Source: a virus
IMG/VR virus record: IMGVR_UViG_3300028610_000244
Span: 1 to 64,000 of that record
Length of the DNA: 64,000 nt
Direction: 5' to 3' (one strand)
Numbering within the stretch: position 1 is the first letter of the stretch; the number at the start of each line of letters is the position of its first letter. Shown here in pieces: positions 1-64,000 of the stretch. A program made the translations under genes and the position numbers. The notes under the pieces were generated by a model. The model was not told the origin of the DNA. It did not search any database and saw only the letters and a program-made list of their open reading frames with translations.

Positions 1-137
1 CCCATGAACTCTGCATCAGTGCAGCCCATCCACTTCCACGGGAAGATGTGCGGGATCACCTTTATCGTCGTGGCCCTGAAATGGGCCGCAATGAACTTCG
101 TGTCGATAAAATTGAATTTCTTCGACATGACTCTCAT
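1..137 (-). CDS. Partial CDS, unknown protein
   Basis: The N-terminal 45 codons of a gene that runs off the left edge. The ATG overlaps the TAA of the DnaX-like gene (TAATG junction); a second in-frame ATG lies three codons later at 128 (MSKKFNF). The frame stays open to the edge. I do not recognise the family. Confidence 0.6.
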   Translation of the reverse strand, partial: MRVMSKKFNFIDTKFIAAHFRATTIKVIPHIFPWKWMGCTDAEFM

Positions 138-1177
138 TACTTCTCTCTCCGGCTCAAGGCGATCTTCAATAGCGAAGCCTCAAACACGGCTCCAGGGATG
201 TCACTCGCTCGGACAACACGGCTCAATGCTTCCAGCTCCAGGAGGATGTCCAGGAGGACTTCCAACTTCTCTGGCTCGTTCAGCCGATTCGGGATCATTT
301 CCTGGAGACTCTGAACTACGGTTGTCACAATGTAGTATTCGCTGAATCCTCGCCGCGTTAACTTACTCATCGCCGCTGAGGTCTTCGCTGCGTTACCACT
401 ACTCAGAGCAGTCAGCACCGCCGCGACGTGGCTGCGTTTGGGCTTGCCGTAGAAGTTCTGGACCGCAGACAGTGTCAGAGTGTCACTCGCTATGTTGATG
501 ACCTGATCCAGCAACGTGATCGCATCCCGTAACGATCCGCCGACCATCTTCGCCAGCTCTAGTGTCACGCCGTCCTCTGCTGCCACGCCCTCTGCTGCCA
601 GCACGCAATCCAGATGTGCAGCAATGGCCTTATCCTTTATGGGATAGAAACGATAGAGCTGGCACCTGGACTGCACCGTGGCCGGGATTGCTCCCAGATC
701 GGTTGTGCATAGGATGAACTTGACGTGGCTGGGCGGCTCCTCTATTGTCTTGAGCAGAGCATTGAACGCCGGCTTCGTCAGCATCTGGACTTCATCAATG
801 ATGTAGATTTTGAATCTGCCGTGCATTCCATAGAATCCAACTTCTTCAATCAGCTTCCTGGCGTTGTCAACTTTGTTATGAGTGGCTCCGTCAATCTCTA
901 TCACCGAAATGTCATCGCCGGTCTGCACAGCCTTGCAGCTTCTACACTTCATGCACGGCTCCACGGATGGTCCTTCGGTCTCCAGACAGTTTAGCGACTT
1001 CGCCAAGACGCGGGCAGTAGATGTTTTGCCGGAGCCTTTAATACCTGAAAAGATGTATCCCTGTCGGACACGATCTTTCAGAATGGCTTGTGTCAACGCG
1101 GTCACCGTCTGATCTTGACCCACGATGTCACTGAGTCGCTTCGGTCTGTATTTGAGTGGTAGGGCTAAGTGGTTCAT
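137..1177 (-). CDS. dnaX: DnaX-like clamp-loader ATPase (Pol III gamma/tau type)
   Basis: A 346-residue AAA+ clamp-loader subunit that would open the sliding clamp during phage DNA replication. Visible features in order: RPK near the N-terminus, Walker A GIKGSGKT at 45-52, a four-cysteine zinc module (C64, C75, C78, C81) as in bacterial gamma/tau, Walker B IYIIDEVQ at 124-131, and the SRC arginine-finger motif at 170-172. Lid and collar regions follow. It is shorter than full tau, close to gamma length. No other clamp-loader subunit or clamp is seen here, so it may work with host subunits or with genes outside the window. Confidence 0.9.
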   Translation of the reverse strand: MNHLALPLKYRPKRLSDIVGQDQTVTALTQAILKDRVRQGYIFSGIKGSGKTSTARVLAKSLNCLETEGPSVEPCMKCRSCKAVQTGDDISVIEIDGATHNKVDNARKLIEEVGFYGMHGRFKIYIIDEVQMLTKPAFNALLKTIEEPPSHVKFILCTTDLGAIPATVQSRCQLYRFYPIKDKAIAAHLDCVLAAEGVAAEDGVTLELAKMVGGSLRDAITLLDQVINIASDTLTLSAVQNFYGKPKRSHVAAVLTALSSGNAAKTSAAMSKLTRRGFSEYYIVTTVVQSLQEMIPNRLNEPEKLEVLLDILLELEALSRVVRASDIPGAVFEASLLKIALSRREK

Positions 1178-1545
1178 GGTAGCTCCGGTTTACTGTCTCG
1201 TTTGTGCCTGTATTCCTTGACGATCTTCGCGTGACGCAGGAACATCAGTATCTGAAAGCCGACATGCTCTTCCGGCGTCTGAGCTATATCGGACATCGGA
1301 ATACTGAGCCGCTCAAATCGTCTGGCGATCTTGATCTGAACACAGAGAGCGTCGTCACCAGACATGAAGGTGCGGACTTCACAGTCGGGTATCTCTGTGA
1401 CCAGGGCTTGAGTCTCGTACCAGACCCTGTCCCTGGTCTCATCCCGTCTGGCCTGCTTCTCGGTGCTCAATCGCTCACGGAGCCGACCCAATCTTCTCCG
1501 CCGAAGCAAATCCCGTATCCTGTGTCTGAGACTTGTCCAGGTCAT
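1174..1545 (-). CDS. Unknown 123-residue protein
   Basis: An arginine-rich N-terminus (RRRRLGRLRERL) precedes an acidic and hydrophobic C-terminal half. It starts in an ATGA overlap with the upstream gene, behind GGAGCC, and its end overlaps the dnaX-like start by 4 bp. No family recognised; the basic N-terminus suggests nucleic-acid contact, which is inference only. Confidence 0.65.
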   Translation of the reverse strand: MTWTSLRHRIRDLLRRRRLGRLRERLSTEKQARRDETRDRVWYETQALVTEIPDCEVRTFMSGDDALCVQIKIARRFERLSIPMSDIAQTPEEHVGFQILMFLRHAKIVKEYRHKRDSKPELP

Positions 1546-1946
1546 TGAGTCGGCTCCTGCGGATCGAGGCGGGAGATCAGCTTCGAGTGATCCAGCTTGT
1601 CCATGATGAGGACTTCGATGTACTTGTCGGCTTGGCCCAACTCGTCAATCGTGATCTCATGGACCTCATGCTCACTCGCGTTGTTGGGATCGCCGGGAAT
1701 CTTGTGGTTGATGGCGATGATTAGCTTGTCACCCTCTCGGCTGTAGTTGACGCTGAGCCCAGGGATCATCATAATCTGCCACATAATCTTGTTCCAGGTT
1801 TGGTTCACGGCCTGGACTCGCTTGGTGAGCTGCAACACCACGTTCGGCCAATCACGGCAGTGACGTTTGCGGATCACATTCTGGAGAGCCAGCTCATCAA
1901 TTGCTTCGGCCGGACGTGTTGCTTCGATTTCATTCTTCTCGTTCAT
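1542..1946 (-). CDS. Unknown 134-residue protein
   Basis: A soluble protein without recognised motifs. It lies between the P-loop kinase and the Arg-rich protein, 2 bp from the upstream stop and overlapping downstream by ATGA. The tight coupling to the replication-repair genes on either side is the only hint to its role. Confidence 0.7.
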   Translation of the reverse strand: MNEKNEIEATRPAEAIDELALQNVIRKRHCRDWPNVVLQLTKRVQAVNQTWNKIMWQIMMIPGLSVNYSREGDKLIIAINHKIPGDPNNASEHEVHEITIDELGQADKYIEVLIMDKLDHSKLISRLDPQEPTQ

Positions 1947-1948
1947 TG

Positions 1949-2428
1949 CTAATTCTCCACGTAAATTGCATCGCTAAAATATTCTTCTGTGGGCAGGAAC
2001 ATCTCATAGATTTCCTTCATCTCACAGAAGACACGTTTCCAATAGTTGACTGTCTTACCTCGCAACCCTTTCAATATCTTGTCATCAATGTGGTCCTTCA
2101 TCTCACGCTCTGGGAAGACAACCGCGATGAACTCAGTCATGCAGAGCATATTCGCCACGCGGGCTCGCATCTCGCGGTTCAGGCTGCAATAACACTCATC
2201 CAGGATGACATCGTAGCCGTTCAGCAACAATCTCTCTGCGGCATCGAGTAGTATCTTCTGGACTACATGTTCCGAGGCTTCATCGTGGACGTACTCACCG
2301 CCGTGCAGCATGAATCTGATCTCGTCGCCACCCACGATCATCGTGTTCGGGTGTTCCTTGATGTACTTCCTGGCCCAAGTGGATTTACCGGAACCGATCA
2401 TTCCTATTGGCAAAAGTAGCTTGCTCAT
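1949..2428 (-). CDS. P-loop kinase of the AAA_33/polynucleotide-kinase type
   Basis: A 159-residue ATP-binding protein. Walker A GMIGSGKS lies near residue 10, followed by DEIRFML and VILDECYC, the pattern of AAA_33 kinases such as the kinase domain of phage polynucleotide kinases. It probably phosphorylates a nucleic-acid 5' end or a nucleoside; no phosphatase domain is present. ATG at 2428 is chosen because GGAG lies 11 bp upstream and the ATG overlaps the TGA of the upstream gene; a TTG at 2443 is a weaker alternative. Confidence 0.8.
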   Translation of the reverse strand: MSKLLLPIGMIGSGKSTWARKYIKEHPNTMIVGGDEIRFMLHGGEYVHDEASEHVVQKILLDAAERLLLNGYDVILDECYCSLNREMRARVANMLCMTEFIAVVFPEREMKDHIDDKILKGLRGKTVNYWKRVFCEMKEIYEMFLPTEEYFSDAIYVEN

Positions 2429-2667
2429 TCTCTTGGTCTCCAACCCTTCTTGTCTTGTTCAGTTTTTATACGCCAAGCCTGTTTAAGAACACCGATCCAA
2501 TCCACCAGCCCTTCTCCGGTACTGAAAATTAAATCGCAGTCGTCGGCTGTCACTCTGTCCTCGAAAATCTCTATACGTGTTTCGCAGCCATCGCCGGTGT
2601 CCACGTACAGGTAACGCTCGCTTGGGTTATCATCGTCGGGCCAACAATCTTCTCTTGTCTTTAGCAT
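2425..2667 (-). CDS. Unknown 80-residue acidic protein
   Basis: A small acidic protein without recognised family. Its 3' end overlaps the kinase start by 4 bp (ATGA) and its 5' end overlaps the DUF4326 gene by 7 bp, so it is translationally coupled to both. Confidence 0.65.
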   Translation of the reverse strand: MLKTREDCWPDDDNPSERYLYVDTGDGCETRIEIFEDRVTADDCDLIFSTGEGLVDWIGVLKQAWRIKTEQDKKGWRPRE

Positions 2668-2936
2668 ATTAGCATGTCCACCATTGCAGCCAGGATGTCA
2701 CCGTGACACTCTTTCGGGTGACACCAACACCCCAACCGTTTATCTTTCAATTCGTGAAGGCACACCAGCAGATCACGATTAGTGATGAGCCAATTCTCGT
2801 ACTTGGCGATGACTTCTTTGCGAGTTCCATCGCGGCCGATGTGGAATGGGTTAGCCCACTTGCTGCGGTCGAAATACGCACACTGTCGGCCAATGTAGAC
2901 ATCGAATTCCTCTCTGCAATGAACAACGGTTGTCAC
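2661..2936 (-). CDS. DUF4326 family protein
   Basis: A 91-residue protein with the DUF4326 signature: VYIGRQ, then WANPFHIGR, VIAKYENWL, and a C-terminal LGCWCHPKECHGDILA motif with Cys/His ligands. Function is unknown; the family is common in phages. I choose the GTG at 2936: it overlaps the upstream TGA (GTGA) and has GGGAG 8 bp before it. An ATG at 2987 would overlap the neighbour by 55 bp. Confidence 0.82.
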   Translation of the reverse strand: MTTVVHCREEFDVYIGRQCAYFDRSKWANPFHIGRDGTRKEVIAKYENWLITNRDLLVCLHELKDKRLGCWCHPKECHGDILAAMVDMLIC

Positions 2937-3430
2937 GGTGTCACTCCCACCAAATATATCAGTCGCGTGATCTTCTTTGGGGGCCACTCAAGCTCGACAC
3001 CGATGTTCGCCATTGTCTCGGTAACATTGACACCCATCGCTTCCGGGCATGAGATGAGGGCCAACTTGTTCGCGTGTTCCGGGACGGCCGTCTTCGCTCT
3101 CTGCATCCATCCCGCAGCATTAGTGCGAAGAGCCTTTCGCACGGTGCCCTGCCAGTAACGACAGTTCACGAGTTGACGCCAGTTCCAATCTGGATGCCGC
3201 TTCATCATCCTCTGAGCCTGGGCAGCGATGTCGAACTCCATCCATAAAGCCCAGACCGGCTTGGCGAGATCGAAGTAGTCGTACAGCGTCTCTGACTCCG
3301 GGGGACATATCCGCCGCTGACCGTAGTTCGGGCAACCCTTCGGATGTCCGTGGTAGGGACGCTTGCATAGGTCACGCATTTCTACGTCGATGACCGGATG
3401 CACTATTCTGGCGTGGAAGCTTGTTTTCAT
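2933..3430 (-). CDS. Cysteine-rich putative metal-binding protein (DUF2284-like)
   Basis: A 165-residue protein with clustered cysteines near the N-terminus: C22, then GHPKGCPNYGQRRICPP. That pattern resembles DUF2284-type predicted metal-binding proteins. The C-terminal part has an additional Cys (LISCPEAMGV). Function is unknown; an iron-sulphur or zinc role is inferred from the cysteines only. Confidence 0.65.
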   Translation of the reverse strand: MKTSFHARIVHPVIDVEMRDLCKRPYHGHPKGCPNYGQRRICPPESETLYDYFDLAKPVWALWMEFDIAAQAQRMMKRHPDWNWRQLVNCRYWQGTVRKALRTNAAGWMQRAKTAVPEHANKLALISCPEAMGVNVTETMANIGVELEWPPKKITRLIYLVGVTP

Positions 3431-3618
3431 TCCGGGACTCCGTTGTTGATGGTGATGTGAGCAGCGTTAACCTTGGCTGCTACGATGTGGGACGCCGCCT
3501 CAGTCGCCGCACGTCTGCCGTTCTCCGGGCCAAGGTCGGCCTGGAGGTGCGGCAGCACGGCGTCGTAGATTGCCTTATGTGCTGCTGCGGCTGCGGTTAC
3601 TTCTTCTTTCGTAAACAT
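3427..3618 (-). CDS. Unknown 63-residue alanine-rich protein
   Basis: A short, probably helical protein (TAAAAAHKAIYDAVL). It starts at the recurrent GGAGAAAGTGACATG context directly after the TGA of the upstream gene and ends in an ATGA overlap with the downstream gene. Confidence 0.65.
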   Translation of the reverse strand: MFTKEEVTAAAAAHKAIYDAVLPHLQADLGPENGRRAATEAASHIVAAKVNAAHITINNGVPE

Positions 3619-3619
3619 G

Positions 3620-3796
3620 TCACTTTCTCCAGTTAGATTGAATAAATGTTTCGCCGGCCTCCAGCTCGCCGACCCACGTCACTCCCACCTCGTCCACAAC
3701 ACCTTCGAGCAAGAGTATTCTGCGGCCCTCACTCAGCGGCGTCACCTTCACAGTTTCGCAGACGTATTTGTTTCCTTTAACTTCGACCACAAACAT
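3620..3796 (-). CDS. Unknown 58-residue beta-rich protein
   Basis: The gene begins MFVVEVKGNKYVCE and ends IQSNWRK. The GTGACATG start context and the TGACATG junction to the next gene support it. No family recognised; alternating hydrophobic residues suggest a small beta fold. Confidence 0.65.
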   Translation of the reverse strand: MFVVEVKGNKYVCETVKVTPLSEGRRILLLEGVVDEVGVTWVGELEAGETFIQSNWRK

Positions 3797-3797
3797 G

Positions 3798-4448
3798 TCA
3801 CCTTGCTCCTATGAATGTCACCTTGTCTCTGTACTTCTCTTGCATCTGCGTTATGAGTTTGGAGCTGCATCGCTTGGCGATACGTTGCTGCTGCTTCGCG
3901 GGATAGCCTTTGTGCAGCTTCTTTGGCCGTCTGGTACAGCTCAGATAGTCGGATAGTCTGTCGGCACGGTAGCCTTGGCCGAGATCACGCAGGAGCCGCT
4001 GGTCATAGAAGACGAATAGCCCGTACTTCGGATTCAGCTCCTCAATAACCATGTTGGCGTCGTGCATGAGACTGAACGGCACGCAGAAGAGATACTCGTT
4101 GGGGTGGCATTGCCTGTGCTGCTTACCCTGGGCGTAGTTGATGTGCTTGAGCTTCTTCTGTCGCTCACCGTTAACGAGATCGTTCTTGGCTGTCTTGACC
4201 TCGACTTCGATGATCTTCTTGCCGGTGTCCGCAATGACATCGGCTCCCTTGAATTCATCGACGGCGATCCACTGTCGCTCGAATCGGAAGTATTCTAGCA
4301 ACGCAAGTTTTAGCTCGAATGATGTCACCGTCAAGGGATGCGTTTTGCGTTCTACCTGTCCATCACAGGTATGTCCCATGAACCCACCGCCGCCCTTGGA
4401 GTCACACCACTGGTCTTTCGGTAATTTATGGCATGGGTATTCAATCAT
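3798..4448 (-). CDS. Putative PD-(D/E)XK nuclease
   Basis: A 216-residue protein with the core GADVIADTGKKIIEVEVKTA: an Asp, a turn, then E-V-E-V-K, the PD-(D/E)XK nuclease pattern. A role in DNA processing or host DNA degradation is inference. The start ATG at 4448 (MIEYPCHK) has GAGG 7 bp upstream and an ATGA overlap with a 29-codon gene; an upstream in-frame start at 4490 is less likely because it would swallow that small gene. Confidence 0.7.
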   Translation of the reverse strand: MIEYPCHKLPKDQWCDSKGGGGFMGHTCDGQVERKTHPLTVTSFELKLALLEYFRFERQWIAVDEFKGADVIADTGKKIIEVEVKTAKNDLVNGERQKKLKHINYAQGKQHRQCHPNEYLFCVPFSLMHDANMVIEELNPKYGLFVFYDQRLLRDLGQGYRADRLSDYLSCTRRPKKLHKGYPAKQQQRIAKRCSSKLITQMQEKYRDKVTFIGAR

Positions 4449-4534
4449 TCTTTTCCTCGGTAGTTTGGGCAGCTCTTGTTCCCGCCGCATGGGTTATTGC
4501 AGTTACTGTTTTCGCACACGACTCTCTCACTCAT
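4445..4534 (-). CDS. 29-residue cysteine-rich micro-protein
   Basis: A tiny gene starting MSERVVCENSNCNNPCGG, with four cysteines (7, 12, 16, 22). It has GGGAGAAAG before the ATG and is joined to its neighbours by ATGA overlaps at both ends, which is the main reason to accept so short a gene. A structural zinc site or disulphide-rich peptide is possible; function unknown. Confidence 0.6.
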   Translation of the reverse strand: MSERVVCENSNCNNPCGGNKSCPNYRGKE

Positions 4535-4749
4535 TTCTTTCTCCCGGTGCCGCCGCACATCTTGCACTTTTTCAGCTTGCCCTTTAGTACGACACTACCA
4601 TGACCCTCGCACTCTTCGCACAGCCGAGCTATATGGGCTTTGACCACGGCTTCGAGTTCGGCCAGTGACTGATTGTCTTCCGGGAAGCCTGTCTTCTCTA
4701 AGGCACGCTTCAACATTCGTACTTTTCTAGTGATTGCTTCTCCTGCCAT
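4531..4749 (-). CDS. Small protein with DnaJ-type zinc motifs
   Basis: A 72-residue protein with a helical N-terminus and two CxxCxGxG-type motifs (CEECEGHG and CKMCGGTG) in its last 30 residues, as in the DnaJ cysteine-rich domain. No J domain is present. It starts at AAGTGACATG, with the upstream TGA one base before the ATG. A related zinc pair recurs in the 19780-20265 gene. Confidence 0.75.
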   Translation of the reverse strand: MAGEAITRKVRMLKRALEKTGFPEDNQSLAELEAVVKAHIARLCEECEGHGSVVLKGKLKKCKMCGGTGRKK

Positions 4750-4750
4750 G

Positions 4751-5032
4751 TCACTTGCCTTTCAGGTATCTGAGTTTTGTCTCAAGGCTTCTGATCCGGT
4801 GCTTTACTTCCTGAACCATTATTTCCTTGATCGTAGCCCTGGCTTCTGGGTCAGTGATCTTCACCTTGAAGTCACTCAGGTATGTCGGGTGATTCCCAAC
4901 GGCCACAGTGACCCACGGATTCAGGTCTTCGTCGTTCAGGTGTGGCTCTGAGTCATACCTCGCCAGCTCTTTTGTCCAGGAGAGCAACGCCTTCGAGACA
5001 TCCACCAGTTCTTCCAGGTCTTTGCTAGTCAT
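4751..5032 (-). CDS. Unknown 93-residue protein
   Basis: A soluble protein with a C-terminal coiled segment (VKHRIRSLETKLRYL). It overlaps the upstream HD gene by 8 bp and ends in TGACATG. No family recognised. Confidence 0.65.
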   Translation of the reverse strand: MTSKDLEELVDVSKALLSWTKELARYDSEPHLNDEDLNPWVTVAVGNHPTYLSDFKVKITDPEARATIKEIMVQEVKHRIRSLETKLRYLKGK

Positions 5033-5741
5033 TGAGATACCTCATGGTTTCATCTGTATGGCGTTCGGCGAGGAGCTGGTGCAAGGCACGGCTCGCCATG
5101 TAGTCGGCGAGGTGTACTGTTCGGACGACAGCGTCCATTTCCAGTATCGCCAACTCCACCTGCGTGACGTCGTTCGTCCAGCGGCCCATGTGCAACCTGA
5201 CGGCTGCAATCACAGGCTCTAGTTCTGGCATGATAGTGTAGTGTCCGGTAAGGAAGTCCGCACAGAATCGGCCGTGGTTCTGGTTGGCCTGCCTGTGTTC
5301 GTCCCAGGTGTCCAGCTCGTCCTCGGTGTGCCCGCGTTTCATCATGTCGTGCAGCAGGACGCCGGCTATTGTCTGCGAGTATTGAGGACTGCTGTCGTCT
5401 ATGCCCAGGGAGTCCAGAAGCTGATCGGCGAATGCAACCGCAAGCTTGACGTGATGCACCAACCCACCACGAGTCCGGCAGATCGGCGGGTGATGTCCCT
5501 TAACGCTCGCCGGGATCGTCCAGAAGTAGTCCGGGCAGCAGTTCTGGAACACCGAGACCACGAAGTTATATATGGTCGATTCTGTGATTAGGCTCAGCTC
5601 TTTACCGAGCACGTTGTGTACTGTTGGTTTCGCTTTCATTTCTCCTCCATCGAACCGGGAACATGTTTCGGTGCGGCCCGCAGCTATCGTGCAGCCTTGC
5701 GATTGTCGGGCACATAGGTCACATAGGTCTTGCTTGCTCAT
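5025..5741 (-). CDS. HD-domain phosphohydrolase
   Basis: A 238-residue protein with an HD metal-site layout: GLVHHVKLAV, then GVLLHDMMKRG, then a downstream HMGRW and DAVVRTVHLADYM. HD proteins hydrolyse nucleotides or cyclic nucleotides; the substrate here cannot be read. The first 34 residues add four cysteines (CDLC...C...C) and could be a separate zinc element. A second good start (GGAGGAGAAATG, 5639) would drop them. Confidence 0.75.
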   Translation of the reverse strand: MSKQDLCDLCARQSQGCTIAAGRTETCSRFDGGEMKAKPTVHNVLGKELSLITESTIYNFVVSVFQNCCPDYFWTIPASVKGHHPPICRTRGGLVHHVKLAVAFADQLLDSLGIDDSSPQYSQTIAGVLLHDMMKRGHTEDELDTWDEHRQANQNHGRFCADFLTGHYTIMPELEPVIAAVRLHMGRWTNDVTQVELAILEMDAVVRTVHLADYMASRALHQLLAERHTDETMRYLND

Positions 5742-5917
5742 TGTATCAGCTCCAAGAACCCCAGGTAGGCGTTTTTCGCCATCGCTACCGCGAGTATGGC
5801 GAAGATGATTGAGAAGACCTTATGCACGCCTTCTCCCTGCCAAGTCTGGGCCGACCTAACCATCGAGTAGATAGTGACAGCGACTGCGATTATGAGGCAC
5901 ATGATTGATTCGGTCAT
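5738..5917 (-). CDS. Small membrane protein
   Basis: A 59-residue protein with two hydrophobic segments (SIMCLIIAVAVTIYSMV and VFSIIFAILAVAMAKN). The ATG at 5917 overlaps the stop of the cytidine deaminase gene (ATGA) with GGAG ahead of it; longer upstream extensions are read-through of the deaminase gene in another frame. Confidence 0.7.
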   Translation of the reverse strand: MTESIMCLIIAVAVTIYSMVRSAQTWQGEGVHKVFSIIFAILAVAMAKNAYLGFLELIQ

Positions 5918-6396
5918 GCTAAGTTCTCCGGTCCGAAACTCTTGGGCAGAAGGTCTTTGACGTTCATGCCAGTGGGAGGCAGTGTTGGGTCTTGGCAGAA
6001 AGCCCAGACGATCACTTCCTCGCTGGCTGCGTGTTCGCGGATCAGTTGGCGACAGGCACCGCAGCATGGACACGGCTCGTCGGTGGGTGTCCATACAGTC
6101 ATCTCCATGATGCGTATGTCTGGACCCTCGTGAACGATTGCGTTCGAGATCGCTGTTAGTTCTGCGTGACTCATGCCGTTGTACATCACGTTCTCGACAT
6201 TGCAGCCGCCGTAGATGTTCGCGGTCACTGTGAGCAACGCGGCACCGACATGGAACTTGCTGTAGGGTGCGTAGGCGTTCTTCGCTGCTCGGATCGCTGT
6301 TTCGAGTTGTCGGGCTCGCAGATCGTTGACGTCTTGACCGAAACTACCAGCTCGTCGTGCTTCCCTCACGAAATCTTGTACGTTGATGTCTTTCAT
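5914..6396 (-). CDS. cdd: Cytidine deaminase
   Basis: A 160-residue Zn-dependent nucleoside deaminase that would convert cytidine or deoxycytidine to the uridine form in pyrimidine salvage. Features: AYAPYSKFHVGAAL at 41-54, GGCNVEN at 63-69, the HAE motif at 77-79 (zinc His and catalytic Glu), and CCGACRQ with zinc cysteines C112 and C115. Length is close to tetrameric Cdd enzymes. It starts at GGAGATAGTGACATG. Confidence 0.92.
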   Translation of the reverse strand: MKDINVQDFVREARRAGSFGQDVNDLRARQLETAIRAAKNAYAPYSKFHVGAALLTVTANIYGGCNVENVMYNGMSHAELTAISNAIVHEGPDIRIMEMTVWTPTDEPCPCCGACRQLIREHAASEEVIVWAFCQDPTLPPTGMNVKDLLPKSFGPENLA

Positions 6397-6415
6397 GTCA
6401 CTATCTCCAGTTCGA

Positions 6416-6748
6416 TTATTGATGGTCCGGGTTATGCTCGGTCTCGTACTCTCTCATCTTCAACGCCTCATCCTCGGTCTTCGCTTCGATGACGATGTGC
6501 TTCTTGTCCACGGTCTTGCCGGCGTCGTTCATAACGTAAACGGTGTAGCCGTGATTGACGTGGATGTATATGCTCGGCGTGCAGGAGACTTCGGTTTCTG
6601 ATTTCCTCAGTTGGTTGACGCTGTTGGTCTTAGTGATTATGGGAAAGACTGCGATGCAGTAGCTGGCTTCGTTCTTCGACCACTTGATATATGAGGCTTC
6701 TACGAGGTACTTGTCTTCGCCGGTTTCATCCACTACTTTGATAATCAT
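6416..6748 (-). CDS. Unknown 110-residue protein
   Basis: The first gene after the sigma70-like promoter at 6815-6843, with GGAGCCGAGAGC before its ATG. Beta-rich, acidic C-terminus (EDEALKMREYETEH). No family recognised. Confidence 0.65.
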   Translation of the reverse strand: MIIKVVDETGEDKYLVEASYIKWSKNEASYCIAVFPIITKTNSVNQLRKSETEVSCTPSIYIHVNHGYTVYVMNDAGKTVDKKHIVIEAKTEDEALKMREYETEHNPDHQ

Positions 6749-6802
6749 GCTCTCGGCTCCAGTGTCTGTCTTTCTATTGTGTCGTATCGCACACAGTTCT
6801 AA

Positions 6803-7996
6803 CTATCTGTGTACAGTATAGCACATGGAAAGAATCGTGTCAAGTGATTTTTCCTGCATCACCATATTTTGTAACTCGGCAACGCTTACGTCTTTGGTCA
6901 TTTGTCCTGGCGGCAGCTCGGTGTCGAAGAACGTCTGGGTGAATTGGTTCAGCGTTTCCGGTGTCACGTAGCCCAGGAATAGCTTTAGATCGACGCGGCC
7001 CGGACGCACCAGTGCCGGATCAAGTTTCTCGATGTGGTTCGTCGTCATAATGATGACGCGACCGTGACTCACCGCGATTCCGTCCAGAGTGTTTAGTATT
7101 TCACTGATCCCACCTTTAAGCATCAAGAAATCGCCCTTACTACTCTTATCTTTTTCTGCGTCTCTGTCGCCGGTGGCCTCGTTTGAGTCTACGTCCTCGA
7201 TAACAATGAGTTCCTTGTCTGTACCCAGCTCTGTTATCGTGCTGAGGTTGCTTGCCGGGACTACCGCTACGTCTTGATTCAGGTGTGCCGCTATTGCCCG
7301 GATCAATGATGTCTTGCCGGTTCCGGGAGGGCCATGCAGTAGTATGCCGAGCTGGTACGGGATTCCGTGCAGGATGTACCACTGCTCTTTCTCGCGGAAA
7401 TCCTTGAGCGTCTTTATCAGCTCGTCTTTATCTGCTGCCGGCATCAGGATCGAGTCCAGGTTCCGCTTCGGTTGCTTGATTAGGTTCCAATCTCCGTCGC
7501 CGGAGTGCATCTTTAGCTTCGTCATCTCACAGTTCTCGTCCGGGCACCGCAGATTGTGGAGGATAGCATCAAACAGCTTGTGAGACCGGCCGAGCTTAGA
7601 GAGTGTGATCTCCTCTTTGTCCCGATCCGCGACAGTGTCGATTCTGTCGAGGTCCACCAATATAGGGACATGTCCGTACCACATCAAGTGCTGGCCGTAA
7701 CCCACCGCCTTCGTAGAGAAGTCACCACCCCACCTTCCGTTAACGATCTTGATCCTGCGGAACTTCTTGCTGTATCCTTTACTCTCGAACCAATTCATCA
7801 GGACGTAATAGCTCTCGTTGTTGGACGTCATCGTCATGGATGTGGTCAAGTGCTTCTTCACAAGGGCGGCGACGTTGTATGGCACTTTCCTGAGCAGGTA
7901 CGTGACTATGCCTATCAACCAAGCAGATATGGCTGCGGCCATGAATTCATTTCCGCCCGTGATGTCGTTAATCTTCTGTAGCAGTTGTTCGATCAT
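6803..7996 (-). CDS. BCS1-like AAA ATPase with N-terminal membrane helix
   Basis: A 397-residue protein with the BCS1 layout: a transmembrane helix at about 19-35 (AAAISAWLIGIVTYLL), a BCS1-specific middle domain, then an AAA module with Walker A GPPGTGKT at 222-229, Walker B LIVIED at 263-268, TTN sensor at 318-320 and RPGR at 331-334. BCS1 proteins move folded substrates across membranes in mitochondria; bacterial and phage homologues are uncharacterised. It has GAAGGGTAAGA before the ATG and follows a 35-residue membrane protein. Confidence 0.85.
   Translation of the reverse strand: MIEQLLQKINDITGGNEFMAAAISAWLIGIVTYLLRKVPYNVAALVKKHLTTSMTMTSNNESYYVLMNWFESKGYSKKFRRIKIVNGRWGGDFSTKAVGYGQHLMWYGHVPILVDLDRIDTVADRDKEEITLSKLGRSHKLFDAILHNLRCPDENCEMTKLKMHSGDGDWNLIKQPKRNLDSILMPAADKDELIKTLKDFREKEQWYILHGIPYQLGILLHGPPGTGKTSLIRAIAAHLNQDVAVVPASNLSTITELGTDKELIVIEDVDSNEATGDRDAEKDKSSKGDFLMLKGGISEILNTLDGIAVSHGRVIIMTTNHIEKLDPALVRPGRVDLKLFLGYVTPETLNQFTQTFFDTELPPGQMTKDVSVAELQNMVMQEKSLDTILSMCYTVHR
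6815..6843 (-). promoter_or_regulatory. Sigma70-like promoter
   Basis: On the minus strand TTGACA (6838-6843), a 17-bp spacer ending TGC, and TATACT (6815-6820). It lies inside the last codons of the BCS1-like gene and would transcribe 6748 and downstream genes. Confidence 0.85.
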
Positions 7997-7998
7997 TC

Positions 7999-8106
7999 TT
8001 ACCCTTCCTGCACATCATCTCTATCTGAGTTAGCAACCCATCCTAGTACGTATCCGAAGTATGCAAATCCAAGGCAAAGTAACAGACACCAATTTATACT
8101 AATCAT
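7999..8106 (-). CDS. 35-residue membrane protein
   Basis: A very short gene, starting MISINWCLLLCLGFAYFGY, with one membrane helix and a polar acidic tail. TAGGAGAGCAA before the ATG is a strong ribosome-binding site. It lies immediately upstream of the membrane-anchored AAA ATPase, so a partner role is possible but unproven. Confidence 0.65.
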   Translation of the reverse strand: MISINWCLLLCLGFAYFGYVLGWVANSDRDDVQEG

Positions 8107-8114
8107 TTGCTCTC

Positions 8115-8411
8115 CTAATAGATTGCGTAGACGATTCTGAATGCGATGTGAAGCAGTTGATCTGTACGGAAGCCGATTCTTTTGTTGGCCTTCCATGTGT
8201 CGATTGTGAAGTGAGCGACGGTTTCGGTTATGCCCAGGAAGAGCGAACCCGTGACGAGATAGACGGCACCGCCGCAGATCAGGGCGTGAGCGGCCATCCA
8301 GATGTACCAATCGCGGTGGTGGCCGGGACACTTTAGGGCGTGCATGGCACCGTTCTGTAGCTGAAAGTCGCAGAGTGCGTGAGCACACATTAGCAGGAAG
8401 AATGTTTTCAT
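8115..8411 (-). CDS. DUF3307 membrane protein
   Basis: A 98-residue protein with the DUF3307 pattern: LLMCAHALCDFQLQNGAMH, a K, WYIWMAAHALI and, after a hydrophobic segment, ETVAHFTIDTWK. Several membrane segments carry conserved His and Asp residues. Function unknown; common in phages. It starts by ATGA overlap with the upstream gene. Confidence 0.78.
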   Translation of the reverse strand: MKTFFLLMCAHALCDFQLQNGAMHALKCPGHHRDWYIWMAAHALICGGAVYLVTGSLFLGITETVAHFTIDTWKANKRIGFRTDQLLHIAFRIVYAIY

Positions 8412-8647
8412 TTTCTCGCGTCCATCAATTGTTTAATGAAGTGACTAATATCGTCCAGGCAACCCGCATCGAATACAAGCTTTTCTGCTCGACGCGGCTC
8501 GAATATGTATCGACGCCAGCCTGATTTCCACTCGACGCAACCCAGTAGGATGTGAGAATGGTTCCAGCAGTTGTACACGGATGTCTTCCGCCTGGGGTAT
8601 TGGGCTGTAAGGTCTTGGAACCAAATGTGCTCGTACTTTGTCTTCAC
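8408..8647 (-). CDS. Unknown 79-residue protein (GTG start)
   Basis: The protein reads VKTKYEHIWFQDL through DDISHFIKQLMDARK. I place the start at GTG 8647 because it forms a GTGA overlap with the 54-residue gene upstream and has AGGGA ahead; the ATG at 8725 would overlap that gene by 80 bp. No family recognised. Confidence 0.6.
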   Translation of the reverse strand: MKTKYEHIWFQDLTAQYPRRKTSVYNCWNHSHILLGCVEWKSGWRRYIFEPRRAEKLVFDAGCLDDISHFIKQLMDARK

Positions 8648-8808
8648 GGCTTGATCCCTGCCTTCTTGCAGATGGATCGGTACTTCTTTCGGAGCACTCG
8701 GTCTTTCTTCCTTTGGGTACGCCATTGGCGTATGTCACTCGGTGCGTAGCTTAGCTCCTGGATGATCCAATCTTTCATGTTCAGGATGTAATTGATTAGG
8801 GTTCTCAT
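8644..8808 (-). CDS. 54-residue basic protein
   Basis: A small gene starting MRTLINYILNMKDWI. Its C-terminal half is strongly basic (QRKKDRVLRKKYR). It is accepted because it is tied to the gene before it by ATGA and to the gene after it by GTGA, with GGAGAG next to the start. Confidence 0.6.
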   Translation of the reverse strand: MRTLINYILNMKDWIIQELSYAPSDIRQWRTQRKKDRVLRKKYRSICKKAGIKP

Positions 8809-8972
8809 CTCTCCGGTACTCCGTGGTGCCAGGGATGTCCGGGTGCATCCTTCCAGGGGAAGTTACCTTGAGCCGCTGCCGTTTTGTCCGCTTGATACTG
8901 CCAACCGCAGCCGATGAAGCAACCCGCGATGAAGGCAACGAACATCCAACCTATTGTTGATAGTTTAACCAT
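8805..8972 (-). CDS. 55-residue single-pass membrane protein
   Basis: The N-terminus MVKLSTIGWMFVAFIAGCFI is a signal anchor or lipoprotein-like signal (AGCFIGC), followed by a polar tail. Start at 8972 overlaps the upstream gene by 8 bp with GGAAAGGA ahead. Confidence 0.65.
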   Translation of the reverse strand: MVKLSTIGWMFVAFIAGCFIGCGWQYQADKTAAAQGNFPWKDAPGHPWHHGVPER

Positions 8973-9246
8973 CTGTCGTCCTTTCCGGGGCTCCGTGATG
9001 CTCCATGCACCTGATCGCAAGTGCTGCGATCTTCCTGATGACGTGCATTGTTGGTTCTTCGTGTGGGTCGCCGAACGAGGTGGAGTATGTGGCCTGGGCT
9101 CTATTGAGGTACTCTCGCATCAGCACCAGCTCTTCACCCACGGTCATGGTGTCAGTGTTCAGTTTGTCTTGATAGGCACGCTCTTCGTCCATGCGGTCAA
9201 ACACGGTTTCTCTATATACACCTAAGCTACTTGTTTTCTCGCACAT
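8965..9246 (-). CDS. Unknown 93-residue phage protein
   Basis: Features RMDEERAYQDKL, TVGEELVLMREYLNRAQ and IRKIAALAIRCMEHHGAP. I recall this pattern as a widespread uncharacterised phage family but cannot give it a function. The larger protein at 9408 shows a related ERTRQDNLWG element. Confidence 0.7.
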   Translation of the reverse strand: MCEKTSSLGVYRETVFDRMDEERAYQDKLNTDTMTVGEELVLMREYLNRAQATYSTSFGDPHEEPTMHVIRKIAALAIRCMEHHGAPERTTDG

Positions 9247-9421
9247 TTTCGTCTCCTGTGAATCGGGTCAGGGTAAAATGAAAACACAAAATATGAACTG
9301 ACGTCGTTCTCCTGTGTGTCGGCGTACCCCAGGTTTCATGCTGTATCGCTAATGGGATCGCCCACCAGCTCTTAGTCGTTTCCAAGATAAAAGTTATGTC
9401 CTTGCTCTCATAGTGGAACAT
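9227..9421 (-). CDS. Unknown 64-residue protein
   Basis: The ATG at 9421 (MFHYESKD) has AGGAGCCAAGC ahead and overlaps the upstream stop by 14 bp. Rich in His, Trp and Thr. No family recognised. Confidence 0.55.
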   Translation of the reverse strand: MFHYESKDITFILETTKSWWAIPLAIQHETWGTPTHRRTTSVHILCFHFTLTRFTGDENVRENK

Positions 9422-10052
9422 GCTTGGCTCCTGATCTGGGCAGGTCTTCGTAGTGCCTGGGAGCACAATTACCGTAGCGGTCGATCATCAACACAGCAGC
9501 CTGGGCAATACCACAAGCCTTGACCATGTTGATGCAATAGTCCTGTGCGGACGACCGCATAGCCAGTGACATATAGTGACCGACATAAGCGTGCCAATCG
9601 TTCGCGGTGTTCTTCCGGTCGAACTCATCGCCCCAGAGGTTGTCCTGTCGGGTTCGCTCTTGGATTATGGTGTCTGTGTCTGCTCTTGCTGCAAGCTGGC
9701 ACCATGCCGCGACCATTACCATGTTCTCGCGGAACTTCTCAGTTGAGAATTCTTCATCGCGTCCAGAGTACGTCGCAAGTGAAAGGTGCTTGTGTGCTGC
9801 CGCGAAATAATCTGTGTCCGGTGGGAGCTTGCTGACCTCGTCGGCTACCGTGGTTGCGATTGCGGCAATTAGGTTTTCCGGCCATTCCCCCAATAGATCG
9901 GACAGATTCTTATGTAGGGCTTTTGCTTCTTCGTGGCTGAGATCATATTCTGTTTCCTCAACCTCGAACTCGATATGCAGATTACTCTCGCCCGGTGCGT
10001 CCTCGTCCGGTACTAAAGACCACTCCATATCCATAACTTTGAATCTACTCAT
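9408..10052 (-). CDS. Unknown 214-residue protein
   Basis: The first gene after the promoter at 10102-10130, with GGAGG before the ATG. The N-terminal half is acidic (EFEVEETEYDLSHEEAKAL); the C-terminal half contains IIQERTRQDNLWGDEFDRKN and ends QAAVLMIDRYGNCAPRHYE, a combination I recognise only as a phage hypothetical family. It is the last ordinary gene before the repeat array. Confidence 0.7.
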   Translation of the reverse strand: MSRFKVMDMEWSLVPDEDAPGESNLHIEFEVEETEYDLSHEEAKALHKNLSDLLGEWPENLIAAIATTVADEVSKLPPDTDYFAAAHKHLSLATYSGRDEEFSTEKFRENMVMVAAWCQLAARADTDTIIQERTRQDNLWGDEFDRKNTANDWHAYVGHYMSLAMRSSAQDYCINMVKACGIAQAAVLMIDRYGNCAPRHYEDLPRSGAKHVPL

Positions 10053-10101
10053 TATGAATCCTCCAGTGTATAAATGCACGCACTTCTGAACATCTGTGTA
10101 C

Positions 10102-10130
10102 AGTATAGCACAACTGGGATCAGGTGTCAA
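10102..10130 (-). promoter_or_regulatory. Sigma70-like promoter
   Basis: Minus-strand TTGACA (10125-10130), a 17-bp spacer ending TGC, and TATACT (10102-10107). It sits at the left foot of the TTATCGGAC array and drives the 10052 gene. Confidence 0.87.
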
Positions 10131-10278
10131 GTGAAAACTGTGTGGTAAATATCTACGCAACATTATCGGATGTTGTATTGGTTTGAACGAATGGCAAGGC
10201 TCCAGGGTTTGAAATCGTTTGAAAAATTTTGAGATTTGAAAAGCTCTTGGCTTGAGGACGTGCGGGTAGGAGCGGCCC

Positions 10279-10705
10279 GTCCGATAATAGCATGGGGAAA
10301 GGCCCCGTCCCAGCGGTTATTATCGGACGTTGATGCACGATTTTCGCAGCACAATGCACGATGTTATCGGACGTCAGGCAGCACAGGTTATCGGACCAAG
10401 GCAGGGCGGCTCACGTTATCGGACGTAGGTTATCGGACGTCGTTATTATCGGACCACACCACGTCCGATAACTGAGCGTGACATAACAGGGATTATCGGA
10501 CCAACGTTATCGGACCTCTCTAGGCTCTAGTCCGATAATAAAATCCGGGCTCAACAAACGTCCGATAAGAAGCACGTCCGATAATGTTACGAGGTGCTAC
10601 TGAGTGACGTCCGATAACATATCTGGCGATCAGATACGCATGGTCCGATAATGTTTGCGTGTGCATAGGGAGGAGGTCCGATAATCCGGGGCAGAATTAT
10701 CGGAC
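10279..10705. repeat. Left TTATCGGAC/GTCCGATAA array (17 copies)
   Basis: Exact 9-mers start at 10279, 10320, 10364, 10388, 10416, 10430, 10446, 10463, 10493, 10507, 10530, 10560, 10576, 10609, 10643, 10676 and 10697. The left half is mostly TTATCGGAC, the right half mostly GTCCGATAA. Separating sequences of 5-35 bp are unrelated. No gene is seen between 10140 and 10755. It is not a CRISPR, because repeats are short, in both orientations and irregularly spaced. A protein-binding array is inferred. Confidence 0.9.
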
Positions 10706-10754
10706 CGATGAGATGATAAGCTGGTAGGTTAAGCCAGCGGTAGGTTATAGGACG

Positions 10755-11999
10755 TCAATAGTATTCGCGTCGGTTGCCGTCCGCGTCGTATCCGTTAGCG
10801 TCAAGCCGGACAACGTCGGACATTGCATAGATTGCCGTATCGTCCGGCAACTGGTTTGCGGCAAACGTGTAAAGGATTGCCGCGAATAATTCCGCGTCGG
10901 TTGTATCGCCTTGCCAATTCTTGCCGATGCTGTTTTCATCGGTTGCATTGTCGGCGAATTCGATATCGTTCGCAAGATCGGCGTCGGCATAGACGACAAC
11001 ATTATAAATATTCAAGTGACTAATTACGTCGGCATTTGCGGCAAGCCAATTTAGTGTCCGGCTATATGTCTCTTGCGTTTCATCAGGCAAACCGATTAGA
11101 ATGTTAGGTATTAGCTTGACATTGCATCGCCTAAGCTTTTCGGTTGCCGCGTCGATTGTCTTTTCCGATGCTGGCTTGTGCATCGCGGCAAGTATAGCGT
11201 CGTTATATGTCTCTATTCCCAATTCGACATAACGAATTCCAGACGCGGACAAAAAATCATCGTCAAGTTTTAGCAATTGTGTTGCTGTAGTCTGCACAAT
11301 AAATCCGTCGAATCCGTCCATGTTGTCAACAAAGTATTGAGACAATAGCGGCAACAACCAAAAATTCTCACATTGTCCGAACGTCTTATCGTTTATGTAG
11401 ACAAGCGGACTATTTAGCCGGGCTATTTCGTCCGCTTGCTGATAGACGTCGGCGATTGACGTCTTGACTACGTCGTTCGGCTGTATACAGAATCGGCACT
11501 TGTGCCCGCAACCAGTAGACAACGTCAATCTTGCAATCGTTTTGGCACCAACAAAACTGGAATAGTCAATACCCGTCCGATAATCAGTGCCGAGCTTATC
11601 GCAGCAATCCCGCACAGAATCGCACCAAATAACGTTCGGTAGGTCCGATAAGTTTTCCCGGTCACAATATCCGCCGACAATCACCTTGCCGCTAAAACCG
11701 TCGGCAATCGTTCGGATTAAATGCCAATTGCAATCCAAAGCGGAAAATGCAAGGATATCATAGTCGGCCTGTTTGGCTTGTACGTCGGCGATTGACCGGG
11801 CAAACGTTGTCCGTGCATCGGGAAAATTGCGTTTCATTTCCGCTTGCCAAACAGGAATTTCCCAGACAGGACCGAGGCGATTATATCCCGGCAACGTCCG
11901 ATAAAGTTTATCGTAATATTCGGTTGCCTGTTTGTTCTCGTTTCGGTTTAGCAATCCGCTATAAAATTGCACCAACAGAATTTTCGGTCTTGTTCTCAT
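10755..11999 (-). CDS. Radical SAM enzyme
   Basis: A 414-residue protein. Residues 1-140 resemble a Rossmann/B12-like N-terminal domain (KILLVQFYSG, DYDILAFSALD, GKVIVGGYCD). The radical SAM core follows with CGHKCRFC (C164, C168, C171) binding a 4Fe-4S cluster, then YVELGIETYNDAILAAM and NILIGLPDETQET, typical of B12-dependent or HemN-like radical SAM proteins. Substrate unknown. The start at 11999 follows the island leader GGGGACAAGAGAA. Three copies of GTCCGATAA lie inside the gene (11575, 11643, 11896). Codon use is AT-richer than in genes outside the island. Confidence 0.88.
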   Translation of the reverse strand: MRTRPKILLVQFYSGLLNRNENKQATEYYDKLYRTLPGYNRLGPVWEIPVWQAEMKRNFPDARTTFARSIADVQAKQADYDILAFSALDCNWHLIRTIADGFSGKVIVGGYCDRENLSDLPNVIWCDSVRDCCDKLGTDYRTGIDYSSFVGAKTIARLTLSTGCGHKCRFCIQPNDVVKTSIADVYQQADEIARLNSPLVYINDKTFGQCENFWLLPLLSQYFVDNMDGFDGFIVQTTATQLLKLDDDFLSASGIRYVELGIETYNDAILAAMHKPASEKTIDAATEKLRRCNVKLIPNILIGLPDETQETYSRTLNWLAANADVISHLNIYNVVVYADADLANDIEFADNATDENSIGKNWQGDTTDAELFAAILYTFAANQLPDDTAIYAMSDVVRLDANGYDADGNRREYY

Positions 12000-12117
12000 T
12001 TCTCTTGTCCCCGTTTTGCTCTTGTTCGGTTTACGTTTTGCGTTATGGCGTCCGTCTGGTCTCGTGTTGGACATTCACAAGACGCCATAACACAAACGGT
12101 AAACTTGTGGGGACAAG

Positions 12118-12249
12118 TTAGCTATTCTTGTCTGCCGGTTTGCGTTTGTTTCCTTTTGCCGTCAATCCGTTTTGGTTTTTCGCCGTTATGTTTCCGTATC
12201 CGTCTTTTGTTGCATTTGCCGCGTCGAAATTTCTGTTTTGCTTGTCCAT
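12118..12249 (-). CDS. 43-residue basic, Asn-rich protein
   Basis: Begins MDKQNRNFDAANATKDG and is rich in Asn and Lys throughout, probably disordered. The ATG follows the island leader GGGGACAAACCAAA. No family recognised. Confidence 0.55.
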   Translation of the reverse strand: MDKQNRNFDAANATKDGYGNITAKNQNGLTAKGNKRKPADKNS

Positions 12250-12286
12250 TTTGGTTTGTCCCCGTAAATTGTTTCGGTTTGCTAAG

Positions 12287-12379
12287 CTAACAAAGTGCGA
12301 CGTATGCCGCAATACTGATAATAATTACCGGATACCATTTTGTTTTCCAAGCTTTATACTTTTCGATTAGAGTATACAT
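12287..12379 (-). CDS. 30-residue membrane micro-protein
   Basis: Begins MYTLIEKYKAWKTKWYP, then a hydrophobic helix (VIIISIAAYVALC). The ATG follows CGGGGAAAACAAAA, a variant of the island leader, downstream of the promoter at 12430-12457. Confidence 0.55.
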   Translation of the reverse strand: MYTLIEKYKAWKTKWYPVIIISIAAYVALC

Positions 12380-12429
12380 TTTTGTTTTCCCCGTTTGTTC
12401 TTGCCGTTTGCTTGTCCCTCACTACTTAA

Positions 12430-12457
12430 AGTATACACTATATCCGGCAAGATGCAA
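12430..12457 (-). promoter_or_regulatory. TTTGCAT/TATACTTTAAGT promoter (island)
   Basis: Minus strand: TTGCAT (12452-12457), 16-bp spacer, TATACT (12430-12435), then TTAAGT. An AT tract (AAATTTTATTTTCT) precedes the -35, like an UP element. It directly follows the stop of the 12472 gene and serves the 12379, 12249 and radical SAM genes. Confidence 0.8.
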
Positions 12458-12471
12458 ATAGAAAATAAAAT

Positions 12472-13104
12472 TTATTCTTGCATAAAGGCAAAACAAGGCG
12501 TTTCACAAAAGATCGACCTGTATACCGACACAAAGCTTTTCGGATTCTTGCCGGATTCTCGCCGTATCGCATACCATAGTAAAGCCTGATAATTTGCTGG
12601 CTTTAAGCCTTGCCGTTTGGCGTCGGCCTGTATTCGCTTTTCTAGTCGGTTGTATAGCCTTGCCGTCAATTTCTTTTCTGGTATGCCATACGCTTGCAAA
12701 ATCCATGTGTCAATTGTGACCGCGTCAAGATTGCCTTTTAGATTCTCGGCAAACCGCGAAACCTTGGGACCGCTTATCGGACGTCCTTGTAGCGACCGAA
12801 TAACGTTTGTTAAATGTGCGGGCATACACTTAGCCAACAGATCGGCGAAACGGTCCGGGTTTAGTTTCCTGTCGATATACGCTTGCAATAGCCTTGCCGA
12901 TTGACGCCAATTGCGTTTGACGGATTGACGCGGCGATGTTGACGCCAAAATGTCAACAAACAGACGCCAATTGTCCCCGTATAATTCTTGTATCAAGTTT
13001 TTGGCGTCTGTATACCATTGCAAGGCTTTTCTATCCGCGACGTCTGGCTTGACGCGGCAGCGTAGTCTTATGTTATCGGACGTCGTTTTCGTTTTGGTTC
13101 TCAT
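12472..13104 (-). CDS. HhH-like phage protein
   Basis: A 210-residue protein. The core SGPKVSRFAENLKGNL followed by AVTIDTWILQAYGI, a K/Y-rich linker, GLKPANYQALLWYAIRR is the arrangement of a phage family with an endonuclease III-like helix-hairpin-helix fold (DUF7178-like, from memory). Catalytic residues are not certain, so DNA glycosylase activity is only a possibility. The ATG at 13104 follows the island leader. Two TTATCGGAC copies are inside (12774, 13073). Confidence 0.65.
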   Translation of the reverse strand: MRTKTKTTSDNIRLRCRVKPDVADRKALQWYTDAKNLIQELYGDNWRLFVDILASTSPRQSVKRNWRQSARLLQAYIDRKLNPDRFADLLAKCMPAHLTNVIRSLQGRPISGPKVSRFAENLKGNLDAVTIDTWILQAYGIPEKKLTARLYNRLEKRIQADAKRQGLKPANYQALLWYAIRRESGKNPKSFVSVYRSIFCETPCFAFMQE

Positions 13105-13372
13105 TGTCGTTTGTCCCCGTCCCCGTTTTGTCGTCGAAATGTTGCTGTATTGTGTCCCAAAGATTTTCGAGAAATTCGTTTTTGTCCGCGTCGTATTGCT
13201 CGTAACCGTTATCGGACCCGTGTTCGACGTCTGGATATAGCGGCAAAATCTCGGCATTATAGCGTTTGTACTCATCGGCCAAAAATGCCATTAAATCGGA
13301 TTGACGTTTTCCCTTGTTTGTATGGTCAATTGGATTGCCGAGTTTAACATCGGCGTAGTTTTTGTCAGACAT
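13073..13372 (-). CDS. Unknown 99-residue acidic protein
   Basis: Acidic, with an Asn/Asp-rich C-terminus (GTGTNDNENQNEND). It overlaps the HhH-like gene by 32 bp. One TTATCGGAC copy lies inside at 13209. No family recognised. Confidence 0.6.
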   Translation of the reverse strand: MSDKNYADVKLGNPIDHTNKGKRQSDLMAFLADEYKRYNAEILPLYPDVEHGSDNGYEQYDADKNEFLENLWDTIQQHFDDKTGTGTNDNENQNENDVR

Positions 13373-13382
13373 TATCGGCCCC

Positions 13383-13532
13383 TTAATTGTCCTGCATTAC
13401 ACGAATTGCATCGGCAAAATTCTTTTCGGTTTGCTGGCTTACTTTGTTGGCGAATTTGACCGCTTGCGATACCAAAACCAGATAAAAAATTACAATCAAC
13501 ATGCCGCCGATTAGATAAGATTTAATGCTCAT
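13383..13532 (-). CDS. 49-residue membrane protein
   Basis: Begins MSIKSYLIGGMLIVIFYLVL, a signal anchor, followed by a polar helical tail. It is placed at 13532 by the leader GGGGACAAGAAAA next to the ATG. The promoter at 13585-13612 lies upstream. Confidence 0.6.
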   Translation of the reverse strand: MSIKSYLIGGMLIVIFYLVLVSQAVKFANKVSQQTEKNFADAIRVMQDN

Positions 13533-13584
13533 TTTTCTTGTCCCCGTTTTGCTCTTGTTCGTTTGCTTGTCCCTCACTACTTAA

Positions 13585-13612
13585 AGTATACGCTATAATT
13601 CCGCCGATGCAA
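13585..13612 (-). promoter_or_regulatory. TTTGCAT/TATACTTTAAGT promoter (island)
   Basis: TTGCAT (13607-13612), 16-bp spacer, TATACT (13585-13590), TTAAGT, then the conserved AGTGAGGGACAAGCAAACGA leader. Confidence 0.8.
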
Positions 13613-13615
13613 ATT

Positions 13616-13789
13616 TTATTTCCAAGGAAATAATCTTTTTTCGTGTTTCTTCCATGCAAACAACAAAGCAAACCTTTTCCGGCTAAAATCGGTTTGTGGT
13701 GAAACACCTAAACTTTCTATATCGGTGCCGAGTTGCCTGATTCTCTTGTCTATTCTTGCCGCTATTTTTTCCGCTTTCTTGATTCTCAT
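13616..13789 (-). CDS. 57-residue basic protein
   Basis: Begins MRIKKAEKIAARIDKRI and ends HEKRLFPWK. Highly basic, helical. The ATG follows the island leader GGGGACAAGAAAA; the stop abuts the -35 of the next promoter. Confidence 0.55.
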   Translation of the reverse strand: MRIKKAEKIAARIDKRIRQLGTDIESLGVSPQTDFSRKRFALLFAWKKHEKRLFPWK

Positions 13790-13810
13790 TTTTCTTGTCC
13801 CCGTTTTGCT

Positions 13811-13969
13811 TTACTTAAATATTCCGGCACTGGCTTTTGAATTCCGCAATTTTGTTGGCTTTGTGGTACGCAAAATCCGCATTGCATCGGCAAAACCTTT
13901 TGCAGAGCTGGTAGATTTTGACGAACCACATGTTAGCAGCATCGACAACAAGCTTTTCTTACGTCCCAT
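13811..13969 (-). CDS. 52-residue Ser/Lys-rich protein
   Basis: Begins MGRKKSLLSMLLTCGSS. GGAGGATATT before the ATG is a conventional ribosome site, unlike its neighbours. No family recognised. Confidence 0.5.
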   Translation of the reverse strand: MGRKKSLLSMLLTCGSSKSTSSAKGFADAMRILRTTKPTKLRNSKASAGIFK

Positions 13970-13982
13970 AATATCCTCCGCA

Positions 13983-14312
13983 CTATATGTTTTCCGTTAT
14001 GCAAATAGAATCTGGCATAATTACGCAATTCTCGGCATAAAATTTGACTTGATCGGCAGCGTCCGATAATGTTTCAAACGTGTGCGTTTCCGCTTGTCCA
14101 TTTACTGCAATAATCAATTCGTATGTTTTCCGCCGTTTTAATGGTATGGTCAATCGGCGTTTTGATTCGCAAGCCAATACTTTCAGACGTCCGCCGTGCA
14201 TTTTCTCAAAACGTCCGATAACTGTTATCGGGTCTTTTTCCCTTGTGCAATATGTTGTTGTGCCGGTCGTTCGGCGTTTGTCGTTTCTCTCATAATCTAT
14301 TTTGTATCTCAT
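13983..14312 (-). CDS. Unknown 109-residue basic protein
   Basis: The most upstream island gene. Basic N-terminal half (DYERNDKRRTTG) and a hydrophobic-acidic C-terminal half. It follows the leader GGGGACAAGGCAA and carries two GTCCGATAA copies (14061, 14213). Confidence 0.6.
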   Translation of the reverse strand: MRYKIDYERNDKRRTTGTTTYCTREKDPITVIGRFEKMHGGRLKVLACESKRRLTIPLKRRKTYELIIAVNGQAETHTFETLSDAADQVKFYAENCVIMPDSICITENI

Positions 14313-14354
14313 TTGCCTTGTCCCCGTTTTGCTCTTGTTCGTTTCACTACTGAA

Positions 14355-14382
14355 AGTATACGCTACAATTCAGCCGATGCAA
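14355..14382 (-). promoter_or_regulatory. TTTGCAT/TATACTTTCAGT promoter (island)
   Basis: TTGCAT (14377-14382), 16-bp spacer, TATACT (14355-14360), TTCAGT. Preceded by A/T tract AAATTTTATTTTCT. It is the first promoter of the island. Confidence 0.78.
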
Positions 14383-14470
14383 ATAGAAAATAAAATTTAT
14401 TTTGCGTTTGGCGTCGGCGGTTTTGTGTCGTATGCTTTGCGTATACGATGATATTTTGTGGACGCTTTAC

Positions 14471-14918
14471 GTCCGATAATAATCGGCGGGCTTTTTCCCG
14501 CGACGTCCGATAAGGACCACGTCCGATAAGGAGGGCGGTCTACCTACTCGGAATTCGTCCGATAACGGCACGAGGTCCAGGTCCGATAAAAAATATATTA
14601 TCGGCGGAACTGCCGGGTCCGATAAGTGTCTAAAGTAATGGCACTGGAGGCAAAAGCATGTGACTTATCGGCGTGGTCCGATAATATCGAGATCGCGGAA
14701 TTCTGCGGCGGCGGTTATTATCGGACGAGGCCAATAATGTCGCGGGTTCTGCGTCGTGAGGCCAGGGATTACCGGACGTGTCCGATAATATCGAAACTGG
14801 TCTCTGAACCGGAATTGGATATTATCGGCAGCGTCCGGTAATGTGTCCAGGCTGGTTATCGGACGCTGTGGAGAAAATCAGTTATCGGACGTGTGGGAGC
14901 TGGTTAGTTTTATCGGAC
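14471..14918. repeat. Right TTATCGGAC/GTCCGATAA array (12 copies)
   Basis: Exact copies start at 14471, 14505, 14521, 14557, 14581, 14617, 14676, 14718, 14780, 14856, 14882 and 14910; several TTATCGGC near-copies lie between. Here GTCCGATAA dominates on the left and TTATCGGAC on the right. Together with the left array it brackets the island. No gene is seen from 14383 to 15096. Confidence 0.9.
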
Positions 14919-14926
14919 CAAAGGTC

Positions 14927-15063
14927 CAACCCACCGTTTACTTTTGGGCACGAAAAAGGCAACCCACCGTTTAGTTTTGGTCGAAAAAGGCAACCCACCC
15001 TTTGATTTTTGCCTCGAAAAAGGCAACCCACCGTTCATTTATTTTCCTTGAGTCCAACCCACC
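14927..15063 (+). repeat. CAACCCACC array, five copies at 31-33 bp spacing
   Basis: Copies at 14927, 14960, 14991, 15024 and 15055, all in one orientation and mostly followed by STTT. Steps of 33, 31, 33 and 31 bp equal about three helical turns. Three copies share the flank CGAAAAAGG. The array directly continues the right TTATCGGAC array and lies in noncoding DNA. Confidence 0.88.
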
Positions 15064-15096
15064 CTTTGTTTCAAGGTAATGTCACTAGGCCCCAGG

Positions 15097-15522
15097 TCAA
15101 GCAAATGTCACTCTATATGTCACCACCTTCGCCCAGGATTCAAGTGCTCTGAGTTTTTGAGACAGCGGCCAAAGTATAGGGCGGCGGGAGATTTCGACCC
15201 TCTTTGTCATGCCCTCGGACAATGCCCAGGAAAGTTGCTGGCACCGGCCATAAGTTGTAAAAGGTGTCGATGAGTAAGTCCTGGTTATTACTACCCTTAG
15301 TATTCTTTTCATATTATACATATTAAATTTATAGTTTGAGTCTAAAGAAATTTGACTATCTGTGACGTCCTGGGTATGAGAAATGTTAAGAATATGGTGA
15401 AACACTATGTTCTTCATGTTATTAAACCTAAGCCCAATGTCACTCAACACTTGTATGGTAGCACCTTTTACCAGTTCAAAACCGTATGAATATGTTCCTG
15501 AATATCTAACTCTAGTCCTCAT
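15097..15522 (-). CDS. Unknown 141-residue protein
   Basis: The ATG has GGGAGCAAGTCACT ahead. The middle is unusually AT-rich (about 15290-15430), unlike the flanks, and the C-terminal part has no obvious domain. The open frame is long, but coding status is less certain than for neighbours. Noncoding DNA at 15079-15125 just downstream holds three TGTCAC words. Confidence 0.5.
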   Translation of the reverse strand: MRTRVRYSGTYSYGFELVKGATIQVLSDIGLRFNNMKNIVFHHILNISHTQDVTDSQISLDSNYKFNMYNMKRILRVVITRTYSSTPFTTYGRCQQLSWALSEGMTKRVEISRRPILWPLSQKLRALESWAKVVTYRVTFA

Positions 15523-15555
15523 AGTGACTTGCTCCCAGACGTCGCCAACAACTTT

Positions 15556-16191
15556 TTAATAGTAATTCTCCATCACAGTTGCCTCTCCGGCTGCGTTTCC
15601 TGCCACCATCACGAGCCGCTGTTGTCTCCAAGACCGTCGCTCTTTTCTGTTTTCTTGCCTCGCCAAGACTTTTTCACTCCGTTTCCATGCAGCCTCGACG
15701 TCACCGGCTCGGGCATACCACACCCGACCAGACACCGGATAGCTCCAGTACCATGCCTCAGTTTGGTGCCGTAAAGCGTACCCTTTTTCGACCCTGTACG
15801 CAATCATTTCGCCCATTGTTTTACCCTGTTCCTGCACCAATTCCAGGGCCTTAATTGAGATGCCCAGCTCGGTCAAGACGCCAGAACATTTCAACGCAGT
15901 CACGACTCGGCTACGGTCGCTGTAAGGCATGTAGTATTTCCCACAGACCCCACACATCCGGCATACCCGCATACCCGCAGACACTCCGGCCAGCTTCTCG
16001 GCAGCAGTGAGTATCCGCTTGCATCCGTGTGGCATGTCACGCTTTCTCGGCACTCGTCGCTTCACTACGGCCTCACCGTGTCGCGGTATCCTGTTGCCGT
16101 TAGGCTCCTCGTAGTCGGTCCCAGGCGTGAATCCAACCCTCTTGGTGAATACAAATGGCTCCTTGCTCTCCTTAAACCTTATCCACCACAT
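15556..16191 (-). CDS. Unknown 211-residue basic protein with Cys cluster
   Basis: Contains CRMCGVCGKYYMPYSDRSR near residue 77-95, a possible half zinc site, and basic N- and C-termini. It starts at GGAGGTCGTGACATG and overlaps the upstream gene by 13 bp. Function unknown. Confidence 0.65.
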   Translation of the reverse strand: MWWIRFKESKEPFVFTKRVGFTPGTDYEEPNGNRIPRHGEAVVKRRVPRKRDMPHGCKRILTAAEKLAGVSAGMRVCRMCGVCGKYYMPYSDRSRVVTALKCSGVLTELGISIKALELVQEQGKTMGEMIAYRVEKGYALRHQTEAWYWSYPVSGRVWYARAGDVEAAWKRSEKVLARQENRKERRSWRQQRLVMVAGNAAGEATVMENYY

Positions 16192-16511
16192 GTCACGACC
16201 TCCGCACCCAGTTTAACGAACGCTGAAACAGTCCTGTCCTCGATCACGGCCTCCAGCTCCGATTCCTCACAGAATATCTTGACACCGCCACAGGAGTCAC
16301 CGTACAGCCGCAGATAGACCATGCCAAGCAAGAACTTATCCAGTGTCCAGATGTGAACCTCGTCGGCGTCAACGATCAGACGGGCAAACTCCGGGTACTC
16401 ACACAGAGCGTTCACGGGCAACGCAACCGTGTGCCCCGCCTTCCGCAACGCAGCAACCGCAGCAGCCTGTTCCTTATAGGCGTCACTGTTTCCGATATGC
16501 ACTATCTTCAT
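16179..16511 (-). CDS. Small Rossmann-like protein (paralogue of 22885 gene)
   Basis: A 110-residue protein, MKIVHIGNSDAYKEQ..., ending in a RLIVDADEVHIWTLD...LGMVYL block. The same order (hydrophobic strand, ADEVH, LGMVY) occurs in the 22885-23325 protein, so they are paralogues. The layout is reminiscent of nucleoside 2-deoxyribosyltransferase-like folds; this is a weak inference. Confidence 0.65.
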   Translation of the reverse strand: MKIVHIGNSDAYKEQAAAVAALRKAGHTVALPVNALCEYPEFARLIVDADEVHIWTLDKFLLGMVYLRLYGDSCGGVKIFCEESELEAVIEDRTVSAFVKLGAEVVTCGG

Positions 16512-17116
16512 TTCCGGCACCTCACACACCAGCCTTTGTCGCTGAGTATATTTCTGCCGCACTTCTCACACTGATATATTCCATTACCGGCACCGTGAGG
16601 GTCAGCCTTCGCCTCGATCCTGACCGCATCATCTTTCGATAACTCTTTCAACGCGATCCGGTACTTCTCTTTGAGCCTAATCTGATCCCGCAACGGCAAA
16701 TACTTCTGCCGGCGATGACTGAGGTTGTGTTCGATGTCACGGTACTTCACCCGCAACGCCATAGGATTCGCCCGGACCCGCTTATAGTACGCGGTCAGCT
16801 CCTCACCCTTCTGCTTCGTGACAGCCAGGACAGCCGTGACCAAATCAGGATGAATCCCGACCCGCAGCAGGTCCGTCACTGTCACGAGGGTATCCTCCAG
16901 GATGTCATGGAGCACAGCCACGATTCGCTCTTCAAGCTCATGCAGCTCAAACGCATCCATGACCGCGAAAGGATGCAGTATGTAAGGCATACCGATCTTA
17001 TCAAGTTGGCCGTCATGGGCGTCAACCGCAATCTTGATAGCAATCATCAGTTGATCCTTCAACCCAGCGTCACCGCCCTGCGTTCTCCTGCATTCGTACT
17101 CGCTTATTGTACCCAT
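16508..17116 (-). CDS. SpoT/MESH1-like HD hydrolase with C-terminal zinc ribbon
   Basis: A 202-residue protein matching the (p)ppGpp hydrolase half of RelA/SpoT: AVDAHDGQ (H34), GMPYILHPFAVMDA (H48), VAVLHDILEDT (H70, D71, E74, D75), and VKYRDIEHNL. There is no synthetase or TGS domain. A zinc ribbon (CEKCGRN...WCVRC) is fused at the C-terminus. It could degrade host alarmones or another pyrophosphorylated nucleotide. ATG 17116 has GGAGGCGGTGACATC upstream. Confidence 0.82.
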   Translation of the reverse strand: MGTISEYECRRTQGGDAGLKDQLMIAIKIAVDAHDGQLDKIGMPYILHPFAVMDAFELHELEERIVAVLHDILEDTLVTVTDLLRVGIHPDLVTAVLAVTKQKGEELTAYYKRVRANPMALRVKYRDIEHNLSHRRQKYLPLRDQIRLKEKYRIALKELSKDDAVRIEAKADPHGAGNGIYQCEKCGRNILSDKGWCVRCRK

Positions 17117-17559
17117 GATGTCACCGCCTCCCAATTGTTGCTCAGAATCCAAACAAACTCGGTAACGATGACGCCGAGCACGAAGCTACAGAACGCCCAG
17201 AAGCCACAATCGCAAGCAGGAGCAGGAGCAGGCGGAGACTCAATAATGCACATCGCCTTCGGCAAGGCACGAGTACATCCCGGCCACGTCGCAGGCCCTT
17301 CTCCGAAATCAACACCTTGAGCAGGTTTAACTCGCTGTACAGGGAACCGTGCGGGTTCGTAAGGTGTATCTACCTGAACATCGCCGTTAGGGAGCATTCG
17401 TGCTGTCAACTGACCAGCCATGTACTCGCTAAGGTCATGCAGTGAAGCGATATGCCGGCCCATAGCCAGGAACTGTTCTGACCCAGGAACGCAGCCCACC
17501 TTCTTAACCAGCAGCCACTCATCAATCACGCCTTTACTGACAACCACTCGTCTTATCAT
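17104..17559 (-). CDS. Unknown 151-residue protein with C-terminal membrane helix
   Basis: A soluble N-terminal region, a Pro-rich linker (SPPAPAPACDCG), and a hydrophobic C-terminal segment (FWAFCSFVLGVIVTEFVW). Overlaps the HD hydrolase start by 13 bp. Confidence 0.6.
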   Translation of the reverse strand: MIRRVVVSKGVIDEWLLVKKVGCVPGSEQFLAMGRHIASLHDLSEYMAGQLTARMLPNGDVQVDTPYEPARFPVQRVKPAQGVDFGEGPATWPGCTRALPKAMCIIESPPAPAPACDCGFWAFCSFVLGVIVTEFVWILSNNWEAVTSWVQ

Positions 17560-17744
17560 GGTTGCACCTCGACATCAAAGTCGCCGGCACGGTTCTCAAC
17601 AGCCACTAGATCGCTGGGAGCACACTTCATACTCCGGGCCGCGATTAACCGAGCCATAGCCGCCTCTTGCGTATCACCAGGAGCGACTCCAGACATGTGA
17701 CTCACGGACAGCATCTGCTTCACAACCAATTTCTTTACAATCAT
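17556..17744 (-). CDS. Unknown 62-residue protein
   Basis: Begins MIVKKLVVKQMLSVSHMSG. GAGGAG precedes the ATG and a sigma70-like promoter lies just upstream. No family recognised. Confidence 0.65.
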   Translation of the reverse strand: MIVKKLVVKQMLSVSHMSGVAPGDTQEAAMARLIAARSMKCAPSDLVAVENRAGDFDVEVQP

Positions 17745-17769
17745 AATTTCTCCTCGCAGTACATATATC

Positions 17770-17798
17770 ATTATACCAGACGGACAGCCTGGTGTCAA
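17770..17798 (-). promoter_or_regulatory. Sigma70-like promoter, near consensus
   Basis: TTGACA (17793-17798), 17-bp spacer ending TGG (extended -10), TATAAT (17770-17775). It lies just after the end of the 17804 gene and drives 17744 and downstream genes. Confidence 0.92.
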
Positions 17799-17803
17799 GT
17801 AAA

Positions 17804-18364
17804 TTACTGCCTCCGCCCACTAAATGCACATATCTTGCATCCTTCTGTATACAGGCACGCTTTACAGACAGCACAGCCGCAGCCTCCACAGGTGAACAGC
17901 TCCTGCTTCGCCATGCACGAGACGCAACGCTTGTTAGTGTCCGGCGTGCCCTGCTCGGCTACAAACTTGTCACGGTGCCTGAGCATGAATTCCTTCTCGC
18001 ATTCAGGTTTGAAATGAAACAGCTCAACAGCCACCTGATAGTGTAGATAGATTGCCAGATTCTTCACACCACGGTCCGGGTGATGATACGCCAGCACCGC
18101 GAACGAATCCGCCAAATGATGCACGTAATGCACGGGCAGATATTCGGCCTCATCCATTGCCGCATCAATCACGTCGGATGTCATCTCGATATCCTTCATG
18201 TATGACTGCTTCGCCGGGTCCGCGTTGATCTGGCACTGAGCCCGCAGCCATCGCACACATTTCTTAACCGCCACAGTGTTTTGGTCCGGTGCTCGAAAGC
18301 CCGACAACAGAATCGACTGCATCTTGCAGCCCACGTCACGTACCCATTCTTGTAGCACAAACAT
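17804..18364 (-). CDS. Unknown protein with RING-like cysteine cluster
   Basis: A 186-residue protein. The N-terminal 130 residues are helical with no known motif; the end has CVSCMAKQELFTCGGCGCAV, then CKACLYTEGCKIC, eight or more cysteines in CxxC pairs, resembling a double zinc ribbon or RING. Coupled to the upstream gene by overlap. Confidence 0.65.
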   Translation of the reverse strand: MFVLQEWVRDVGCKMQSILLSGFRAPDQNTVAVKKCVRWLRAQCQINADPAKQSYMKDIEMTSDVIDAAMDEAEYLPVHYVHHLADSFAVLAYHHPDRGVKNLAIYLHYQVAVELFHFKPECEKEFMLRHRDKFVAEQGTPDTNKRCVSCMAKQELFTCGGCGCAVCKACLYTEGCKICAFSGRRQ

Positions 18365-18723
18365 TATAGCGTCCCCTGATTGTCTTTAATGTATTCACGT
18401 ATGTCACGCAGTCTCAGCAGGCTCACGATCTCCCGCTGTCCGCTAAAGGTTTCCAGGCACCAGAACGGGGCGACCCGGCGGATTCGGTATGCTCTCCCGG
18501 TTGGGCCGTTCCAATGATACCGGCCACGGCGTCTACGAAGCACAACGACAGCCTTGCAGCCGCTCATCGCAACGTGTGTCACTGACTCGCTCTTCAACGG
18601 ACAGTCAAAGTGATGCTCAAGCCGGGACATCCAGCCCTTTGCACCGCAACAGGCACAGAAGCCAGCCTGATGTCCGCCGTGGTCGCTAGTGGTAATCAAC
18701 ATCTCTTGCCTGCTTCGCATCAT
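18364..18723 (-). CDS. Zinc-finger paralogue family member
   Basis: A 119-residue protein with FCACCGAKG, then LEHHFDCPLKSESVTHVAM, followed by YHWNGPTGRAYRI. The order CxxC - H - CPL - V.V - W..P.G..Y is shared with proteins at 19780 and 20267 (and in part at 21948 and 22550). Starts at GGAGGACAGTGACATG. Function unknown. Confidence 0.68.
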   Translation of the reverse strand: MMRSRQEMLITTSDHGGHQAGFCACCGAKGWMSRLEHHFDCPLKSESVTHVAMSGCKAVVVLRRRRGRYHWNGPTGRAYRIRRVAPFWCLETFSGQREIVSLLRLRDIREYIKDNQGTL

Positions 18724-18724
18724 G

Positions 18725-18982
18725 TCACTGTCCTCCTCGAAAGTATTCGATCAGCAGCTTGTAGAAGAATTCCTTGTCCAGTTCATCCCGGTCAATGGCC
18801 GCAGGATACCAGACCCTCATGCCGCAGGCTCGGCAAACAAGCACGGACCACAACGCTGAGACACGATGCCAATCAACGCAGCCATTGCAGACGTCGTGGA
18901 CACCGACGCCAGTGTAGCCAGCGTTTGTATCCAGAGTCACGGTCCCTTCTCGCTCACCTACTGCTATCGTGTGCCTACTCAT
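18725..18982 (-). CDS. Zinc-ribbon protein, 85 residues
   Basis: CNGCVDWHRV and LVCRACGMRVWYP form a two-knuckle zinc ribbon in the middle; the C-terminus is helical. Starts at GGAGGACGTGACATG. Function unknown. Confidence 0.65.
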   Translation of the reverse strand: MSRHTIAVGEREGTVTLDTNAGYTGVGVHDVCNGCVDWHRVSALWSVLVCRACGMRVWYPAAIDRDELDKEFFYKLLIEYFRGGQ

Positions 18983-18998
18983 GTCACGTCCTCCGTCC

Positions 18999-19235
18999 TC
19001 AGTCATTGAAGCATTTCACAACATGGTACGTCGTCAAACGTTTGCCGTGCCAGTGTATCGCCGTCACGCCTTTATTGCTCTGTCCCTCAAGCCTCACGAC
19101 ACCGACATCGGCGTACCTAAGATCAGGGAAGTCCCGCTGAGCAATCCTAAACAGGTGCAGAACGTGTTCGATATTGCTTCCATAACTATCCTCGTACAGC
19201 AAGCACTGCTCACCATTGTGTCGTCTGGTTATCAT
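18999..19235 (-). CDS. Unknown 78-residue protein
   Basis: Begins MITRRHNGEQCLLYEDS. The GACGAGTGACATG start context uses the upstream gene's TGA one base before ATG. No family recognised. Confidence 0.6.
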   Translation of the reverse strand: MITRRHNGEQCLLYEDSYGSNIEHVLHLFRIAQRDFPDLRYADVGVVRLEGQSNKGVTAIHWHGKRLTTYHVVKCFND

Positions 19236-19236
19236 G

Positions 19237-19407
19237 TCACTCGTCCCCCAACAAGGATGTGCCACGGCCACGGATAGCCAGGGCCAGGATCACGGCGGCG
19301 ATTACGATAGCCTTCGCAATGTACCTGCATCCCGACAGAAGCGGAATACCTGTGTTGATGTCTTCATCAATTATCTTGAATGCTTCACGTAGTTCTGTAT
19401 GCTTCAT
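19237..19407 (-). CDS. 56-residue membrane protein
   Basis: Begins MKHTELREAFKIIDEDI, with a hydrophobic helix (AIVIAAVILALAI) near the end. GGAAGTGACATG at the start and TGACATG at the stop support it. Confidence 0.65.
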   Translation of the reverse strand: MKHTELREAFKIIDEDINTGIPLLSGCRYIAKAIVIAAVILALAIRGRGTSLLGDE

Positions 19408-19408
19408 G

Positions 19409-19780
19409 TCACTTCCTCCTCAATCTTGCCTGCAACATGCAGAGTTTCTGTTTCCACTTCGGCCAGCCGGAGATAATCCGCTTCGCGTGTGCCGCCGAGC
19501 AGCTTGCTGTGTGCCCTACCTTGACAACGCCGGGATCAGGCGGATAGGTAAACTTCGTCGGCTTCCATAGGACCAGCACGTTTCCGTCCAACATCGTCTC
19601 CGCGTGCAGCTCTTCGGGCTTGACAGCATCTATGCAGTGCATGTACTCGGCTGCGTTCATCAGCTCGGCCGCGATAACACGAGCTGTCCCCAGGAACTGA
19701 GTCCCGGCGTCGTCGGCGATGTCACTGACTCGCTCACCTGTGTTGAGTCTTGCAATGATAACGTCTGCGTTAATCTTCAT
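19409..19780 (-). CDS. Unknown 123-residue protein
   Basis: Begins MKINADVIIARLNTGERVSD; the C-terminal end is basic. Overlaps the upstream gene by 1 bp (TAATG). No family recognised. Confidence 0.62.
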   Translation of the reverse strand: MKINADVIIARLNTGERVSDIADDAGTQFLGTARVIAAELMNAAEYMHCIDAVKPEELHAETMLDGNVLVLWKPTKFTYPPDPGVVKVGHTASCSAAHAKRIISGWPKWKQKLCMLQARLRRK

Positions 19781-20265
19781 TAGAATCTCCCTTCATGCAA
19801 GAGAAGATGATTCCAGATTGCGTCCAGGTGCTTCCGCACCAGCATTGAATTGCCGGCAGCATCAAACATCTCGACCCTGTTGGGCAGCAGCTCGACATGG
19901 TATTCCTTACCACTGGGAGCAGTCCACCAGAAGCGATTCTGTCTCCACTCAATCGCCAGATCACCCGTAGGCTCCGGCTTGAGTCCTGAACCCTTACACC
20001 TATCGCAGGTGATGATCTCGCTTTCATCTTGTATAGTCCAGCGAACTTTGCCGTCACCCTTACACTTCGTGCAGATTTTCGCTGGATCAAGCCGGACCGA
20101 CACAGTGACACTCAGCACAAGGTCACTGGCTAGAGGACAATCCTCGGTGTGCGGGATGTTACCGAATTCGCCCCGCTTATAGCATAAGGAACACCGGCCA
20201 GTCGGGACGCCCATGATCCTGGAGCTAGTCGTAAGCTCTGCCCGTGTAAATTCTCTTTTATACAT
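19780..20265 (-). CDS. Zinc-finger paralogue with DnaJ-type insert
   Basis: A 161-residue protein: N-terminal YKREFTRAELT, CSLCYKRGE...HTEDCPLASD, then CTKCKGDGK...CDRCKGSG (DnaJ-type zinc pair), then FWWTAPSGKEYHVE. It is the 20267 paralogue with an inserted DnaJ-like module, so the modules appear to be shuffled in this region. Confidence 0.7.
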   Translation of the reverse strand: MYKREFTRAELTTSSRIMGVPTGRCSLCYKRGEFGNIPHTEDCPLASDLVLSVTVSVRLDPAKICTKCKGDGKVRWTIQDESEIITCDRCKGSGLKPEPTGDLAIEWRQNRFWWTAPSGKEYHVELLPNRVEMFDAAGNSMLVRKHLDAIWNHLLLHEGRF

Positions 20266-20266
20266 G

Positions 20267-20650
20267 TCATAGGCTCCCTTGATTTAATCCTATCCAATGC
20301 CTGATCTGAGTCAGACTCGTTCTCGACACAATCATACCACCAGGGTCGTCAAACATGCCGTAACAACCTAATGGCCGTCCCACAGTCGCCGCCAGCTTCT
20401 CAACATGGTACTCGGCACCACTCGGGCTCCGCCACCACCACCATCCGTCATGGAACCGGAAGACGACGCCGTTAGGTCTGTGAGCAGCTACCGTCACGCC
20501 GGACACCGCAAGGTCAGCCAGCACGCAATTCGCGTCGTGTGTGATCTCGTCAGCCTCCAGGCCCATGCAGCGGCACAGCACGCATTCCCACGGTTGCGGC
20601 CCGGCCGCTGCCTTCCGGATCAAATCTCTTCGTTCATATTGTCTTATCAT
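20267..20650 (-). CDS. Zinc-finger paralogue family member
   Basis: A 127-residue protein with MIRQYERRDLIRKA, CVLCRCMGLE, ITHDANCVLADLAVSGVTV and WWWWRSPSGAEYHVEKL. Aligns along its length with the 19780 protein outside the DnaJ insert. Function unknown. Confidence 0.7.
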   Translation of the reverse strand: MIRQYERRDLIRKAAAGPQPWECVLCRCMGLEADEITHDANCVLADLAVSGVTVAAHRPNGVVFRFHDGWWWWRSPSGAEYHVEKLAATVGRPLGCYGMFDDPGGMIVSRTSLTQIRHWIGLNQGSL

Positions 20651-21063
20651 TGCATCGCCTTCGCAATCTTCGCCTTGACCTGCTTCTGGACTTCATGGAA
20701 GGACATGTCTTGGACTAACCGCCTGACTCGCTCCTCAATCGCCTCCGGTGTCGCAGCAGCCTCTACAGCCTCGGCCACAAGTCCTCGAACAGTTGCCTCA
20801 GCCTCTCTCGCAACCGCCAGCTTTATCACGTCACGGTAGTCGGACGACAGCTTTGTCCTGGCTCCCCACTTCTTCTCCTCAAAGAGCATATCATTGACAC
20901 GAGCAGCCACTATCGCTTCAATGCGTGCCTCGATGCGGGGCAGGACGTGCTTTACCTCATACTCTTTGAGCACAGAACGTCTGATCTCGACGGCCACGTC
21001 ACCTTCTGCTTCCAGCAGGTGCATCAACGCCGGCAATGAATTGATCTGTATTTTAGTTGACAT
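20647..21063 (-). CDS. Unknown 138-residue helical protein
   Basis: Alanine- and glutamate-rich helices (EAEATVRGLVAEAVEAAATP) suggest a coiled or helical-repeat structure. Start at 21063 has GGGAGACGACG and overlaps the upstream gene by 11 bp. Confidence 0.65.
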   Translation of the reverse strand: MSTKIQINSLPALMHLLEAEGDVAVEIRRSVLKEYEVKHVLPRIEARIEAIVAARVNDMLFEEKKWGARTKLSSDYRDVIKLAVAREAEATVRGLVAEAVEAAATPEAIEERVRRLVQDMSFHEVQKQVKAKIAKAMQ

Positions 21064-21391
21064 CGTCGTCTCCCTCACTTACTTTCGGCTCGAACATATA
21101 TTCTAACGCCTCGGTGTCCCCGAACGCCTTCGCAATCTGTCCTGTGTCAAACAGTTGCTCAAGCCGCAGTGACATCTCCAGGCCCATACGCATCGGGAAT
21201 TCAGCGGTCAGCATACCAATACACATCTGACGTGCCTCCTCGTTTTCATCGTTGTCGAACGGGCACAAGAAGTAGACCCTGAGCAGACCGGCCCAGGCGT
21301 CGAACTTCTGGTCCGGCGTGTATTCTGTTGAGCACATGATCTTGCGGAACCCGTGCCACTCAGTCAAAAAGTAATCGTGTGTGATTTTCAC
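21053..21391 (-). CDS. Unknown 112-residue protein (GTG start)
   Basis: GTG at 21391 is preceded by GGAGGAAACC, the best ribosome site here. It overlaps the SLOG gene by 32 bp. Helical with an acidic C-terminus (PKVSEGDDDVN). No family recognised. Confidence 0.6.
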   Translation of the reverse strand: MKITHDYFLTEWHGFRKIMCSTEYTPDQKFDAWAGLLRVYFLCPFDNDENEEARQMCIGMLTAEFPMRMGLEMSLRLEQLFDTGQIAKAFGDTEALEYMFEPKVSEGDDDVN

Positions 21392-21764
21392 GGTTTCCTC
21401 CAAATGGTATAATGATAACTGGTTTCTTTGCCACAATAGCTTTGTTGATTGTGTCGGCGGTCCCTGTTGAGCAGCCGTCCCAGAAGGCCAACACAGTGTC
21501 TGCCCGCTTCACGATCTTCGCGTTGCGGATCATCCCAGCTCTTTTACCATAGCTCTCCCAATCAGCCGGGAACTCTACGTAAGGAAGCCTGTTATCGAAC
21601 GCATATTTTGCCGCCATCCTATCAGCACCACGGGCACCGCCCGACACGATCTCAATACCCGCAGGCATCACGCCGTGCAGGCAGAACTCAATCCAGGTTG
21701 CCAGCATGGCTTCATTCCTGAACGACCTCGACCCGACCACGGCTAATGATAGTTTCGCTTTCAT
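21360..21764 (-). CDS. SLOG-fold nucleotide-binding protein (DUF2493/YspA type)
   Basis: A 134-residue protein: LAVVGSRSFRNEAML, then IVSGGARGADRMAAKYA, FPADWESYGKRAGMIRN, AFWDGCSTGTADTI and KPVIIIPF. These are the motifs of the DprA/SLOG-like DUF2493 family, predicted to bind nucleotides or NAD derivatives. Such proteins appear in phage and defence contexts, but the ligand here is not known. Confidence 0.82.
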   Translation of the reverse strand: MKAKLSLAVVGSRSFRNEAMLATWIEFCLHGVMPAGIEIVSGGARGADRMAAKYAFDNRLPYVEFPADWESYGKRAGMIRNAKIVKRADTVLAFWDGCSTGTADTINKAIVAKKPVIIIPFGGNRENHTRLLFD

Positions 21765-21964
21765 GTCGTCCTCAACAATTGCACAAGGTTCTCGCCCTCA
21801 AGCAGTTTCTCCAGGCAAGTGACTTCGCACGTCAACAGCCGGTGCTGCACAACCACAGCCGCGTGCTGTGCTGGCCTGCCGGAAGAGACATAGTTCTCCA
21901 GGGCGTTCAGCTTACGATTCGCCACAAATATCTGCACCTTAATTGAGTCACTTTGCATTGACAT
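21761..21964 (-). CDS. Unknown 67-residue protein
   Basis: Begins MSMQSDSIKVQIFVANRK. AGGATACCCG lies ahead of ATG 21964. Overlaps the upstream gene by 17 bp and the SLOG gene by TGATG-like overlap. No family recognised. Confidence 0.55.
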   Translation of the reverse strand: MSMQSDSIKVQIFVANRKLNALENYVSSGRPAQHAAVVVQHRLLTCEVTCLEKLLEGENLVQLLRTT

Positions 21965-22289
21965 CGGGTATCCTATCATTCTCTACTGAATATCGTCCGC
22001 ACTTCGACACCAGCGTCTCATGCGATTCCAGGCTCCAATCCGGCACGACACAAGGCCGATCCACGGCCGGACAATCGCCACAGATGACATCCCTGGGTGC
22101 AGTCATAGTAAGGCCCTGAATCGCCAGCACGGCAGGGTCCGCAAACGGGCAACTAGGCTCATGCTGAATCATGTCGCCGTCTACAAGGCTTTCACCGCCG
22201 CACAGGTTACATACCTGGACAACGTAGCCGGTATGGTCTTCATCGGCCCTGGTCAAATCCTCACGGGTATAAATCTTCTTGGTATCCAT
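21948..22289 (-). CDS. Zinc-finger paralogue (probable leaderless mRNA)
   Basis: A 113-residue protein: KKIYTREDLT, CNLCGGES, IQHEPSCPFAD, then CGDCP...CVVPDW and LVSKCGRYSVE. Clear paralogue of the 22550 protein. The ATG lies exactly six bases after the TATACT of the promoter at 22296-22323 (TATACT-TTAACT-ATG), so the transcript probably begins at the start codon. Confidence 0.72.
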   Translation of the reverse strand: MDTKKIYTREDLTRADEDHTGYVVQVCNLCGGESLVDGDMIQHEPSCPFADPAVLAIQGLTMTAPRDVICGDCPAVDRPCVVPDWSLESHETLVSKCGRYSVENDRIPDVNAK

Positions 22290-22295
22290 AGTTAA

Positions 22296-22323
22296 AGTAT
22301 ACGGTATATTTGCTGGGATGCAA
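22296..22323 (-). promoter_or_regulatory. TTTGCAT/TATACT promoter
   Basis: TTGCAT (22318-22323), 16-bp spacer, TATACT (22296-22301), TTAACT, then the ATG of the 21948 gene. Confidence 0.78.
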
Positions 22324-22338
22324 ATTATTTCTTAAAAA

Positions 22339-22548
22339 TTATTGTCGATGTGCCTCCAAGTCCTTCCTGATTCTCTTCTCCAGTATCCGCAGAGCTTTCA
22401 GCTCGGCCTCATCCTGCAAACGCATGACACGCATGACCGCAGCCTTTGTGGGGCTCGCACCCATCCCACCACCGGGAACGAAGTCCTTCACAGCCTTGAT
22501 CCTGGCTTCCAGACTGTAAATCCTGAGCGTAATTCCACCTAACATCAT
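22339..22548 (-). CDS. Unknown 69-residue helical protein
   Basis: Begins MMLGGITLRIYSLEARIK; long basic helix at the end (ALRILEKRIRKDLEAH). Start context GGAGGCAGTGATATG, a one-base variant of the recurrent AGTGACATG. Confidence 0.6.
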   Translation of the reverse strand: MMLGGITLRIYSLEARIKAVKDFVPGGGMGASPTKAAVMRVMRLQDEAELKALRILEKRIRKDLEAHRQ

Positions 22549-22549
22549 A

Positions 22550-22885
22550 TCACTGCCTCCCGCTTTGAACATCATATCGTCCGCACGACACCAACAATGA
22601 TTCGTGCGTGGCTTCTTTCCAGCCACCTGTACTGGCAACCATACAACCCTCACCGCCTTCGGCAGGGCACGTCTGACAGATCGCAGCCCTGGGCTTCGTC
22701 AAACGTGTCACCATGACGCCCAAGGTGTCTGAGCAGTGCAGCGGGCAGTCGGTATCATGTGCAATCTCAAAGCCGTGGTCCAGGCTCTCGTTACCACAGA
22801 GAGAACAAACCTGACGGACACCGCCGTAGGTTCCCTCATCCTCATGTGTCAGATCGTCCCTGGTGTAAGATCGTTTAGTCGCCAT
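22550..22885 (-). CDS. Zinc-finger paralogue family member
   Basis: A 111-residue protein: KRSYTRDDLTHEDEG, VCSLCGNESLDHG, IAHDTDCPLHC, CQTCPAEGGEGC and LLVSCGRYDVQ. Paralogue of the 21948 protein. TGATG junction to the upstream gene, GGAGGAAG before the start. Confidence 0.72.
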   Translation of the reverse strand: MATKRSYTRDDLTHEDEGTYGGVRQVCSLCGNESLDHGFEIAHDTDCPLHCSDTLGVMVTRLTKPRAAICQTCPAEGGEGCMVASTGGWKEATHESLLVSCGRYDVQSGRQ

Positions 22886-23325
22886 CAGTGGCTTCCTCCG
22901 TTTTCGCATTGCCCGCAGCTACCGTGACATCCGCAGGCACAAGCCTCCGTGATCGGATTCGACTTAACCATCTTGGGCACAGGTACGAACTCGATGTCCA
23001 TCAGCTTCGGTCCAGACTCAGCTTCCGGGCCTTCACCCTGTGCGAACATCCGCAACATGTCACCATCGAAGCCGAATATCTTTATCATCCAGTGCAGCTT
23101 GTAGTGTCTGGCATGGATACTAAAGAAGTACACCATGCCCAGCTCGAACGAATCGTCCGGCGTGACATGGAATAGATGAACCTCGTCAGCGTCAATGATT
23201 CGACGCACCATCTGCTCGCCGCACTCGACCTCGCCTACATACACTTCGTCACCTGATTCGCGGTGCTTGCCGATATGCTCAACCGCAGCCGTCGTTTCCG
23301 CATCTCCAATAAATACAATATTCAT
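22885..23325 (-). CDS. Rossmann-like paralogue with Cys-rich tail
   Basis: A 146-residue protein beginning MNIVFIGDAETTAAVEHI, with RIIDADEVHLFHV and ELGMVYFF matching the 16179 protein. It adds a C-terminal metal-binding-like tail CACGCHGSCGQCENGG. Possibly nucleoside-deoxyribosyltransferase-like fold; not proven. Confidence 0.65.
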   Translation of the reverse strand: MNIVFIGDAETTAAVEHIGKHRESGDEVYVGEVECGEQMVRRIIDADEVHLFHVTPDDSFELGMVYFFSIHARHYKLHWMIKIFGFDGDMLRMFAQGEGPEAESGPKLMDIEFVPVPKMVKSNPITEACACGCHGSCGQCENGGSH

Positions 23326-23519
23326 GTCACTACCCCCTCGTAATTGATGTCGTCAATGGATTCTTTGATCTCGCCAAAGCCACGGGTATGAATCTCTTTG
23401 GCCGCGTCGTCCATTGCCCGTGCGTAATCTGCACTCCTGTCCAGGTCCAGAGCAATAGGCACCTCGACGCCGAACGAACACGTTACTGTCACTGTCTTGG
23501 TTTCTCCACTCGCACTCAT
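23322..23519 (-). CDS. Unknown 65-residue protein
   Basis: Begins MSASGETKTVTVTCSFG. ATGA junctions at both ends; start GGAGACAGTGACATG. Its own last codons (GTA GTG ACA TGA) spell the same motif in another frame. Confidence 0.65.
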   Translation of the reverse strand: MSASGETKTVTVTCSFGVEVPIALDLDRSADYARAMDDAAKEIHTRGFGEIKESIDDINYEGVVT

Positions 23520-23692
23520 GTCACTGTCTCCTCATGTCTGAATGTCCATTTCCCACGAACGCCACGGCGTATTAGCTTTCCGTTCTTGAACACCGCCCAC
23601 TGGTGTCCGCAGGCCGTACACCAACGAATAGCTTTATGCCACCTCGTCTTGCCGTGCTTGCAGTATTCACAGAAGCCCGCGAAGTCACTCAT
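23516..23692 (-). CDS. 58-residue zinc-ribbon protein
   Basis: Begins MSDFAGFCEYCKHGKTRWH and continues IRWCTACGHQW: CxxC-x16-CxxC zinc ribbon. GTGACATGAG start; ends GAG ACA GTG ACA TGA. Confidence 0.68.
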   Translation of the reverse strand: MSDFAGFCEYCKHGKTRWHKAIRWCTACGHQWAVFKNGKLIRRGVRGKWTFRHEETVT

Positions 23693-23865
23693 GTCACCCA
23701 CTCCTTAATTGTGATGACAATAAACCAGCCGAGCATCACAGGCCAGATCAGCCCAGCTATCAACGGTACGTAGATTTTCGGCCAGAGCCCGATGTTGTCG
23801 TACTTCTTGGGCCGCATCAGTTCAAAGATTATGCCGAACGCAGCCGCTATATAAAGATACCACAT
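23689..23865 (-). CDS. 58-residue two-helix membrane protein
   Basis: Begins MWYLYIAAAFGIIFELM; second segment VPLIAGLIWPVMLGWFIVI. GGAGATAGTGACATG precedes it and it ends in GTG ACA TGA, overlapping the next start. Confidence 0.68.
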   Translation of the reverse strand: MWYLYIAAAFGIIFELMRPKKYDNIGLWPKIYVPLIAGLIWPVMLGWFIVITIKEWVT

Positions 23866-23869
23866 GTCA

Positions 23870-24532
23870 CTATCTCCTCTTGAGTCTTGTCAAAAACTTT
23901 GTTTCCAAACGCCCGTAGTCGTAGGCGAAACAATCGAAGTCGAAATACTCGTGATGCAGCGGCTCCCAGCCGTAGTGGTACAGGATCGCGTTCACTTGTG
24001 CCATGCAGATCGAGAAATTGATTCGCTCGAAAGGATGACCGGCGACGAAATACTGGATGTAGTTCGCCAACAGCTCGGCACAGAACGTGTCACGCAGCAC
24101 GAACATGCAGTCCTGCATCTCAGACAAGAACGCAAATACATGATCCTCGTGCGGCAGATGCAGCTCGTAACCTGTCGGCAGATTGACAAGATGAAGAGTC
24201 CCGGTCAATCGCTCTGCTCGGAAAACAGGCACGATCTTCTCGGTGTTTGGCAAACCCTTGAACCAACCCTTCTTGAGAAGTGGTCGCCAAGAGTCTTTGG
24301 TCACGCCTCGAAATTGGCTCGTGGTTGCGACGTAGGGTCCATCGGTGTTTGTGAATCCGGTGTAGCCGCCAGCACTGACCAGCTTGTGCATGGACATCAG
24401 CATATCACAGAAGCGAGCCTCATGCCGGCCAGAGAACCAAGACTGAAAGTAGTGCGTGGCGTCTTCCATGTTCTTCAAGTATTGAGGATCAACATGATCC
24501 TGCTCGAATCTTGTAAACCAGCTCTTATTCAT
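23870..24532 (-). CDS. Unknown 220-residue protein, possibly divergent Fic fold
   Basis: The C-terminal part has GHPFERINFSICMAQVNAIL then a G and an H/D-rich end. The position of HPF, an Asn four residues later, and the following helix recall the Fic active-site loop, but the diagnostic GNGR is missing. It could be a Fic pseudoenzyme or an unrelated helical protein. Start GGAGGAAGTGACACATG. Confidence 0.55.
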   Translation of the reverse strand: MNKSWFTRFEQDHVDPQYLKNMEDATHYFQSWFSGRHEARFCDMLMSMHKLVSAGGYTGFTNTDGPYVATTSQFRGVTKDSWRPLLKKGWFKGLPNTEKIVPVFRAERLTGTLHLVNLPTGYELHLPHEDHVFAFLSEMQDCMFVLRDTFCAELLANYIQYFVAGHPFERINFSICMAQVNAILYHYGWEPLHHEYFDFDCFAYDYGRLETKFLTRLKRR

Positions 24533-24776
24533 GTGTCACTTCCTCCAACACAATTCGCTCGATAGAGTACCAGCCACCATAGCCTCGACACATCTTGAAG
24601 TGGATGTCGTTCTGGATGCAGTGCTCGATGATTACACCCACGGTCATGCCCATGCTGCTATGCACGCTGACCCCACCAACCTCGAACATCGCAATCACGC
24701 GGGCTTTCGCTGCGTTCGTCAGCCGGTAAGGAAACACCGAGCCCGTCGCTATTCGTCTGCCATCTAACTTAGCCAT
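24525..24776 (-). CDS. Unknown 83-residue protein
   Basis: Begins MAKLDGRRIATGSVFPYRL. TAATG junction with the upstream gene and GAGG before the start. No family recognised. Confidence 0.62.
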   Translation of the reverse strand: MAKLDGRRIATGSVFPYRLTNAAKARVIAMFEVGGVSVHSSMGMTVGVIIEHCIQNDIHFKMCRGYGGWYSIERIVLEEVTHE

Positions 24777-24997
24777 TATCTAGTCCTCGATAAAATTTCG
24801 GCAAAGTGTCGCCGCACAATAGTCGTGTATGTCACTGACGTCACCTCCCAGTGCGGATCAAGGCACACCGGCTGGCCCATGAGGAAGTTGAACGCATTGG
24901 GCTCGTTGCTGAATCCGTCCAAGGCGTTGAGCTTCATGTTGGGCTCGCCCTGAAAGAGAAAGAAGCCATTGACTGCGATGTCACCGAACATGCTCAT
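24776..24997 (-). CDS. Unknown 73-residue protein
   Basis: Begins MSMFGDIAVNGFFLFQGEP. ATGA overlap with the upstream gene; the middle reads NFLMGQPVCLDPHWEVTSV. No family recognised. Confidence 0.6.
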   Translation of the reverse strand: MSMFGDIAVNGFFLFQGEPNMKLNALDGFSNEPNAFNFLMGQPVCLDPHWEVTSVTYTTIVRRHFAEILSRTR

Positions 24998-25239
24998 AGA
25001 AAATCCTTTATAGTTTTGCCAACACTACGATGGTTCTCAACTGCCTTGCGTATCAGCATTGCCACTTTCGTTTCCAGGTCGTCAAGGAACTCACCGCTCA
25101 CTCGTGTCGGGAGCCAACCGAGACGCTTGGCACCGTACCGCAAAGCCATCTTGCGGCACTCGCTCCTGTTGAGCACCGAAGGCGTATGGAACTTCTCTAC
25201 CTTCTCAACTCCGTCGTATTCAGTTCTCGTCGCTGTCAT
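24994..25239 (-). CDS. Unknown 81-residue basic protein
   Basis: Begins MTATRTEYDGVEKVEKF; helical C-terminus (DLETKVAMLIRKAVENH). Overlaps the upstream small gene by 20 bp. No family recognised. Confidence 0.6.
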   Translation of the reverse strand: MTATRTEYDGVEKVEKFHTPSVLNRSECRKMALRYGAKRLGWLPTRVSGEFLDDLETKVAMLIRKAVENHRSVGKTIKDFL

Positions 25240-25381
25240 CAAGCTCTTCCTTTATTGTCTGCATCAGTTGGTTCAGCACCGTGAAGCACGTAATGATTCC
25301 GTTCAGGGTTCGCTCGTGTTTCATCAATCGCCAGAGCAAGAGCCCCAGGAGCAGCCATTGTAGTATTTCATTGTAGATCAT
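25220..25381 (-). CDS. 53-residue membrane-anchored protein
   Basis: Begins MIYNEILQWLLLGLLLWRL, a signal anchor, then an amphipathic acidic helix (TIKEELDDSDEN). GGAGAGCTGGTGCT before the ATG and an ATGA overlap with the upstream stop. Confidence 0.58.
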   Translation of the reverse strand: MIYNEILQWLLLGLLLWRLMKHERTLNGIITCFTVLNQLMQTIKEELDDSDEN

Positions 25382-25797
25382 AGCACCAGCTCTCCGTTCA
25401 ACATCGTTCCGCTTGTCGGGTCATACCAGTGACGGTCCCCGCTATGGCGTGCCCCACAGTCCTCGCAGCAGGCCGGAGATTGGTCATCTGGATAGATTAC
25501 GTTCTCGTGGCTGCACGCCATCTGCTTGATGAGACGGTCGCGGTGCGGCCAGACATACCAGCAGCCGCCGCGAGCACAGAACAGCTCCCGCTCAAAGGCG
25601 TCCGGTGACATCTGCGACATTTTTACCGAGATAACAATCTTCATTTGTCCGGGCCAAGCCTCGACAAGTGCTCTTGCCTGCTCGATACTCAGCACCAGGG
25701 CATGATCTTCGTCGCCCCAACAATTGCCGCTATGATTGCTCGGCTCGTGGCCGATGTAGTAATTACTGTTGTGTGCTTGTACATTGAATGTTATCAT
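25378..25797 (-). CDS. Unknown 139-residue protein with zinc motif
   Basis: Begins MITFNVQAHNSNYYIGHEP. The C-terminal third has C-x2-H near CSHENV and CCEDCGARHSGDRHW, a likely zinc site. Start at AGAGTGACATG; the long upstream open frame is a shadow of the next gene. Confidence 0.62.
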   Translation of the reverse strand: MITFNVQAHNSNYYIGHEPSNHSGNCWGDEDHALVLSIEQARALVEAWPGQMKIVISVKMSQMSPDAFERELFCARGGCWYVWPHRDRLIKQMACSHENVIYPDDQSPACCEDCGARHSGDRHWYDPTSGTMLNGELVL

Positions 25798-25798
25798 G

Positions 25799-26164
25799 TC
25801 ACTCTGTGCCTCCAGATTTAAGCTGACGGAATTTCGAGCGGAGCAGGTCGCCGGACACGTTCCAGAACTGTCCTCGGAACTTCTTGCCGCCACGGTTTCG
25901 GCTGTACGTGCCCTGCCATAGATAGACGTGACCATCTTCTTCGCCGTTGTCGCCGATGAAGTCGTGGATGTCCTCGTACAACCAGGGCGAAGAATCCAGG
26001 CCACCGAAGTCCGACTGAATCACAACCAAGTCACCATATTCGCCCAAGGTGTAGAGGATGAATCCCTCGTAACTGGTATGGTCTTTCGGCTTCAAATGTC
26101 CCCATGTATCTTGCCGGACATCTGCTGCCTTGCGTGCCGCGTATGCGTCTACTATTTCAGCCAT
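25799..26164 (-). CDS. Unknown 121-residue protein
   Basis: Begins MAEIVDAYAARKAADVRQD; the end is basic (KFRGQFWNVSGDLLRSKFRQ). GGAGGTAGTGACATG start. No family recognised. Confidence 0.65.
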   Translation of the reverse strand: MAEIVDAYAARKAADVRQDTWGHLKPKDHTSYEGFILYTLGEYGDLVVIQSDFGGLDSSPWLYEDIHDFIGDNGEEDGHVYLWQGTYSRNRGGKKFRGQFWNVSGDLLRSKFRQLKSGGTE

Positions 26165-26177
26165 GTCACTACCTCCT

Positions 26178-26285
26178 CTATTTGCTTAGGTCATGGAACG
26201 CTATGGTCCCGGCAAGCACAATTCCGATTGCCGCCAGCACAAGCATCGCTTTCACAAATCCCGCCGTCGTCGCCAACACTAACAT
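26178..26285 (-). CDS. 35-residue membrane protein
   Basis: Begins MLVLATTAGFVKAMLVLAAI; almost entirely hydrophobic. GGAGGTGACATG before it; TAG followed by the AGAGGAGGTAGTGACATG of the next gene. Confidence 0.62.
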   Translation of the reverse strand: MLVLATTAGFVKAMLVLAAIGIVLAGTIAFHDLSK

Positions 26286-26539
26286 GTCACCTCCTCGAAT
26301 TCAACATCCGGATAGATATCTTCCAACATATCACGGGCGTAGTCTCTGTCACTCTCTTCACGGAACACAGCAATCAGAAGCCCATCGGCCTGGAGTCCTG
26401 GCCCCATCTCACATCGGGTCTTGATGCTTTCCGCTGTCGCTCTCGGTATGTACGCACGAGACTGCCTGCCGTCCTGGATGAATGTCACCTCTACGTTGCC
26501 ATCGCAATCAAAATCTTTCTTAGCTATATCAACTTGCAT
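26279..26539 (-). CDS. Unknown 86-residue protein
   Basis: Begins MQVDIAKKDFDCDGNVEV; reads like a small alpha-beta protein. GGAGATGTGACATG start. Ends EEVTC, where GTGACATG overlaps the next start. Confidence 0.63.
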   Translation of the reverse strand: MQVDIAKKDFDCDGNVEVTFIQDGRQSRAYIPRATAESIKTRCEMGPGLQADGLLIAVFREESDRDYARDMLEDIYPDVEFEEVTC

Positions 26540-26540
26540 G

Positions 26541-26786
26541 TCACATCTCCGGTTCGTCTTGATACTCTACGGTTTCGATCTCAAAGCCCATGTGCTCGGC
26601 CCTCTGCTCTATGGCAACTCGGATGTCGGTGCGGGTGCGTCCCCACTCCCAGATCGTCGGGTCGCCTTTGACCCATGCCTTGAAGCCGGGGTTTGCTGGC
26701 TGATCCAGAAGTATTAGTCCGCGTCCCGGCACTAACGCCGTTTGCTGGGGCTGCTTTGGTGCAATGATTATTGTCACCTTATCCAT
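26541..26786 (-). CDS. Unknown 81-residue protein
   Basis: Begins MDKVTIIIAPKQPQQTALV. GGAGACGGTGACAG before the ATG. No family recognised. Confidence 0.62.
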   Translation of the reverse strand: MDKVTIIIAPKQPQQTALVPGRGLILLDQPANPGFKAWVKGDPTIWEWGRTRTDIRVAIEQRAEHMGFEIETVEYQDEPEM

Positions 26787-27129
26787 CTGTCACCGTCTCC
26801 ACCTTAGTCGTCACTATCACCCGGATCGCAGTGCCAACCATGCTCTCCGGTTTCGTCTCGAATCTGTGTGCTTCCTGGATGTCATAGGTGCCGCCAGCAT
26901 AGGGTGCCAGCAGGTAGTAAGCCGAGCTGCGAATCTCATCAAACTGCAACACCCAGGCTTCCGTCCTGGTCCCCGACAGCAACGCCATGACCAGCTCGTG
27001 TCGGCCGTAGAAGCAGTCATCGCAAGAGCAGTCGATTCCGGGCTCTCGGCCCTCAGCAGCTTCCGCATCGAAGTACGGACTCCTGGGATCATTGACGCAC
27101 AGATGTTCAAATAGCTCTTTGTCGGTCAT
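26779..27129 (-). CDS. Unknown 116-residue protein
   Basis: Begins MTDKELFEHLCVNDPRSP; contains a CSCDDCFYGRHE cysteine cluster. GTAAGTGACATG start. No family recognised. Confidence 0.62.
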   Translation of the reverse strand: MTDKELFEHLCVNDPRSPYFDAEAAEGREPGIDCSCDDCFYGRHELVMALLSGTRTEAWVLQFDEIRSSAYYLLAPYAGGTYDIQEAHRFETKPESMVGTAIRVIVTTKVETVTDG

Positions 27130-27130
27130 G

Positions 27131-27352
27131 TCACTTACCATCCCGTCCTGCAAGAGATTTCGCTGCGTCGTCAAGCCACTTGATACCCAGGCCCAGGCCC
27201 TCGACCACTAAAACCAGCGGCCAAACAATCACGACCAGAAACGGTATATTGTTCTTGATCTTGAACATATAGTTTAGGACCAGAGTAAGCCAACCCATTG
27301 CCAAATACAGAACAATGAATACTGTTATCCATAGAATCAAATGTAGTGACAT
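27131..27352 (-). CDS. 73-residue two-helix membrane protein
   Basis: Begins MSLHLILWITVFIVLYLAM; second helix NIPFLVVIVWPLVLVVEGL. The start context GGAGGAAGTGACATGTCACT makes a 14-bp palindrome centred on the ATG. Confidence 0.66.
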   Translation of the reverse strand: MSLHLILWITVFIVLYLAMGWLTLVLNYMFKIKNNIPFLVVIVWPLVLVVEGLGLGIKWLDDAAKSLAGRDGK

Positions 27353-27353
27353 G

Positions 27354-27602
27354 TCACTTCCTCCACTTTTTGTTCTCGTGAACACAGAAGCCAGCCCACT
27401 CTGCATCGAACTCATCACTCTCGACGTCACTCAGTCGGCGAGCCGGACTATCAAACCACATCTGCACAGCGTCCAGGCTCTTGAACTTCTTTTCCTTCAA
27501 GTCCTTGGCGGTGCCGTTGTTCGTGACCAGCCAGCCTTTGCCGTCTTCCAGCAGCAGCAGGCCGGCGTCACTTAGTTGTTTTCTCAGCTTCAAAAGTTTC
27601 AT
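27354..27602 (-). CDS. Unknown 82-residue protein
   Basis: Begins MKLLKLRKQLSDAGLLLLED. First gene after the promoter at 27663-27690. Ends in TGACATG. No family recognised. Confidence 0.63.
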   Translation of the reverse strand: MKLLKLRKQLSDAGLLLLEDGKGWLVTNNGTAKDLKEKKFKSLDAVQMWFDSPARRLSDVESDEFDAEWAGFCVHENKKWRK

Positions 27603-27662
27603 CAGTTTTCCTTCGTGTGAAACAGTGTCGGCACATTCCGTTCTCCAATACCTTACACTTAA

Positions 27663-27690
27663 AGTATAACACAGATTTCCCAGGATGCAA
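27663..27690 (-). promoter_or_regulatory. TTTGCAT/TATACTTTAAGT promoter
   Basis: TTGCAT (27685-27690), 16-bp spacer, TATACT (27663-27668), TTAAGTG. It lies directly after the stop of the 27692 gene. Confidence 0.82.
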
Positions 27691-27691
27691 A

Positions 27692-27862
27692 TTATTTCTT
27701 ATATAAAATCGTCACTATCACATAGTCGGATTTATGCCGCCACCTGGATGAATGGCTTGTTGTCTTGACGTCCACTATGTCAAGACCGGCAGTTTTCTTC
27801 TCAATTTGCATATTCAAGCTGTCGGGGTGCATCGCATCGCCGATTATAATCATCGTCTGCAT
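27692..27862 (-). CDS. Unknown 56-residue protein
   Basis: Begins MQTMIIIGDAMHPDSLN; a basic-aromatic end (SHSSRWRHKSDYVIV). AAAGGACCGATA precedes ATG 27862. An in-frame ATG at 27937 would add 25 residues, but these span a strong hairpin (27884-27911), so I prefer the shorter form. Confidence 0.52.
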   Translation of the reverse strand: MQTMIIIGDAMHPDSLNMQIEKKTAGLDIVDVKTTSHSSRWRHKSDYVIVTILYKK

Positions 27863-27883
27863 TATCGGTCCTTTCAAAGGGTT

Positions 27884-27911
27884 GGCCGAGCCCGTGGGGA
27901 CAGGCTCGGCC
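27884..27911 (-). promoter_or_regulatory. Intercistronic hairpin
   Basis: A perfect 9-bp stem, GGCCGAGCC/GGCTCGGCC, with a 10-nt loop. No U-run follows, so it is not a standard terminator; it could set relative expression of the two genes around it. Confidence 0.5.
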
Positions 27912-27929
27912 GGTTTAGGGAGGATGATG

Positions 27930-28499
27930 TCATTCATATTTGTCGCCGTCTACTGTGAATTCCCACTCATTCGCCTCGATGGTTTCCTGGACAGCCTCGT
28001 CGCTGAGCATATAGTCGTGCTGCTTTGAGAGCATGGTCCCATAATCACCGCACAGGTCTTTCAGGAATTCGTCGCACATCTCTTTGTATTGGTCTGACTC
28101 AGTGAACTCCTCATAGTCAGGATCGAAATCATCCTGGGCCTCAAAGATCGAGCCCTGTACGCTGATAGCGTTCTGGAACTCCCAGGCGGTCTTGTACGTC
28201 TCACAGGCACCCTCTTGGGGCTCACAGCCTGCTACGTGTGGCTTACAGCCGCAGCCGTGGTTCTCCAGGACCAGAGCCGCAGCTTCCTCGGCACCTTCGA
28301 TCCATTTGCCGTTGGCGTAGATCGGATTAAGCCCGAACGCTACGAGCTTGAGTCCGATATTCTTGGCGTCCTCGAAGTCGCCGTCCCACCATTCATCGTG
28401 AACGTTGATGTCACTGTATGCCAGGATAGCAGTCTCTTTTGCCTCGTCCGATAATTCGTCAAACTCATAAACTTTGGTTGTTACTGTGTACTCTTTCAT
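27930..28499 (-). CDS. Unknown 189-residue acidic protein
   Basis: Begins MKEYTVTTKVYEFDELS, followed by DEAKETAI and DEWWDGDFEDAKNIGLKL; this YEFDELS-DEAK start is a recurrent phage family without known function. A Cys-rich stretch (HGCGCKPHVAGCEPQEGAC) sits mid-protein. Its ELSDE codons contain a TTATCGGAC copy (28446-28454). Confidence 0.68.
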   Translation of the reverse strand: MKEYTVTTKVYEFDELSDEAKETAILAYSDINVHDEWWDGDFEDAKNIGLKLVAFGLNPIYANGKWIEGAEEAAALVLENHGCGCKPHVAGCEPQEGACETYKTAWEFQNAISVQGSIFEAQDDFDPDYEEFTESDQYKEMCDEFLKDLCGDYGTMLSKQHDYMLSDEAVQETIEANEWEFTVDGDKYE

Positions 28500-28531
28500 G
28501 GTCTGGTCTCCAGTGTTCTGCTTACACTTAA

Positions 28532-28559
28532 AGTATAAGACATTTTCACCAGGATGCAA
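28532..28559 (-). promoter_or_regulatory. TTTGCAT/TATACTTTAAGT promoter
   Basis: TTGCAT (28554-28559), 16-bp spacer, TATACT (28532-28537), TTAAGTG. The -35 immediately follows the stop of the 28563 gene. Confidence 0.82.
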
Positions 28560-28562
28560 ATT

Positions 28563-28955
28563 CTATTTTGAAATAATTATTGTGCTTCCTGCTTTGGTCT
28601 GGAAACCCCAATGCAGGGCCGACTCGTCAAACGTCAGCGGCAAGATGTCGGCGAAGGCACAGTGAACGTCGGCGATAACATACTCTTTCGACTTGACCAC
28701 CAGCGGCCCCGTTTTCGGGAACTGCGGCAAGAATTGTGTCCGTGTGCCCGCCGAGATTGTGGGGCCGGTAACAGTGACGATGATGTCGGCGTCGGGGTGC
28801 TTCTTGTTGTACGCCTTTGCCTGGGCGTTCCAATCCTTGATGATGGCGTCCCGAGCTGCACGAACAGCCTCTGAGTCCACCATACCTTTGAAGGCGATGG
28901 TGGCCGTGTCAGCGGCCCCGAGTAGCTCGATGATTGCTTTCTTGGTCTTTGCCAT
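28563..28955 (-). CDS. Unknown 130-residue protein
   Basis: Begins MAKTKKAIIELLGAADTA; middle DADIIVTVTGPTISAG. It is alone between two promoters. CTGGAG precedes the ATG. No family recognised. Confidence 0.65.
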   Translation of the reverse strand: MAKTKKAIIELLGAADTATIAFKGMVDSEAVRAARDAIIKDWNAQAKAYNKKHPDADIIVTVTGPTISAGTRTQFLPQFPKTGPLVVKSKEYVIADVHCAFADILPLTFDESALHWGFQTKAGSTIIISK

Positions 28956-28989
28956 TTTCGTTCTCCAGTGCGTTTCACTTTACACTTAA

Positions 28990-29017
28990 AGTATAACCCA
29001 CCTTCACCAGGATGCAA
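28990..29017 (-). promoter_or_regulatory. TTTGCAT/TATACTTTAAGT promoter
   Basis: TTGCAT (29012-29017), 16-bp spacer, TATACT (28990-28995), TTAAGTG. The U-run of the terminator at 29027-29068 lies directly upstream. Confidence 0.82.
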
Positions 29018-29026
29018 ATAGAAAAT

Positions 29027-29068
29027 AAAAAAAAGCTGGCCCACGGTGCTTATCAAGAGGGCCAGCTT
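29027..29068 (-). terminator. Rho-independent terminator
   Basis: A perfect 10-bp stem, AAGCTGGCCC (29033-29042) with GGGCCAGCTT (29059-29068), 16-nt loop, followed on the minus strand by a run of eight T. It ends the noncoding transcript from the promoter at 29393. Confidence 0.92.
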
Positions 29069-29386
29069 GTATGCCATATTTAAGTCGTGGGTGCCCGCCG
29101 ACGCGGGGATCGTAACCCGTTCACCCCCAACCGCAGATGCAGCTCGCTACACCGCTCTGCCGACATGCGGGATTGTGGGTGGTTTCAGTTCTATCGGCCC
29201 CTGTTGTCGGACAGGGCACAATGCGATTGAAGATCAGTCTACAGAATATTATGATCCAAGGAAACATGAGGCACAGGCAGAAGGGGTTCGACTGCCCGGC
29301 CCAATATTTCCGGGAATGGGCTAAACTACGAATGCTTCATATTGACCTCCACGATAAATAATATTGTTTTGCCTTGTCCTTCATCT
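29033..29386 (-). ncRNA. Self-contained noncoding transcript, about 350 nt
   Basis: This interval has its own promoter and terminator but no convincing gene. The RNA would contain several GC-rich hairpins, for example GCCCTGT...ACAGGGGC near 29200-29217 and a GGCAG/CTGCC arm at about 29276-29296. A perfect ribosome site (GGAGG) precedes an ATG at about 29340 that stops after four codons, so a short leader peptide is possible. A T-arm-like GGGTTACGATCCC is present but no full tRNA cloverleaf closes. Confidence 0.65.
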
Positions 29387-29392
29387 ACTTAA

Positions 29393-29420
29393 AGTATAAT
29401 ACATTTTCACCAGGATGCAA
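29393..29420 (-). promoter_or_regulatory. TTTGCAT/TATACTTTAAGT promoter of the noncoding RNA
   Basis: TTGCAT (29415-29420), 16-bp spacer, TATACT (29393-29398), TTAAGTAG. Confidence 0.82.
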
Positions 29421-29421
29421 A

Positions 29422-29667
29422 TCAAAAATCAAATTCTTTCAAATATTCTGGCCCCTGCACGCCTTTCTTAAACCGATCCCACCGCCAACTATTCTGGTAC
29501 GGTCCGGTCACTGAGTTGGCGAAGTCATCCTCTCGGCGAGCCATGTCGAACCGAGCCCCACCTGTCTGAGGCGTCTTGAGCCACACCGTGCGGAACACAC
29601 GATACCAAGTGTGCCGAACAATCCCACCATCATCAGGCAACGGCAATGCACGTCGTATTCGTTTCAT
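29422..29667 (-). CDS. Unknown 81-residue basic protein
   Basis: Begins MKRIRRALPLPDDGGIVRH. ATCAGTGACATG start. It ends at the -35 of the noncoding RNA promoter. No family recognised. Confidence 0.6.
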   Translation of the reverse strand: MKRIRRALPLPDDGGIVRHTWYRVFRTVWLKTPQTGGARFDMARREDDFANSVTGPYQNSWRWDRFKKGVQGPEYLKEFDF

Positions 29668-29668
29668 G

Positions 29669-29854
29669 TCACTGATACTTCCTCCGCTTTGGCATACAAG
29701 GCGGTCTGACGACACTGTGTTCATCCCACCCTACGTTGCCGGTGTCACGCATCCAAGTGCATCCCTCCACGGACTCCCGGCCGTGTTCGCAGCCACCGCA
29801 CTCGGACTCAACAGCCGTCCTAATCTGTTCTTCGATCTCGATGTCACTCAACAT
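29669..29854 (-). CDS. 61-residue Cys-rich protein
   Basis: Begins MLSDIEIEEQIRTAVESE, then CGGCEHGRESVEGCTWMRD. Starts at GGAGGTCGTGACATG. Likely zinc or iron binding; function unknown. Confidence 0.62.
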   Translation of the reverse strand: MLSDIEIEEQIRTAVESECGGCEHGRESVEGCTWMRDTGNVGWDEHSVVRPPCMPKRRKYQ

Positions 29855-29855
29855 G

Positions 29856-30089
29856 TCACGACCTCCTAATCTTTCGGCTAACCCACACACTGAGTCGCAT
29901 CCGCCACCCAGGCCGATAGAACGCACACTGCCCATCCCAGTTCAGTTGCGAGCAGGGCTTCGTCCAACCTATAGCCCACCGTCGAACCCAGGATTCGCCC
30001 GGCACATGTATCGAGCCGTGGCAGTAATGTGTCTTGCGAAACCGCCGAGTCTTCATCCACTTGCAGTCTATACAGTAAGTCTTTATCAT
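29856..30089 (-). CDS. 77-residue Cys-rich basic protein
   Basis: Begins MIKTYCIDCKWMKTRRFRK, with further His/Cys at HYCHG, PCSQLNWDGQC. Aromatic basic tail. TGACATG junction. This Cys pattern is common in small phage proteins of unknown function. Confidence 0.65.
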   Translation of the reverse strand: MIKTYCIDCKWMKTRRFRKTHYCHGSIHVPGESWVRRWAIGWTKPCSQLNWDGQCAFYRPGWRMRLSVWVSRKIRRS

Positions 30090-30090
30090 G

Positions 30091-30444
30091 TCACTCGACC
30101 CCCAAGGCTATGACCGCGTCCAGCTCACCGAGCAGCTTGTCTTGCTCTTTGTAGCCGGAGATATGTTCTTGCGGCAGCGTATTGCGTACCAGATACCTGA
30201 CGGCCTTGAACAGCGTCTCAACCTGCGTGTCCTCTGGGTCTGTCTCAGACCTCACTGTCACCGCTTCTCTCGCAGCAGCAGCCGCCCTGTCTTTCTCCAC
30301 TATCACGCGGTCCTGCTCTGCGTTCGTCGCCGTGTCCCAGGTCAACGAGCACGTCACACAAAGTTTCAGGGTCGTAAGACTGTTCACTCTTGAGCGTTCT
30401 GTTGTCGCGGGTTCGCCGCAGAACTTACATTTGTGTTCGCTCAT
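30091..30444 (-). CDS. 117-residue zinc-ribbon protein
   Basis: Begins MSEHKCKFCGEPATTERS, then LKLCVTCSLTW: CxxC-CxxC zinc ribbon, followed by a charged helix. GCGTGACATG start one base after the upstream TGA. Confidence 0.68.
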   Translation of the reverse strand: MSEHKCKFCGEPATTERSRVNSLTTLKLCVTCSLTWDTATNAEQDRVIVEKDRAAAAAREAVTVRSETDPEDTQVETLFKAVRYLVRNTLPQEHISGYKEQDKLLGELDAVIALGVE

Positions 30445-30445
30445 G

Positions 30446-30895
30446 TCACGCACCCACCTTTCCATCGACTTCGACACCTCGCATGTAGAAGCCCGGCTTG
30501 TGTGTTTCATCCCGGAGCTTATGCACCATCGCTTCCAGACGCTTGATAGCGGCGAGCTGATCCTTGAAGTATGCGGTGTTGATCTCCCAATCCTTGATCT
30601 GTTCGCGGTCGATACCGCCGTCACCGTCCTGGAAGTCGCCGATGCTCTTTGCGTCCTGTTCCTTGAGCCCGGCGTAGGCCGACAACGACGCAGACGTCAG
30701 TATGGTGTCAAACATTCGCAGCTCGACAACGACCTCATCGCTGATCCAATCCGAGCCAAGCTTGATAGCGTGCTTGTCGTCAATAATCGCCATGACTTCC
30801 TCGACACCTTCGCCGGTCAGATCATCGACGTTGTGGATGTCACTACCTGGATGTAGTCTCCCGTACATCTCTAATATGAAATCGTCACTTGCCAT
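30446..30895 (-). CDS. Unknown 149-residue protein
   Basis: Begins MASDDFILEMYGRLHPG; contains acidic loops (DFQDGDGGIDREQIKD) and a C-terminal helix. No family recognised. Confidence 0.65.
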   Translation of the reverse strand: MASDDFILEMYGRLHPGSDIHNVDDLTGEGVEEVMAIIDDKHAIKLGSDWISDEVVVELRMFDTILTSASLSAYAGLKEQDAKSIGDFQDGDGGIDREQIKDWEINTAYFKDQLAAIKRLEAMVHKLRDETHKPGFYMRGVEVDGKVGA

Positions 30896-30897
30896 AA

Positions 30898-31104
30898 TCA
30901 AACCCTCACAACGTTCAACTCTTTCACCAAATACGTTTCCAGTGCCAGGACCGCGTTGATGTACGGGTCGCCGGCCTTCCAGTGGTTTGCACAGATGTCG
31001 TCTATGCGAAACCTGCTATAGGTGGGCAGGCTTGCCACACCAAGTATGTCGTACTTCTTCCACAGCCACTGGATTGCCTTGCTTCTGTATTCTGAATAGG
31101 TCAT
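30898..31104 (-). CDS. Unknown 68-residue protein
   Basis: Begins MTYSEYRSKAIQWLWKK. Start GGAGGATGACATG. No family recognised. Confidence 0.62.
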   Translation of the reverse strand: MTYSEYRSKAIQWLWKKYDILGVASLPTYSRFRIDDICANHWKAGDPYINAVLALETYLVKELNVVRV

Positions 31105-31105
31105 G

Positions 31106-31294
31106 TCATCCTCCACCATCTAAAGTTTTTGCACCAGCGTGTATCATTTTGCCGCCGATCCAAACCCAGAGCAACGGGACGAATACCAACCACACGGCTA
31201 TGGAAGCCTGCTCGAAGTTTCCAACCACGAGTCCCACAGCAAACACCACGGCGTACTTAAACCAGTTCTCATTCATCGTCATGCCACCTCTCAT
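31106..31294 (-). CDS. 62-residue membrane protein
   Basis: Begins MRGGMTMNENWFKYAVVFAV; two hydrophobic stretches. The 31294 ATG overlaps the upstream TGA (ATAGTGACATGA); later in-frame ATGs at 31282 and 31276 are possible. Confidence 0.62.
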   Translation of the reverse strand: MRGGMTMNENWFKYAVVFAVGLVVGNFEQASIAVWLVFVPLLWVWIGGKMIHAGAKTLDGGG

Positions 31295-31509
31295 GTCACT
31301 ATGAATTTCTCCGCACCTTCGCTGATGGTCTCGGCTTCCTCCTCCACGGCGTCGTCCAGCTCAAACTGGTTCTCCTCGCTCGGCCAAAGGCTCAACGCCT
31401 TATCCATTGCCTCATCCCAGGACGCGAAGACACCGACGCCGTTAGGTTCTAGTTTGGTCTTACCCACCCAATAGTCACCGAATACTGATCTCATTACTGC
31501 GTAGTTCAT
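31291..31509 (-). CDS. Unknown 72-residue acidic protein
   Basis: Begins MNYAVMRSVFGDYWVGK; very acidic middle (ELDDAVEEEAETISEG). GGTGGTGACATG start, TGACATG junction. Confidence 0.63.
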   Translation of the reverse strand: MNYAVMRSVFGDYWVGKTKLEPNGVGVFASWDEAMDKALSLWPSEENQFELDDAVEEEAETISEGAEKFIVT

Positions 31510-31510
31510 G

Positions 31511-31741
31511 TCACCACCTTTCATCTTGTTGTATCCATTTGGCCCACTGCTTAAATCCCCATGTCCCAGATGAGACCATAGGCACGCCACACTTGTAATC
31601 ACCAAAGACATCCAGCAGCACCGTGCCGATCTTCACGTTCTGTTCCGGCGTGAACAAACAGCCGCCGAAGTATTCGTCCCGTGTCAATTTACTCTTGGCG
31701 TAAACTCGTGCCTTCGCTATGTCAACAGGTATTGCAAGCAT
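31511..31741 (-). CDS. Unknown 76-residue protein
   Basis: Begins MLAIPVDIAKARVYAKS; middle FGGCLFTPEQNVKIG. GAGCGAGTGACATG start directly after the upstream TGA. No family recognised. Confidence 0.63.
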   Translation of the reverse strand: MLAIPVDIAKARVYAKSKLTRDEYFGGCLFTPEQNVKIGTVLLDVFGDYKCGVPMVSSGTWGFKQWAKWIQQDERW

Positions 31742-31742
31742 G

Positions 31743-31871
31743 TCACTCGCTCCAGAAGAATTCTTCGCGTCCCCACTCATAGCCGTCAATAATACACTGC
31801 GTCACTATGCCGACCGCAGCACCCAGGGCAAAGTAGGGTATGCAACAAAACATCTTTATCTTTTTTAACAT
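31743..31871 (-). CDS. 42-residue membrane protein
   Basis: Begins MLKKIKMFCCIPYFALGAAV; one membrane helix and an acidic aromatic tail (EWGREEFFWSE). AGGTAGTGACATG start and TGACATG end. Confidence 0.62.
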   Translation of the reverse strand: MLKKIKMFCCIPYFALGAAVGIVTQCIIDGYEWGREEFFWSE

Positions 31872-31875
31872 GTCA

Positions 31876-32196
31876 CTACCTCAAAGAGATAATCTCATAT
31901 TCGTGGCCGTTGGTGCTAAACTTTGCTCCAGCCACGCACCGATGCCACGGCAGGCGATGTGCTGCCACAGGACGCATGGTTCCATTCACATCGCCCATCT
32001 CGTTCCACTGCGATCCCAGGTTAGGGCCTCGCCATGTCACTAACTTCAACGTCTTTGTCACTCCGTCGATGTTCACAAGCATGTCACTGTCTCCGGTATA
32101 AAGCTTCGCCGTGCAGCCGATCATATCGTAGCCGGTGCCTTGATGCACACCATCAACGACCGGCAGGCCGCGTCTACATCCATCACACTGATTCAT
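31876..32196 (-). CDS. 106-residue zinc-knuckle protein
   Basis: Begins MNQCDGCRRGLPVVDGVHQG, with later IGCTAKLYTGDSDM: a four-ligand Cys/His knuckle known from small phage proteins. An in-frame ATG at 32083 follows a full GGAGACAGTGACATG context, so a shorter second product from codon 39 is possible. Confidence 0.68.
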   Translation of the reverse strand: MNQCDGCRRGLPVVDGVHQGTGYDMIGCTAKLYTGDSDMLVNIDGVTKTLKLVTWRGPNLGSQWNEMGDVNGTMRPVAAHRLPWHRCVAGAKFSTNGHEYEIISLR

Positions 32197-32205
32197 TGCA
32201 TCGCC

Positions 32206-32586
32206 TCAATTCTGATACGGTCCAGCGTCACCAAACTTGCTTCCCTCATCGGCCTCGGTCGCTGGTCGCTGAGAGTCGTTGACCAAACTTTTCAGGTCGT
32301 CCGTCATGCTCTCTGAATCATAACCGGCTTCGCTAAGAATTTTCCGCAGCTCGGTCAGCGTCTCGCGGCACTTGTGTTTGCGGTCAGCGGGCTCGATGTG
32401 GTGGGCCTGTACCCAGGTGCCGTGGTCCGGGAGGCCGGGTCCGGTTAAGCGAAAAATACTGCCTTGTGTCTCGGAAATTGTCGCTATCTGTCCGAGCAAG
32501 GCCGAGTCCGCCGCAACGTACTCCAGCTCTGTCGCGTCCGCAGTGACTCGGACCTCATCGCCTATTTTATATTGACGCTCGCTCAT
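32206..32586 (-). CDS. 126-residue KOW-like protein
   Basis: Begins MSERQYKIGDEVRVTAD, followed by LLGQIATISETQGS and DHGTWVQAHHIEPAD: an SH3/KOW-like small barrel, then a helical tail. Overlaps the upstream gene by 4 bp. Confidence 0.63.
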   Translation of the reverse strand: MSERQYKIGDEVRVTADATELEYVAADSALLGQIATISETQGSIFRLTGPGLPDHGTWVQAHHIEPADRKHKCRETLTELRKILSEAGYDSESMTDDLKSLVNDSQRPATEADEGSKFGDAGPYQN

Positions 32587-32738
32587 TTTTGGCTCCAGTT
32601 CAAATTCGTTCGAGAGAACCCGTGAACAAAGCAGACCGGGCATTTGCCTGTCTCAAAAGCTTTGCCACATATCGGGCACACATAATAGATCAGTGTTGTA
32701 ATCCCTTTTGGTGTCTTCTGTTTCTTCTTTGCTCCCAT
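32583..32738 (-). CDS. 51-residue zinc-ribbon protein (probable leaderless mRNA)
   Basis: Begins MGAKKKQKTPKGITTL; zinc ribbon CPICGKAFETGKCPVC. The ATG lies six bases after TATACT (TATACT-TTAAGT-ATG), leaving no room for a ribosome site. Confidence 0.66.
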   Translation of the reverse strand: MGAKKKQKTPKGITTLIYYVCPICGKAFETGKCPVCFVHGFSRTNLNWSQK

Positions 32739-32744
32739 ACTTAA

Positions 32745-32772
32745 AGTATAAGCCATAAACGTCAGGATGCAA
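32745..32772 (-). promoter_or_regulatory. TTTGCAT/TATACTTTAAGT promoter
   Basis: TTGCAT (32767-32772), 16-bp spacer, TATACT (32745-32750), TTAAGT, then ATG of the 32583 gene. Confidence 0.82.
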
Positions 32773-32786
32773 ATCAAAAATATTAT

Positions 32787-33086
32787 TTATTTGCCGCTAT
32801 GCTTTTCCTGCTTCCCGATGTAGTGGACATTATCAGCCACGGCCTCGACCACCATAACCACTTCCTGCTTGTTCGCTGTCTTGATCTTGGAAGCTGCACG
32901 CAACACTTGATCTTTGTCAGCTTCTCGGCCGACCACTTCGATCACTACGCACTTCTCGCGGTGCCCAAGCCAGTAGCCGGTGCCGGTTGTAATCGTGAAG
33001 CCGGTCCCGAATAATAGGTAGTCCAGACAGATTCGCTCGATTCGCTCCCTATTCACATCCTCGGTATAGATTTTGAAAAGTATCAT
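32787..33086 (-). CDS. Unknown 99-residue protein
   Basis: Begins MILFKIYTEDVNRERIE; GTGYWLGHREKCVVIEVVG. An alpha-beta fold is likely. TGATG junction with the upstream gene. No family recognised. Confidence 0.64.
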   Translation of the reverse strand: MILFKIYTEDVNRERIERICLDYLLFGTGFTITTGTGYWLGHREKCVVIEVVGREADKDQVLRAASKIKTANKQEVVMVVEAVADNVHYIGKQEKHSGK

Positions 33087-33520
33087 CAAAATATCTCCAT
33101 CTTATTCAAGTAGTCACCGAGTTTCTTATCGGTCTCTGTCGGATTCGGGTAGCCGCCGTAGAAGCTTTCGCCCTGGATGTCGCCGACTGTCAGCTTGACG
33201 TTCAGGTATTCATACATGCCCTGAATGTGGCTGATGCTCGCGGCCCGCTTCATGCCCCAGGCAACGACCGCAGGGACGCCGCCAGGGTCAAGGTCAGCGT
33301 TCATGTTCGAGGCCCAGAAGCATTGCTTCACCAAGTCCATCTTGCCGGCCTCACAAGCCGCCAGGAGCTTCTTGGCGAATTCCGGCCAGACGTAGCCGTT
33401 CTCATTCTTCTGGAAGCCAGACAGCCATTTGGATGCGTAGGCATTATATTCTGGGTCCGCCTTCTTGGCAGCGGCGTCGGCCTTATGGTGCGACTCGAAT
33501 AATTCAAGCATCTTACTCAT
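33086..33520 (-). CDS. Unknown 144-residue protein
   Basis: Begins MSKMLELFESHHKADAAAK; ends YPNPTETDKKLGDYLNKM. ATGA overlap with upstream gene. No family recognised. Confidence 0.65.
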   Translation of the reverse strand: MSKMLELFESHHKADAAAKKADPEYNAYASKWLSGFQKNENGYVWPEFAKKLLAACEAGKMDLVKQCFWASNMNADLDPGGVPAVVAWGMKRAASISHIQGMYEYLNVKLTVGDIQGESFYGGYPNPTETDKKLGDYLNKMEIF

Positions 33521-33669
33521 ATCTTCGTCTCAAAGGCTTCACACCAGTTTGTGTCTGCGTTGCAGTCTTGATCCCACTTGCAGGCCGAACACGTCGGTTT
33601 GTTATCGGACAACACCTCATGCAGCGTGTCTAAGGGACACCATAGAACCGTCGCCGTAAATATCAGCAT
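33517..33669 (-). CDS. 50-residue Cys-rich protein
   Basis: The C-terminal part CSACKWDQDCNADTNWC has a regular Cys spacing (2, 6, 6) and ends in an ATGA overlap, which supports the frame. The start is unclear: ATG 33669 would overlap the neighbour by 53 bp. A TTATCGGAC copy lies within (33602-33610). Confidence 0.5.
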   Translation of the reverse strand: MLIFTATVLWCPLDTLHEVLSDNKPTCSACKWDQDCNADTNWCEAFETKI

Positions 33670-33847
33670 GATCCTGAATAGGCCAGAATTCCCCATAGCA
33701 GTCGGTTTTATGAAGCTCGCCATCAAGGCCGATCTTCTCGAATGCAAACTTGCCGCCGTTCATCTGTATCTGAATCCCGAGAGGCGGTTCTGCCTGCATC
33801 GCTTGGCACAGCGTTTCTTCTGCCATCATTGTGTTCTTTGCATCCAT
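33617..33847 (-). CDS. Unknown 76-residue protein
   Basis: Begins MDAKNTMMAEETLCQAM. GAGGAGAACGAA before the ATG; first gene after the promoter at 33880. No family recognised. Confidence 0.6.
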   Translation of the reverse strand: MDAKNTMMAEETLCQAMQAEPPLGIQIQMNGGKFAFEKIGLDGELHKTDCYGEFWPIQDHADIYGDGSMVSLRHAA

Positions 33848-33879
33848 TTCGTTCTCCTCAAGTCATTGCTTATACTTAA

Positions 33880-33907
33880 AGTATAACACAGAACTCTGAG
33901 AATCAAA
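33880..33907 (-). promoter_or_regulatory. Weak member of the TATACTTTAAGT promoter family
   Basis: TATACT (33880-33885) followed by TTAAGT; the -35 is TTTGAT (33902-33907) at 16 bp, a poorer match than the others. Confidence 0.62.
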
Positions 33908-33947
33908 ATGGGTTCTAAAAATTTTTGCTATTTATTTTCTGGCGTTT

Positions 33948-34118
33948 TCAATTTGGTTCGTATTTCAACGCAGCCGTAATCAATCCATGCTCGGCGTGAA
34001 GCTGTACTTGTATCAATGCTAACGGTGCGTTAATCTGTACGCTGGCAGGCTTGGCCTTGAACCGGCTGTCTGCTTCGATCTCTTTCTTCTTTGCTTCCAA
34101 GTATTCTCGAATCGTCAT
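33948..34118 (-). CDS. Unknown 56-residue protein
   Basis: Begins MTIREYLEAKKKEIEADS. GGAGAAAGACG before the ATG. No family recognised. Confidence 0.58.
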   Translation of the reverse strand: MTIREYLEAKKKEIEADSRFKAKPASVQINAPLALIQVQLHAEHGLITAALKYEPN

Positions 34119-34182
34119 CGTCTTTCTCCACTCTTGACAGATGTCACTCGCCCTCGTCGGGGCCTCCGTGCCCATCTCGCCG

Positions 34183-35766
34183 TCAGTCGATCAGCTTGGC
34201 TGTCCTGCTTGCAGGATCAACCCAATACTTCTGCCCGCAGAAACTGCACTTGATATTCAAGCAGTTCCCGGCCTCTGGTCCCCGGAGAAACCCGCGAGCC
34301 GGTGTCCGTTCACATTCAGCACAGTAGTCCGCGTCGATCTGCTCCCACAAACCACGGCCTTCGATCTTATCGTTCTCGGCCGCTGCTGCTTCGACGTGGC
34401 CTCGAATCATCGAACCCACCGCGTCACGAACCCGCTCCCACCAACCCACTTTCTTCACGACTTCCCAATCCATGACTGTTTCAGTGGTGCCGAGCTTCGC
34501 GGTGTAGCCACCGAAGACTCTGACGACAGGTTGGATTGTCACCCTAATGGTATCGACCTCAATGATCTTGGCTAACCCACCGTCTTTCCATGTCACCATG
34601 TCTCCGACCTCGAACTCCGAAACAAACTCGTCGGGGTCAATGACGTACTCGTCGTGCAATTCTCTTGTAATCCCTGGACGACTCAGCAACAAAGCGTCAG
34701 CCTTGGCGAACTCCTGGGCAGAGAGTAGCCCCTGCATCCACCGCATCTTGGCAGTGAGTTGGTCGTCAGCAATCGCCCAGACGCCGTGCAGCCAAGCCCG
34801 TTGCTGTTGCTTGTACCTGTCAGCTTCTTTAAGAATCTCCGCGATCCGCTTCGCACCTTCACCGCCCATCGCCTTCTCCAAGACTTCCGCGTTATCGACT
34901 GTGTTCACAATAGTCACAGTGACAGGTTCGCCGACACGGTGACATCTGTCCTCAGCCTGTGAGAATGTCCGCTCGTTTCTTTGTGTGACCTGAGCCATGA
35001 TCCGCTTTTCCAACTCAGCATAGTCTGTCTTGGTAGGGTGTAAGATTGTCTCGCCAGCGGTCTCGGCACCCACAGGACTGTACATCCTCCGTAGCTGCTC
35101 CCGCTTCTGGGCCTGCGTCCTGGGCCAAATCTGCACGCCGGTATGGTCGTCAACGATCTTCTTCCAGCCGAGCCCGTATATCTTTCGGATGTCTATTGTC
35201 ACACCTGAGCCGTGATAGGTCCGTGCCGCTCGCCCTGTTGGTGACTTGCCGAAATCCTTGTCCGCGATGTCGCGGTACTCGTGACGTCGGTGCATGTACA
35301 TCTTCCTGAAATGATCTGACCCGCCGCTCGGATTACCCATGACGATCATCTTATCAATCATCCGTTTCTGGTGACTATACAGTCCGGCATATCCATGCAC
35401 CGGCCCGCCAGTGTGCCCGAAGAAGCTTCCGCCGACGTTGGAGAACGCCTCACTACATAGACGGTGCCGCAAGCGGAATTCCTTCCAGAACGCGGTCGTT
35501 TCTCTCTTGCTGAAATAGGTGCTGGAGAGAGCCCGCTCAAAGGCCATCTTGCAGCCCTCGTAACTGCTGTCGGTGTCTTGCTTACCAAGGGTAGTGACAC
35601 CCTTACTCACAAGTGTTGGCCCGCTGGCTTCCGTCAACAAGAAAATCTTGCAGGTCGTGACAGTCTGGGGCCTGCCCTTGTTCGGACCTTTCTTGAACTT
35701 CTTGAACCTGTCTTGCTTGAAGCCCACATGGTAACGGCGTGTTTCTGATTTAATCTCTACGTTCAT
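34183..35766 (-). CDS. Chimeric protein with orphan SNF2 motif VI and zinc ribbon
   Basis: A 527-residue protein. Residues 15-100 (FKKFKKGPNKGRP...RALSSTYFSKRETTAFW) are paralogous to the N-terminus of the 36311 protein. Residues 266-300 carry SQAEDRCHRVGEPVTVTIVN, the motif VI region of SNF2-type helicases, but no Walker A or DEAH box is present. A KOW-like stretch follows (EFEVGDMVTWKDGGLAKIIE, about 392-411), then a C-terminal zinc ribbon (CAECERTP...CSFCGQKYW). It may be a remnant or re-purposed helicase arm. GGAGAAACGAT before the ATG. Confidence 0.68.
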   Translation of the reverse strand: MNVEIKSETRRYHVGFKQDRFKKFKKGPNKGRPQTVTTCKIFLLTEASGPTLVSKGVTTLGKQDTDSSYEGCKMAFERALSSTYFSKRETTAFWKEFRLRHRLCSEAFSNVGGSFFGHTGGPVHGYAGLYSHQKRMIDKMIVMGNPSGGSDHFRKMYMHRRHEYRDIADKDFGKSPTGRAARTYHGSGVTIDIRKIYGLGWKKIVDDHTGVQIWPRTQAQKREQLRRMYSPVGAETAGETILHPTKTDYAELEKRIMAQVTQRNERTFSQAEDRCHRVGEPVTVTIVNTVDNAEVLEKAMGGEGAKRIAEILKEADRYKQQQRAWLHGVWAIADDQLTAKMRWMQGLLSAQEFAKADALLLSRPGITRELHDEYVIDPDEFVSEFEVGDMVTWKDGGLAKIIEVDTIRVTIQPVVRVFGGYTAKLGTTETVMDWEVVKKVGWWERVRDAVGSMIRGHVEAAAAENDKIEGRGLWEQIDADYCAECERTPARGFLRGPEAGNCLNIKCSFCGQKYWVDPASRTAKLID

Positions 35767-35791
35767 ATCGTTTCTCCAGGTACAATTCGTG

Positions 35792-35971
35792 TCATTTATT
35801 CATCACTGCTCTAACACAGGCGGCAATAATGATAGCAGTGGCAACATAGGCCAGCCCGCGTTCGGTTGGGTCCGAGATGGTTAGGAACTCGTCCTTGATC
35901 GGATTCAACTCATCACATCCCGCCAGCAATAAAAGCGGCAGGCACGCCCACATCCACATACGTCTTAACAT
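35792..35971 (-). CDS. 59-residue lipoprotein
   Basis: Begins MLRRMWMWACLPLLLLAGC, a type II signal peptide with lipobox LLAGC, then a short polar part and a C-terminal hydrophobic segment. GGAGGAAGTGACATG start. Confidence 0.68.
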   Translation of the reverse strand: MLRRMWMWACLPLLLLAGCDELNPIKDEFLTISDPTERGLAYVATAIIIAACVRAVMNK

Positions 35972-36249
35972 GTCACTTCCTCCTCGAACGGTTGCTGGCA
36001 ACCAGGACACCACGTATTATTTTCGAGTCCACGTCGCCCACAGGCTGTGCAAATCTTCGCCTTCTTATGCTTCTCACAGGTGTCACCGACGACCAGAAGA
36101 TTATGCAGCTCCTGCTCATCCATGTCTTCATGCTCATGGTTGAATCGGTCCAGCTCACACCTCACCTGAAATTGAACAGACAGATGGTAGTCATAGTGCT
36201 CAGTCCCGAAGCTGAAATCAAAATATACACAGGTCAAACAGCACTTCAT
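35965..36249 (-). CDS. 94-residue zinc-binding protein
   Basis: Begins MKCCLTCVYFDFSFGTEHYD and ends with ICTACGRRG...CPGCQQPFEEE, a zinc ribbon. GGAAGTGACATG start. Function unknown. Confidence 0.65.
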   Translation of the reverse strand: MKCCLTCVYFDFSFGTEHYDYHLSVQFQVRCELDRFNHEHEDMDEQELHNLLVVGDTCEKHKKAKICTACGRRGLENNTWCPGCQQPFEEEVTC

Positions 36250-36310
36250 GTCACTTCCTTTTTACTATATCTATATAGTAATATCCACCGAAATTACTAC
36301 ATATATGTTG

Positions 36311-37015
36311 TTATTTGCGGTGCCACCATCGCTTCTTTTTCTTGGTTTCGATCCTGTCAAGTCGCGGCTCAATAGGCTCCGGGGGGATGTACTCCGGCTC
36401 GACCGGGGAGATTGTGTACTGCAACCAAAGGGGGCCTTTCGACCAACCGAGACCGCACAGCACCGGCCCTGGCTCCGCGTGGCCTGTCACCTTCATCTTA
36501 AATGATTTTATCTCTGAGAGGTTCTCGTGAATAACGACGTCAGGGCCAATCTTCTGGGCCTCAGTAATAACCTTTCCCACCTCAATGGATGACGCAACGG
36601 CCTCCTCCGGCGTTTCGACCTGCATCTCAACCTGGACATCGTCCAGCGTGGGCTCAAAAGGTGGTAAGAGTATCGGGATGTGTTCAGTCTCAGGCTTCGC
36701 AGGTATTGGATAGTCCTCGAAGAACACTTGCCAGAACTCAGTCTTCCCAGGTTTGCCAATCGGTGAAGACTTGAGAGCACGAGCCAGTGATGTTTTGCGG
36801 CAAGCATGGTCGCAATGCTCATCCTGCCAGCTCTGCCACGTCCAACCGTAGCCTCTAACCTCTTCGCCGAGATCGTTCAGCTCGATAATCTCGCACACAG
36901 TAAACACTCGTGGTTGCCGACGCCTCGGGCCTTTCTTGAACACCAATGTATCTTTGTCCACGGTCCAGAGCACTTTATATCTGGCGTTGTTTAATGTGGT
37001 TCGCAGTATCAACAT
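36311..37015 (-). CDS. 234-residue paralogue of the chimeric SNF2-like protein's N-terminus
   Basis: Residues about 20-105 (VFKKGPRRRQPRVFTVCEI ... RALKSSPIGKPGKTEFWQ) align with the first 100 residues of the 34183 protein. The rest is proline- and glutamate-rich, ending in a basic tail (RIETKKKKRWWHRK). GAGGAGACGAT precedes the ATG. The AT-rich tract downstream (36250-36310) contains a TTACTATAT/ATATAGTAA inverted repeat. Confidence 0.64.
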   Translation of the reverse strand: MLILRTTLNNARYKVLWTVDKDTLVFKKGPRRRQPRVFTVCEIIELNDLGEEVRGYGWTWQSWQDEHCDHACRKTSLARALKSSPIGKPGKTEFWQVFFEDYPIPAKPETEHIPILLPPFEPTLDDVQVEMQVETPEEAVASSIEVGKVITEAQKIGPDVVIHENLSEIKSFKMKVTGHAEPGPVLCGLGWSKGPLWLQYTISPVEPEYIPPEPIEPRLDRIETKKKKRWWHRK

Positions 37016-37131
37016 ATCGTCTCCTCAATGTTCGGCCGGGAAGCCGGTCCACTTTAACTCCTCAGATTCGACGGTTAGTAGGCTAAGGCCAACGGCTATA
37101 ACTTGTTACGTGTCAGTCGGCAGGTGCCGGC

Positions 37132-37155
37132 CGATGTCACTACGTAGTGACATCG
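37132..37155. repeat. 24-bp perfect palindrome built from two GTGACAT words
   Basis: Half-sites CGATGTCACTAC and GTAGTGACATCG meet without spacer in the 158-bp gap between two genes. It could be an operator for a dimeric protein or form an RNA hairpin. Nearby noncoding DNA carries further TGTCA words. Confidence 0.85.
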
Positions 37156-37173
37156 CTCGTCAGTTCCCGGTCG

Positions 37174-37515
37174 TTATTGCATGTCCCTCAGTATGTCACT
37201 ACCTAGTGTCAAATCAGCTTCCTGAGCTTCACATAGAATCGCAAGACCCAGGTCCAGATCAGTAATGCCAGTGGCTGCACCGTGAACACTTGACGCCACA
37301 GCTCGGCGGCAGTTCATCGGGACTTCACACTGCAAGCAAAACGGGCGTTCGTCGCCGCCGTGGTGGATTGTCAGCTTGCCGCAATCACAGAACCAAGCTG
37401 ACGGGGCAATCGAAGTCCCGAAAACGTGACCGCAGTGGCTACAATACGGTTCTGATTCGCTTGTGAGTTTCGGGCTCTGGGGGATTTCTTCGTGGCACCT
37501 CTCGCACTTACTCAT
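37174..37515 (-). CDS. 113-residue double zinc-ribbon protein
   Basis: Begins MSKCERCHEEIPQSPKL; YCSHCGHVFG, WFCDCGKL and FCLQCEVPM give three to four Cys pairs. Transcribed from the promoter at 37641. Function unknown; a nucleic-acid-binding role is plausible. Confidence 0.65.
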   Translation of the reverse strand: MSKCERCHEEIPQSPKLTSESEPYCSHCGHVFGTSIAPSAWFCDCGKLTIHHGGDERPFCLQCEVPMNCRRAVASSVHGAATGITDLDLGLAILCEAQEADLTLGSDILRDMQ

Positions 37516-37640
37516 TGTTTGCTCTCCTCGTCTCGTTCCAGTTAAAAGAACTGGCCGACTCGGCTTGATCCTATTCCGCAGCGATCCGGGCGTCCTGGTC
37601 TGCATTGCCGCCGCTACTGGCCGAGTCTGCCAACACTTAA

Positions 37641-37668
37641 AGTATAACACATTTCTGAGAAGATGCAA
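37641..37668 (-). promoter_or_regulatory. TTTGCAT/TATACTTTAAGT promoter
   Basis: TTGCAT (37663-37668), 16-bp spacer, TATACT (37641-37646), TTAAGTG. The leader of about 120 nt contains GACTCGGC and GCCGAGTC, able to pair. Confidence 0.82.
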
Positions 37669-37670
37669 AT

Positions 37671-37708
37671 ATTTTGTAAGAAAAAAGTGGTAGTTTTTCT
37701 TACAAAAT
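37671..37708 (-). terminator. AT-rich hairpin terminator
   Basis: A perfect 15-bp inverted repeat, ATTTTGTAAGAAAAA and TTTTTCTTACAAAAT, with 8-nt loop. It lies between the stop of the 37716 gene (with an overlapping TTATCGGAC at 37708) and the next promoter, and its 3' arm begins with a U-run. It is AT-rich, so termination strength is uncertain. Confidence 0.6.
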
Positions 37709-37715
37709 TATCGGA

Positions 37716-37955
37716 CTATCTGGACCGTGTAGGCAGAGCGACTTCATCCATGTTGTCGATTTCCGTTTCCTTCTCAGCCACGGTCATCTTGTCCGGTCGC
37801 TTGTCAGTCTCCCGTGTGATAACGTCGTCCATCCGTCGCCTTGCTTTGTTCGCCACCATGTTGTCAAGCCAAGCCTGGACACCAGCGGTGTCGATCATCT
37901 CGTCTTTCAACACGCGGTCCTGTGCGTCTGATACTGTCACTGTGTATGTTGCCAT
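37716..37955 (-). CDS. Unknown 79-residue protein
   Basis: Begins MATYTVTVSDAQDRVLK; ends EIDNMDEVALPTRSR. GGAGCGAGTGACATG start. Last gene of the tail operon before the terminator. Confidence 0.65.
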   Translation of the reverse strand: MATYTVTVSDAQDRVLKDEMIDTAGVQAWLDNMVANKARRRMDDVITRETDKRPDKMTVAEKETEIDNMDEVALPTRSR

Positions 37956-37975
37956 GTCACTCGCTCCTTGTTATG

Positions 37976-38443
37976 TTATGCGATTCGTTCAAAAGTACAA
38001 TAGTCAGTGAGTACGCTAAGTTTAGCACTGGCATTATTATGCCAAAAATAAACTTCGATATAATCACCGGCAGTCAGACTGAGAGTTGTTGTCTGCATCG
38101 CCGGAGCATGATTATCAGAAGAGGCTAAAGCGTGTCCAGCAGGACCACGCTCACTTTGAGAAGCACCATTCTTATAGAGCCGAGTAATAGTTCCGAAGCC
38201 TGCGGCAGAAGACTGACCCTCAAGAGTTGCCACCGCTGTTATTTTATAGATACCAGTCGCTTCGGCCGTCCATCGTTTATTTGTCACGGTATCGACTTCA
38301 TTCAAATTGTCATAGTCTACCGAAGTAAACGGGAGCTTAGTCCACGTAGAGGGGTTAACTGTCGTAGCCGGCATTCCTGTCTTAGCATACGACTCGAAAC
38401 CACCACCACCACCACCGCCGCCTTTAATTCCTGATGCAAACAT
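37976..38443 (-). CDS. Tail-associated protein with C1q-like beta domain
   Basis: A 155-residue protein: MFASGIKGGGGGGGGFES linker, then a beta-sandwich reading GIYKITAVATLEGQSS, ITRLYKNG, LSLTAGDYIEVYFWH, typical of C1q/TNF-like domains at tips of phage tail fibres. The N-terminus matches that of the 38727 protein. Likely a virion surface or receptor-contact protein. Confidence 0.72.
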   Translation of the reverse strand: MFASGIKGGGGGGGGFESYAKTGMPATTVNPSTWTKLPFTSVDYDNLNEVDTVTNKRWTAEATGIYKITAVATLEGQSSAAGFGTITRLYKNGASQSERGPAGHALASSDNHAPAMQTTTLSLTAGDYIEVYFWHNNASAKLSVLTDYCTFERIA

Positions 38444-38444
38444 G

Positions 38445-38717
38445 TTATTCTCCTGCGATAAAGTCTTGAAAAGCTTTCCTTGCGTGCGTTGCAATTTTGG
38501 AGGCTGGCAGAAAGACACACCGCTCGACCTCAGCAACCTGTGCAGGGCTCAGCTCAACGGCCTCGCCTCGGTTGATCTTGATAGCGATCTCCACGAAATC
38601 CACAGACGCCGCCTGGGTGTAGAGTACATTCGCCACCGTCTTATGGAACGTGCAGTTCTTGACCGGAGTCCCATCAATATCTTTGAGCACGATGTCACTA
38701 AAATTCAATGTTCTCAT
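38445..38717 (-). CDS. Small structural-region protein
   Basis: A 90-residue protein beginning MRTLNFSDIVLKDIDGTPV; pattern similar to the 41558 protein (charged start, hydrophobic VLLDTLL-like core, then a KL/EVEL helix). Probably a chaperone or tail accessory; not proven. Confidence 0.6.
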   Translation of the reverse strand: MRTLNFSDIVLKDIDGTPVKNCTFHKTVANVLYTQAASVDFVEIAIKINRGEAVELSPAQVAEVERCVFLPASKIATHARKAFQDFIAGE

Positions 38718-38726
38718 AGTTCTCCT

Positions 38727-40274
38727 CTATGCGTCCGTAATATAGAAAATGTTGAACGTCACTGGACCCGTGTCTACAAGCGTGGTGAAGTCCTGTGCAT
38801 TGGCATCTTGGTACATAAACATTCGTATATCATTGGCTACGATATTCAGGTCCACTTGCAGGGTATCATCGCCGGAAGCATTGACTCGAATACTAGCTAT
38901 TCCAGCAACCGCATTTCCAGTTAGATCAGAAGCTTTTATATAGAGTACATCACCGCCCGAAGATAGTTGAAAACCACCAGTGGTGTCACCTTTTCCAAGA
39001 TTATCTACTTCTGAAATAATATCACCATTCCAGATGTCTTCTGTTTTGACTTTCAAGGTCGTTGCATTTGTGCCATCCTGTACAATTAGGCGAAGAAATC
39101 TAAGCACTCTACCAGCAGTACCATCCCCAACCAAGTCGGGGGTTATGGTGACATAGTCTCCGTTGTCAGTATAGGTCAGTCCGGCACCTGTACGCAACGC
39201 ACCATCACTACTGGCTGCACCAAGATAGTCCGGTGTCGCACCTGAGTCAACCCCTACTTTCCCCATGAGGGAGTGACTTGAGCCATCAGCGGAAACATGT
39301 GTTGCCGCTGCATCCCAACCCGTCAACTTACCTGTCGGCATCAAACCATTCTGGGCGTTAGTAGCGTCCCGCGTAGCTGCGGTATGCTGTGCCGATGTCA
39401 TGTGATAGTATTCGTCAGTGGTCCCGCCCTGCAATCCTGCCGTGTTGTTGTGTGTAATTGTTGAGCCAAACTGAACCCAGGAGGCTCCGTTCCAGACATA
39501 GTTTCTGTCCTCGTCTTCGACCCAACAGGCTCCGCCTTCGTCACCAAAAGCGGTGTAGGCCACAAACCAAACGCTGCCATCGAATTCAACGATATCGTTG
39601 ACGGCGGCACCGTCCCAGTTGGCATGGGGTCCGCCCCCGGTTGCATCTAACAGGAATCTTTCACCCGTAACTTCTGACGGAGGAACCGCTGTATTATCCA
39701 CGATGTCAATGACACTATTCTGCCAATCAAGCCCAATCAGCAAGCCATCGACATAATCTTTTCTGGTCACATGCGTTCCGTCCGTTGGGGGGTTTGAAGA
39801 AATGATCGTGGCATGTGTCACTGTATCAGCGGTCCCAAGACCTAATTCGGCGGCGGTGACTACATGGGGATTGCCACTCGTCAGTCCTCGGTGTGTAGCG
39901 TTGAGACCGACTATGCTGTGACTCGACCCATCACTTGAGGCATGAGCAGTCCCTGCATCCACGGCCCATGTCGTGCCGTCCCATACGTAGTTTGCGTCTA
40001 CATCTTCGACCCAGCAAGCTCCGCCTTCATCACCTGCTGCGGTGTAGGTGACTGCCCAGGTAGTGCCATTGAATTCAACTACATCGTTGACAGCGGCTCC
40101 ATCCCAGTTGGCATGGACTCCGCCCCCGGTGGGGTCTAACAAGTATCTGTCACCATCAACTTCTGTCGGAGGGGCAGCGGTGTTATCTGCAATCGCCAGA
40201 ACACTATTCTGCCAATCAAGGTCTGACAGTGCCAGACCACCACCAGCTCCGCTTTTAATTCCTGATGCAAACAT
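38727..40274 (-). CDS. Tail fibre with two DUF2793-like repeats
   Basis: A 515-residue protein: MFASGIKSGAGGG N-terminus, two copies (about residues 16-105 and 181-271) of a DWQNSV...DGDRYLLDPTGGG...ANWDGAAVNDVVEF...GDEGGACWVED module as in DUF2793, linkers rich in H, A and T, and a C-terminal beta domain. Typical of modular tail fibres. Starts at AGGGAGTGACATG. Confidence 0.8.
   Translation of the reverse strand: MFASGIKSGAGGGLALSDLDWQNSVLAIADNTAAPPTEVDGDRYLLDPTGGGVHANWDGAAVNDVVEFNGTTWAVTYTAAGDEGGACWVEDVDANYVWDGTTWAVDAGTAHASSDGSSHSIVGLNATHRGLTSGNPHVVTAAELGLGTADTVTHATIISSNPPTDGTHVTRKDYVDGLLIGLDWQNSVIDIVDNTAVPPSEVTGERFLLDATGGGPHANWDGAAVNDIVEFDGSVWFVAYTAFGDEGGACWVEDEDRNYVWNGASWVQFGSTITHNNTAGLQGGTTDEYYHMTSAQHTAATRDATNAQNGLMPTGKLTGWDAAATHVSADGSSHSLMGKVGVDSGATPDYLGAASSDGALRTGAGLTYTDNGDYVTITPDLVGDGTAGRVLRFLRLIVQDGTNATTLKVKTEDIWNGDIISEVDNLGKGDTTGGFQLSSGGDVLYIKASDLTGNAVAGIASIRVNASGDDTLQVDLNIVANDIRMFMYQDANAQDFTTLVDTGPVTFNIFYITDA
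39462..40225 (-). repeat. Intragenic duplication in the tail-fibre gene
   Basis: The DUF2793-like module is repeated with a period of about 500 bp (39462-39730 and 39960-40225), nearly identical in long stretches, indicating a recent duplication. Confidence 0.7.
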
Positions 40275-40283
40275 GTCACTCCC

Positions 40284-40637
40284 TTATGCGTAGGCCACGA
40301 CTAGCTTTTCGCCATCAACAACTACGAGCATTTGTAGCTCGTCCAGATTGTCAACGTTAAATGAAAAGACTTCACCAGCCGCTAACGGCCACGAGTTAGT
40401 GACTGCCGCAACGTCGCCAGTTCTCACCCACACCTTGCCGGTGTTGTCCGGGTGTCCCATGACGAGAAGCTCATTGCAGACGGCATCGCTGCCTTGTACT
40501 TCATCGTTTGCCCCGCTCCCAGTGAAGTGCAGAACATCTTGCATCACTGTACCTTTGCGGCCGTGAATTTCGCGGCCCTTGCTCGTTGCTTTTCCGAGGT
40601 ATCCGATTATTGATGCTGCTGTGTCGCCTAGTGCCAT
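40284..40637 (-). CDS. Structural protein with GYLGKA..GRE motif
   Basis: A 117-residue protein starting MALGDTAASIIGYLGKATSK then GREIHG, followed by a small beta domain (VWVRTGD, FSFNVDNLDELQMLVVV). Shares the GYLGKA-x3-GRE element with the 40651 and 46037 proteins. Probably a virion decoration or tail protein. Confidence 0.66.
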   Translation of the reverse strand: MALGDTAASIIGYLGKATSKGREIHGRKGTVMQDVLHFTGSGANDEVQGSDAVCNELLVMGHPDNTGKVWVRTGDVAAVTNSWPLAAGEVFSFNVDNLDELQMLVVVDGEKLVVAYA

Positions 40638-40650
40638 TTTGTTCTCCTTG

Positions 40651-41496
40651 TTAGTCTGTTACCACATGTCCCTGTGCCATCATTCTGAAAGATTCCAATC
40701 CGCTGAGATTATCTTGGATCAATACTTCGAGCATTTCACCACCCATAAGCCGTAGCGTCACGCCATGCTTTGATGGACCCGCGTATGTATTTCTGAATCT
40801 GTATCCGAAAGAGCCCGCAGGTGCTTTATCCGTGTAGGCGGCGTCAAAACATAAGAGGCCGATGTCACCGTTGCTCTTGATATTCCACACGTTATCAATT
40901 ACTTCATTGTTTACCCGAAGGACTACGCCGTTGGTTAATGCGGCGAGGTTGCCGAACAAAGCATCATCCATCGCGGAACCACTCTGAATATATCCTGTGA
41001 TCCTTGTAATATCTACTTCAAGATCGCGGGGGACACCAACAGGACCAATCTGGAATATTTCAGTCGTGACAGAACCGTTCACAGCCAGTTCATCGGTTGC
41101 AGTGATAACCGCCGAGAGTGCGGTCGTGAATTTTTTATCAATAGGCGTGTCCAATGTCACTACCTGTCCAGCCGGAGCCCCGATCTGTTTGCCAAAATAG
41201 AAAAACCCTTCACCAGAAAAGATGCCGACCACGTTGCCGGCGTCAAAGCCGGTCGTGTCTGCGATAGTGATTGTCATGTCTTCCAGTGCAGTTTCTACCG
41301 TAAGTGTGGTAGGGACTCCTGCCGCCTGGATGAAGTCAAGGTCCAGTGCCCGCGTGTGCTGATCCTGGACGTTGACCGGAATGCCACCGTTGTCCTCACC
41401 TGGAACCCAAAGCTCACGGCCCCATTGAGTAGCTTTACCCAGGTAGCCCATTAACCGGGCTGCACCTACCTCTTCACCATATTGCTCATGTGCCAT
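40651..41496 (-). CDS. Structural protein with GYLGKA..GRE motif
   Basis: A 281-residue beta-rich protein; the motif is at residues 17-28 (GYLGKATQWGRE). The rest includes TIADTTGFDAGNVVGIF and FRNTYAGPSKHGVTLRL. Transcribed from the promoter at 41527 with the downstream genes. Likely a tail or adhesion protein. Confidence 0.68.
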   Translation of the reverse strand: MAHEQYGEEVGAARLMGYLGKATQWGRELWVPGEDNGGIPVNVQDQHTRALDLDFIQAAGVPTTLTVETALEDMTITIADTTGFDAGNVVGIFSGEGFFYFGKQIGAPAGQVVTLDTPIDKKFTTALSAVITATDELAVNGSVTTEIFQIGPVGVPRDLEVDITRITGYIQSGSAMDDALFGNLAALTNGVVLRVNNEVIDNVWNIKSNGDIGLLCFDAAYTDKAPAGSFGYRFRNTYAGPSKHGVTLRLMGGEMLEVLIQDNLSGLESFRMMAQGHVVTD

Positions 41497-41526
41497 TTAG
41501 TATAGTTCCTTTAGCATTATAGGACC

Positions 41527-41555
41527 ATACTACCATAAATGCAGGCTAAATGCAA
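41527..41555 (-). promoter_or_regulatory. Sigma70-like promoter
   Basis: TTGCAT (41550-41555), 17-bp spacer ending TGG (extended -10), TAGTAT (41527-41532). Upstream of the 41496 gene. Confidence 0.72.
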
Positions 41556-41557
41556 GC

Positions 41558-41893
41558 TTATTCTGTCTCCAATCCGGTAGGTTTATCCTCGATCATCGCC
41601 AACGCCTGCCCGTGCATCAGCGGAAGAAATCCAGGCTGCTTGCCCTCAATGGCCTTCTTGATCTGATTCAGCTCATCCAGGGTCAGCTCGACCTCGTCCT
41701 CGGCCTTGGAGAGCTTCACAGATAGCTCGAACCGCTGCTTCTTATACTCTGAGGCTTCTGGGGCCTCATCACCCGCCACCTGCCCGAGTAGCGTATCCAG
41801 GAGCACGGTCTTGAGAGTCAGTGGACCCTTATCCTTCACCACCATGTCTACGCGGTCAAGTCCTTTGAATGCTTGTGTCAGGTTCAATTTCAT
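41558..41893 (-). CDS. Unknown 111-residue structural-region protein
   Basis: Begins MKLNLTQAFKGLDRVDM; LTLKTVLLDTLLGQVAG, then KLSKAEDEVELTLDELNQI. Resembles the 38445 protein in layout. Between two fibre genes. Confidence 0.62.
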   Translation of the reverse strand: MKLNLTQAFKGLDRVDMVVKDKGPLTLKTVLLDTLLGQVAGDEAPEASEYKKQRFELSVKLSKAEDEVELTLDELNQIKKAIEGKQPGFLPLMHGQALAMIEDKPTGLETE

Positions 41894-41912
41894 TTCAGTT
41901 CTCCTTGCTTGA

Positions 41913-44900
41913 TTATTTTGTCACCCATGCACCGGCTTCGTAGAAATTGAAGACGGCTGTTGTCGTGTTATAAATCACCATGCCATTGACCGCAGTCAAG
42001 GCGTTACGCTGTGTCGTAGTCATCTGTGCTGTTTCAAGAGCACCGCTCAACTTGGTACTACCGGCAGCACGACATCGAAGAATTTCTTTTATTCCCGAAG
42101 CGACAGTTTGGACCTGAATCACGAAATCAAAATCAAGATTACCTGATGTCGAATTCGCCTTATGGGCTCCGATCTCAGCACACAATACCGGAACGTCAGC
42201 GGCGTCAGTGTGATGCCCAGTGAATCCCATACCGCCACCTGAGCCTAGTTCCTGTGGTGTTGAGTCGTGAAAATTTGCTTGCATGTTGTCGGCGGACACG
42301 ACTTCGAGCGGCAACGTGTATGTAGCAGTTGCTTGAGTTGGGTCGCCTATCACGAGTTGTTCTGTGTGAATCCTACCCTCAACTCTGATTCCCATATCAA
42401 ATTCCAGGATACCATCAACGCCAACGTCGTTGTCGGTGACATACATCTTTGTACCGTCAGGACTGAATGTTATCGAGTTCGGCACGGTTGCAATCGTTGT
42501 CAGGTCCAGCGATCTTGAAAGTATGCCGGTTGTTATGTCCCATGCCGTTGACAGATCGTACTCGTGAATGTCATCTTCCGCCGAGCCATCCACTACATAC
42601 AAACGCCGGCCATCTGGGCTAAATGAGAAGCCCTCAATGTTGTCCATAGAGGCGTCGAACTTCGTCGTGTATGTTGCGGTAGTGACATCCCAGGCCGTAG
42701 TCAGTGTCCAGAGCTGGACTTCATTTAGTGTCCCATCACTGATGAACATCTTGAGACCATCGGGCTTGAAGCGGATACCTATCGGAGTCGTAGAGCTGGT
42801 AGATACGTCCTTTAGGTTCGTCGCGGATGCCGTCGATAACGTCCAAGCAGTTGAGAGCGTATACATGTTGACTTCATCACCGGCAGAACCGACAATGTAC
42901 ATCTTGGTTCCATCAAGGTTGAAGCAGACACCCATCGGATTGGCTTCCTCGGTGGTCGTGCTCATCGTAGATGTCCAGGTCATTGAGGACACATCCCACG
43001 GAGTTGAGAGAGCAAACTCATTGATCTCATCATCCACATTACAGACGATGAAGACCTTCTTGCCATCAGGGCTAAACGCCGAATCGTGCGGCCCAGTGCC
43101 CCAGGTGGCTAACGCAAACGTCTGCTTATATATTGCTGTCGTGGTGTTCCATAAATTATGATGACTGCCCTGAGTCTCACCATTAGTGTAGGTGGTGACA
43201 CCGTCGTTGATAAGCCCAGTGATCTCGACGTCTTGGAGTAGCTGGATGCCGTCAGTGCTGAATCGAGCCAGTACAGTTGTTTGCTGGTTGATTTCAGTCT
43301 CATTATAGCTCTGGACAGTGAGAGGCCCGCTCTGTTCTTTCTTGATGAAGTTGCTTGTGCCACCGACAAAGACGAACGCTGTTTCTCCAGGTGAATCAAA
43401 TCCACTTGGACCCTCTACGAGTATATTGTTACGAATATATGTGTAGCCGTCACTGTCTATGGAGGCAACCGTGACATCAGCACTGTCTTTGACATAAACT
43501 TTCTTGGCTCCGGCAGCATCACCAACCCGGAGAACCACATCCTCTGTAACCGACCTAATCCCCATCTCTGTCTGGCCCTGCATGTAGAGACCACCGACAG
43601 GGCTCCCATGAATGTAGGCTCGTCTGGCGGCGTTGATAAAGAGCCGGATATAGTCGTCGCCTTCGTCGGCCTTACGATAGATATAGAGCTTTTTGCCATC
43701 ACTAACATCACTAACATCGGTGTCACCGAAGCAAACAATGTCACCAGTGACATCAGGTTGGACCTTTAGGTCTCCTGTACTCCATATCTCAGGAGCCCTT
43801 ACTCCGCCAACCACTTTCAGCCAACCACCATACTCAAACCGAGCCACCTCTGTGCCGCTGTAGCCCATAGAGTAGATGGTCGTTACATCATTGCTGGCAA
43901 TCCGCAACTCATCACCGGCCTCGACCCCGATTGCGAAAGTAGTCAAATACATATTGAGCTTTGGTCCGGTCTCGTTGGGGAACTGAACCAAGTTCGGCTT
44001 GACAGTGCCAACGACCGTGAGAACGCCACCCGCATACGTGAAGTTATTACTGCCCACTAAGCCCGCACCCACCGAATTTCCGTAAGCGACTTGGCCTACA
44101 GTGAATCCCTGCAAGTCTGCACCGAAGTAAGAATGGTCAGTGACTTGTGCCGTCGTGATCGTGATGCCCGTACTCTTATCCCATGCAGTGAAAACAGGAT
44201 CGGTTTCGACCAACAGATAAGCCTGCAAGTCGGTGATCTGTGCCTCAGTGATTGTGATACCTGTACTCCGGTCCCAAGCCATGAAGACAGGATCGGTCTC
44301 ATCGCCGGTAACGAAATGATTCAGGTCTGTGATCTGCGACTCGGTGATCGTGATACCAGTCGATCTATCCCAAGCCATGAAGACAGGATCGGTTTCATCG
44401 GCGGTGACGAAATGATCGAGGTCGCTGATCTGTGACTCGGTAATTACGATGCCGGTGCTTTTGTCCCAGGCCGAGAAGACAGGATCGGTTTCTGTCACCA
44501 ATACATCTTGTCCGCCAGACTGCAAGCCAAAGGGTGCATTGACCACCCCGGCTGGAGATATGAAGAGTCGATAAGAACTGGTGTCAGCGATTGAAAAACC
44601 ACCTGCGGGAGTAGGTGTCCCGGTGGCCCCTGCTCTCAAGAACCATCGGTCCCCACCTGGAGCCGTGTTATTGATTTCAATACATGCGTTTTGCCCGCCA
44701 ACGGACTCGGAGCCCTTCACAACGAGTCTATTATTTATCACCGGGATAGTAGCTGTGCCCGTGACCACCAAGTCACCAATCGCTACGTCGTCGCCGGTGA
44801 CAGTAGGTGACACCGTTGTTCCGACTCGCTTCCAGTGCTCACCATGCAGAACATTAGCACCGAACTCTTCCCACTTGTCGGCGTTTGCCGCGAATGTCCC

Positions 44901-45713
44901 TGTCTGTGCTCCGGTGACATTGCAAACGTAGATCATCCTATTGTCTATAAAGTATTCGCCCTGAGTCCAAGTTGCTCCGTCAACCCACTCTTGGGTCTGG
45001 AGAAGATTGTCCTCGGTTAGCGAAGAGATATCAATTTTGTAATACGGAAACGTTACCGCCGCATTTGTTTTTAGTGAGAATGTGTTGTCGCTGCTAAACC
45101 TGGAGAAGACGGTGGTCCCTTCTTCGTACTCCATGTGCCCGTCCAGGATCAGGGCCGCATCTGAGAGAGCTGCGAACACATCCGTTGGATAGCTTTGATC
45201 GAAGAGTAAAAGTCCGGTGTCGTCGGCTCCCAACCATATCTGGAACCTAACAGGGCTCGAAGCCGCAACAGCTCCTGTCTTCATGGTGAGCTTCTGGAGC
45301 AACGTGTGTGCAGTCACCGGATTAGAGTATTCGTAAACGGTGCCCGACCACTCACCGGATTGATCCGGTTGGGCTTCTAAATCCGCCTGGAATGAAAACG
45401 CCCGCATGATCTTGGCGTCAGTGACACTTGCTTCTCCATCGAACATGCTGTGGCCCAGGAAGTGAAGCGTGCCATCGGCTCGCTCTGTGGCGACATGGTT
45501 TCCGATAGCAGCAACACCGACACTTTTCCCAAGCCATAACGACCTGGGGCCTGTTTCAAAATCGGCCGGTTGCCAGACACCATTGATCCTGCTCTGAATT
45601 TCGGTGTAGCCGGTGTCACTGTCTACAGTGAATCGCAGACTATTGTCCAGGTCTTCACGACCTGCTAGGTAGATTGTTTCTTTATCATTTTCTATTGCAG
45701 GAGTATACGACAT
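41913..45713 (-). CDS. Large tail fibre with tandem repeats and beta-propeller-like region
   Basis: A 1266-residue protein. N-terminal 400 residues are beta-rich. Residues about 405-520 hold four tandem 31-32-residue units around DETDPVFMAWDRSTGITITE, a motif common in tail fibres. Residues about 870-1105 hold five or more units with FSPDGKKVFIV, FNLDGTKMYIV, FKPDGLKMFIS, FSPDGRRLYVV and FSPDGTKMYVT, a YVTN/WD-like beta propeller. The C-terminus (GMVIYNTTTAVFNFYEAGAW) is a typical fibre tip. Likely the main host-recognition protein. Confidence 0.85.
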   Translation of the reverse strand: MSYTPAIENDKETIYLAGREDLDNSLRFTVDSDTGYTEIQSRINGVWQPADFETGPRSLWLGKSVGVAAIGNHVATERADGTLHFLGHSMFDGEASVTDAKIMRAFSFQADLEAQPDQSGEWSGTVYEYSNPVTAHTLLQKLTMKTGAVAASSPVRFQIWLGADDTGLLLFDQSYPTDVFAALSDAALILDGHMEYEEGTTVFSRFSSDNTFSLKTNAAVTFPYYKIDISSLTEDNLLQTQEWVDGATWTQGEYFIDNRMIYVCNVTGAQTGTFAANADKWEEFGANVLHGEHWKRVGTTVSPTVTGDDVAIGDLVVTGTATIPVINNRLVVKGSESVGGQNACIEINNTAPGGDRWFLRAGATGTPTPAGGFSIADTSSYRLFISPAGVVNAPFGLQSGGQDVLVTETDPVFSAWDKSTGIVITESQISDLDHFVTADETDPVFMAWDRSTGITITESQITDLNHFVTGDETDPVFMAWDRSTGITITEAQITDLQAYLLVETDPVFTAWDKSTGITITTAQVTDHSYFGADLQGFTVGQVAYGNSVGAGLVGSNNFTYAGGVLTVVGTVKPNLVQFPNETGPKLNMYLTTFAIGVEAGDELRIASNDVTTIYSMGYSGTEVARFEYGGWLKVVGGVRAPEIWSTGDLKVQPDVTGDIVCFGDTDVSDVSDGKKLYIYRKADEGDDYIRLFINAARRAYIHGSPVGGLYMQGQTEMGIRSVTEDVVLRVGDAAGAKKVYVKDSADVTVASIDSDGYTYIRNNILVEGPSGFDSPGETAFVFVGGTSNFIKKEQSGPLTVQSYNETEINQQTTVLARFSTDGIQLLQDVEITGLINDGVTTYTNGETQGSHHNLWNTTTAIYKQTFALATWGTGPHDSAFSPDGKKVFIVCNVDDEINEFALSTPWDVSSMTWTSTMSTTTEEANPMGVCFNLDGTKMYIVGSAGDEVNMYTLSTAWTLSTASATNLKDVSTSSTTPIGIRFKPDGLKMFISDGTLNEVQLWTLTTAWDVTTATYTTKFDASMDNIEGFSFSPDGRRLYVVDGSAEDDIHEYDLSTAWDITTGILSRSLDLTTIATVPNSITFSPDGTKMYVTDNDVGVDGILEFDMGIRVEGRIHTEQLVIGDPTQATATYTLPLEVVSADNMQANFHDSTPQELGSGGGMGFTGHHTDAADVPVLCAEIGAHKANSTSGNLDFDFVIQVQTVASGIKEILRCRAAGSTKLSGALETAQMTTTQRNALTAVNGMVIYNTTTAVFNFYEAGAWVTK

Positions 45714-46037
45714 TTATATTACCCACCAATTAAGTCCATCTGATCGGATTGTTTTTGATTCATATAGGCCAAGTACGATGAGGGCCGCTGAGCCGTCAAC
45801 GGTGTCAGGAACCGTTGCGATGAAGCCACACTGGTAGGTTGCGTCGATACACTTAATAGTGAAGGTTTGTTTCTTACAGTACACCACTGGAGGCAATGTC
45901 GCCGTTACAGTATTGCTCAATCCATTAAGCAAGATAAGTGATCTTGAACCTGTTGGTCCCTCAAGGATGTCACCGTCATTGATGAATGTTGCTACTCTAT
46001 CGAGCCCAATGTTGGATGGTTTGTACTCAAGAACCAT
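45714..46037 (-). CDS. Small structural protein
   Basis: A 107-residue beta-rich protein: VTATLPPVVYCKKQTFTIK, ALIVLGLYESKTIRSDG. It follows the first operon gene and abuts the large fibre gene without gap. Probably a fibre-associated or trimer-cap domain. Confidence 0.62.
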   Translation of the reverse strand: MVLEYKPSNIGLDRVATFINDGDILEGPTGSRSLILLNGLSNTVTATLPPVVYCKKQTFTIKCIDATYQCGFIATVPDTVDGSAALIVLGLYESKTIRSDGLNWWVI

Positions 46038-46414
46038 TAGACTATCTCAGCCTCAGACATCGGTCCATCGGCGGGAACCTTTATAATGTGGATCGTGTCG
46101 CCGGTCGTGATAAACTTGAGATGAATGTCAGAGAATCTGATCCCACCGAGCCGCACAGAATCTTTGGCGTTGAGTGGTATGAAGTTCGCAGCACCTACTA
46201 CGTTGTATAGACTGAATTGAATAACATCAACGTTATCCGGTCCCGCTATAACAAGCACCTCAGCCAGCTCGCCATCATCAGTGCCTTGCCAGACCTCAGC
46301 ATCGCCGGTAGATGTGTGGACCGTGAACGGATCAGGAGCCACTATGCGAGTAATGACTTCTCGCCCAGTAGGGCACGCCTTACCTAAATAACCTGCTAAA
46401 TTTTCACTGGTCAT
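46037..46414 (-). CDS. Structural protein with GYLGKA..GRE motif
   Basis: A 125-residue protein beginning MTSENLAGYLGKACPT then GREVITR; the remainder is a small beta domain (VLVIAGPDNVDVIQFSL). Third paralogue in the operon and first gene after the promoter at 46448. Confidence 0.67.
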   Translation of the reverse strand: MTSENLAGYLGKACPTGREVITRIVAPDPFTVHTSTGDAEVWQGTDDGELAEVLVIAGPDNVDVIQFSLYNVVGAANFIPLNAKDSVRLGGIRFSDIHLKFITTGDTIHIIKVPADGPMSEAEIV

Positions 46415-46447
46415 AGTGTTTCCTTCCGCGAAACTTAACCTATGACC

Positions 46448-46476
46448 ATGCTACCACAAACTGAACGTCTTGTCAA
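46448..46476 (-). promoter_or_regulatory. Sigma70-like promoter of the tail operon
   Basis: TTGACA (46471-46476), 17-bp spacer ending TGG (extended -10), TAGCAT (46448-46453). The -35 overlaps the stop region of the 46473 gene. Confidence 0.8.
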
Positions 46477-46703
46477 GCATTTTTTCTGGAGTCTGTTACT
46501 CGACTTTCAACCAATTTAATAACTATGACCGTGTGATCTGAGAACTTGGAGTTGACCAACCCCGCTTTCCTGGCCGTCTTCCACGCTTTCTCGATCCCTT
46601 GTGGTGAATTGTAGAGCCACGAACCGCCCTCGCATACTTGCCAGAGTCGGCCCGTGGTCCCGTGTCTTAACGCATATTGTTTGTCAGTTGGTAGGTCGCT
46701 CAT
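46473..46703 (-). CDS. Unknown 76-residue protein
   Basis: Begins MSDLPTDKQYALRHGTTG; ends KLVESRVTDSRKNA. Abuts the upstream stop. No family recognised. Confidence 0.62.
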   Translation of the reverse strand: MSDLPTDKQYALRHGTTGRLWQVCEGGSWLYNSPQGIEKAWKTARKAGLVNSKFSDHTVIVIKLVESRVTDSRKNA

Positions 46704-46967
46704 CTATGACATCACTGCGAAGCAGATGTAAGCACCAAGAGCCAGTGCAGTGAACACCGAGCCAATCCACACATTGAATGTGATCGCGTGGCCGGTGTGG
46801 ATGTCACTCCGGGTCTTGAGAGCCCGACTAATTTCTTTGTAGCATGGATCGCAAAGATCACCGAGCTTGAAGTCACAGGTGCTTCCTCTGTGACCTTTGA
46901 TCTCGTTGCTTCCATCGGTGTGTTCCTTCCCACACCACTCGCACTTGTATGTAATCGTATAGGTCAT
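46704..46967 (-). CDS. Zinc ribbon plus membrane helix, 87 residues
   Basis: YKCEWCGKEH and LGDLCDPCYKEI form a zinc ribbon; the end is hydrophobic (IGSVFTALALGAYICFAV). GAGAGTGACATG start. Confidence 0.65.
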   Translation of the reverse strand: MTYTITYKCEWCGKEHTDGSNEIKGHRGSTCDFKLGDLCDPCYKEISRALKTRSDIHTGHAITFNVWIGSVFTALALGAYICFAVMS

Positions 46968-46968
46968 G

Positions 46969-47133
46969 TCACTCTCTTCCCATAGATTCTAAATCCGCCG
47001 ACAGATCATGGAAGCAGTTCATTGCTTTCTCCCTGTCTGCAAACTCTTCACTCATTTGAGCCAGCTTGTTCTCGTGCTCCACATACCCTTTCGGGTCTGT
47101 CTCAACTATAACGACTTGTACCCTGAACGCCAT
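46969..47133 (-). CDS. Unknown 54-residue protein
   Basis: Begins MAFRVQVVIVETDPKGYVE; acidic helical end. GGTGAGTGACATG start, one base after the upstream TGA. Confidence 0.62.
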   Translation of the reverse strand: MAFRVQVVIVETDPKGYVEHENKLAQMSEEFADREKAMNCFHDLSADLESMGRE

Positions 47134-47134
47134 G

Positions 47135-47257
47135 TCACTCACCGTCCTCTCGGCACCATGTCCGACTCTTCTCTTTCTTCTTGTCCTCATGGACCCTCGT
47201 CCCTGGCGGCATCTGCCTACGCGGAAGTCGCGGTTTCAATTTCTTCTTAGCCGCCAT
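47135..47257 (-). CDS. 40-residue basic micro-protein
   Basis: Begins MAAKKKLKPRLPRRQMPP; highly basic with one Cys. GGTAGTGACATG at start and TGACATG at end. Possible nucleic-acid binder; inference only. Confidence 0.58.
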   Translation of the reverse strand: MAAKKKLKPRLPRRQMPPGTRVHEDKKKEKSRTWCREDGE

Positions 47258-47261
47258 GTCA

Positions 47262-48461
47262 CTACCTCCGCCTTCTTGACTTTGCTTTGATTGAGAGGAC
47301 CGGCGTCAAGCTGTACTCGACGTTGCAGAGATCAGCCTGATTACGCATGACATCTTCGATATCCTTATAGGCTCCAGGTGCCTCATCCAAATCTGTTTTG
47401 GATGTTAGGTCATGCAAGACACCGAGATCATCAAGTAGCCGCCTCTGGGCTTCCAGGTCCAGCGTCTTCTTGGCGGCAGTGCGTGACATCGGTCGGCCGG
47501 CACCGTGGGATGTGGATAAGAACGACATCTTCTCGCCAGTGTGCGAGACAATGAACGACCTCGTGCCCATGCTTCCAGGGATGATTCCTCTGGCGTCACC
47601 GAAGTAAGGACCAGCAGCACCCTTGCGATGCACGAGCACATTCCGGCCGAGGTGGTTCTCCATCTTTGCGTGGTTGTGACATATATCAACGTGGCTAGTG
47701 ACACAGGTGCCGGGCCAGATCGCTCGGAACGCTTTCAAAATATTCAGCATCATCTTCGCTCTGCTCTTCTTGGCGAAGTCGATGCAGTAAGCCATCTCCC
47801 GCATGTACTCATCATAGCCCTTATGGCCGCGACGAAAGAACGCCAAATCACTGTCAGGTGTCACCTGTGAGAAATTCTTTTCATTTTCTTGCTTCGCCCA
47901 ATTATTATAGAAGTCTGCAACTTGTTTACCGAGGTTCCTGGAACCGCTGTGAATCATCACCCAGATGTCACCGTGTTGGTCAACCTGGACTTCGATGAAG
48001 TGATTGCCGCCGCCAAGTGTACCGAGCTGCTTGAGAGCCCGCTCGTATTGCTTGTTGACCACCTGCCCCATCAAATCAAGGTCCGGCATTTCGTGAACAC
48101 CGCACGGCTTGTCGTGCCACTTGTGCCCAACAGGTACGGCCTGCTGGATCAGTGCTCGGAGATTCTCCTGGTGATCTCGCATCGCACCGATTACCATACC
48201 GCCCAACCGGCACGCTATCATCCCGCAGCCGATGTCAACACCTACGGCGTTTGGGACCACGACATCCTGGGTCGCCAAGATACCACCGATGGGCATACCA
48301 TAACCGACGTGCATGTCAGGCATAGCTGCAAGGTGATGGACTGCGAACGGCAGACGTCTCAGGTTTCTGAGCTGCTTCCAGCAGTCTTCACTCAGCGACT
48401 TTGGGTTCACCCAGAACTTCACAGGCAGGTGCCCGTCCTCAAGGTTCCATTCAGCTTTCAT
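47262..48461 (-). CDS. rtcB: RNA-splicing ligase RtcB
   Basis: A 399-residue RNA ligase that joins 2',3'-cyclic-phosphate or 3'-phosphate ends to 5'-OH ends using GTP and Mn2+. Motifs: NAVGVDIGCGM (metal Asp and Cys at 76 and 79), LGTLGGGNHFIEV, HSGSRNLGKQV, SHVDICHNHAKMEN, IPGSMGTRSFIVS and the guanylylated-His motif STSHGAGR. Length matches the bacterial family. It would repair tRNAs cut by host anticodon nucleases. GGAGGACAAA before ATG 48461; overlaps the dUTPase gene by 11 bp. Confidence 0.95.
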   Translation of the reverse strand: MKAEWNLEDGHLPVKFWVNPKSLSEDCWKQLRNLRRLPFAVHHLAAMPDMHVGYGMPIGGILATQDVVVPNAVGVDIGCGMIACRLGGMVIGAMRDHQENLRALIQQAVPVGHKWHDKPCGVHEMPDLDLMGQVVNKQYERALKQLGTLGGGNHFIEVQVDQHGDIWVMIHSGSRNLGKQVADFYNNWAKQENEKNFSQVTPDSDLAFFRRGHKGYDEYMREMAYCIDFAKKSRAKMMLNILKAFRAIWPGTCVTSHVDICHNHAKMENHLGRNVLVHRKGAAGPYFGDARGIIPGSMGTRSFIVSHTGEKMSFLSTSHGAGRPMSRTAAKKTLDLEAQRRLLDDLGVLHDLTSKTDLDEAPGAYKDIEDVMRNQADLCNVEYSLTPVLSIKAKSRRRR

Positions 48462-49263
48462 TTTGTCCTCCTGGTATTGTGCTTTGGTATCTGCGAACAG
48501 TGCAGTCCGGTTGTCCACAATATTTGCAGCCGTCACCGGCTCCTACACAATTCTTCATCTGACCTGGGGCCTGCAAGACATACCCTTCGCCTCCGCATCT
48601 TGTGCAGTTCGGGTCTGGCTCAGGAAGGATCGACGCCACATCCTCTTTCGGACCCGTGTTGAATTTCGTATCCAGGCAATCACAGTACGGCGGGTCATCC
48701 AGGGCGAGTACACCTTTGGCCCACTCGATGTAATACTCCTGTGCCTCTGGTGACAAGTCTTCCAGTGACTCGCCGGTCAATGATCCCAGCTCAGGATTCA
48801 TGTCCGGGTGTTCCAGGAACAGCTTCCATGCCTTGTCCTTGATCTCGATGCAGTAGCCGTCGTCTTGTCGCTTGATGTTCTTCGTCAGCTTACTTGAGTA
48901 CATGCCGCAAACCATCTCCGGTGTCATGCCCAGAGCTTGAGCGAAGCTGATCCAGAAATGCAGCATGTCAATTATTTCTTTGCGACAAGACTCGATATCT
49001 TTGATCTCGTAACGTCTGCCTTCCTGGGCTTCTTGACACCAGTGCTTCCAGTAGGTGCAGTTTCGCAGCTCTTCCATCTCACTGCTCATTGCCTTAATGA
49101 AGTTGTCGATCCAGACGCCGGCGTCAAGCTTGGCTCCCTGGTAATCTCGGAAATCTGTTTGCTGTCCGGCTACCGAGAACGTCTTGGCAAACCGTGCGGC
49201 GTCAAAACCTATACGCTCATTGAACGTCTCTTGCATCTTAAACAGATCGGCTATTGTGAACAT
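48451..49263 (-). CDS. dUTPase of the all-alpha (dimeric) type with zinc-finger tail
   Basis: A 270-residue protein. The N-terminal 150 residues carry SSEMEELRNCTYWKHWC and CRKEIIDMLHFWISFAQALGM, the metal-binding E/D pattern of all-alpha NTP pyrophosphohydrolases (dUTPase_2). It would hydrolyse dUTP to dUMP, matching cytidine deaminase in the window. The last 90 residues add zinc-ligand clusters (CDCLDTK, CTRCGGEG, CKYCGQPDC), unusual for the family. Confidence 0.8.
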   Translation of the reverse strand: MFTIADLFKMQETFNERIGFDAARFAKTFSVAGQQTDFRDYQGAKLDAGVWIDNFIKAMSSEMEELRNCTYWKHWCQEAQEGRRYEIKDIESCRKEIIDMLHFWISFAQALGMTPEMVCGMYSSKLTKNIKRQDDGYCIEIKDKAWKLFLEHPDMNPELGSLTGESLEDLSPEAQEYYIEWAKGVLALDDPPYCDCLDTKFNTGPKEDVASILPEPDPNCTRCGGEGYVLQAPGQMKNCVGAGDGCKYCGQPDCTVRRYQSTIPGGQNES

Positions 49264-49555
49264 GTCGCCTCCACTCTCTTAATTGTTCTGCGTATGTGGG
49301 TACACCCGCGTCATTGAACTTGCACTGGCACACCTTGATCGGATCAGCTCCGCCTTCTCGCTCAGCACCAAAGTGATACTTGAAGCCAGCGACGTACATA
49401 CGGTGACATCTGATCCAGCACCAGAAGCTCCGCCGCTTCGGCCAAGGCTCGTAATGGCAGCTACCGTCGCCGGTGGCACACTCACCAAATGAGCGTAGGT
49501 GTTTGCAGTCGGTTTCGGCTCCAGGTTCTGCGTGACATAGATAGGCTTTACTCAT
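49238..49555 (-). CDS. 105-residue Cys-rich protein
   Basis: Begins MSKAYLCHAEPGAETDCKH; several Cys/His clusters (FWCWIRCHRMY, KVCQCKF). ATGA overlap with upstream gene. Probably metal binding; function unknown. Confidence 0.6.
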   Translation of the reverse strand: MSKAYLCHAEPGAETDCKHLRSFGECATGDGSCHYEPWPKRRSFWCWIRCHRMYVAGFKYHFGAEREGGADPIKVCQCKFNDAGVPTYAEQLREWRRHVHNSRSV

Positions 49556-49746
49556 GGGCTTCTTCGCTCCACAATAATATTTCTGAACCTCAGCAGCGGA
49601 CACTTCACCGGGTACGAGAAGTCATGCGTCGGGGTGACGTCCTCCGCAGCCCCGCAATGCGACTCCTGGGTAAACGGACAGTTCATACACCCTTCATCAA
49701 TCTGGATGGTGAACGTGTCACCTGATGTAGTTGTGGTCTTAGCCAT
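49552..49746 (-). CDS. 64-residue Cys-rich protein
   Basis: Begins MAKTTTTSGDTFTIQIDEG; CMNCPFTQESHCG and KCPLL. Overlaps the upstream gene by 8 bp. Function unknown. Confidence 0.6.
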   Translation of the reverse strand: MAKTTTTSGDTFTIQIDEGCMNCPFTQESHCGAAEDVTPTHDFSYPVKCPLLRFRNIIVERRSP

Positions 49747-50215
49747 CGTTGTTGATCCTCCCATGCTCGTAAGGTATGTCACAGCATATCAACTCGGCTT
49801 GCAGGTTTGCTAACGCCTCAGTGATCGGCTTGACCAGCTCCATTGCTTCATCGGCAGTCCACTCATAGGTGTAGGCAGTGACACCGTCTCCCTTCCGCTT
49901 GTAGCGTGACGTCAAGTGCTCCAGCTTACGGATCGCCTCCAGGGCTTGCCCTTGTCGCTTCTTGCCGATCCTGGCAAACTTCTCTCGTCTGGTCTCAGTC
50001 TGTTTCAGGACAGGCACGGTCTTGACAGATTCTTTAGCCGCCGTTGACACATGTACGAGCGGCGACGGTATCAACTCTACCCCTGGCACTTCCTTTGTCG
50101 AACCTGGGACCGTTCGATCCCAGTTAATCGGCGTCCAATCTACACAGGCTTCGTCTCTGCCCGTACACTCATCGCGGTAGGTGTCACAAGCTAAGCATCT
50201 TTTGTCAACTGCCAT
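49739..50215 (-). CDS. Unknown 158-residue protein
   Basis: Begins MAVDKRCLACDTYRDECTG, a Cys cluster, then a Pro/Thr linker and a basic helical region (RREKFARIGKKRQGQALEAI). TAATG-type junction upstream. Function unknown. Confidence 0.62.
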   Translation of the reverse strand: MAVDKRCLACDTYRDECTGRDEACVDWTPINWDRTVPGSTKEVPGVELIPSPLVHVSTAAKESVKTVPVLKQTETRREKFARIGKKRQGQALEAIRKLEHLTSRYKRKGDGVTAYTYEWTADEAMELVKPITEALANLQAELICCDIPYEHGRINNDG

Positions 50216-50418
50216 TAGACTTCCTCCACGTTCATAATTTCGCCTTCGCCCAGGTCTGTCTCGCTGATAAGGTCTTCCAGCTCAAAGGGATCATGGAAAG
50301 CACCTGGGACCATGAGCGTAACCCGAACGGTGACATCGGCTGTCACTTCATGGCATTGACCCTTCGCCATCGAAACATGGATGTCATGCTCTGCGTCTCT
50401 TGCGTCTTCGTCACACAT
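50215..50418 (-). CDS. Unknown 67-residue acidic protein
   Basis: Begins MCDEDARDAEHDIHVSMAK; acidic end (ETDLGEGEIMNVEEV). Overlaps the upstream gene by 8 bp; an in-frame ATG at 50370 is an alternative. Confidence 0.55.
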   Translation of the reverse strand: MCDEDARDAEHDIHVSMAKGQCHEVTADVTVRVTLMVPGAFHDPFELEDLISETDLGEGEIMNVEEV

Positions 50419-50545
50419 CTTTCTTCTCCTCGATGTACGGATAGGTCACGTAACGTCCCGGCAGGTTCGGGTGCTCGACCGCCATCATTCGGCACCTGCA
50501 ATCATCAATAGGTTCGCCGCAGTTGTGGCAGACGCCGTCACTCAT
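50411..50545 (-). CDS. 44-residue zinc-ribbon protein
   Basis: Begins MSDGVCHNCGEPIDDCRCRM, a CxxC-x6-CxC zinc site. ATGA overlap with the upstream gene. Confidence 0.62.
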   Translation of the reverse strand: MSDGVCHNCGEPIDDCRCRMMAVEHPNLPGRYVTYPYIEEKKDV

Positions 50546-50772
50546 TTCTTCCTCGTCTGCTTGTGAATCTTGATTGAGGCCCAGAACATTGCCTCGACCG
50601 AGACGATCACGTACAGGTCTCCAGGCTCTTCGTCCAGCTTCGCCCTGATCCACTCCTCAGCGGCGGCAGTGTCGTCAAACTGTTCAGGCACGATGTCCGG
50701 CTTCCACTCCTCGAAGAAGCTGTTGGACAGCACCATCACTTTTCCTTTTGGTGGACATTCTGGCTGTTTCAT
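50542..50772 (-). CDS. Unknown 76-residue protein
   Basis: Begins MKQPECPPKGKVMVLSN; DTAAAEEWIRAKLDEEP. ATGA overlaps at both ends. No family recognised. Confidence 0.63.
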   Translation of the reverse strand: MKQPECPPKGKVMVLSNSFFEEWKPDIVPEQFDDTAAAEEWIRAKLDEEPGDLYVIVSVEAMFWASIKIHKQTRKK

Positions 50773-51581
50773 TCGTAGTTCCTCACTGTTTCAGCAATCG
50801 GAAATTGTGGCACGCCTGAATCGTAGAAGTCCCAGCAATGGATCGTCAGCATCTGTCCAATGACTTCTTCACGCTCGGCCCACATCTCGTATCGGTCAGC
50901 GTAAGGACCGTCTGGGCTCGCACCAAAGGTCGTCTTGTCGTTGATCGGCTCACCTGGGAAATGCCCAGGTCGCCACAGCCGGTACACCGGCGTGCCGGCA
51001 GCTTTGCCTTTGCCTTCCCAGACCGCCGCAATCATAAACTCAGCGTGCTTGAGGGGCTTGCGTTTCATCAATCGGCCAAGAGCAGAGCCCCAACGATACG
51101 GTGTGTTGGATCGGAAGATCAGGCCCTCATAACCTTGTTCCAGCCACTGCTCGTAGTAGGCGTCAACTTCTTCGATACATGTCACTTGCCTCGTGAGACA
51201 GTCACCACCTACTATTTCGTAGCGATCCACGAAGTCCATCGCAGGGCTCGCCTTGCAGAGACCATCGAAGACCGGGAAGATCAAGTCTTTGCTTAATGGC
51301 TTCTCTTTCTTCACTGCTCCGTTGGTCCGCTGGATGCTGATGCCCATCTCAATTGGGAAGCAGGCTTCGCCGTCTCGCGTCCAACCTTGCGGCACCGGAC
51401 CTAACTGCTCGCGGATCATTCTCTGAATATGAGGCTTGTGTTCGTTGCCTTCTCGTGTCAAGACAGTGACACCGTCATCCATGAAACGGATACCGTTGTG
51501 TTTCGGCTGCACGAACGCCGGGAAGATAGCTCGCTTCGCTTCCCACACTGTCGCCTTCATATAGATTTTTGACTTACTCAT
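50769..51581 (-). CDS. ATP-dependent DNA ligase
   Basis: A 270-residue nucleotidyltransferase: motif I KHNGIR (adenylated Lys27), FDGLC (motif III), YEGLIFRS (motif IV), LMKRKPLKHAEF (motif V), then an OB-like C-terminal domain. It seals nicks in DNA. Motif I has Asn where most ligases have Asp. Compact, like phage T7-type ligases. GAGGAGAGAAAA before ATG 51581; longer in-frame starts would run into the tRNA-Gln gene. Confidence 0.87.
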   Translation of the reverse strand: MSKSKIYMKATVWEAKRAIFPAFVQPKHNGIRFMDDGVTVLTREGNEHKPHIQRMIREQLGPVPQGWTRDGEACFPIEMGISIQRTNGAVKKEKPLSKDLIFPVFDGLCKASPAMDFVDRYEIVGGDCLTRQVTCIEEVDAYYEQWLEQGYEGLIFRSNTPYRWGSALGRLMKRKPLKHAEFMIAAVWEGKGKAAGTPVYRLWRPGHFPGEPINDKTTFGASPDGPYADRYEMWAEREEVIGQMLTIHCWDFYDSGVPQFPIAETVRNYE

Positions 51582-51603
51582 TTTTCTCTCCTCAGTAGTT
51601 AAA

Positions 51604-51672
51604 GCCCTGCTACGAATCGAACGTAAGTTGCCGGGGTCAAATCCCGGTGTAATAGCCACTATACGACAGGGC
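51604..51672 (-). tRNA. tRNA-Gln (anticodon TTG)
   Basis: A 69-nt cloverleaf: acceptor GCCCTGT/GCAGGGC, anticodon stem CCGGG/CCCGG with loop ATTTGAC (TTG, reads CAA), T-arm TTACG/CGTAG. No CCA is encoded. GGTATAAT with CACGC lies directly 5'. Confidence 0.85.
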
Positions 51673-51792
51673 CGGTATAATTGCGTGACACAGTCGATGA
51701 ACGTGGCCTTTGTTCATTCGGCAGGCACCTGCGTCAGGCGTTAGTCCTGTTTCAGTTGCGGGTGTCACTTGCCCGCAACGTCAGAATATACT
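51673..51792 (-). ncRNA. Structured spacer between the two tRNAs
   Basis: Contains an 8-bp hairpin GTTGCGGG/CCCGCAAC with TGTCACTTG-type loop (about 51755-51780) and a 6-bp ATGAAC/GTTCAT hairpin. It ends with a TCACGC-ATTATAC leader before tRNA-Gln. No gene seen. Confidence 0.5.
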
Positions 51793-51865
51793 GGGAACAC
51801 CTGGAGTCGAACCAGGAGTCTCTCGGTTATCGGCCGAGTGCTTTAGCCAGTTAAGCTATGCTCCC
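51793..51865 (-). tRNA. tRNA-Ile (anticodon GAT), with C33
   Basis: A 73-nt cloverleaf: acceptor GGGAGCA/TGTTCCC, anticodon stem CTCGG/CCGAG with loop CCGATAA (GAT), T-arm CCTGG/CCAGG. Position 33, nearly always T, is C here. No CCA encoded. A CACGCTATCATA leader precedes it. Confidence 0.87.
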
Positions 51866-51994
51866 TTATGATAGCGTGCGTAGTACACCGAGTCGTTACC
51901 GTCCCGATGCCGGGCACCTACGCTGCGTTTCCTGAGTCGCTCGACGCGGTAGCATAAAGCTTCTCAGTTCCCCCGTTTGGTATAATAGCGTGAG
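51866..51994 (-). ncRNA. Structured noncoding segment
   Basis: Between tRNA-Ile and the Tyr-like tRNA. Potential stems: GCGTAG with CTACGC, CCCG with CGGG inside it, and CTGAG with CTCAG. It begins with CACGCTATTATACC, like the tRNA leaders. No T-arm is seen, so it is not a tRNA. Confidence 0.45.
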
Positions 51995-52082
51995 AGCCAT
52001 ACAGGGATCAAACCTGCGTCTCCCGAACCCGACCGTGGATGTACGGTCTACAGCCACCTGTCCAATTGCTCAGTGTACGGCC
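51995..52082 (-). tRNA. Probable divergent tRNA-Tyr (GTA), long variable arm
   Basis: 88 nt. Acceptor GGCCGTA/TATGGCT pairs over 7 bp with two wobble pairs; D-loop AGCAATTGGA; anticodon loop CTGTAGA (GTA); T-arm CAGG-TTTGATC-CCTG. The anticodon stem is weak (two wobbles and one mismatch) and the variable region is long, as in bacterial tRNA-Tyr. It may be degenerate. Confidence 0.5.
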
Positions 52083-52261
52083 TCGCAATATGAGGACTTG
52101 GTTCGGACGCATCATCTAAATGCTAATGGCCCATCAGTACAGCCGTTGCAGGGCAGCGGGCAGGGCCACGCTTGTGTCCCATCAGTTAGTAAGCACTTGT
52201 CCTCACTGCCCTGCAACGGTTGGTATTTTGTTTTCAAAGAGCTTCGTTCCTCACTGCTTAA
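52083..52261 (-). ncRNA. Leader of the tRNA transcript with 14-bp stem
   Basis: The first segment from the promoter at 52262. A perfect 14-bp inverted repeat, CCGTTGCAGGGCAG (52143-52156) with CTGCCCTGCAACGG (52206-52219), encloses about 49 nt. ACTGATGGG occurs twice nearby. No gene seen. Confidence 0.6.
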
Positions 52262-52289
52262 AGTATAACATATAATTGAATATATGCAA
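52262..52289 (-). promoter_or_regulatory. TTTGCAT/TATACTTTAAGC promoter of the tRNA cluster
   Basis: TTGCAT (52284-52289), 16-bp spacer, TATACT (52262-52267), TTAAGC. Confidence 0.8.
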
Positions 52290-52318
52290 ATGAAAACTTT
52301 GAGAATTTGAAGATTCTA

Positions 52319-52864
52319 TTATCGGACTAACTGGACTCCGTTGATCCCAAATTGCCGCCGCAGTTCTTTTCCGGCCACGACGCCCATGTAGTGTGTCACG
52401 GTCTGCAACAGTGCCGAGCAATAGATCGGCCCATGACCTTGACGGTGAGTCGGTACGTGCATCAGCTCATGCAGAGCCGTGATGCGGTGGTTCATGCAGC
52501 CGTTGCCTGGGAATTTCAGCGTGACATCAAACGCCAGGGTCTGCCCGTACACACTTATCTGCTTACGGTTACAGACCGCCGTCTGTTTGCGGCGTCTGCT
52601 AAACTGCACCTTGAACTTCACCTTACCGAATCGGTCAACGAACCACTTATCCGTAGAGACCTTCCGCAAGAAACCCAGCATCGCTGGATTGCTCATCCGT
52701 TCCTCGGGCAGCACCTTCTTCATCTCCCACTCAGACCTATACTCACGACGCTGCTGACTGTCACGACCTAGTGCCTTGTACTTGTATGGTTCCCAATGAG
52801 GCGTCGATGGATGCTTACCAAAACCATCATTCGACACGGGTGTCATCTCAATAGTCATATCCAT
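52319..52864 (-). CDS. Putative zinc metallopeptidase (HExxH)
   Basis: A 181-residue protein with HELMH at 132-136 and GHG at 143-145, giving an HExxH-x7-H zinc site like SprT/WLM-type peptidases. The N-terminal half is basic. Target unknown. Its stop codon overlaps a TTATCGGAC copy (52319-52327). GGAGGACTGAT before the start. Confidence 0.72.
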   Translation of the reverse strand: MDMTIEMTPVSNDGFGKHPSTPHWEPYKYKALGRDSQQRREYRSEWEMKKVLPEERMSNPAMLGFLRKVSTDKWFVDRFGKVKFKVQFSRRRKQTAVCNRKQISVYGQTLAFDVTLKFPGNGCMNHRITALHELMHVPTHRQGHGPIYCSALLQTVTHYMGVVAGKELRRQFGINGVQLVR

Positions 52865-52865
52865 A

Positions 52866-53144
52866 TCAGTCCTCCACCAATGTCACCATGTAGGGAAGGC
52901 TTTGGCTCTCGGAGCCATCTTCCCATGCGATCTGTAGACCACAGACCGGACCCACCAGGATGCCGGTAACGATGCCGGTCTGCTTCCCGTACTTAGCCTT
53001 ATGGGCTTTGGTCAGCATCCCCAAGTCGGCGGACTTGACTCTCTTGTTCATGTACTCTGCTTTCAGGTCTGTCACCTGGGCCAGTTGGCTCTCCGCCTGA
53101 TCGTGCTGCTCTTGCTGCATCTGATATAGTCTTGTCTGATCCAT
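52866..53144 (-). CDS. Unknown 92-residue protein
   Basis: Begins MDQTRLYQMQQEQHDQAES; a helical N-terminus then a small beta part (GIVTGILVGPVCGLQIAW). CAGGAGAACGCA before the ATG. Two 25-bp direct repeats lie just upstream. Confidence 0.62.
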   Translation of the reverse strand: MDQTRLYQMQQEQHDQAESQLAQVTDLKAEYMNKRVKSADLGMLTKAHKAKYGKQTGIVTGILVGPVCGLQIAWEDGSESQSLPYMVTLVED

Positions 53145-53156
53145 TGCGTTCTCCTG

Positions 53157-53213
53157 TTTGTCTATCTTTACGTGGACTTTTCTCAACTTTTGTCTATGTT
53201 TATATGGACTTTT
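53157..53213 (-). repeat. Tandem 25-bp direct repeat before the 53144 gene
   Basis: Minus-strand copies AAAAGTCCAYRTAAASATAGACAAA at 53157-53181 and 53189-53213 (period 32 bp, about three helical turns). One copy overlaps the stop of the 53200 gene. Possible operator. Confidence 0.75.
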
Positions 53214-53550
53214 GGGGGTAGTAGTGACCCCAATACCATTGGTCAATCGTGTCCAGGGTGCCGTATGCGTGTCCCTTATGGATGACGCCATAGCCTTTGA
53301 TCCCAAAGACTTCGCCGGTTGCCTTGACGACCATAAGCTTACCAGAGCCGCCCACGTCGATCTTGTCGTACTTCTTGCCGAATTTGATCCAGGTTGTGTG
53401 GTTGACTCGGTTGGGCTCGCAGTCTACGTTGTCAAGCACGAGCTGTGCCAGTTGATCTGCTTCGAGCTTCTGGGCAAGAGCCAGGAGCTTGTCGGCGTAT
53501 TCCTGTTCTGCTATACTTACGAAGTCACGTTTCTCTGCGAATCCAGCCAT
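53200..53550 (-). CDS. Unknown 116-residue phage protein
   Basis: Begins MAGFAEKRDFVSIAEQEYA; the C-terminal half reads GKLMVVKATGEVFGIKGYG, then VIHKGHAYGTLDTI, a recurrent phage hypothetical family. First gene after the promoter at 53591. Confidence 0.67.
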   Translation of the reverse strand: MAGFAEKRDFVSIAEQEYADKLLALAQKLEADQLAQLVLDNVDCEPNRVNHTTWIKFGKKYDKIDVGGSGKLMVVKATGEVFGIKGYGVIHKGHAYGTLDTIDQWYWGHYYPQKSI

Positions 53551-53590
53551 GTCATTCTCCTCGATACTCGGTTGCGTCCTCACTGCTTAA

Positions 53591-53619
53591 AGTATACTAC
53601 ACAGATTGATTCTATGCAA
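53591..53619 (-). promoter_or_regulatory. TTTGCAT/TATACTTTAAGC promoter
   Basis: TTGCAT (53614-53619), 17-bp spacer, TATACT (53591-53596), TTAAGC; preceded by the A/T tract AAATTTTATTTTCT. Confidence 0.8.
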
Positions 53620-53680
53620 ATAGAAAATAAAATTTATTTATGTTTTGCATTCCATGAATATTGGCGTAGACTTTGAAGAG

Positions 53681-53714
53681 ACTATAAAAATAGCCAGGGT
53701 CCGAAGACCCCGGC
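53681..53714 (-). terminator. Rho-independent terminator with TTCG tetraloop
   Basis: Stem GCCGGGGTC/GACCCTGGC (53706-53714 with 53693-53701), TTCG loop, followed by TATTTTTATAG. It lies 33 bp downstream of the protease gene and upstream of the next promoter. Confidence 0.92.
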
Positions 53715-53746
53715 GTACTGGAGGAGAGGAGTGAGAGGTGAAGTGC

Positions 53747-54547
53747 TTATTGAAAGATGCGAATACGTAGCTCCGCATCAAGTCTGTTGAGTGGCGTGGC
53801 AAAGCCCATAGAGGCTGTGCTGTTTAGTCGGGCTATTATGATGCCGGCGACCTTTCCATCTACTATGGCAGGTCCGCCGCTGCATCCACCCCAAGCAAAA
53901 CCGTCGTAGACAAATTTATTTTTCCAGTTTTCACTTGACACGCGAGCCCAAGTTATGATAAGCTGGGGCTCGTCGCCGAATGGCGTGCCTATGCAAATGA
54001 CCTCAGCACCAAGAACAGGAGACGGACCCATATCCAACCACGGCCCACATCGGCCTTCTATAATGACCAGGGCTAGATCGTCATTGAAGTCCTCAAGAAC
54101 CTCTACGGCTCTATACTCTACGCCGTCAGGTCCGGTAACGAAGACGGTCTCATCCGCTATTCGGTCATCCACTACGTGCTTCGCAGTAAGCAGCTTATTA
54201 TCGGACACAAAGACGCCGGTGCCCCGTGTCGGTCCACGGAATACAGTTATCGGACCATTTTGTCTCGGCTTCTGCATGACCCGGAGAGTGGCCGAGCTTG
54301 ACCGTAATCGTAGAAGGTCCAACCCACCGTTTGCAGAACCCAACCCACCGTCTGTTAGGTCCAACCCACCCTCCGTAGAACCCAACCCACCCTTGAGCTG
54401 AGCGATCCTGTTGTGCAGAGAATCCAACCCACCCTCTTGCATGTGGTTCCAATGTCGCAGGCTGACTAAGTCACTCTCTTGGCGGTTGCACAAGAAGACT
54501 GTTAATCCAAGTGTCACGGTAAGCAAGATGTTTGTCAGTGTCTTCAT
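53747..54547 (-). CDS. Trypsin-like (S1C/HtrA-type) serine protease
   Basis: A 266-residue protein with N-terminal signal anchor (ILLTVTLGLTVFLC), a GGL heptad-like linker at 39-78, then a chymotrypsin-fold protease with His124 (LLTAKHVV), Asp157 (NDDLALV) and Ser223 (GGCSGGPA). Probably exported or periplasmic. No PDZ domain. The linker is encoded by five CAACCCACC copies on the plus strand, and two TTATCGGAC copies fall in the catalytic domain. GGGAGAACT before ATG 54547. Confidence 0.85.
   Translation of the reverse strand: MKTLTNILLTVTLGLTVFLCNRQESDLVSLRHWNHMQEGGLDSLHNRIAQLKGGLGSTEGGLDLTDGGLGSANGGLDLLRLRSSSATLRVMQKPRQNGPITVFRGPTRGTGVFVSDNKLLTAKHVVDDRIADETVFVTGPDGVEYRAVEVLEDFNDDLALVIIEGRCGPWLDMGPSPVLGAEVICIGTPFGDEPQLIITWARVSSENWKNKFVYDGFAWGGCSGGPAIVDGKVAGIIIARLNSTASMGFATPLNRLDAELRIRIFQ
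54198..54255 (+). repeat. TTATCGGAC pair inside the protease gene
   Basis: Exact copies at 54198-54206 and 54247-54255, 49 bp apart, within codons around VSDNK and GPIT. Other isolated copies: 28446, 33602, 37708 and 52319. Confidence 0.85.
54320..54433 (+). repeat. CAACCCACC array inside the protease gene
   Basis: Copies at 54320, 54341, 54362, 54383 and 54425: steps 21, 21, 21 and 42 bp. All share an orientation and most are followed by STC/STT as in the 14.93 kb array. In the gene frame they encode repeated GGL units. Confidence 0.9.
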
Positions 54548-54558
54548 AGTTCTCCCTA

Positions 54559-54888
54559 TTAAGCGGATGGGTCTTGTGTAAATGTGGGGCATTCCCAAAC
54601 TGGTGACACTACGCAGTGCCTGACGCAATTCCCATAAATCTGTTGAGCCTTGGGACAATTACCCTGCTCGCCAGGATGAAATCGCTTGCAGTCAAAACAA
54701 AGACAATACTGTCGATGTTTGCCCATGAGATCGGCTCGGACCCACACTCGCTGGCCGTGATGCTCGTACTGCGTGAATCGTTTTGCAGGTCTACGGATGC
54801 CTCGGACCACGGCTCGGCCAACCCAGACGAAGCAGGCCAGTAAGAAGGCCATCCCTGCCGCCACCATTGTGCCTACGATATATTCCAT
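54559..54888 (-). CDS. 109-residue membrane protein with Cys-rich tail
   Basis: Begins MEYIVGTMVAAGMAFLLACF (signal anchor), then basic RAVVRGIRRPAKR and a Cys cluster (YCLCFDCKRF, NCPKAQQ, NCVRHCVV, ECPTF). This tail pattern occurs in many small phage proteins of unknown function. Confidence 0.67.
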   Translation of the reverse strand: MEYIVGTMVAAGMAFLLACFVWVGRAVVRGIRRPAKRFTQYEHHGQRVWVRADLMGKHRQYCLCFDCKRFHPGEQGNCPKAQQIYGNCVRHCVVSPVWECPTFTQDPSA

Positions 54889-54961
54889 TTCGATTCTCCC
54901 AAGGAGAGGCCGACCGGGCGATGTCTATAACACCGATCCCGATCTCCTGGCCCCGTTAAGG

Positions 54962-55618
54962 TTAAAGTAGTGCCAACGCCTGCTTCACCGCTTTGCGGGT
55001 TTCAGGTGTTTGGCTGGCTTTCAGGATTGACTTGATGTCCAGACCACCATCGCTTTCCTTTGCCGTGACTAACACATTTTTCATAGAGGCGACGAGATTG
55101 ACAATCGTCCTATCCCGCTCATCGACTTCACCTTTGACACCGCCTAGAGCAAGTTCCATATCTTCGGGTGTAATGTCCTGGGGACGTTTACGCATTAAGC
55201 CCAGGTAGCCGCCACCAGCGATGCCGATAAGTCCGAGACCCATAGCAAGCACGCCGGTCGTCGGATTAAAGATGAAGTCCTCACGGGCAACTGCGATCTC
55301 GACGTCACCGTCTACTGTGCCTTTCAGGATGTCATCATTCAGTTTCTTCTTCTCAATCATGTGCTGCAACTCTTGGTCCGTGAGTATAACGGCAGCGTTA
55401 AAGTCGGTCTGTAGTCGTAGCACCGATGCCAAGCTCGGATAGCCGAACAAGCCCCTGTAGTCGTCGGGATCGCCGACACCGGCCTCTGCATTGTAAGCCT
55501 TGACGTCTTTATCAACGCGGCCCGGCGACAGTTCCTGGGACAACGTACCAATACAGCCGCCACCGATCACCACTATTGCCAACACAAGGTAAGCAAGTGT
55601 TCTCTTAATTCTTCTCAT
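54962..55618 (-). CDS. 218-residue lipoprotein or membrane protein
   Basis: Begins MRRIKRTLAYLVLAIVVIGG, with GGGCIG as a possible lipobox. A second hydrophobic stretch (GVLAMGLGLIGIAGGGYLGL) lies mid-protein. Function unknown; possibly envelope-associated. The 54889-54961 gap upstream of its downstream neighbour holds no gene. Confidence 0.65.
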   Translation of the reverse strand: MRRIKRTLAYLVLAIVVIGGGCIGTLSQELSPGRVDKDVKAYNAEAGVGDPDDYRGLFGYPSLASVLRLQTDFNAAVILTDQELQHMIEKKKLNDDILKGTVDGDVEIAVAREDFIFNPTTGVLAMGLGLIGIAGGGYLGLMRKRPQDITPEDMELALGGVKGEVDERDRTIVNLVASMKNVLVTAKESDGGLDIKSILKASQTPETRKAVKQALALL

Positions 55619-56085
55619 TTCTCGTATCTCCTAATAACTCCATCTACTAACGCTTCGACTGCGGAAATATACGATGATTTCCGCTTTAAGAATTCTCTAT
55701 GCAAATCCACCCTGACGTCCAGGTCCGGGATGTTATTGATGACGAGACTTGCGGCTTTGAATCGCTCATCCAACTCAACTTCTTGTTTCATCAATTCCGT
55801 GTAGACGAGGATGTGGGTGACGCTACAGTCTGTGATCTCCTCAATGTAGTCGGCCTTCGCTACGTCGGTCTTCGCTATATGGCAAAGGATGCTGGCCCCA
55901 CTCCCCAGGGATAGCCGGACTTCTTGAAGCTCAGGCGTCTCCTCAAGGTGGCCGATGTCACTGTATTGGACGTCCATGATCTCTGGAGGTCTCGTGGTCA
56001 AGATCGACTCCTGGAACGCGGCAGGGTTTGTGGAGTAGACTGTGATCGACTCTCTGGATTGGAAGACGAGGGTTATTGGTGTCAT
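55615..56085 (-). CDS. Unknown 156-residue protein
   Basis: Begins MTPITLVFQSRESITVYST; C-terminal helical region. ATG 56085 overlaps the upstream TGA and has GGAGGAG ahead. No family recognised. Confidence 0.64.
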   Translation of the reverse strand: MTPITLVFQSRESITVYSTNPAAFQESILTTRPPEIMDVQYSDIGHLEETPELQEVRLSLGSGASILCHIAKTDVAKADYIEEITDCSVTHILVYTELMKQEVELDERFKAASLVINNIPDLDVRVDLHREFLKRKSSYISAVEALVDGVIRRYEK

Positions 56086-56288
56086 GCCACACACTCCTCC
56101 AATTCGGGGAACAAGACTTCGACGTCGCCACCATGAATCTCGCTGAACGCTTGTAACAAAGTTTGTCGGCAGGCGTCCAGTTCTCTTCCGCTATCCTGGT
56201 CCTCGGCAGGACACGCTACGAGGCATTCACTCTCGATGGTGGTGAATACAATGCCGTTTATGTATATAATTGCAGTCGTAATATTCAT
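56082..56288 (-). CDS. Unknown 68-residue protein
   Basis: Begins MNITTAIIYINGIVFTTIE; two cysteines. TTGGAGAACAGA before ATG 56288; just downstream of the promoter at 56313. Confidence 0.63.
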   Translation of the reverse strand: MNITTAIIYINGIVFTTIESECLVACPAEDQDSGRELDACRQTLLQAFSEIHGGDVEVLFPELEECVA

Positions 56289-56312
56289 TCTGTTCTCCAA
56301 TCCAATATCACC

Positions 56313-56341
56313 AGTATATCAACATCAAAGCTCTTTGTCAA
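56313..56341 (-). promoter_or_regulatory. Sigma70-like promoter
   Basis: TTGACA (56336-56341), 17-bp spacer, TATACT (56313-56318). Embedded in the last codons of the 56325 gene; drives the 56288 gene. Confidence 0.87.
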
Positions 56342-56564
56342 CCATTTTCAGGATTATTTTCATCTTTTGGTTCGGCAGCTCCTGGACATAGCCCACCCAC
56401 AATTGGACGCACTCTGGGCACCTACGCAGAATAGCCCCATGCCGGTTGAGTACGATCCCGTACAGTACAACCTTATCACGAGCCACGATCACGGGCTTGC
56501 CTAACGCACTCTCACACTTCCTACAATATATCTTTGGATACTGCTCTTGTCTCGGTGTTCCCAT
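56325..56564 (-). CDS. 79-residue zinc-binding protein
   Basis: Begins MGTPRQEQYPKIYCRKCES; second Cys pair CPECVQLW. Basic. AGGAAGG before ATG 56564; overlaps nothing but lies close to the primase stop. Function unknown. Confidence 0.62.
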   Translation of the reverse strand: MGTPRQEQYPKIYCRKCESALGKPVIVARDKVVLYGIVLNRHGAILRRCPECVQLWVGYVQELPNQKMKIILKMVDKEL

Positions 56565-56575
56565 TAGTTGCCTTC

Positions 56576-58951
56576 CTAGAATGGTGGTTGGTCGTCGTTC
56601 TCGGGTACGTCTTGCCATGCTGTTTTGAATCCTGCTACCTTGTTCCAGGAGTCACGGCACTCCTCAAGTGATGGGATAACATAGCATCTTGGATTGGTGC
56701 AGAATGAGAGCCCAGTGGCGTATGAAGCTCCCGGTTGCGGGCTGACCTTCACTGTCCTTATGGCAGGATGTCCACTAGGTAGAATGCGTGTAAGGAATTT
56801 GGTTAAACGGATCATAGAGCATCGGTTCATGTAGGTGCCGGCGTATTGCTTTACGAAGTTGATGAAGTCGAGGAGCATCTCTTGTTTTGGTAACGCAGTC
56901 ACCCAGGTTTCGTGACGTGCAAACACTCGGCCCTCATGTAGCTTATCATACCACCACGATTCCTCGGGGCTGAGGTTGAGTTGTTTCTGTTCGTTCAGGG
57001 CGTCAGTGGCGGGGGCCTCACGGAGATTTACGGCCGTAAGGTCCAATGTCATCAAGTGATGCAGCAACGCCTCATAGCCGCCGTTGTCCAGCTCGGCTGC
57101 GATCTCACCAAAATATTTTGTATCATTGCGATGATCTTCTGCGGTATCGAGGATGAAAAATCGACGGTCGTCCATTGCAACAGGTACAACCCACTCACTG
57201 TTCGAGGCCATCATAAGGTGAATATAGTTCGGAGAAGCTTCGGAGTCGATACCTTTCTGCTCGACAACGATGTGCTCCTCTGTGATGATAGCTTTGAGGG
57301 TGCCTTCGGCCTTCTTGTCACCAGCAAAGAACGCTTCGTCAGCGAAGAGCATGACTGTGTCTCGCAGGTGTGCGTTGAACGAACCCACCAGATGCTTTGA
57401 TTGTGAGATTTGTAGGAAGTGCTGTCCCCATAGCTTGCCGATGGCTTTGGCAAAGAACGACTTGCCTGTTCCCTGCTTACCCCTCATCACCACTGCGGTG
57501 CCACCGGGGTGATTCGGGTTCTGTACTGCATCCGCCAACCATGTCATCAGATAGGTGTAGTGCCCTTCATTGCCGAGACAGATGTTGGTCTTGATGTGCT
57601 CAAGGAACTTTTCGCAGCTTCCAGGTATGGCCTCACATGTGAACCCACGCCATAGATTGTAGGCTCCGGCCACTTCCTGTCCGGGCACGAATACAATTGC
57701 ATCGAATTGCCTGCGGTTATTGTTCTGTAGCCACCACTTACCCATCGGCATGAACTGGTCAGCACCATTTTTATCCTCACCACATTTAACTTTGCGGTGC
57801 ATGTATCGGTTCGTGAAGTCCGCGAAGGTCTGCATCTCCAGCTTCGGTCTATCAAATGCGTAGTCGTGCTCCTCGGAAATGACTCGGCACTTGCCGCCGA
57901 CCGAGGCGATGACTGCGTGACGTGCGTTCAGCTCTTTGAGGGCAGGATCAATAGCCCATTCCTTCGACCGTTCGATCTGTCGCAAGGCGTAATACTCAGC
58001 ACGCGATCCAAGAGAGATCACTGATTCAGAGATGGCGAAGTCTGGGTCTGTGATGATGGAGAAGATCACGTCATCGGATATACCCGCACGGTGCAGCTCA
58101 CAACAAACGCAGAACAGCGTCTCTGATCTGGAGTCAAACCGATTCGGATCGTCTGGGTCTCGCCCCACGTTGATGAGTACCTTAACCCACCCCTTGACAA
58201 CCTTTGTGCCCAGCTTGTCCAGCTCATCGAGATCACCTATCCGGGCAACGTTGGATGTATTGACGTTGGGAGTCAGCTCTGACTTACCTCCGCTAAACCC
58301 AGAAGAGGCGGACGTCTGGACTGCTTGTGCAGCGGTGAAGTCTGCTACCGGATATGATGCCGTGGCGTCGAAATGAATCAGCTCGGCCATGACCTCCTCA
58401 CGGCCCTTCTTACGCTTCTTCGCATTCGGCCGGTTCATGGTCCCAGGCAGTCGCATGATCCTGCTGATGTCGTGACAGTTGTCACCACCGAGCAATATCT
58501 CAAGCTGCATGTTGTACCGCTTGGCATCTTCGGCCTTGGCGACGTCACCATCTATCTGTATCGGTTCTTCGAGTCGCCAGAAGGCTTGGTAGCCGCCACC
58601 CGAGAAGATGACACATGTCGGCACAGGCTTGAACCCACGAATCTTCTCAAGGATTCTCGGCTGTTCGTCAGAGAGCGGTTCACCGGCACGGGGATCAACA
58701 TCGACGTGTAAATACTCAACTGTTGCAATGTCTTGGCGTGAAGCTTTCTTGGTGACGGCTGCTGTCGTGGGATTGACTGAGAAGTAAATGTTATGGCCGG
58801 GACCATTCTTGGTGAGCCAAGCGTTAACTTTCTTTTCTGCTTTGGCCTCGAAGGTTACAGTGTTGAGCTTTCCGCCCTCTACTGGAATCGCCGTCAGCAC
58901 CCACGGTCCGTTCGGCCTGAATTGTTTCAAGAAGTCAAGAGGTAGTGACAT
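56576..58951 (-). CDS. Primase-polymerase / helicase fusion
   Basis: A 791-residue replication protein. N-terminal archaeo-eukaryotic primase-like domain: HVDVD (Asp84, Asp86), SGGGYQAFWRL at 117-127, ISRIMRLPGTMN near 162-173. A central linker has CVCCELH. The C-terminal half is an SF3-like helicase (DUF5906/VapE-like): Walker A GKQGTGKS at 491-498, LFADEAFFAG as Walker B region, MMASNSEWVVP as sensor, DDRRFF as arginine finger. It would prime and unwind the phage replication fork. Confidence 0.88.
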   Translation of the reverse strand: MSLPLDFLKQFRPNGPWVLTAIPVEGGKLNTVTFEAKAEKKVNAWLTKNGPGHNIYFSVNPTTAAVTKKASRQDIATVEYLHVDVDPRAGEPLSDEQPRILEKIRGFKPVPTCVIFSGGGYQAFWRLEEPIQIDGDVAKAEDAKRYNMQLEILLGGDNCHDISRIMRLPGTMNRPNAKKRKKGREEVMAELIHFDATASYPVADFTAAQAVQTSASSGFSGGKSELTPNVNTSNVARIGDLDELDKLGTKVVKGWVKVLINVGRDPDDPNRFDSRSETLFCVCCELHRAGISDDVIFSIITDPDFAISESVISLGSRAEYYALRQIERSKEWAIDPALKELNARHAVIASVGGKCRVISEEHDYAFDRPKLEMQTFADFTNRYMHRKVKCGEDKNGADQFMPMGKWWLQNNNRRQFDAIVFVPGQEVAGAYNLWRGFTCEAIPGSCEKFLEHIKTNICLGNEGHYTYLMTWLADAVQNPNHPGGTAVVMRGKQGTGKSFFAKAIGKLWGQHFLQISQSKHLVGSFNAHLRDTVMLFADEAFFAGDKKAEGTLKAIITEEHIVVEQKGIDSEASPNYIHLMMASNSEWVVPVAMDDRRFFILDTAEDHRNDTKYFGEIAAELDNGGYEALLHHLMTLDLTAVNLREAPATDALNEQKQLNLSPEESWWYDKLHEGRVFARHETWVTALPKQEMLLDFINFVKQYAGTYMNRCSMIRLTKFLTRILPSGHPAIRTVKVSPQPGASYATGLSFCTNPRCYVIPSLEECRDSWNKVAGFKTAWQDVPENDDQPPF

Positions 58952-59363
58952 AGTTGATTATTTCCTGTAAGTCTTTCGTCGTCAGTAGTGCCCACTCGCG
59001 GAGCTTCGCTTGGGTGGCTCCGTCCTTCGCCACTTTGCGTGCTGCGGTCTTGGCGTCGAACAGCAGGTGCTCTCTGGTCTCAGCTACGTACAGAAGCAGA
59101 TAGGCGATACCATGATCGGTTCCGCGTTCCCGACACGCCATGTGTCGCCGCATAAGCCAAACCCGCTGTTGCGGTGAGAAGTGTTTGATCTGGACAGTTG
59201 TATCCGCTCGCTTCGGCCACTCTTCCCGGAACTTCAACTCAAGCCAGCCGTCGATGTGCTGGACATCTGGTGTCCCTGGACAAGCTGGATTCTCGACACT
59301 GGTTGCATCGAATCCCAGCTTGTTCATCGCCTTAACAAGAACTTGTCTTTGATTCTGTTCCAT
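58935..59363 (-). CDS. VRR-NUC/PD-(D/E)XK nuclease-like protein
   Basis: A 142-residue protein: ENPACPGTPDVQHIDGWLEL then K, the D...ELK nuclease core, and SPQQRVWLMRRH with a following helix as in small Holliday-junction-resolvase-like VRR-NUC proteins. It overlaps the primase gene by 17 bp, consistent with a recombination or replication role. Confidence 0.75.
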   Translation of the reverse strand: MEQNQRQVLVKAMNKLGFDATSVENPACPGTPDVQHIDGWLELKFREEWPKRADTTVQIKHFSPQQRVWLMRRHMACRERGTDHGIAYLLLYVAETREHLLFDAKTAARKVAKDGATQAKLREWALLTTKDLQEIINYVTTS

Positions 59364-59366
59364 GAA

Positions 59367-59819
59367 CTACTCTAGCTCCGCTGGACGACGTTCTCCATTA
59401 TCTGCCACCGGCTCGTACATCACCAGTGTCACCAGCTCATGTTGTAGGAAGCCGTCATAGACTCGCCGCATTGTCGCATGGAGGCCGTGATAGGTCTGAC
59501 ACTTCGGGTCATGCTCCAGCTTGAGCAGCGTGCCGTAGTTCATCAGGTCCGCGAAGGACATGACCTTGACGTCGTAGATCGTGGCGAGCTGATCTTCATA
59601 CAGCGGCGGCATTGAGGCCCCACCTGGAGGCGTCCCATCATTGGTGTAATCGTGCGTGTCAGCCGCAGTGTCTCGAAGATTGACAGTGTCGCCAACCTTG
59701 AGATCGCTCCACTTGAGGCCCTTACGAACAGTCAGGTTGATAGCCCTGGGCTTCTCTTCGCCGGGTATCTCAACCTTCTCGGTATTATGCACGTTGACTT
59801 TGAATAGTAGTGTTCTCAT
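59367..59819 (-). CDS. 150-residue protein, possibly ASCH-like
   Basis: Begins MRTLLFKVNVHNTEKVEIP; LKWSDLKVGDTVNLRD, ATIYDVKVMSFADL and VTLVMYEPV recall the strand order of ASCH domains (RNA or nucleotide binding). The match is from memory and weak. TAATG-type junction with polA. Confidence 0.6.
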   Translation of the reverse strand: MRTLLFKVNVHNTEKVEIPGEEKPRAINLTVRKGLKWSDLKVGDTVNLRDTAADTHDYTNDGTPPGGASMPPLYEDQLATIYDVKVMSFADLMNYGTLLKLEHDPKCQTYHGLHATMRRVYDGFLQHELVTLVMYEPVADNGERRPAELE

Positions 59820-61768
59820 TACATCGAGTCTCCCCAACTCCTGCCGATCTCTATGTCCACTTTGGACGGTACGACCAGCGGTACACAGTCTGTCATTATT
59901 TGAGCCATGTCCTTGGCTGTCTTATCCTCATATACAGTTGTACACAATTCGTCATGTATTTGCAACTGAATTCTGATATCCGCCTCATCTATAAGCACCA
60001 TCGCCAGCTTCGTCTGATCGGCGGCACTGCCTTGGATCAGGTTGTTCAGGGCCTTACGCTCCATTCCGGCACCGGGCGGGTAATGAATATGCCGGCCTAA
60101 AATTGTTATAATATATTTTCGATTCCAAGCCACCTTCTCGGCCATGTCCTTGATCTCGCCAAGGAAAGGCACCTTCGCGTTAAACTCCGCCAAGAACGCT
60201 CGGCCTTCTGGACCCGCCACTTCTCGCTCAGCTCCACGGATGTTAACCCACTCTGTAGCGAACCCGCAGGACTTGCACATCTTGGCCTGTCCCATACCGT
60301 AGGTTAGGCCCAGGAATACGGCCTTGGCTCGCTTCCTGAGCTTGTCGAACTTCTCTGGATCATTAGCCTTAATGATGCCGAACGCCATTTCGGTTGTCAT
60401 GTCGTGCCAATCAAAGCCCTTAAAGAAGCCGTCTACAGCGGCCTGTGTGCCTGCACAGTCTGCGATATGTGCGTAGTGGACGAACAGCCGGGGCTCTTGC
60501 TGCGAGTAGTCACAGGAGGCCCAGCGGCCTCCCTCGTCCGGCAGGTAGATCGACCGCCACATCTTACCGAGGACCGGGTGCCTGCTAGGCTGCTGCTGTA
60601 GGTTTGGGGCACTGCTGGATAAACGCCCAGGGCCGGCACCTTTGACGTCGTCGGAGTTGTCCTGCTGCGTGCGGAGCTGGTTAAACGTCGTGTGAATCCT
60701 ACCCTTGACCTCGTGTTTGCGGACTGACTTCACGAATGTGTTCCGGACCTTGTTATAGGATCGGGCTTCAAGGATCGCGTTCACCAGCGGCATGTCTTGG
60801 TTCGGTTCCAGGAATTCTTTCTTGACACTCGCTTGACCTTCCGGAAACTTTCCGGACGGCTCTGTGCGGCCGTAAGGAATTTGCTGGACATCCAGGGCCG
60901 CTTGTACGAGCTTAGTCTTGTTGATCTGGTCTACCTTAATCCTGATACCTGACTCAGCGTAGATGATGTCCAGAAACTCTTGCTCCTTAACAATCGTCAA
61001 GGCTTCGACCTTGTCAAGCTGATCGAAATCAATCCTGATTCCGCGTCGTCGCATCTTCAAGAGCACCGGCAATACTCTACACTCCAGATTGTAGATGCCC
61101 CAGATGTCCTGGTCATCAATGATCCGCTCTTGCTTCCTGAGAATCTTTAACGGTAATATTGCATCCTCGGTGGCGTAAGGTCCGACAAACTTCGCCGGCA
61201 ACCGCCACATGTTTTTCTTCATGTCTTTGTCGGACCAACCATAGGCGGCGGCAGCGTCGGCAAGTAGTGTTTCATCTTTGCCGAGGAAGCCATATTTCTT
61301 CGCCTGCGTCTCAAGGCCATAGGATAGTTGGTTCTCATCAATCAACGGCTCGGCAATCTGAATGTCCTTGAACGTGGCGTGACGGAATATGATGCCTCGC
61401 TCTGCAAGGTAGTCCAAGTCATACTGTAGGTTGGCACCGCAGATTGCTCCGGTAAAGACCGCCGCCTGATCCTTCATGTACTGCTCAACATGCTTCGGGT
61501 CAAGGTTGCCGCCGCCCTCGTGACGTGTTGGCAGATAGAACGCCGGCCCATCTTCGATAGCAAAACTGATCCCACACGTATACCCATCCCGCCGAACTCC
61601 TGGGCCTAACGTCGTTAGTGTGGGATCACACCCTTCTGTATCCAGACCGATCCGCGAGATGCCCTGCCAGGACGGAAGATCGTTCAAATTGGGTGCTGTC
61701 CAATCGCTCTCCGGGGAGAACATCGGTTGCTGACCAACATAGTCTATGTATTTTCCTCTACGAGCCAT
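59819..61768 (-). CDS. polA: Family A DNA polymerase with 3'-5' exonuclease
   Basis: A 649-residue replicative polymerase. Exonuclease: D43 and E45 (GLDTEG), NLQYDLDY around 113-120, YATED near 198-202. Polymerase: motif A CDYSQQEPR (D420), motif B K482...L486...Y490 G491, motif C HDE at 605-607. The position equivalent to E. coli F762 is Leu486. No 5'-3' exonuclease domain, as usual in phages. Start 61768 overlaps the upstream gene by 11 bp. Confidence 0.95.
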   Translation of the reverse strand: MARRGKYIDYVGQQPMFSPESDWTAPNLNDLPSWQGISRIGLDTEGCDPTLTTLGPGVRRDGYTCGISFAIEDGPAFYLPTRHEGGGNLDPKHVEQYMKDQAAVFTGAICGANLQYDLDYLAERGIIFRHATFKDIQIAEPLIDENQLSYGLETQAKKYGFLGKDETLLADAAAAYGWSDKDMKKNMWRLPAKFVGPYATEDAILPLKILRKQERIIDDQDIWGIYNLECRVLPVLLKMRRRGIRIDFDQLDKVEALTIVKEQEFLDIIYAESGIRIKVDQINKTKLVQAALDVQQIPYGRTEPSGKFPEGQASVKKEFLEPNQDMPLVNAILEARSYNKVRNTFVKSVRKHEVKGRIHTTFNQLRTQQDNSDDVKGAGPGRLSSSAPNLQQQPSRHPVLGKMWRSIYLPDEGGRWASCDYSQQEPRLFVHYAHIADCAGTQAAVDGFFKGFDWHDMTTEMAFGIIKANDPEKFDKLRKRAKAVFLGLTYGMGQAKMCKSCGFATEWVNIRGAEREVAGPEGRAFLAEFNAKVPFLGEIKDMAEKVAWNRKYIITILGRHIHYPPGAGMERKALNNLIQGSAADQTKLAMVLIDEADIRIQLQIHDELCTTVYEDKTAKDMAQIMTDCVPLVVPSKVDIEIGRSWGDSM

Positions 61769-62210
61769 ACTTGTCAAGGTTCCTTTGTTTGACACCCGTG
61801 ACGTAGCCAAACCTATCTGCACGCTTGGCAATCCGTCCGACTATGGTGGCCCAGCCTTTATCTGCTCCGTGGAACTCAACGCCCAGAGCGTGCATTATGT
61901 CAAGCACACCAGCGAACGCGGACATCAGCGGATCAAATGTGAAGCACTCCGGCATCTGCGTCGGCATCCGCTTGCCGAGGATTAGTTCATTCTCATCGTC
62001 CAGGTTACAGCTTATTACACCATAATCCGTTTCCTGGTAGAAGCAGCACTGGCGGCAAGTGAACAGCACTTGCTTATTCTGCCAGCGGATCGCATCCCGG
62101 ATCATCTTTCGGAGCGTGTGTTTCAGCTCCGGCCCGGACATCGGCTCGAAGTCCTGATCCTCGTCATCAACCTCTCTAATTGAAACCTCAACTTTCTTCT
62201 TCCGTGTCAT
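61758..62210 (-). CDS. Unknown 150-residue protein
   Basis: Begins MTRKKKVEVSIREVDDEDQ; CRQCCFYQET and a later C (FTFDPLMS region), then a helical C-terminus. Between the Tat-signal protein and PolA with overlaps on both sides, so probably co-translated with replication genes. Confidence 0.65.
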   Translation of the reverse strand: MTRKKKVEVSIREVDDEDQDFEPMSGPELKHTLRKMIRDAIRWQNKQVLFTCRQCCFYQETDYGVISCNLDDENELILGKRMPTQMPECFTFDPLMSAFAGVLDIMHALGVEFHGADKGWATIVGRIAKRADRFGYVTGVKQRNLDKYGS

Positions 62211-62599
62211 CTGATCTCCATGACGCTAATTACTCTTACCTTGAATTCTTCTGACTTGAACCCCACAGACCCCAATGTCCCAATCTTCTTGGTAGGATCG
62301 ACACCCGCCGTCCGCTCGATCTGGAGAATGTCACCTACGTCGGGCACGAGACTAACATCCTCGGTACTCCAACTGATCTCACGTAGAGATGCTTCCCACA
62401 ACTTCCGCTGTGAGTCACCAAGGTAGATCGCTTGGAGACCGAATGGTATCTCCTGGCATGTCACTCGGTAGTGTGTGTTGGCCTCTTTCGGTTCCGGTTT
62501 GGGAGTCGCCGCATGGCGAATCAGTCCGGTGCCTAGACCTATTCCCGCACCTGTTGCCACGACAGCCGATCTGAATAGAAAGTTTCTTCTCGTTATCAT
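62207..62599 (-). CDS. 130-residue protein with twin-arginine (Tat) signal
   Basis: Begins MITRRNFLFRSAVVATGAG: TRRNFLF is a consensus Tat motif, followed by a hydrophobic region and Ala-x-Ala-like site (RHAATP). The mature part is a small beta-rich domain (GDILQIERT). It would be exported folded by the host Tat system, unexpected within a replication operon. GTGGTGACACG before ATG. Confidence 0.7.
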   Translation of the reverse strand: MITRRNFLFRSAVVATGAGIGLGTGLIRHAATPKPEPKEANTHYRVTCQEIPFGLQAIYLGDSQRKLWEASLREISWSTEDVSLVPDVGDILQIERTAGVDPTKKIGTLGSVGFKSEEFKVRVISVMEIR

Positions 62600-63762
62600 C
62601 GTGTCACCACCTTTACTTCTTTGGCCGCTCGTGTCACCGCTGTGTACAGCCACTTGTTTCCGTCTGTGCCGAAGGCTGCTGATTCATCGAAGATCAGCAC
62701 CTTGTCCCACTCCGAACCCTGGCTCTTATGTACGGTCAACGCATAACCGTAATCAAACTCCTGGGCTTCCTTCCTGATCCAGAAAGGTATCTGCGTTGGC
62801 TCATCTGACATGAAGTGGTGCCGGTGAGCCTCGACGGCTGTATAGTTTGCCTTGCAGTCTGGGTCAAAGATTATTAGGTCCAGGAACTCATCACCGTCAA
62901 AACAAGATTCTGTTTCCCAGATCGCTCCGTTGAGAAGCCCGACTTCGTGATCGTTTCGCAGACACACCAGCCGGTCGCCCTCTTCGGGTGTCGGTGACTT
63001 TCTGCCCAGTAAGGTTCTGATCTTTCGGTTCGTGGCTTTGCGAGTAGCGTTGCGGCCCACGAGTATTTGGTCGAAGCCCATGACGTCGTCAGGTGTCACT
63101 GAACCCCACTCCACAACCATGTCACCGTCCGGCCTGATCCACTCACCCTGCCTGATTCGGGTAGCGAGCTGGATGATCGGATTGCCTTGAGCCTGTCGGT
63201 GAATCTCATCGAGCATAAAGTCGGGCTCTGCTTGGATGAACCATCCGGCTCCGAACACTGGTGGCAACTGAGCAGGATCGCCCAGCACGAGTATCTTGGT
63301 GCCGAAGCTCATCAAGTCCATTGCCATCTGCTCGTTAACCATAGAACATTCATCGACAATGATTAGGTCCGCCGTCTTGACAGGTGAATCTTCGTTCAGG
63401 ACAAAGTTCGGTGAGTTGAGCTTCTTGGTCTCGAACGCGATCTTTTGCTCCAGGTCTGCGATCACCACCGGGTCGTCGGTGTTGGCTAACGAAACCTCCA
63501 GGTCTTTCAGCTTCTTTTGGCTGCGGTCTTTGGGGCAGTAGATGAGCTGATGAATCGTAAAGGCTTCGCAACCTTTCTGTCTCAAGACGTAGGCTGCTTT
63601 ACCAGTGAACGCACAGAACAACGTGGCTCCCGAGGCGGCATACTTGGCAATGGTTGTCTTGCCCGAGCCTGCAAAGCCGAAGAGGCGGAACACCTGTTGG
63701 TCCGAGTGCATCCATCGGCCGATGGCGTCTATTGCCTGCTGTTGTTGTCCCGATAACTTCAT
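62596..63762 (-). CDS. SF1B DNA helicase (RecD2/Dda-like)
   Basis: A 388-residue helicase: motif I GFAGSGKT at 29-36, Ia FTGKAAYVL, motif II DECS at 137-140, motif III GDPAQLPPV at 161-169, ALTVHKSQGSEWDKVL (motif V) and LYTAVTRA (motif VI). Similar in size to T4 Dda; a 5'-3' helicase acting at forks or recombination intermediates. ATGA overlap with the upstream gene. Confidence 0.92.
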   Translation of the reverse strand: MKLSGQQQQAIDAIGRWMHSDQQVFRLFGFAGSGKTTIAKYAASGATLFCAFTGKAAYVLRQKGCEAFTIHQLIYCPKDRSQKKLKDLEVSLANTDDPVVIADLEQKIAFETKKLNSPNFVLNEDSPVKTADLIIVDECSMVNEQMAMDLMSFGTKILVLGDPAQLPPVFGAGWFIQAEPDFMLDEIHRQAQGNPIIQLATRIRQGEWIRPDGDMVVEWGSVTPDDVMGFDQILVGRNATRKATNRKIRTLLGRKSPTPEEGDRLVCLRNDHEVGLLNGAIWETESCFDGDEFLDLIIFDPDCKANYTAVEAHRHHFMSDEPTQIPFWIRKEAQEFDYGYALTVHKSQGSEWDKVLIFDESAAFGTDGNKWLYTAVTRAAKEVKVVTR

Positions 63763-63905
63763 GCCGGCCTCTCTACAACAAGTAAATCATAAGGATCGAC
63801 TAGACCACAGTTACAGCAGATAAAGTGCAGCTCATCATCACTTATGATATTCCTGCCTATTTCTCCGCAGTTTGGACACTGAGTTGTTAGTTCACGATCT
63901 TCCAT
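63759..63905 (-). CDS. 48-residue zinc-ribbon protein
   Basis: Begins MEDRELTTQCPNCGEIGR; second pair CCNCGLVD, a classical zinc ribbon as in TFIIB-like or RNA polymerase zinc ribbons. ATGA overlap with the helicase start supports the frame. Confidence 0.68.
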   Translation of the reverse strand: MEDRELTTQCPNCGEIGRNIISDDELHFICCNCGLVDPYDLLVVERPA

Positions 63906-63909
63906 TTCT

Positions 63910-64000
63910 TCACCATGAAAACACAAGGTCTATGATGTACCCATCACCTAGTCCCGCTGCAATGAGAGCGGCGTCAATGACTTTTCGTTTCTCCTCACCA
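63910..64000 (-). CDS. Partial CDS, C-terminus of an unknown protein
   Basis: The last 29 codons of a gene entering from the right edge, ending GDGYIIDLVFSW. Too short to classify. Confidence 0.55.
   Translation of the reverse strand, partial: GEEKRKVIDAALIAAGLGDGYIIDLVFSW

Follow-up and report, generated by a model that had tools for sequence, protein, structure and literature searches.

Paired arrays of one 9-mer around foreign cargo in a phage genome: a candidate replication origin shared in kind by unrelated phages

Introduction

The first 64,000 nucleotides of a 97,868-base viral record, hereafter the window, contain eight plausible genes, all on the minus strand, that are enclosed by two dense arrays of one 9-mer, TTATCGGAC. 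The arrangement raises the question of what the arrays do and whether they belong to the genes between them, for which a first-pass annotation had offered several answers: the subterminal repeats of a mobile unit, the iterons of an origin, or a self-regulated modification module. We consider that the arrays act in cis as a binding site for protein and are most probably the main replication origin of the phage, and put the probability of this reading at about 0.55. The question reaches beyond a single genome, as the 9-mer, mostly at one site per genome, recurs across unrelated phages of at least five groups and thereby provides a handle on the replication start and the hosts of uncultivated phages.

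Organization of the arrays and adjoining elements

The features of the locus are collected in Table 1. Exact copies of TTATCGGAC between positions 10279 and 14918 number 17 on the left, 8 inside genes and 12 on the right, against a chance expectation of about 0.5 per 64 kb; this recount agrees with the first-pass annotation, which had placed the same numbers far above chance. With one mismatch allowed, the matches rise to 63 (10.7 expected), a total reached by 0 shuffles. The copies are of mixed orientation (left 9+/8-, right 4+/8-, inside genes 3+/5-) and irregularly spaced at 14-76 bp, and the three within the radical SAM gene lie at positions without indels relative to its homologues. Equal density in the rest of the genome, which would have counted against the first-pass view, is not seen: beyond the island the window holds six exact copies that the first-pass annotation does not list (28446, 33602, 37708, 52319, 54198 and 54247), with one further copy in the full record at 92132.

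Table 1. Coordinates of the features discussed in the text
Feature	Position	Strand	Remarks
Left array, 17 exact TTATCGGAC	10279..10705	both orientations	irregular spacing, 14-44 bp
Radical SAM enzyme	10755..11999	-	PF04055, CxxxCxxC motif
8 exact TTATCGGAC within island genes	11575..14221		at 11575, 11643, 11896, 12774, 13073, 13209, 14061, 14213
Small basic protein, 64 aa	12118..12312	-	no assigned function
Three near-identical sigma-70-like promoters	12458-12430, 13613-13585, 14383-14355	-	TTTGCA-17-TATACT
DUF7178 protein	12472..13104	-	PF23802; predicted OGG-like glycosylase/lyase fold; start set by homologues
Acidic protein, 99 aa	13073..13372	-	no assigned function
Membrane protein, 64 aa	13383..13577	-	homologue in L048 island
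Basic protein, 57 aa	13616..13789	-	no assigned function
52-aa protein	13811..13969	-	no assigned function
109-aa protein	13983..14312	-	no assigned function
Right array, 12 exact TTATCGGAC	14471..14918	both orientations	
Five CAACCCACC repeats	14927..15063	+	gaps 33, 31, 33, 31 bp; iteron-like
Candidate DNA-unwinding element	15296..15355		82% AT, the highest of any 60 bases in the 97.9-kb record
Second, smaller site: two TTATCGGAC and five CAACCCACC	54198..54433	+	CAACCCACC gaps 21, 21, 21, 42 bp

A second repeat, CAACCCACC, stands beside the array on its right side in the window phage and three relatives (L048, L109 and L114), and its pooled gaps of 11, 21, 31-33, 42, 52 and 63 bp are multiples of about 10.5 bp, that is, they are helically phased (Rayleigh R 0.95, p ~4e-10); the same analysis found no helical phasing among the TTATCGGAC 9-mers. 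The candidate unwinding element is placed alike in L048, L109 and L114, the most AT-rich 60-mer of the contig falls inside the array zone in 6/6 group A genomes tested, and in the four genomes with both elements it lies 140-240 bp outside the phased repeats. This element is clear in group A, whereas groups B and D have no clear AT-rich element at the array.

The arrays also tend to mark a change in strand asymmetry. Of 15 genomes, 10 have their array on a GC-skew step that ranks in the top 5% of the contig, and the cumulative skew minimum falls in the array, or within about 50 bases of it, in G006, G056, G008 and G025. In group A, and likewise in a part of group E, the step has the reverse of the sign that a simple bidirectional origin would give; in group B, gene direction flips where the step lies.

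Distribution of the 9-mer among phages

Viral contigs contain 61 stretches with a triple TTATCGGAC array. These stretches represent at least five groups of unrelated phages, 42 of them have unrelated flanks (flank identity <0.40), and there is mostly one array cluster per genome. Of two control 9-mers, one gave 10 stretches and the other 4, all of them ordinary tandem repeats and none with random flanks, while the DnaA box, used as a positive control, was found in at least 120 stretches (65/119 with random flanks). The 9-mer is thus not specific to one lineage. Related phages keep the arrays at the same syntenic site with different cargo between them, and in unrelated phages the arrays accompany other genes.

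Neither BLAST nor profile searches found a gene family common to all array carriers, for which reason a common phage-encoded binding factor was rejected; the widest family, DNA polymerase A, occurs in 14/36 contigs. DnaA domain IV was not found above the cut-off in 42 records, which yielded one sub-threshold partial match. The base tolerance at positions 1-5 of the 9-mer parallels that of the DnaA box, and the G at position 7 is nearly invariant. We rejected the arrays as DnaA boxes proper, since this G departs from the TTATNCACA consensus, and the carriers contain TTATCCACA only as scattered single copies.

Cargo between the arrays

The cargo is foreign by composition. Third codon positions have a GC of 0.40-0.53 in the island genes and of 0.58-0.69 elsewhere, which bears out the earlier remark that codon use differs, and the distinct gene starts also noted there correspond to a common leader, CTTGTCCCCGTTTTGC..., present in four copies. 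The description of the island as AT-shifted holds for its genes (GC 0.443, the lowest value for any 3.7-kb segment elsewhere being 0.497) but not for the arrays, whose GC of 0.52 equals that of the genome. The three sigma-70-like promoters share a 41-bp repeat, and consensus matches of this type are overall no more frequent than chance. A search against RNA families gave no match.

The DUF7178 protein is predicted to be an OGG-fold DNA glycosylase/lyase. Its AF2 model (pLDDT 86) finds OGG enzymes as best matches, with a probability of 1.00 but an E value of 0.04, and K107 and D125, the predicted catalytic Lys and Asp, are invariant in 11 sequences. It resembles the HhH-GPD glycosylase/lyases (OGG2, Methanocaldococcus, Sulfolobus) in predicted fold and in the Lys-Asp pair, yet identity to OGG2 enzymes is at most 15%; a sequence profile search of the PDB found no relative. 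Among 42 array-containing or related records searched, DUF7178 exceeds the cut-off in seven, including G001, which has a single 9-mer, and L158 adds a partial copy to these. As it is not above the cut-off in the other 35, DUF7178 was rejected as the 9-mer binder. In L133 the DUF7178 and radical SAM genes are also adjacent, without arrays. The idea of a self-regulated modification module therefore survives in part: the cargo, a glycosylase-fold protein with a radical SAM enzyme, fits it, whereas the arrays, with DUF7178 in only 7/42 records, do not. A palindrome near a distant DUF7178 gene in L132, TAACATGTTA, is scattered at gene junctions and differs from the arrays.

Two unrelated proteins encoded at the same island edge have the C-terminal tail DADGNRREY in common.

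The origin reading and its alternatives

Dense 9-mers, phased CAACCCACC repeats and an AT-rich stretch together form the layout of an iteron or DnaA-box origin, and of the options in the first-pass annotation it is the iterons of an origin that the clusters, the phasing and the AT-rich element favour. The sequence itself shows the arrays and their specificity, the phasing, the AT-rich element, the fixed location and the step in strand asymmetry; that the site acts as an origin, that a protein binds it, that this protein comes from the host, and in what order events took place are what we infer in the following. A sequence-specific protein would occupy the numerous TTATCGGAC sites, the phased CAACCCACC iterons would be bound by another protein or by a second domain, and the adjoining AT-rich stretch would then be opened and loaded with the phage's own replication proteins; a RepB-type primase/helicase and polA are encoded in this genome. 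The same arrays in unrelated phages suggest a shared DNA-binding protein, as yet a candidate only, and because the 9-mer is common to these phages while no phage gene is, it is probably host-encoded; it may be DnaA-like in action, reading TTAT-N-GGAC rather than TTAT-N-CACA. The genes between the arrays would be acquired cargo lying in or beside the origin site. Counting against an origin are the contrary sign of the skew step in group A and some of group E, the change of gene direction at the step in group B, the want of a clear AT-rich element in groups B and D, and two findings described below: no host with such boxes in the two phyla searched, and no 9-mer in the Pseudomonas relatives.

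A different reading is suggested by the second, smaller site, which lies at the 5' part of the gene for a trypsin-like protease (53747-54658, minus strand). CAACCCACC recurs at this part of the gene in five group A phages (G000, G002, G003, G004 and G055), with 9-mers within about 150 bp in G000, G002 and G003, and this repeat pair could mean, against an origin, that 9-mers and phased repeats bind a regulator that switches the protease gene jointly with those of the island. Activators, too, typically have helically phased sites, and in group B the 9-mers follow the direction of one early gene arm. Such transcriptional control nevertheless seems unlikely to us, given 17-38 sites, many in coding sequence and far above the usual operator number, the location of the arrays at strand-asymmetry steps, and a word common to unrelated phages with unlike genes. 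Still less probable is that the arrays are decoys that titrate or block a host protein, such as its initiator or a defence factor: the many copies, their disordered spacing, sites gained by substitution in codons without indels, and occurrence in unrelated phages with no common binding gene would all suit a decoy, which leaves the phased iterons, the AT-rich element and the skew step unexplained. We hold in similarly low regard a genome-end or packaging (pac) site recognised by terminase, for the group A array lies 3-15 kb from the small terminase gene, the group C array about 20 kb from the large one, and the terminases of the groups are unalike, even though arrays are nearer to contig ends than chance predicts (median 0.12 of length, KS p 0.001) and the group D array (L150) adjoins a terminase gene.

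The mobile unit with subterminal repeats proposed in the first-pass annotation is the reading we find hardest to sustain. An AT-shifted cargo that varies between relatives, and the tail common to two edge proteins, would be expected of a transposon ending in the two arrays; scanning the island genes with Pfam and PHROG, however, gave no transposase, neither a target-site duplication nor an empty site was seen, many phages carry arrays without a second array or cargo, and unrelated phages carry them with other genes. The arrays are also native in base composition while the cargo is AT-shifted. Because relatives keep the arrays at the same site with different cargo, these are very unlikely to be the termini of a mobile element.

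Comparison with known replicons and possible hosts

DnaA-box origins are exemplified by oriC and by iteron plasmids such as P1 and pSC101. The phage locus resembles them in its clustered 9-mers that start with TTAT and vary at the fifth base, in helically phased iterons about 21 bp apart and in an adjoining AT-rich stretch; it is unlike them in that the box ends in GGAC rather than CACA, reaches up to 38 copies, extends into coding genes and has no recognisable initiator alongside. The PLE/ICP1 satellite replicon with RepA_N iterons is likewise a virus-borne origin with a noncoding repeat region, but PLE encodes its own RepA (PMC7145576), whereas no initiator gene is common to the array phages.

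We advance, tentatively and with less confidence than the origin itself, the proposal that unrelated phages may have converged on TTATCGGAC as a replication word. It would be read by an initiator or DNA-binding protein of the host, as yet uncharacterised and from a group of bacteria that is poorly sampled, and would be an analogue of the DnaA box written in another code. Were the binder a host initiator with a non-DnaA box, a textbook constant of bacterial replication would change for that host group, and the word could serve to locate origins and to connect orphan phages with a host that they have in common. The 398 genomes of the phylum of G072 (a Neptuniibacter MAG) gave no paired arrays and one microsatellite, and the 289 genomes of the phylum of G073 (an Opitutia MAG) gave paired arrays only as four microsatellites; those inspected encode SDK or SDN repeats or are simple tandem repeats. 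Host chromosomal arrays were accordingly rejected in both phyla, and as neither search gave arrays beyond microsatellites, a host with such boxes was not identified.

Our literature search found no paper on such arrays, and matches to the 9-mer or 10-mer string looked like chance (primers, similar listings). The closest published phages are Mesyanzhinovviridae of Pseudomonas (Ab18, Epa5 and Lucjan), which match this record in gene order and are 50% identical in polymerase, 52% in TerL and 66% in capsid, although at 56-64 kb they are smaller than its 98 kb. No 9-mer occurs over the 50 kb examined in each, and Ab18 differs further in carrying other short repeats before its small terminase gene.

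A fixed site with changing cargo

The window phage matches, with gene order kept, the Pseudomonas phages of Mesyanzhinovviridae, to which its DNA polymerase (50% identity), large terminase (52%), capsid (66%), primase, helicases and portal are all related. Four metagenomic relatives (contigs L048, L109, L114 and L158) have many genes in common with it at roughly 40–60% protein identity; the island of L114 recurs in a fifth, L130. The phage also encodes an RtcB RNA ligase and a BCS1-like AAA ATPase (see the table).

The two dense arrays of TTATCGGAC that the first-pass annotation described around the island are real and strong when set against a chance expectation of about 0.5 copies per 64 kb; seven further copies lie outside the island in the 97,868-base virus record, of which the island is by a wide margin the densest place, not the sole one. 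The AT shift ascribed to the island holds for its genes (GC 0.443 vs 0.523; third-position GC 0.40–0.53 vs 0.58–0.69 elsewhere) but not for the arrays (0.52).

Features and their coordinates (window positions unless a contig is named)
Feature	Position	Orientation	Content
Left array	10279–10705	both	17 TTATCGGAC copies, irregular spacing
Copies inside island genes		both	8 TTATCGGAC copies, irregular spacing
Right array	14471–14918	both	12 TTATCGGAC copies, irregular spacing
Radical SAM gene	10755–11999	−	tail DADGNRREY at 10758–10820
Tail of the L114 protein at the same island edge	7534–7596		DADGNRREY
DUF7178 gene	12472–13104	−	
Protease site	54198–54433		2 TTATCGGAC, 5 helically phased CAACCCACC (block 54320–54433)
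L133 gene pair	1437–4079		radical SAM and DUF7178
L132 palindromes	3622–11898		about 10 copies of TAACATGTTA (often GGCTAACATGTTAGCC)
Ab18 gap (L254)	30795–31720		927 bp, noncoding
RtcB RNA ligase	47262–48536		
BCS1-like AAA ATPase	6803–7996		

The arrays had been likened to the subterminal repeats of a transposon, a reading that the relatives speak against. In the window, L048, L109 and L114, a cargo of 2.4–4.2 kb lies between two arrays at one syntenic place, with an HD-domain gene on one side and the gene at 15556–16191 on the other, and in L158 and L020 an array adjoins the same left-hand genes, the contigs being cut on the opposite side. Five of the six phages have DUF7178, that of L158 being incomplete as its contig begins within the gene. 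Among the six, the radical SAM gene occurs in the window only, an unrelated second gene taking its place in the complete regions of the others; the short C-terminal tail shared between this gene's product and an unrelated protein of L114 points to gene replacement. A transposase was not found and, with the site fixed and the cargo changing, the arrays are thus not behaving as transposon ends.

An origin-like array zone

The likeliest reading of the array zone, drawn from its sequence anatomy, is an origin of replication that uses an unusual, shared box. In the window, L048, L109 and L114, repeats of CAACCCACC lie outside the right array. Each of their 24 gaps, counting those of a second block at 54320–54433, is a multiple of roughly 10.5 bp (Rayleigh R 0.95, p ~4e-10), while the 9-mer gaps lack phasing (R 0.18). 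The contig's most AT-rich 60-mer adjoins these repeats, 140–240 bp off, in all four, and the contig AT maximum falls within the array zone in 6/6 genomes of group A, the lineage of the window phage. Arrays sit at GC-skew steps in the contig's top 5% in 10 of 15 genomes, and in four genomes with divergent gene arms the cumulative-skew minimum lies inside the array or within about 50 bases of it (combined p = 0.0016, one genome per lineage). Array positions near contig ends are commoner than chance. Together, the phased repeats and AT-rich stretch, and perhaps the skew steps, match the anatomy of an iteron/DnaA-box origin, into or beside which the cargo would have been placed. Since the skew sign differs across groups, gene direction is a confounder in group B, and groups B and D did not show the AT-rich element, this anatomy is not proof of an origin.

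A second site (the protease site of the table) is located at the 5' portion of a gene for a trypsin-like protease, beside which phased CAACCCACC also occurs in four other genomes (G002, G003, G004 and G055).

Cargo proteins and 9-mers within genes

DUF7178 has a predicted fold like that of 8-oxoguanine glycosylase/lyases, with good confidence; archaeal OGG enzymes head its structural matches (probability 1.00 but E 0.04), and residues Lys107 and Asp125 do not vary. As radical SAM and DUF7178 genes also lie close together in L133, an array-free contig in a Neptuniibacter MAG, the pair would form a functional unit of its own, perhaps with a role in DNA modification or repair. A distant DUF7178 occurs in L132, a phage with a family A polymerase, where several copies of a palindrome overlap the stop codon at gene ends.

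Three 9-mers in the radical SAM gene encode DYRTG, NLSDLP and LYRTLPG, which align without gaps to homologues devoid of 9-mers, and in DUF7178 a 9-mer changes KPIHGPK to RPISGPK at non-invariant positions. Such in-gene copies are, judging from these alignments, the product of substitution, as if extra 9-mers were favoured over the entire array zone.

Spread of the 9-mer and its putative binder

The 9-mer is more widely spread than the first-pass annotation reported. Its triple-array pattern matches 61 stretches in viral contigs, 42 of which show flank likeness at or near chance level; two control 9-mers gave 10 and 4 matches, every one an ordinary tandem repeat with conserved flanks, and the DnaA box, as positive control, gave at least 120, of which roughly half had random flanks. 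As stretch counts include close relatives (e.g. G006 and G056), the safe unit is the group. Carriers, at 33 to 64% GC, fall into at least five unrelated phage groups: besides A, these are B (large phages whose terminase is just 25% like that of Bacillus phages), C and D (T7-type terminase or RNA polymerase) and E/F (no match among isolates). Array copies of the 9-mer hardly vary at positions 2 and 7 and vary most freely at position 5 (C, A, G), a purine precedes and GT often follows; the tolerance pattern at positions 1–5 is that of the DnaA box. In Pseudomonas phage Ab18, the gap before the small terminase gene holds several ACTTGAG/ACTCGAG repeats and is perhaps a counterpart of the array.

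BLAST and profile searches found no gene family common to all array carriers, and none had a DnaA domain IV above the cut-off. The simplest reading is that a host protein binds the 9-mer; against it, sampled genomes of the phyla of G072 and G073 (presumed Pseudomonadota and Verrucomicrobiota) hold no such chromosomal arrays. Genomes of these two phyla do contain GTCCGATAA(G) microsatellites, which encode SDK repeats in L245 and L246 and S/D/N-rich repeats in L234, and form an intergenic tandem run in L247.

Follow-up and report, generated by a model that had tools for sequence, protein, structure and literature searches.

Helically phased direct repeats beside AT-rich DNA in a YuA-like phage: a candidate iteron-type origin with a second repeat set inside a protease gene

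Introduction

Phased iterons with AT-rich neighbours are a known arrangement. The origin of P4 is laid out as two sites, ori1 and crr, and the stoperators of mycobacteriophage L5 carry an asymmetric GGTGG-like word in one orientation. In phage lambda, the origin consists of iterons and an AT-rich tract within a coding gene (PMC7466680), in SaPI Rep and in Cch2 a C-terminal domain binds the origin iterons (PMC7581432), and in P4 the winged helix of the alpha protein binds the origin repeats (PMC4234260). Iterons are also found in partition sites, as parC, tubC and omega parS are direct repeats wrapped by adaptor oligomers, and are sometimes split or repeated (PMC5016525).

We have analysed a phage locus which resembles several of these systems in part. 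The window, a stretch of 64,000 nucleotides (positions 1 to 64,000 of IMG/VR record IMGVR_UViG_3300028610_000244), belongs to a record of 97,868 bp in which the minus strand carries nearly every gene. The phage has a major capsid protein that shares 70% identity with its counterpart in Pseudomonas phage YuA, and a primase with 47-49% identity to those of YuA/Ab18/Pam3-type phages, and we therefore regard it as Mesyanzhinovviridae-like (YuA-like). Five exact copies of CAACCCACC form an intergenic, helically phased array on the plus strand (14927..15063; copies at 14927, 14960, 14991, 15024 and 15055), and a second array lies inside a protease gene. The 97.9-kb record holds 13 copies of CAACCCACC, ten of them in these two phased arrays and three as singletons.

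As in iteron origins, the copies are direct repeats in one orientation at near whole-turn spacing, with an AT-rich region nearby. Like P4, the phage has short direct repeats at two separate sites per genome, and its candidate initiator combines a primase with a helicase; it differs in that alpha has a Toprim primase where the enzyme here is of the PrimPol type, in the sequence of the repeats, and in having one of the two sites within a protease gene. SaPI5 Rep and SCCmec Cch2 match the primase-helicase fold predicted for our candidate and also have an origin of short direct repeats. The SaPI origin, however, is directly downstream of rep, and the AT-rich-flanked array of the present phages is not placed in this way, as it lies 12-42 kb from the primase gene; only the coding array is downstream of it, at ~2 kb and with small genes between. 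Lambda likewise has direct repeats beside AT-rich DNA, and iterons which may sit within a coding gene, but these are in the initiator gene itself, whereas here they are in a protease gene and in intergenic DNA, the initiator is of a different type and the AT-rich segment, at 84-243 bp, is farther from the iterons than lambda's directly adjacent tract. Nor does the array have the form of an L5-type stoperator set, since those are dispersed single sites and 10 of the 13 copies here are clustered in two phased groups, leaving few singletons.

Results

An earlier note on this DNA, made from its letters, had described five same-strand CAACCCACC copies in a noncoding region, spaced by 33, 31, 33 and 31 bp, and a recount agreed with it. 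With a helical repeat of 10.5 bp, the spacings come to 3.14 and 2.95 turns, and none of 40 dinucleotide shuffles of the window (0/40) gave any 9-mer with five copies inside 140 bp, so that the array exceeds chance. TRF picked it up at period 33 and also at period 64, and the spacers in the window are themselves partly repeated. No plausible gene runs across the array or is present elsewhere in the surrounding 1.2 kb (14312 to 15556). On its near side, it does abut the right-hand TTATCGGAC/GTCCGATAA array (14471..14918), as had been claimed: the final TTATCGGAC ends at 14918, 8 bp before the first CAACCCACC. On its far side is a minus-strand gene without known function (15556..16191). The motif extends rightward as CAACCCACC-N-T-Y, the T being present at 28 of 30 intergenic and at 16 of 16 coding sites. 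Rfam gave no match to a known RNA element. PARCEL-like repeats were dismissed as unrelated, being 25-residue protein repeats, and a G-quadruplex on the GGTGGGTTG strand was considered, but would not explain fixed whole-turn spacing with spacers of 22-24 bases.

Among 2.9 million viral contigs, a scan for CAACCCACC in three spaced copies found such triple arrays in nine stretches, against one for the reversed-word control, and a looser scan for pairs, which proved mostly unrelated, served as background. Three of the records found, G001, G004 and G006, belong to relatives of the window phage, G006 being a near-duplicate of G001; a further relative, G013, was recovered through its TTATCGGAC array. 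Compared gene by gene with the window, G001, G004 and G013 are syntenic and circularly permuted, with shared proteins mostly 40-77% identical. Both arrays, intergenic and protease-gene, are present in the window and in all of its syntenic relatives (4/4), and the intergenic one keeps its position, with a TTATCGGAC array on one side and, on the other, the homologue of gene 15556-16191, which is syntenic at 38-41% identity. Neither array occurs over the first 50 kb of the genomes of YuA, Ab18 and Pam3, or at viral-contig loci whose primase is at most 56% identical, and sequence-based searches with the neighbouring genes yielded few relatives.

Within this clade, contigs begin at differing points, as circularly permuted genomes do, and small terminases are able to bind phased repeats, both of which would agree with a pac-like region bound by the small terminase. 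Nevertheless, contig ends never fall at the arrays, the large terminase gene (94445-95947) is ~17 kb off around the circle, and the array is duplicated within the protease gene; we regard a role in packaging as very unlikely indeed.

The spacing itself was compared by counting sites in register with at most two mismatches. The series is 33-31-33-31 bp in the window, 11-21-31-11-21-31-11 in both G001 and G013 (half of the G013 sites read CGACCCACC) and 21-21-11-21-31-21-11-11 in G004, and L213 has a single spacing of 33. Together, the 27 intergenic spacings from these five records fit a period of 10.55 bp with a mean cosine of 0.93. Such phasing would arise by chance with a probability of ~3e-5 when 11 separate events are counted and the period is left free, and of ~0.005 if the calculation is restricted to the four distinct lengths. 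A super-period of 63-64 bp, or six turns, is common to the window, G001 and G013. As G001 and G013 have identical series despite diverged spacers, insertions and deletions must have been excluded and substitutions tolerated. The proposal that all sites lie on one face of the DNA has therefore gained strong backing, and the search for the same spacing in relatives, which the earlier note had suggested, found it conserved. We consider it very probable that this is a phased protein-binding array.

Arrays with 11- and 21-bp spacings would also suit a centromere-like site, at which an adaptor of the ParR, TubR or omega type serves in the segregation of a plasmid-like prophage or as the nucleus of a nucleoprotein complex, and same-orientation iterons are indeed present in parC, tubC and omega sites, there within a wrapped complex (PMC5016525). 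In those systems, however, an NTPase or adaptor gene would be expected, and none was found adjoining the array: no partition operon is next to it, and ParM, ParA, TubZ and RHH were not matched among the flanking and conserved genes tested. A partition function is accordingly an improbable explanation.

Beyond the intergenic array lies a segment of AT content 0.73 (15282..15425), a candidate DNA-unwinding element; measured over 60, 80 or 120 bp, no other part of the 98-kb record is as rich in AT. In each of the four genomes compared (4/4), the segment that ranks first in AT content over 60 or 80 bp is found 126-235 bp beyond the intergenic array, and over 100-120 bp it ranks first or second; these genomes are kin, so this represents one conserved arrangement and not four independent events. 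G001, G004 and G013 have a further AT-rich segment (rank 2-5 over 60-80 bp) on the other side, so that the composite is bracketed by AT-rich DNA in these three. The suggestion of a composite locus is thus supported by the joint occurrence of TTATCGGAC array, CAACCCACC array and AT-richest segment in four syntenic genomes. The AT-rich part also holds a loosely conserved element, TAAGTCCTnnTWTTACTAYAC (TAAGTCCT..TATTACTATACTTAATAACTT), in the four genomes, and the region has neither clean 13-mers nor inverted repeats of at least 11 bp. In G004 (L202 18200-18430), extra ATCGATACAA-like repeats occur in a noncoding stretch past the phased array.

In the relatives, the GC skew does not switch at the array and so lends no support to an origin, but nearly all genes of this phage run one way, which masks such a signal. 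A skew jump at 15 kb was considered as a sign of an origin and rejected, since it is absent in relatives and coincides with a 30-kb insertion. This part of the window (~16200-47000) consists of ~30 kb of mostly small genes of unknown function, largely missing from the 60-64 kb relatives, and differs in GC skew. Elsewhere in the window, a gene at 6803-7996 encodes an AAA ATPase carrying a BCS1_N domain, which is characteristic of mitochondrial BCS1 and unexpected for a phage (the G013 copy is 53% identical), and a 96-bp tandem repeat is found at 44229-44492 within a structural gene of 1266 residues.

The second CAACCCACC array (54320..54433, plus strand; copies at 54320, 54341, 54362, 54383 and 54425, in steps of 21, 21, 21 and 42 bp) lies within a minus-strand gene for a trypsin-like protease (Trypsin_2, 53747..54547), the product of which has an N-terminal hydrophobic segment followed by a GGL-repeat stalk encoded by the array. 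It is without a strong AT-rich neighbour. On the minus strand the word reads GGT GGG TTG, or Gly-Gly-Leu, and the 21-bp steps give a 7-residue GGL repeat. This coding repeat, as well as the partly repeated window spacers, could be taken to mean that tandem duplication of Gly-Gly-Leu spread the word by slippage and that the phasing is accidental. Several observations argue otherwise. The GGL codons of the window protease are invariably GGT GGG TTG, for which the codon usage of this phage gives an expectation of p 0.007 per copy, spacer sequences diverge at fixed lengths, and steps of 11 and 31 bp, which break the frame, occur in intergenic arrays as well as in the protease genes of L212 and L214. 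In the latter, two further relatives which have a primase 72% identical to that of the window and are so close to each other that we counted them as one event, the protease-gene array has steps of 11, 11 and 31 bp. As none of these is a multiple of three, the copies fall into different frames and specify different residues. The frame is broken while the helical face is kept, which means that selection is for the DNA with its helical phase and not for a protein repeat. On the basis of the frame-breaking steps and the invariant codons we rejected a coding repeat or slippage as the source of the arrays, and we give very little credence to a mutational by-product.

A possible binding protein is the primase-helicase. 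The gene (56576..58951, minus strand) encodes a PrimPol/SF3-type enzyme with a C-terminal winged-helix-like domain. Its AlphaFold model has a mean pLDDT of 84, and Foldseek matched it to NrS-1 PrimPol (E 2e-14), to PriRep1 with dsDNA (E 2.6e-9) and to the SaPI5 primase-helicase (E 3.5e-9; 7ola, 7pds), as well as to D5-type proteins of ASFV and poxviruses, so that the model places the enzyme in the D5/SaPI5 Rep structural class. Residues 686-773 have a predicted winged-helix topology and, modelled alone, a pLDDT of 74. The best alignments of this domain were to winged-helix folds, namely RFX (Z 5.6) and the C-terminus of NrS-1 (Z 4.9), all low scores below 6; Foldseek by itself gave no significant match for the domain, and the P4 alpha domain was not among the VIA-align matches listed, which is no evidence of its absence. 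The C-terminal domain is the fastest-changing part of the primase: it is 55-70% identical among members of the clade that bears the arrays, against 21-27% in most relatives outside this clade and 41% in L217; its identity falls more steeply than that of the catalytic domains. A pRN1-like stem-loop origin beside the primase gene was rejected, as 56289-56575 appears to be coding and does not fold better than shuffled sequence.

The right-hand TTATCGGAC/GTCCGATAA array is irregularly spaced and has its sites in both orientations, as do the TTATCGGAC sites of the left-hand array (10279..10753) at the other border of an accessory module; TTATCGGAC is also dotted through the coding genes of the module. 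It is plausible that the TTATCGGAC and CAACCCACC arrays are read by separate, putative proteins. Triple TTATCGGAC arrays were found in 61 viral stretches of 33-67% GC, against 10 for the reversed word, and GTCCGATAA is part of Myxococcus dif, a resemblance to a Xer/dif half-site. Between the two arrays, a minus-strand DUF7178 gene (12472..13104) is kept in four genomes. We take its motif GPKVSRF...VTIDVW to be reminiscent of helix-hairpin-helix glycosylases, and some mycobacteriophage relatives of the protein carry the annotation 'glycosylase'. The module also has a radical SAM gene (10755-11999), present in the window phage only among the four compared, the C-terminal DADGNRREYY of which is similar to the end of another module protein, in L014. 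Extended low-complexity repeats (SAARAPAAV / HHGGRRSGSR; L014 7884-9029) adjoin the left TTATCGGAC array of G001.

Twelve near-identical promoter-like elements (TTGCAT-N16/17-TATACT), with AT-rich DNA upstream, are found on the minus strand of the window, at 12457, 13612, 14382, 22323, 27690, 28559, 29017, 29420, 32772, 37668, 52289 and 53619. One of them (14355..14382, TTGCAT-N16-TATACT) lies beyond the right-hand TTATCGGAC array and would drive the module leftward; another (53591..53619) is just downstream of the protease gene, and its hexamers are separated by a palindrome, ATAGATTTAATCTAT, in G001 and G004. In the annotation of YuA, five 28-bp repeats are called sigma70 promoters for which a phage cofactor is needed. 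As promoter-like elements lie downstream of both window arrays, the main rival to a replication function is transcription control, in which the arrays would be operators or enhancers for a phage regulator acting, perhaps by looping, on these promoters. Both loci of the window share one order along the transcribed strand, that of CAACCCACC array, TTATCGGAC sites and promoter-like element (14382, 53619), and the element past the protease gene is conserved in 4/4 genomes. On the other hand, most of the 12 promoters have no array, the relatives lack such a promoter beside the intergenic array, a separation of 550-700 bp is long for a bacterial operator, and nothing in this reading accounts for the AT-richest segment beyond the array. 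Regulation of transcription therefore seems rather unlikely to be what the arrays are for.

Discussion

The explanation that we favour, tentatively, is that the array may be an iteron-type origin similar to those of P4 or SaPI, accompanied by a second, out-of-origin iteron set. The CAACCCACC sites would be iterons, that is, direct-repeat binding sites for a phage protein that recognises a specific DNA sequence, and the whole-turn spacing would allow bound subunits to stack on one face and build a single complex. The sequences themselves show the sites with their phasing, their conservation in relatives, the constraint at DNA level and the AT-rich neighbour; the binding protein, the melting of DNA, the looping and the origin activity itself are steps that we infer. 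Most plausibly, the sites would be bound by the primase-helicase (56576-58951), acting as initiator through its C-terminal winged-helix-like domain, and its binding may open the adjacent AT-rich segment and so initiate replication. The protease-gene array, 10-39 kb off, could be a distant iteron set which loops to the initiator or titrates it, similarly to P4 crr or P1 incA.

A more specific and more doubtful possibility is a split origin, with a single initiator for two phased iteron sets that lie far apart and form a looped complex for initiation or copy control. One set would sit by the AT-richest DNA of the genome, and the other in a coding gene, where steps of one, two and three turns give helical phase precedence over the reading frame.

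The presence of two conserved arrays, one intergenic and the other in an unrelated gene with helical phase kept over frame, is unusual, as is the fixed series of one, two and three turns common to two genomes. To our knowledge, no origin candidate has been put forward previously for any YuA/Mesyanzhinovviridae-like phage. If our interpretation is correct, this locus would be the first such candidate, and the protease-gene array would be a clear example from nature of selection for helical phase within coding sequence. It would also become testable how phages with a PrimPol-helicase pick the start of copying, and why they have two iteron sets tens of kb apart.
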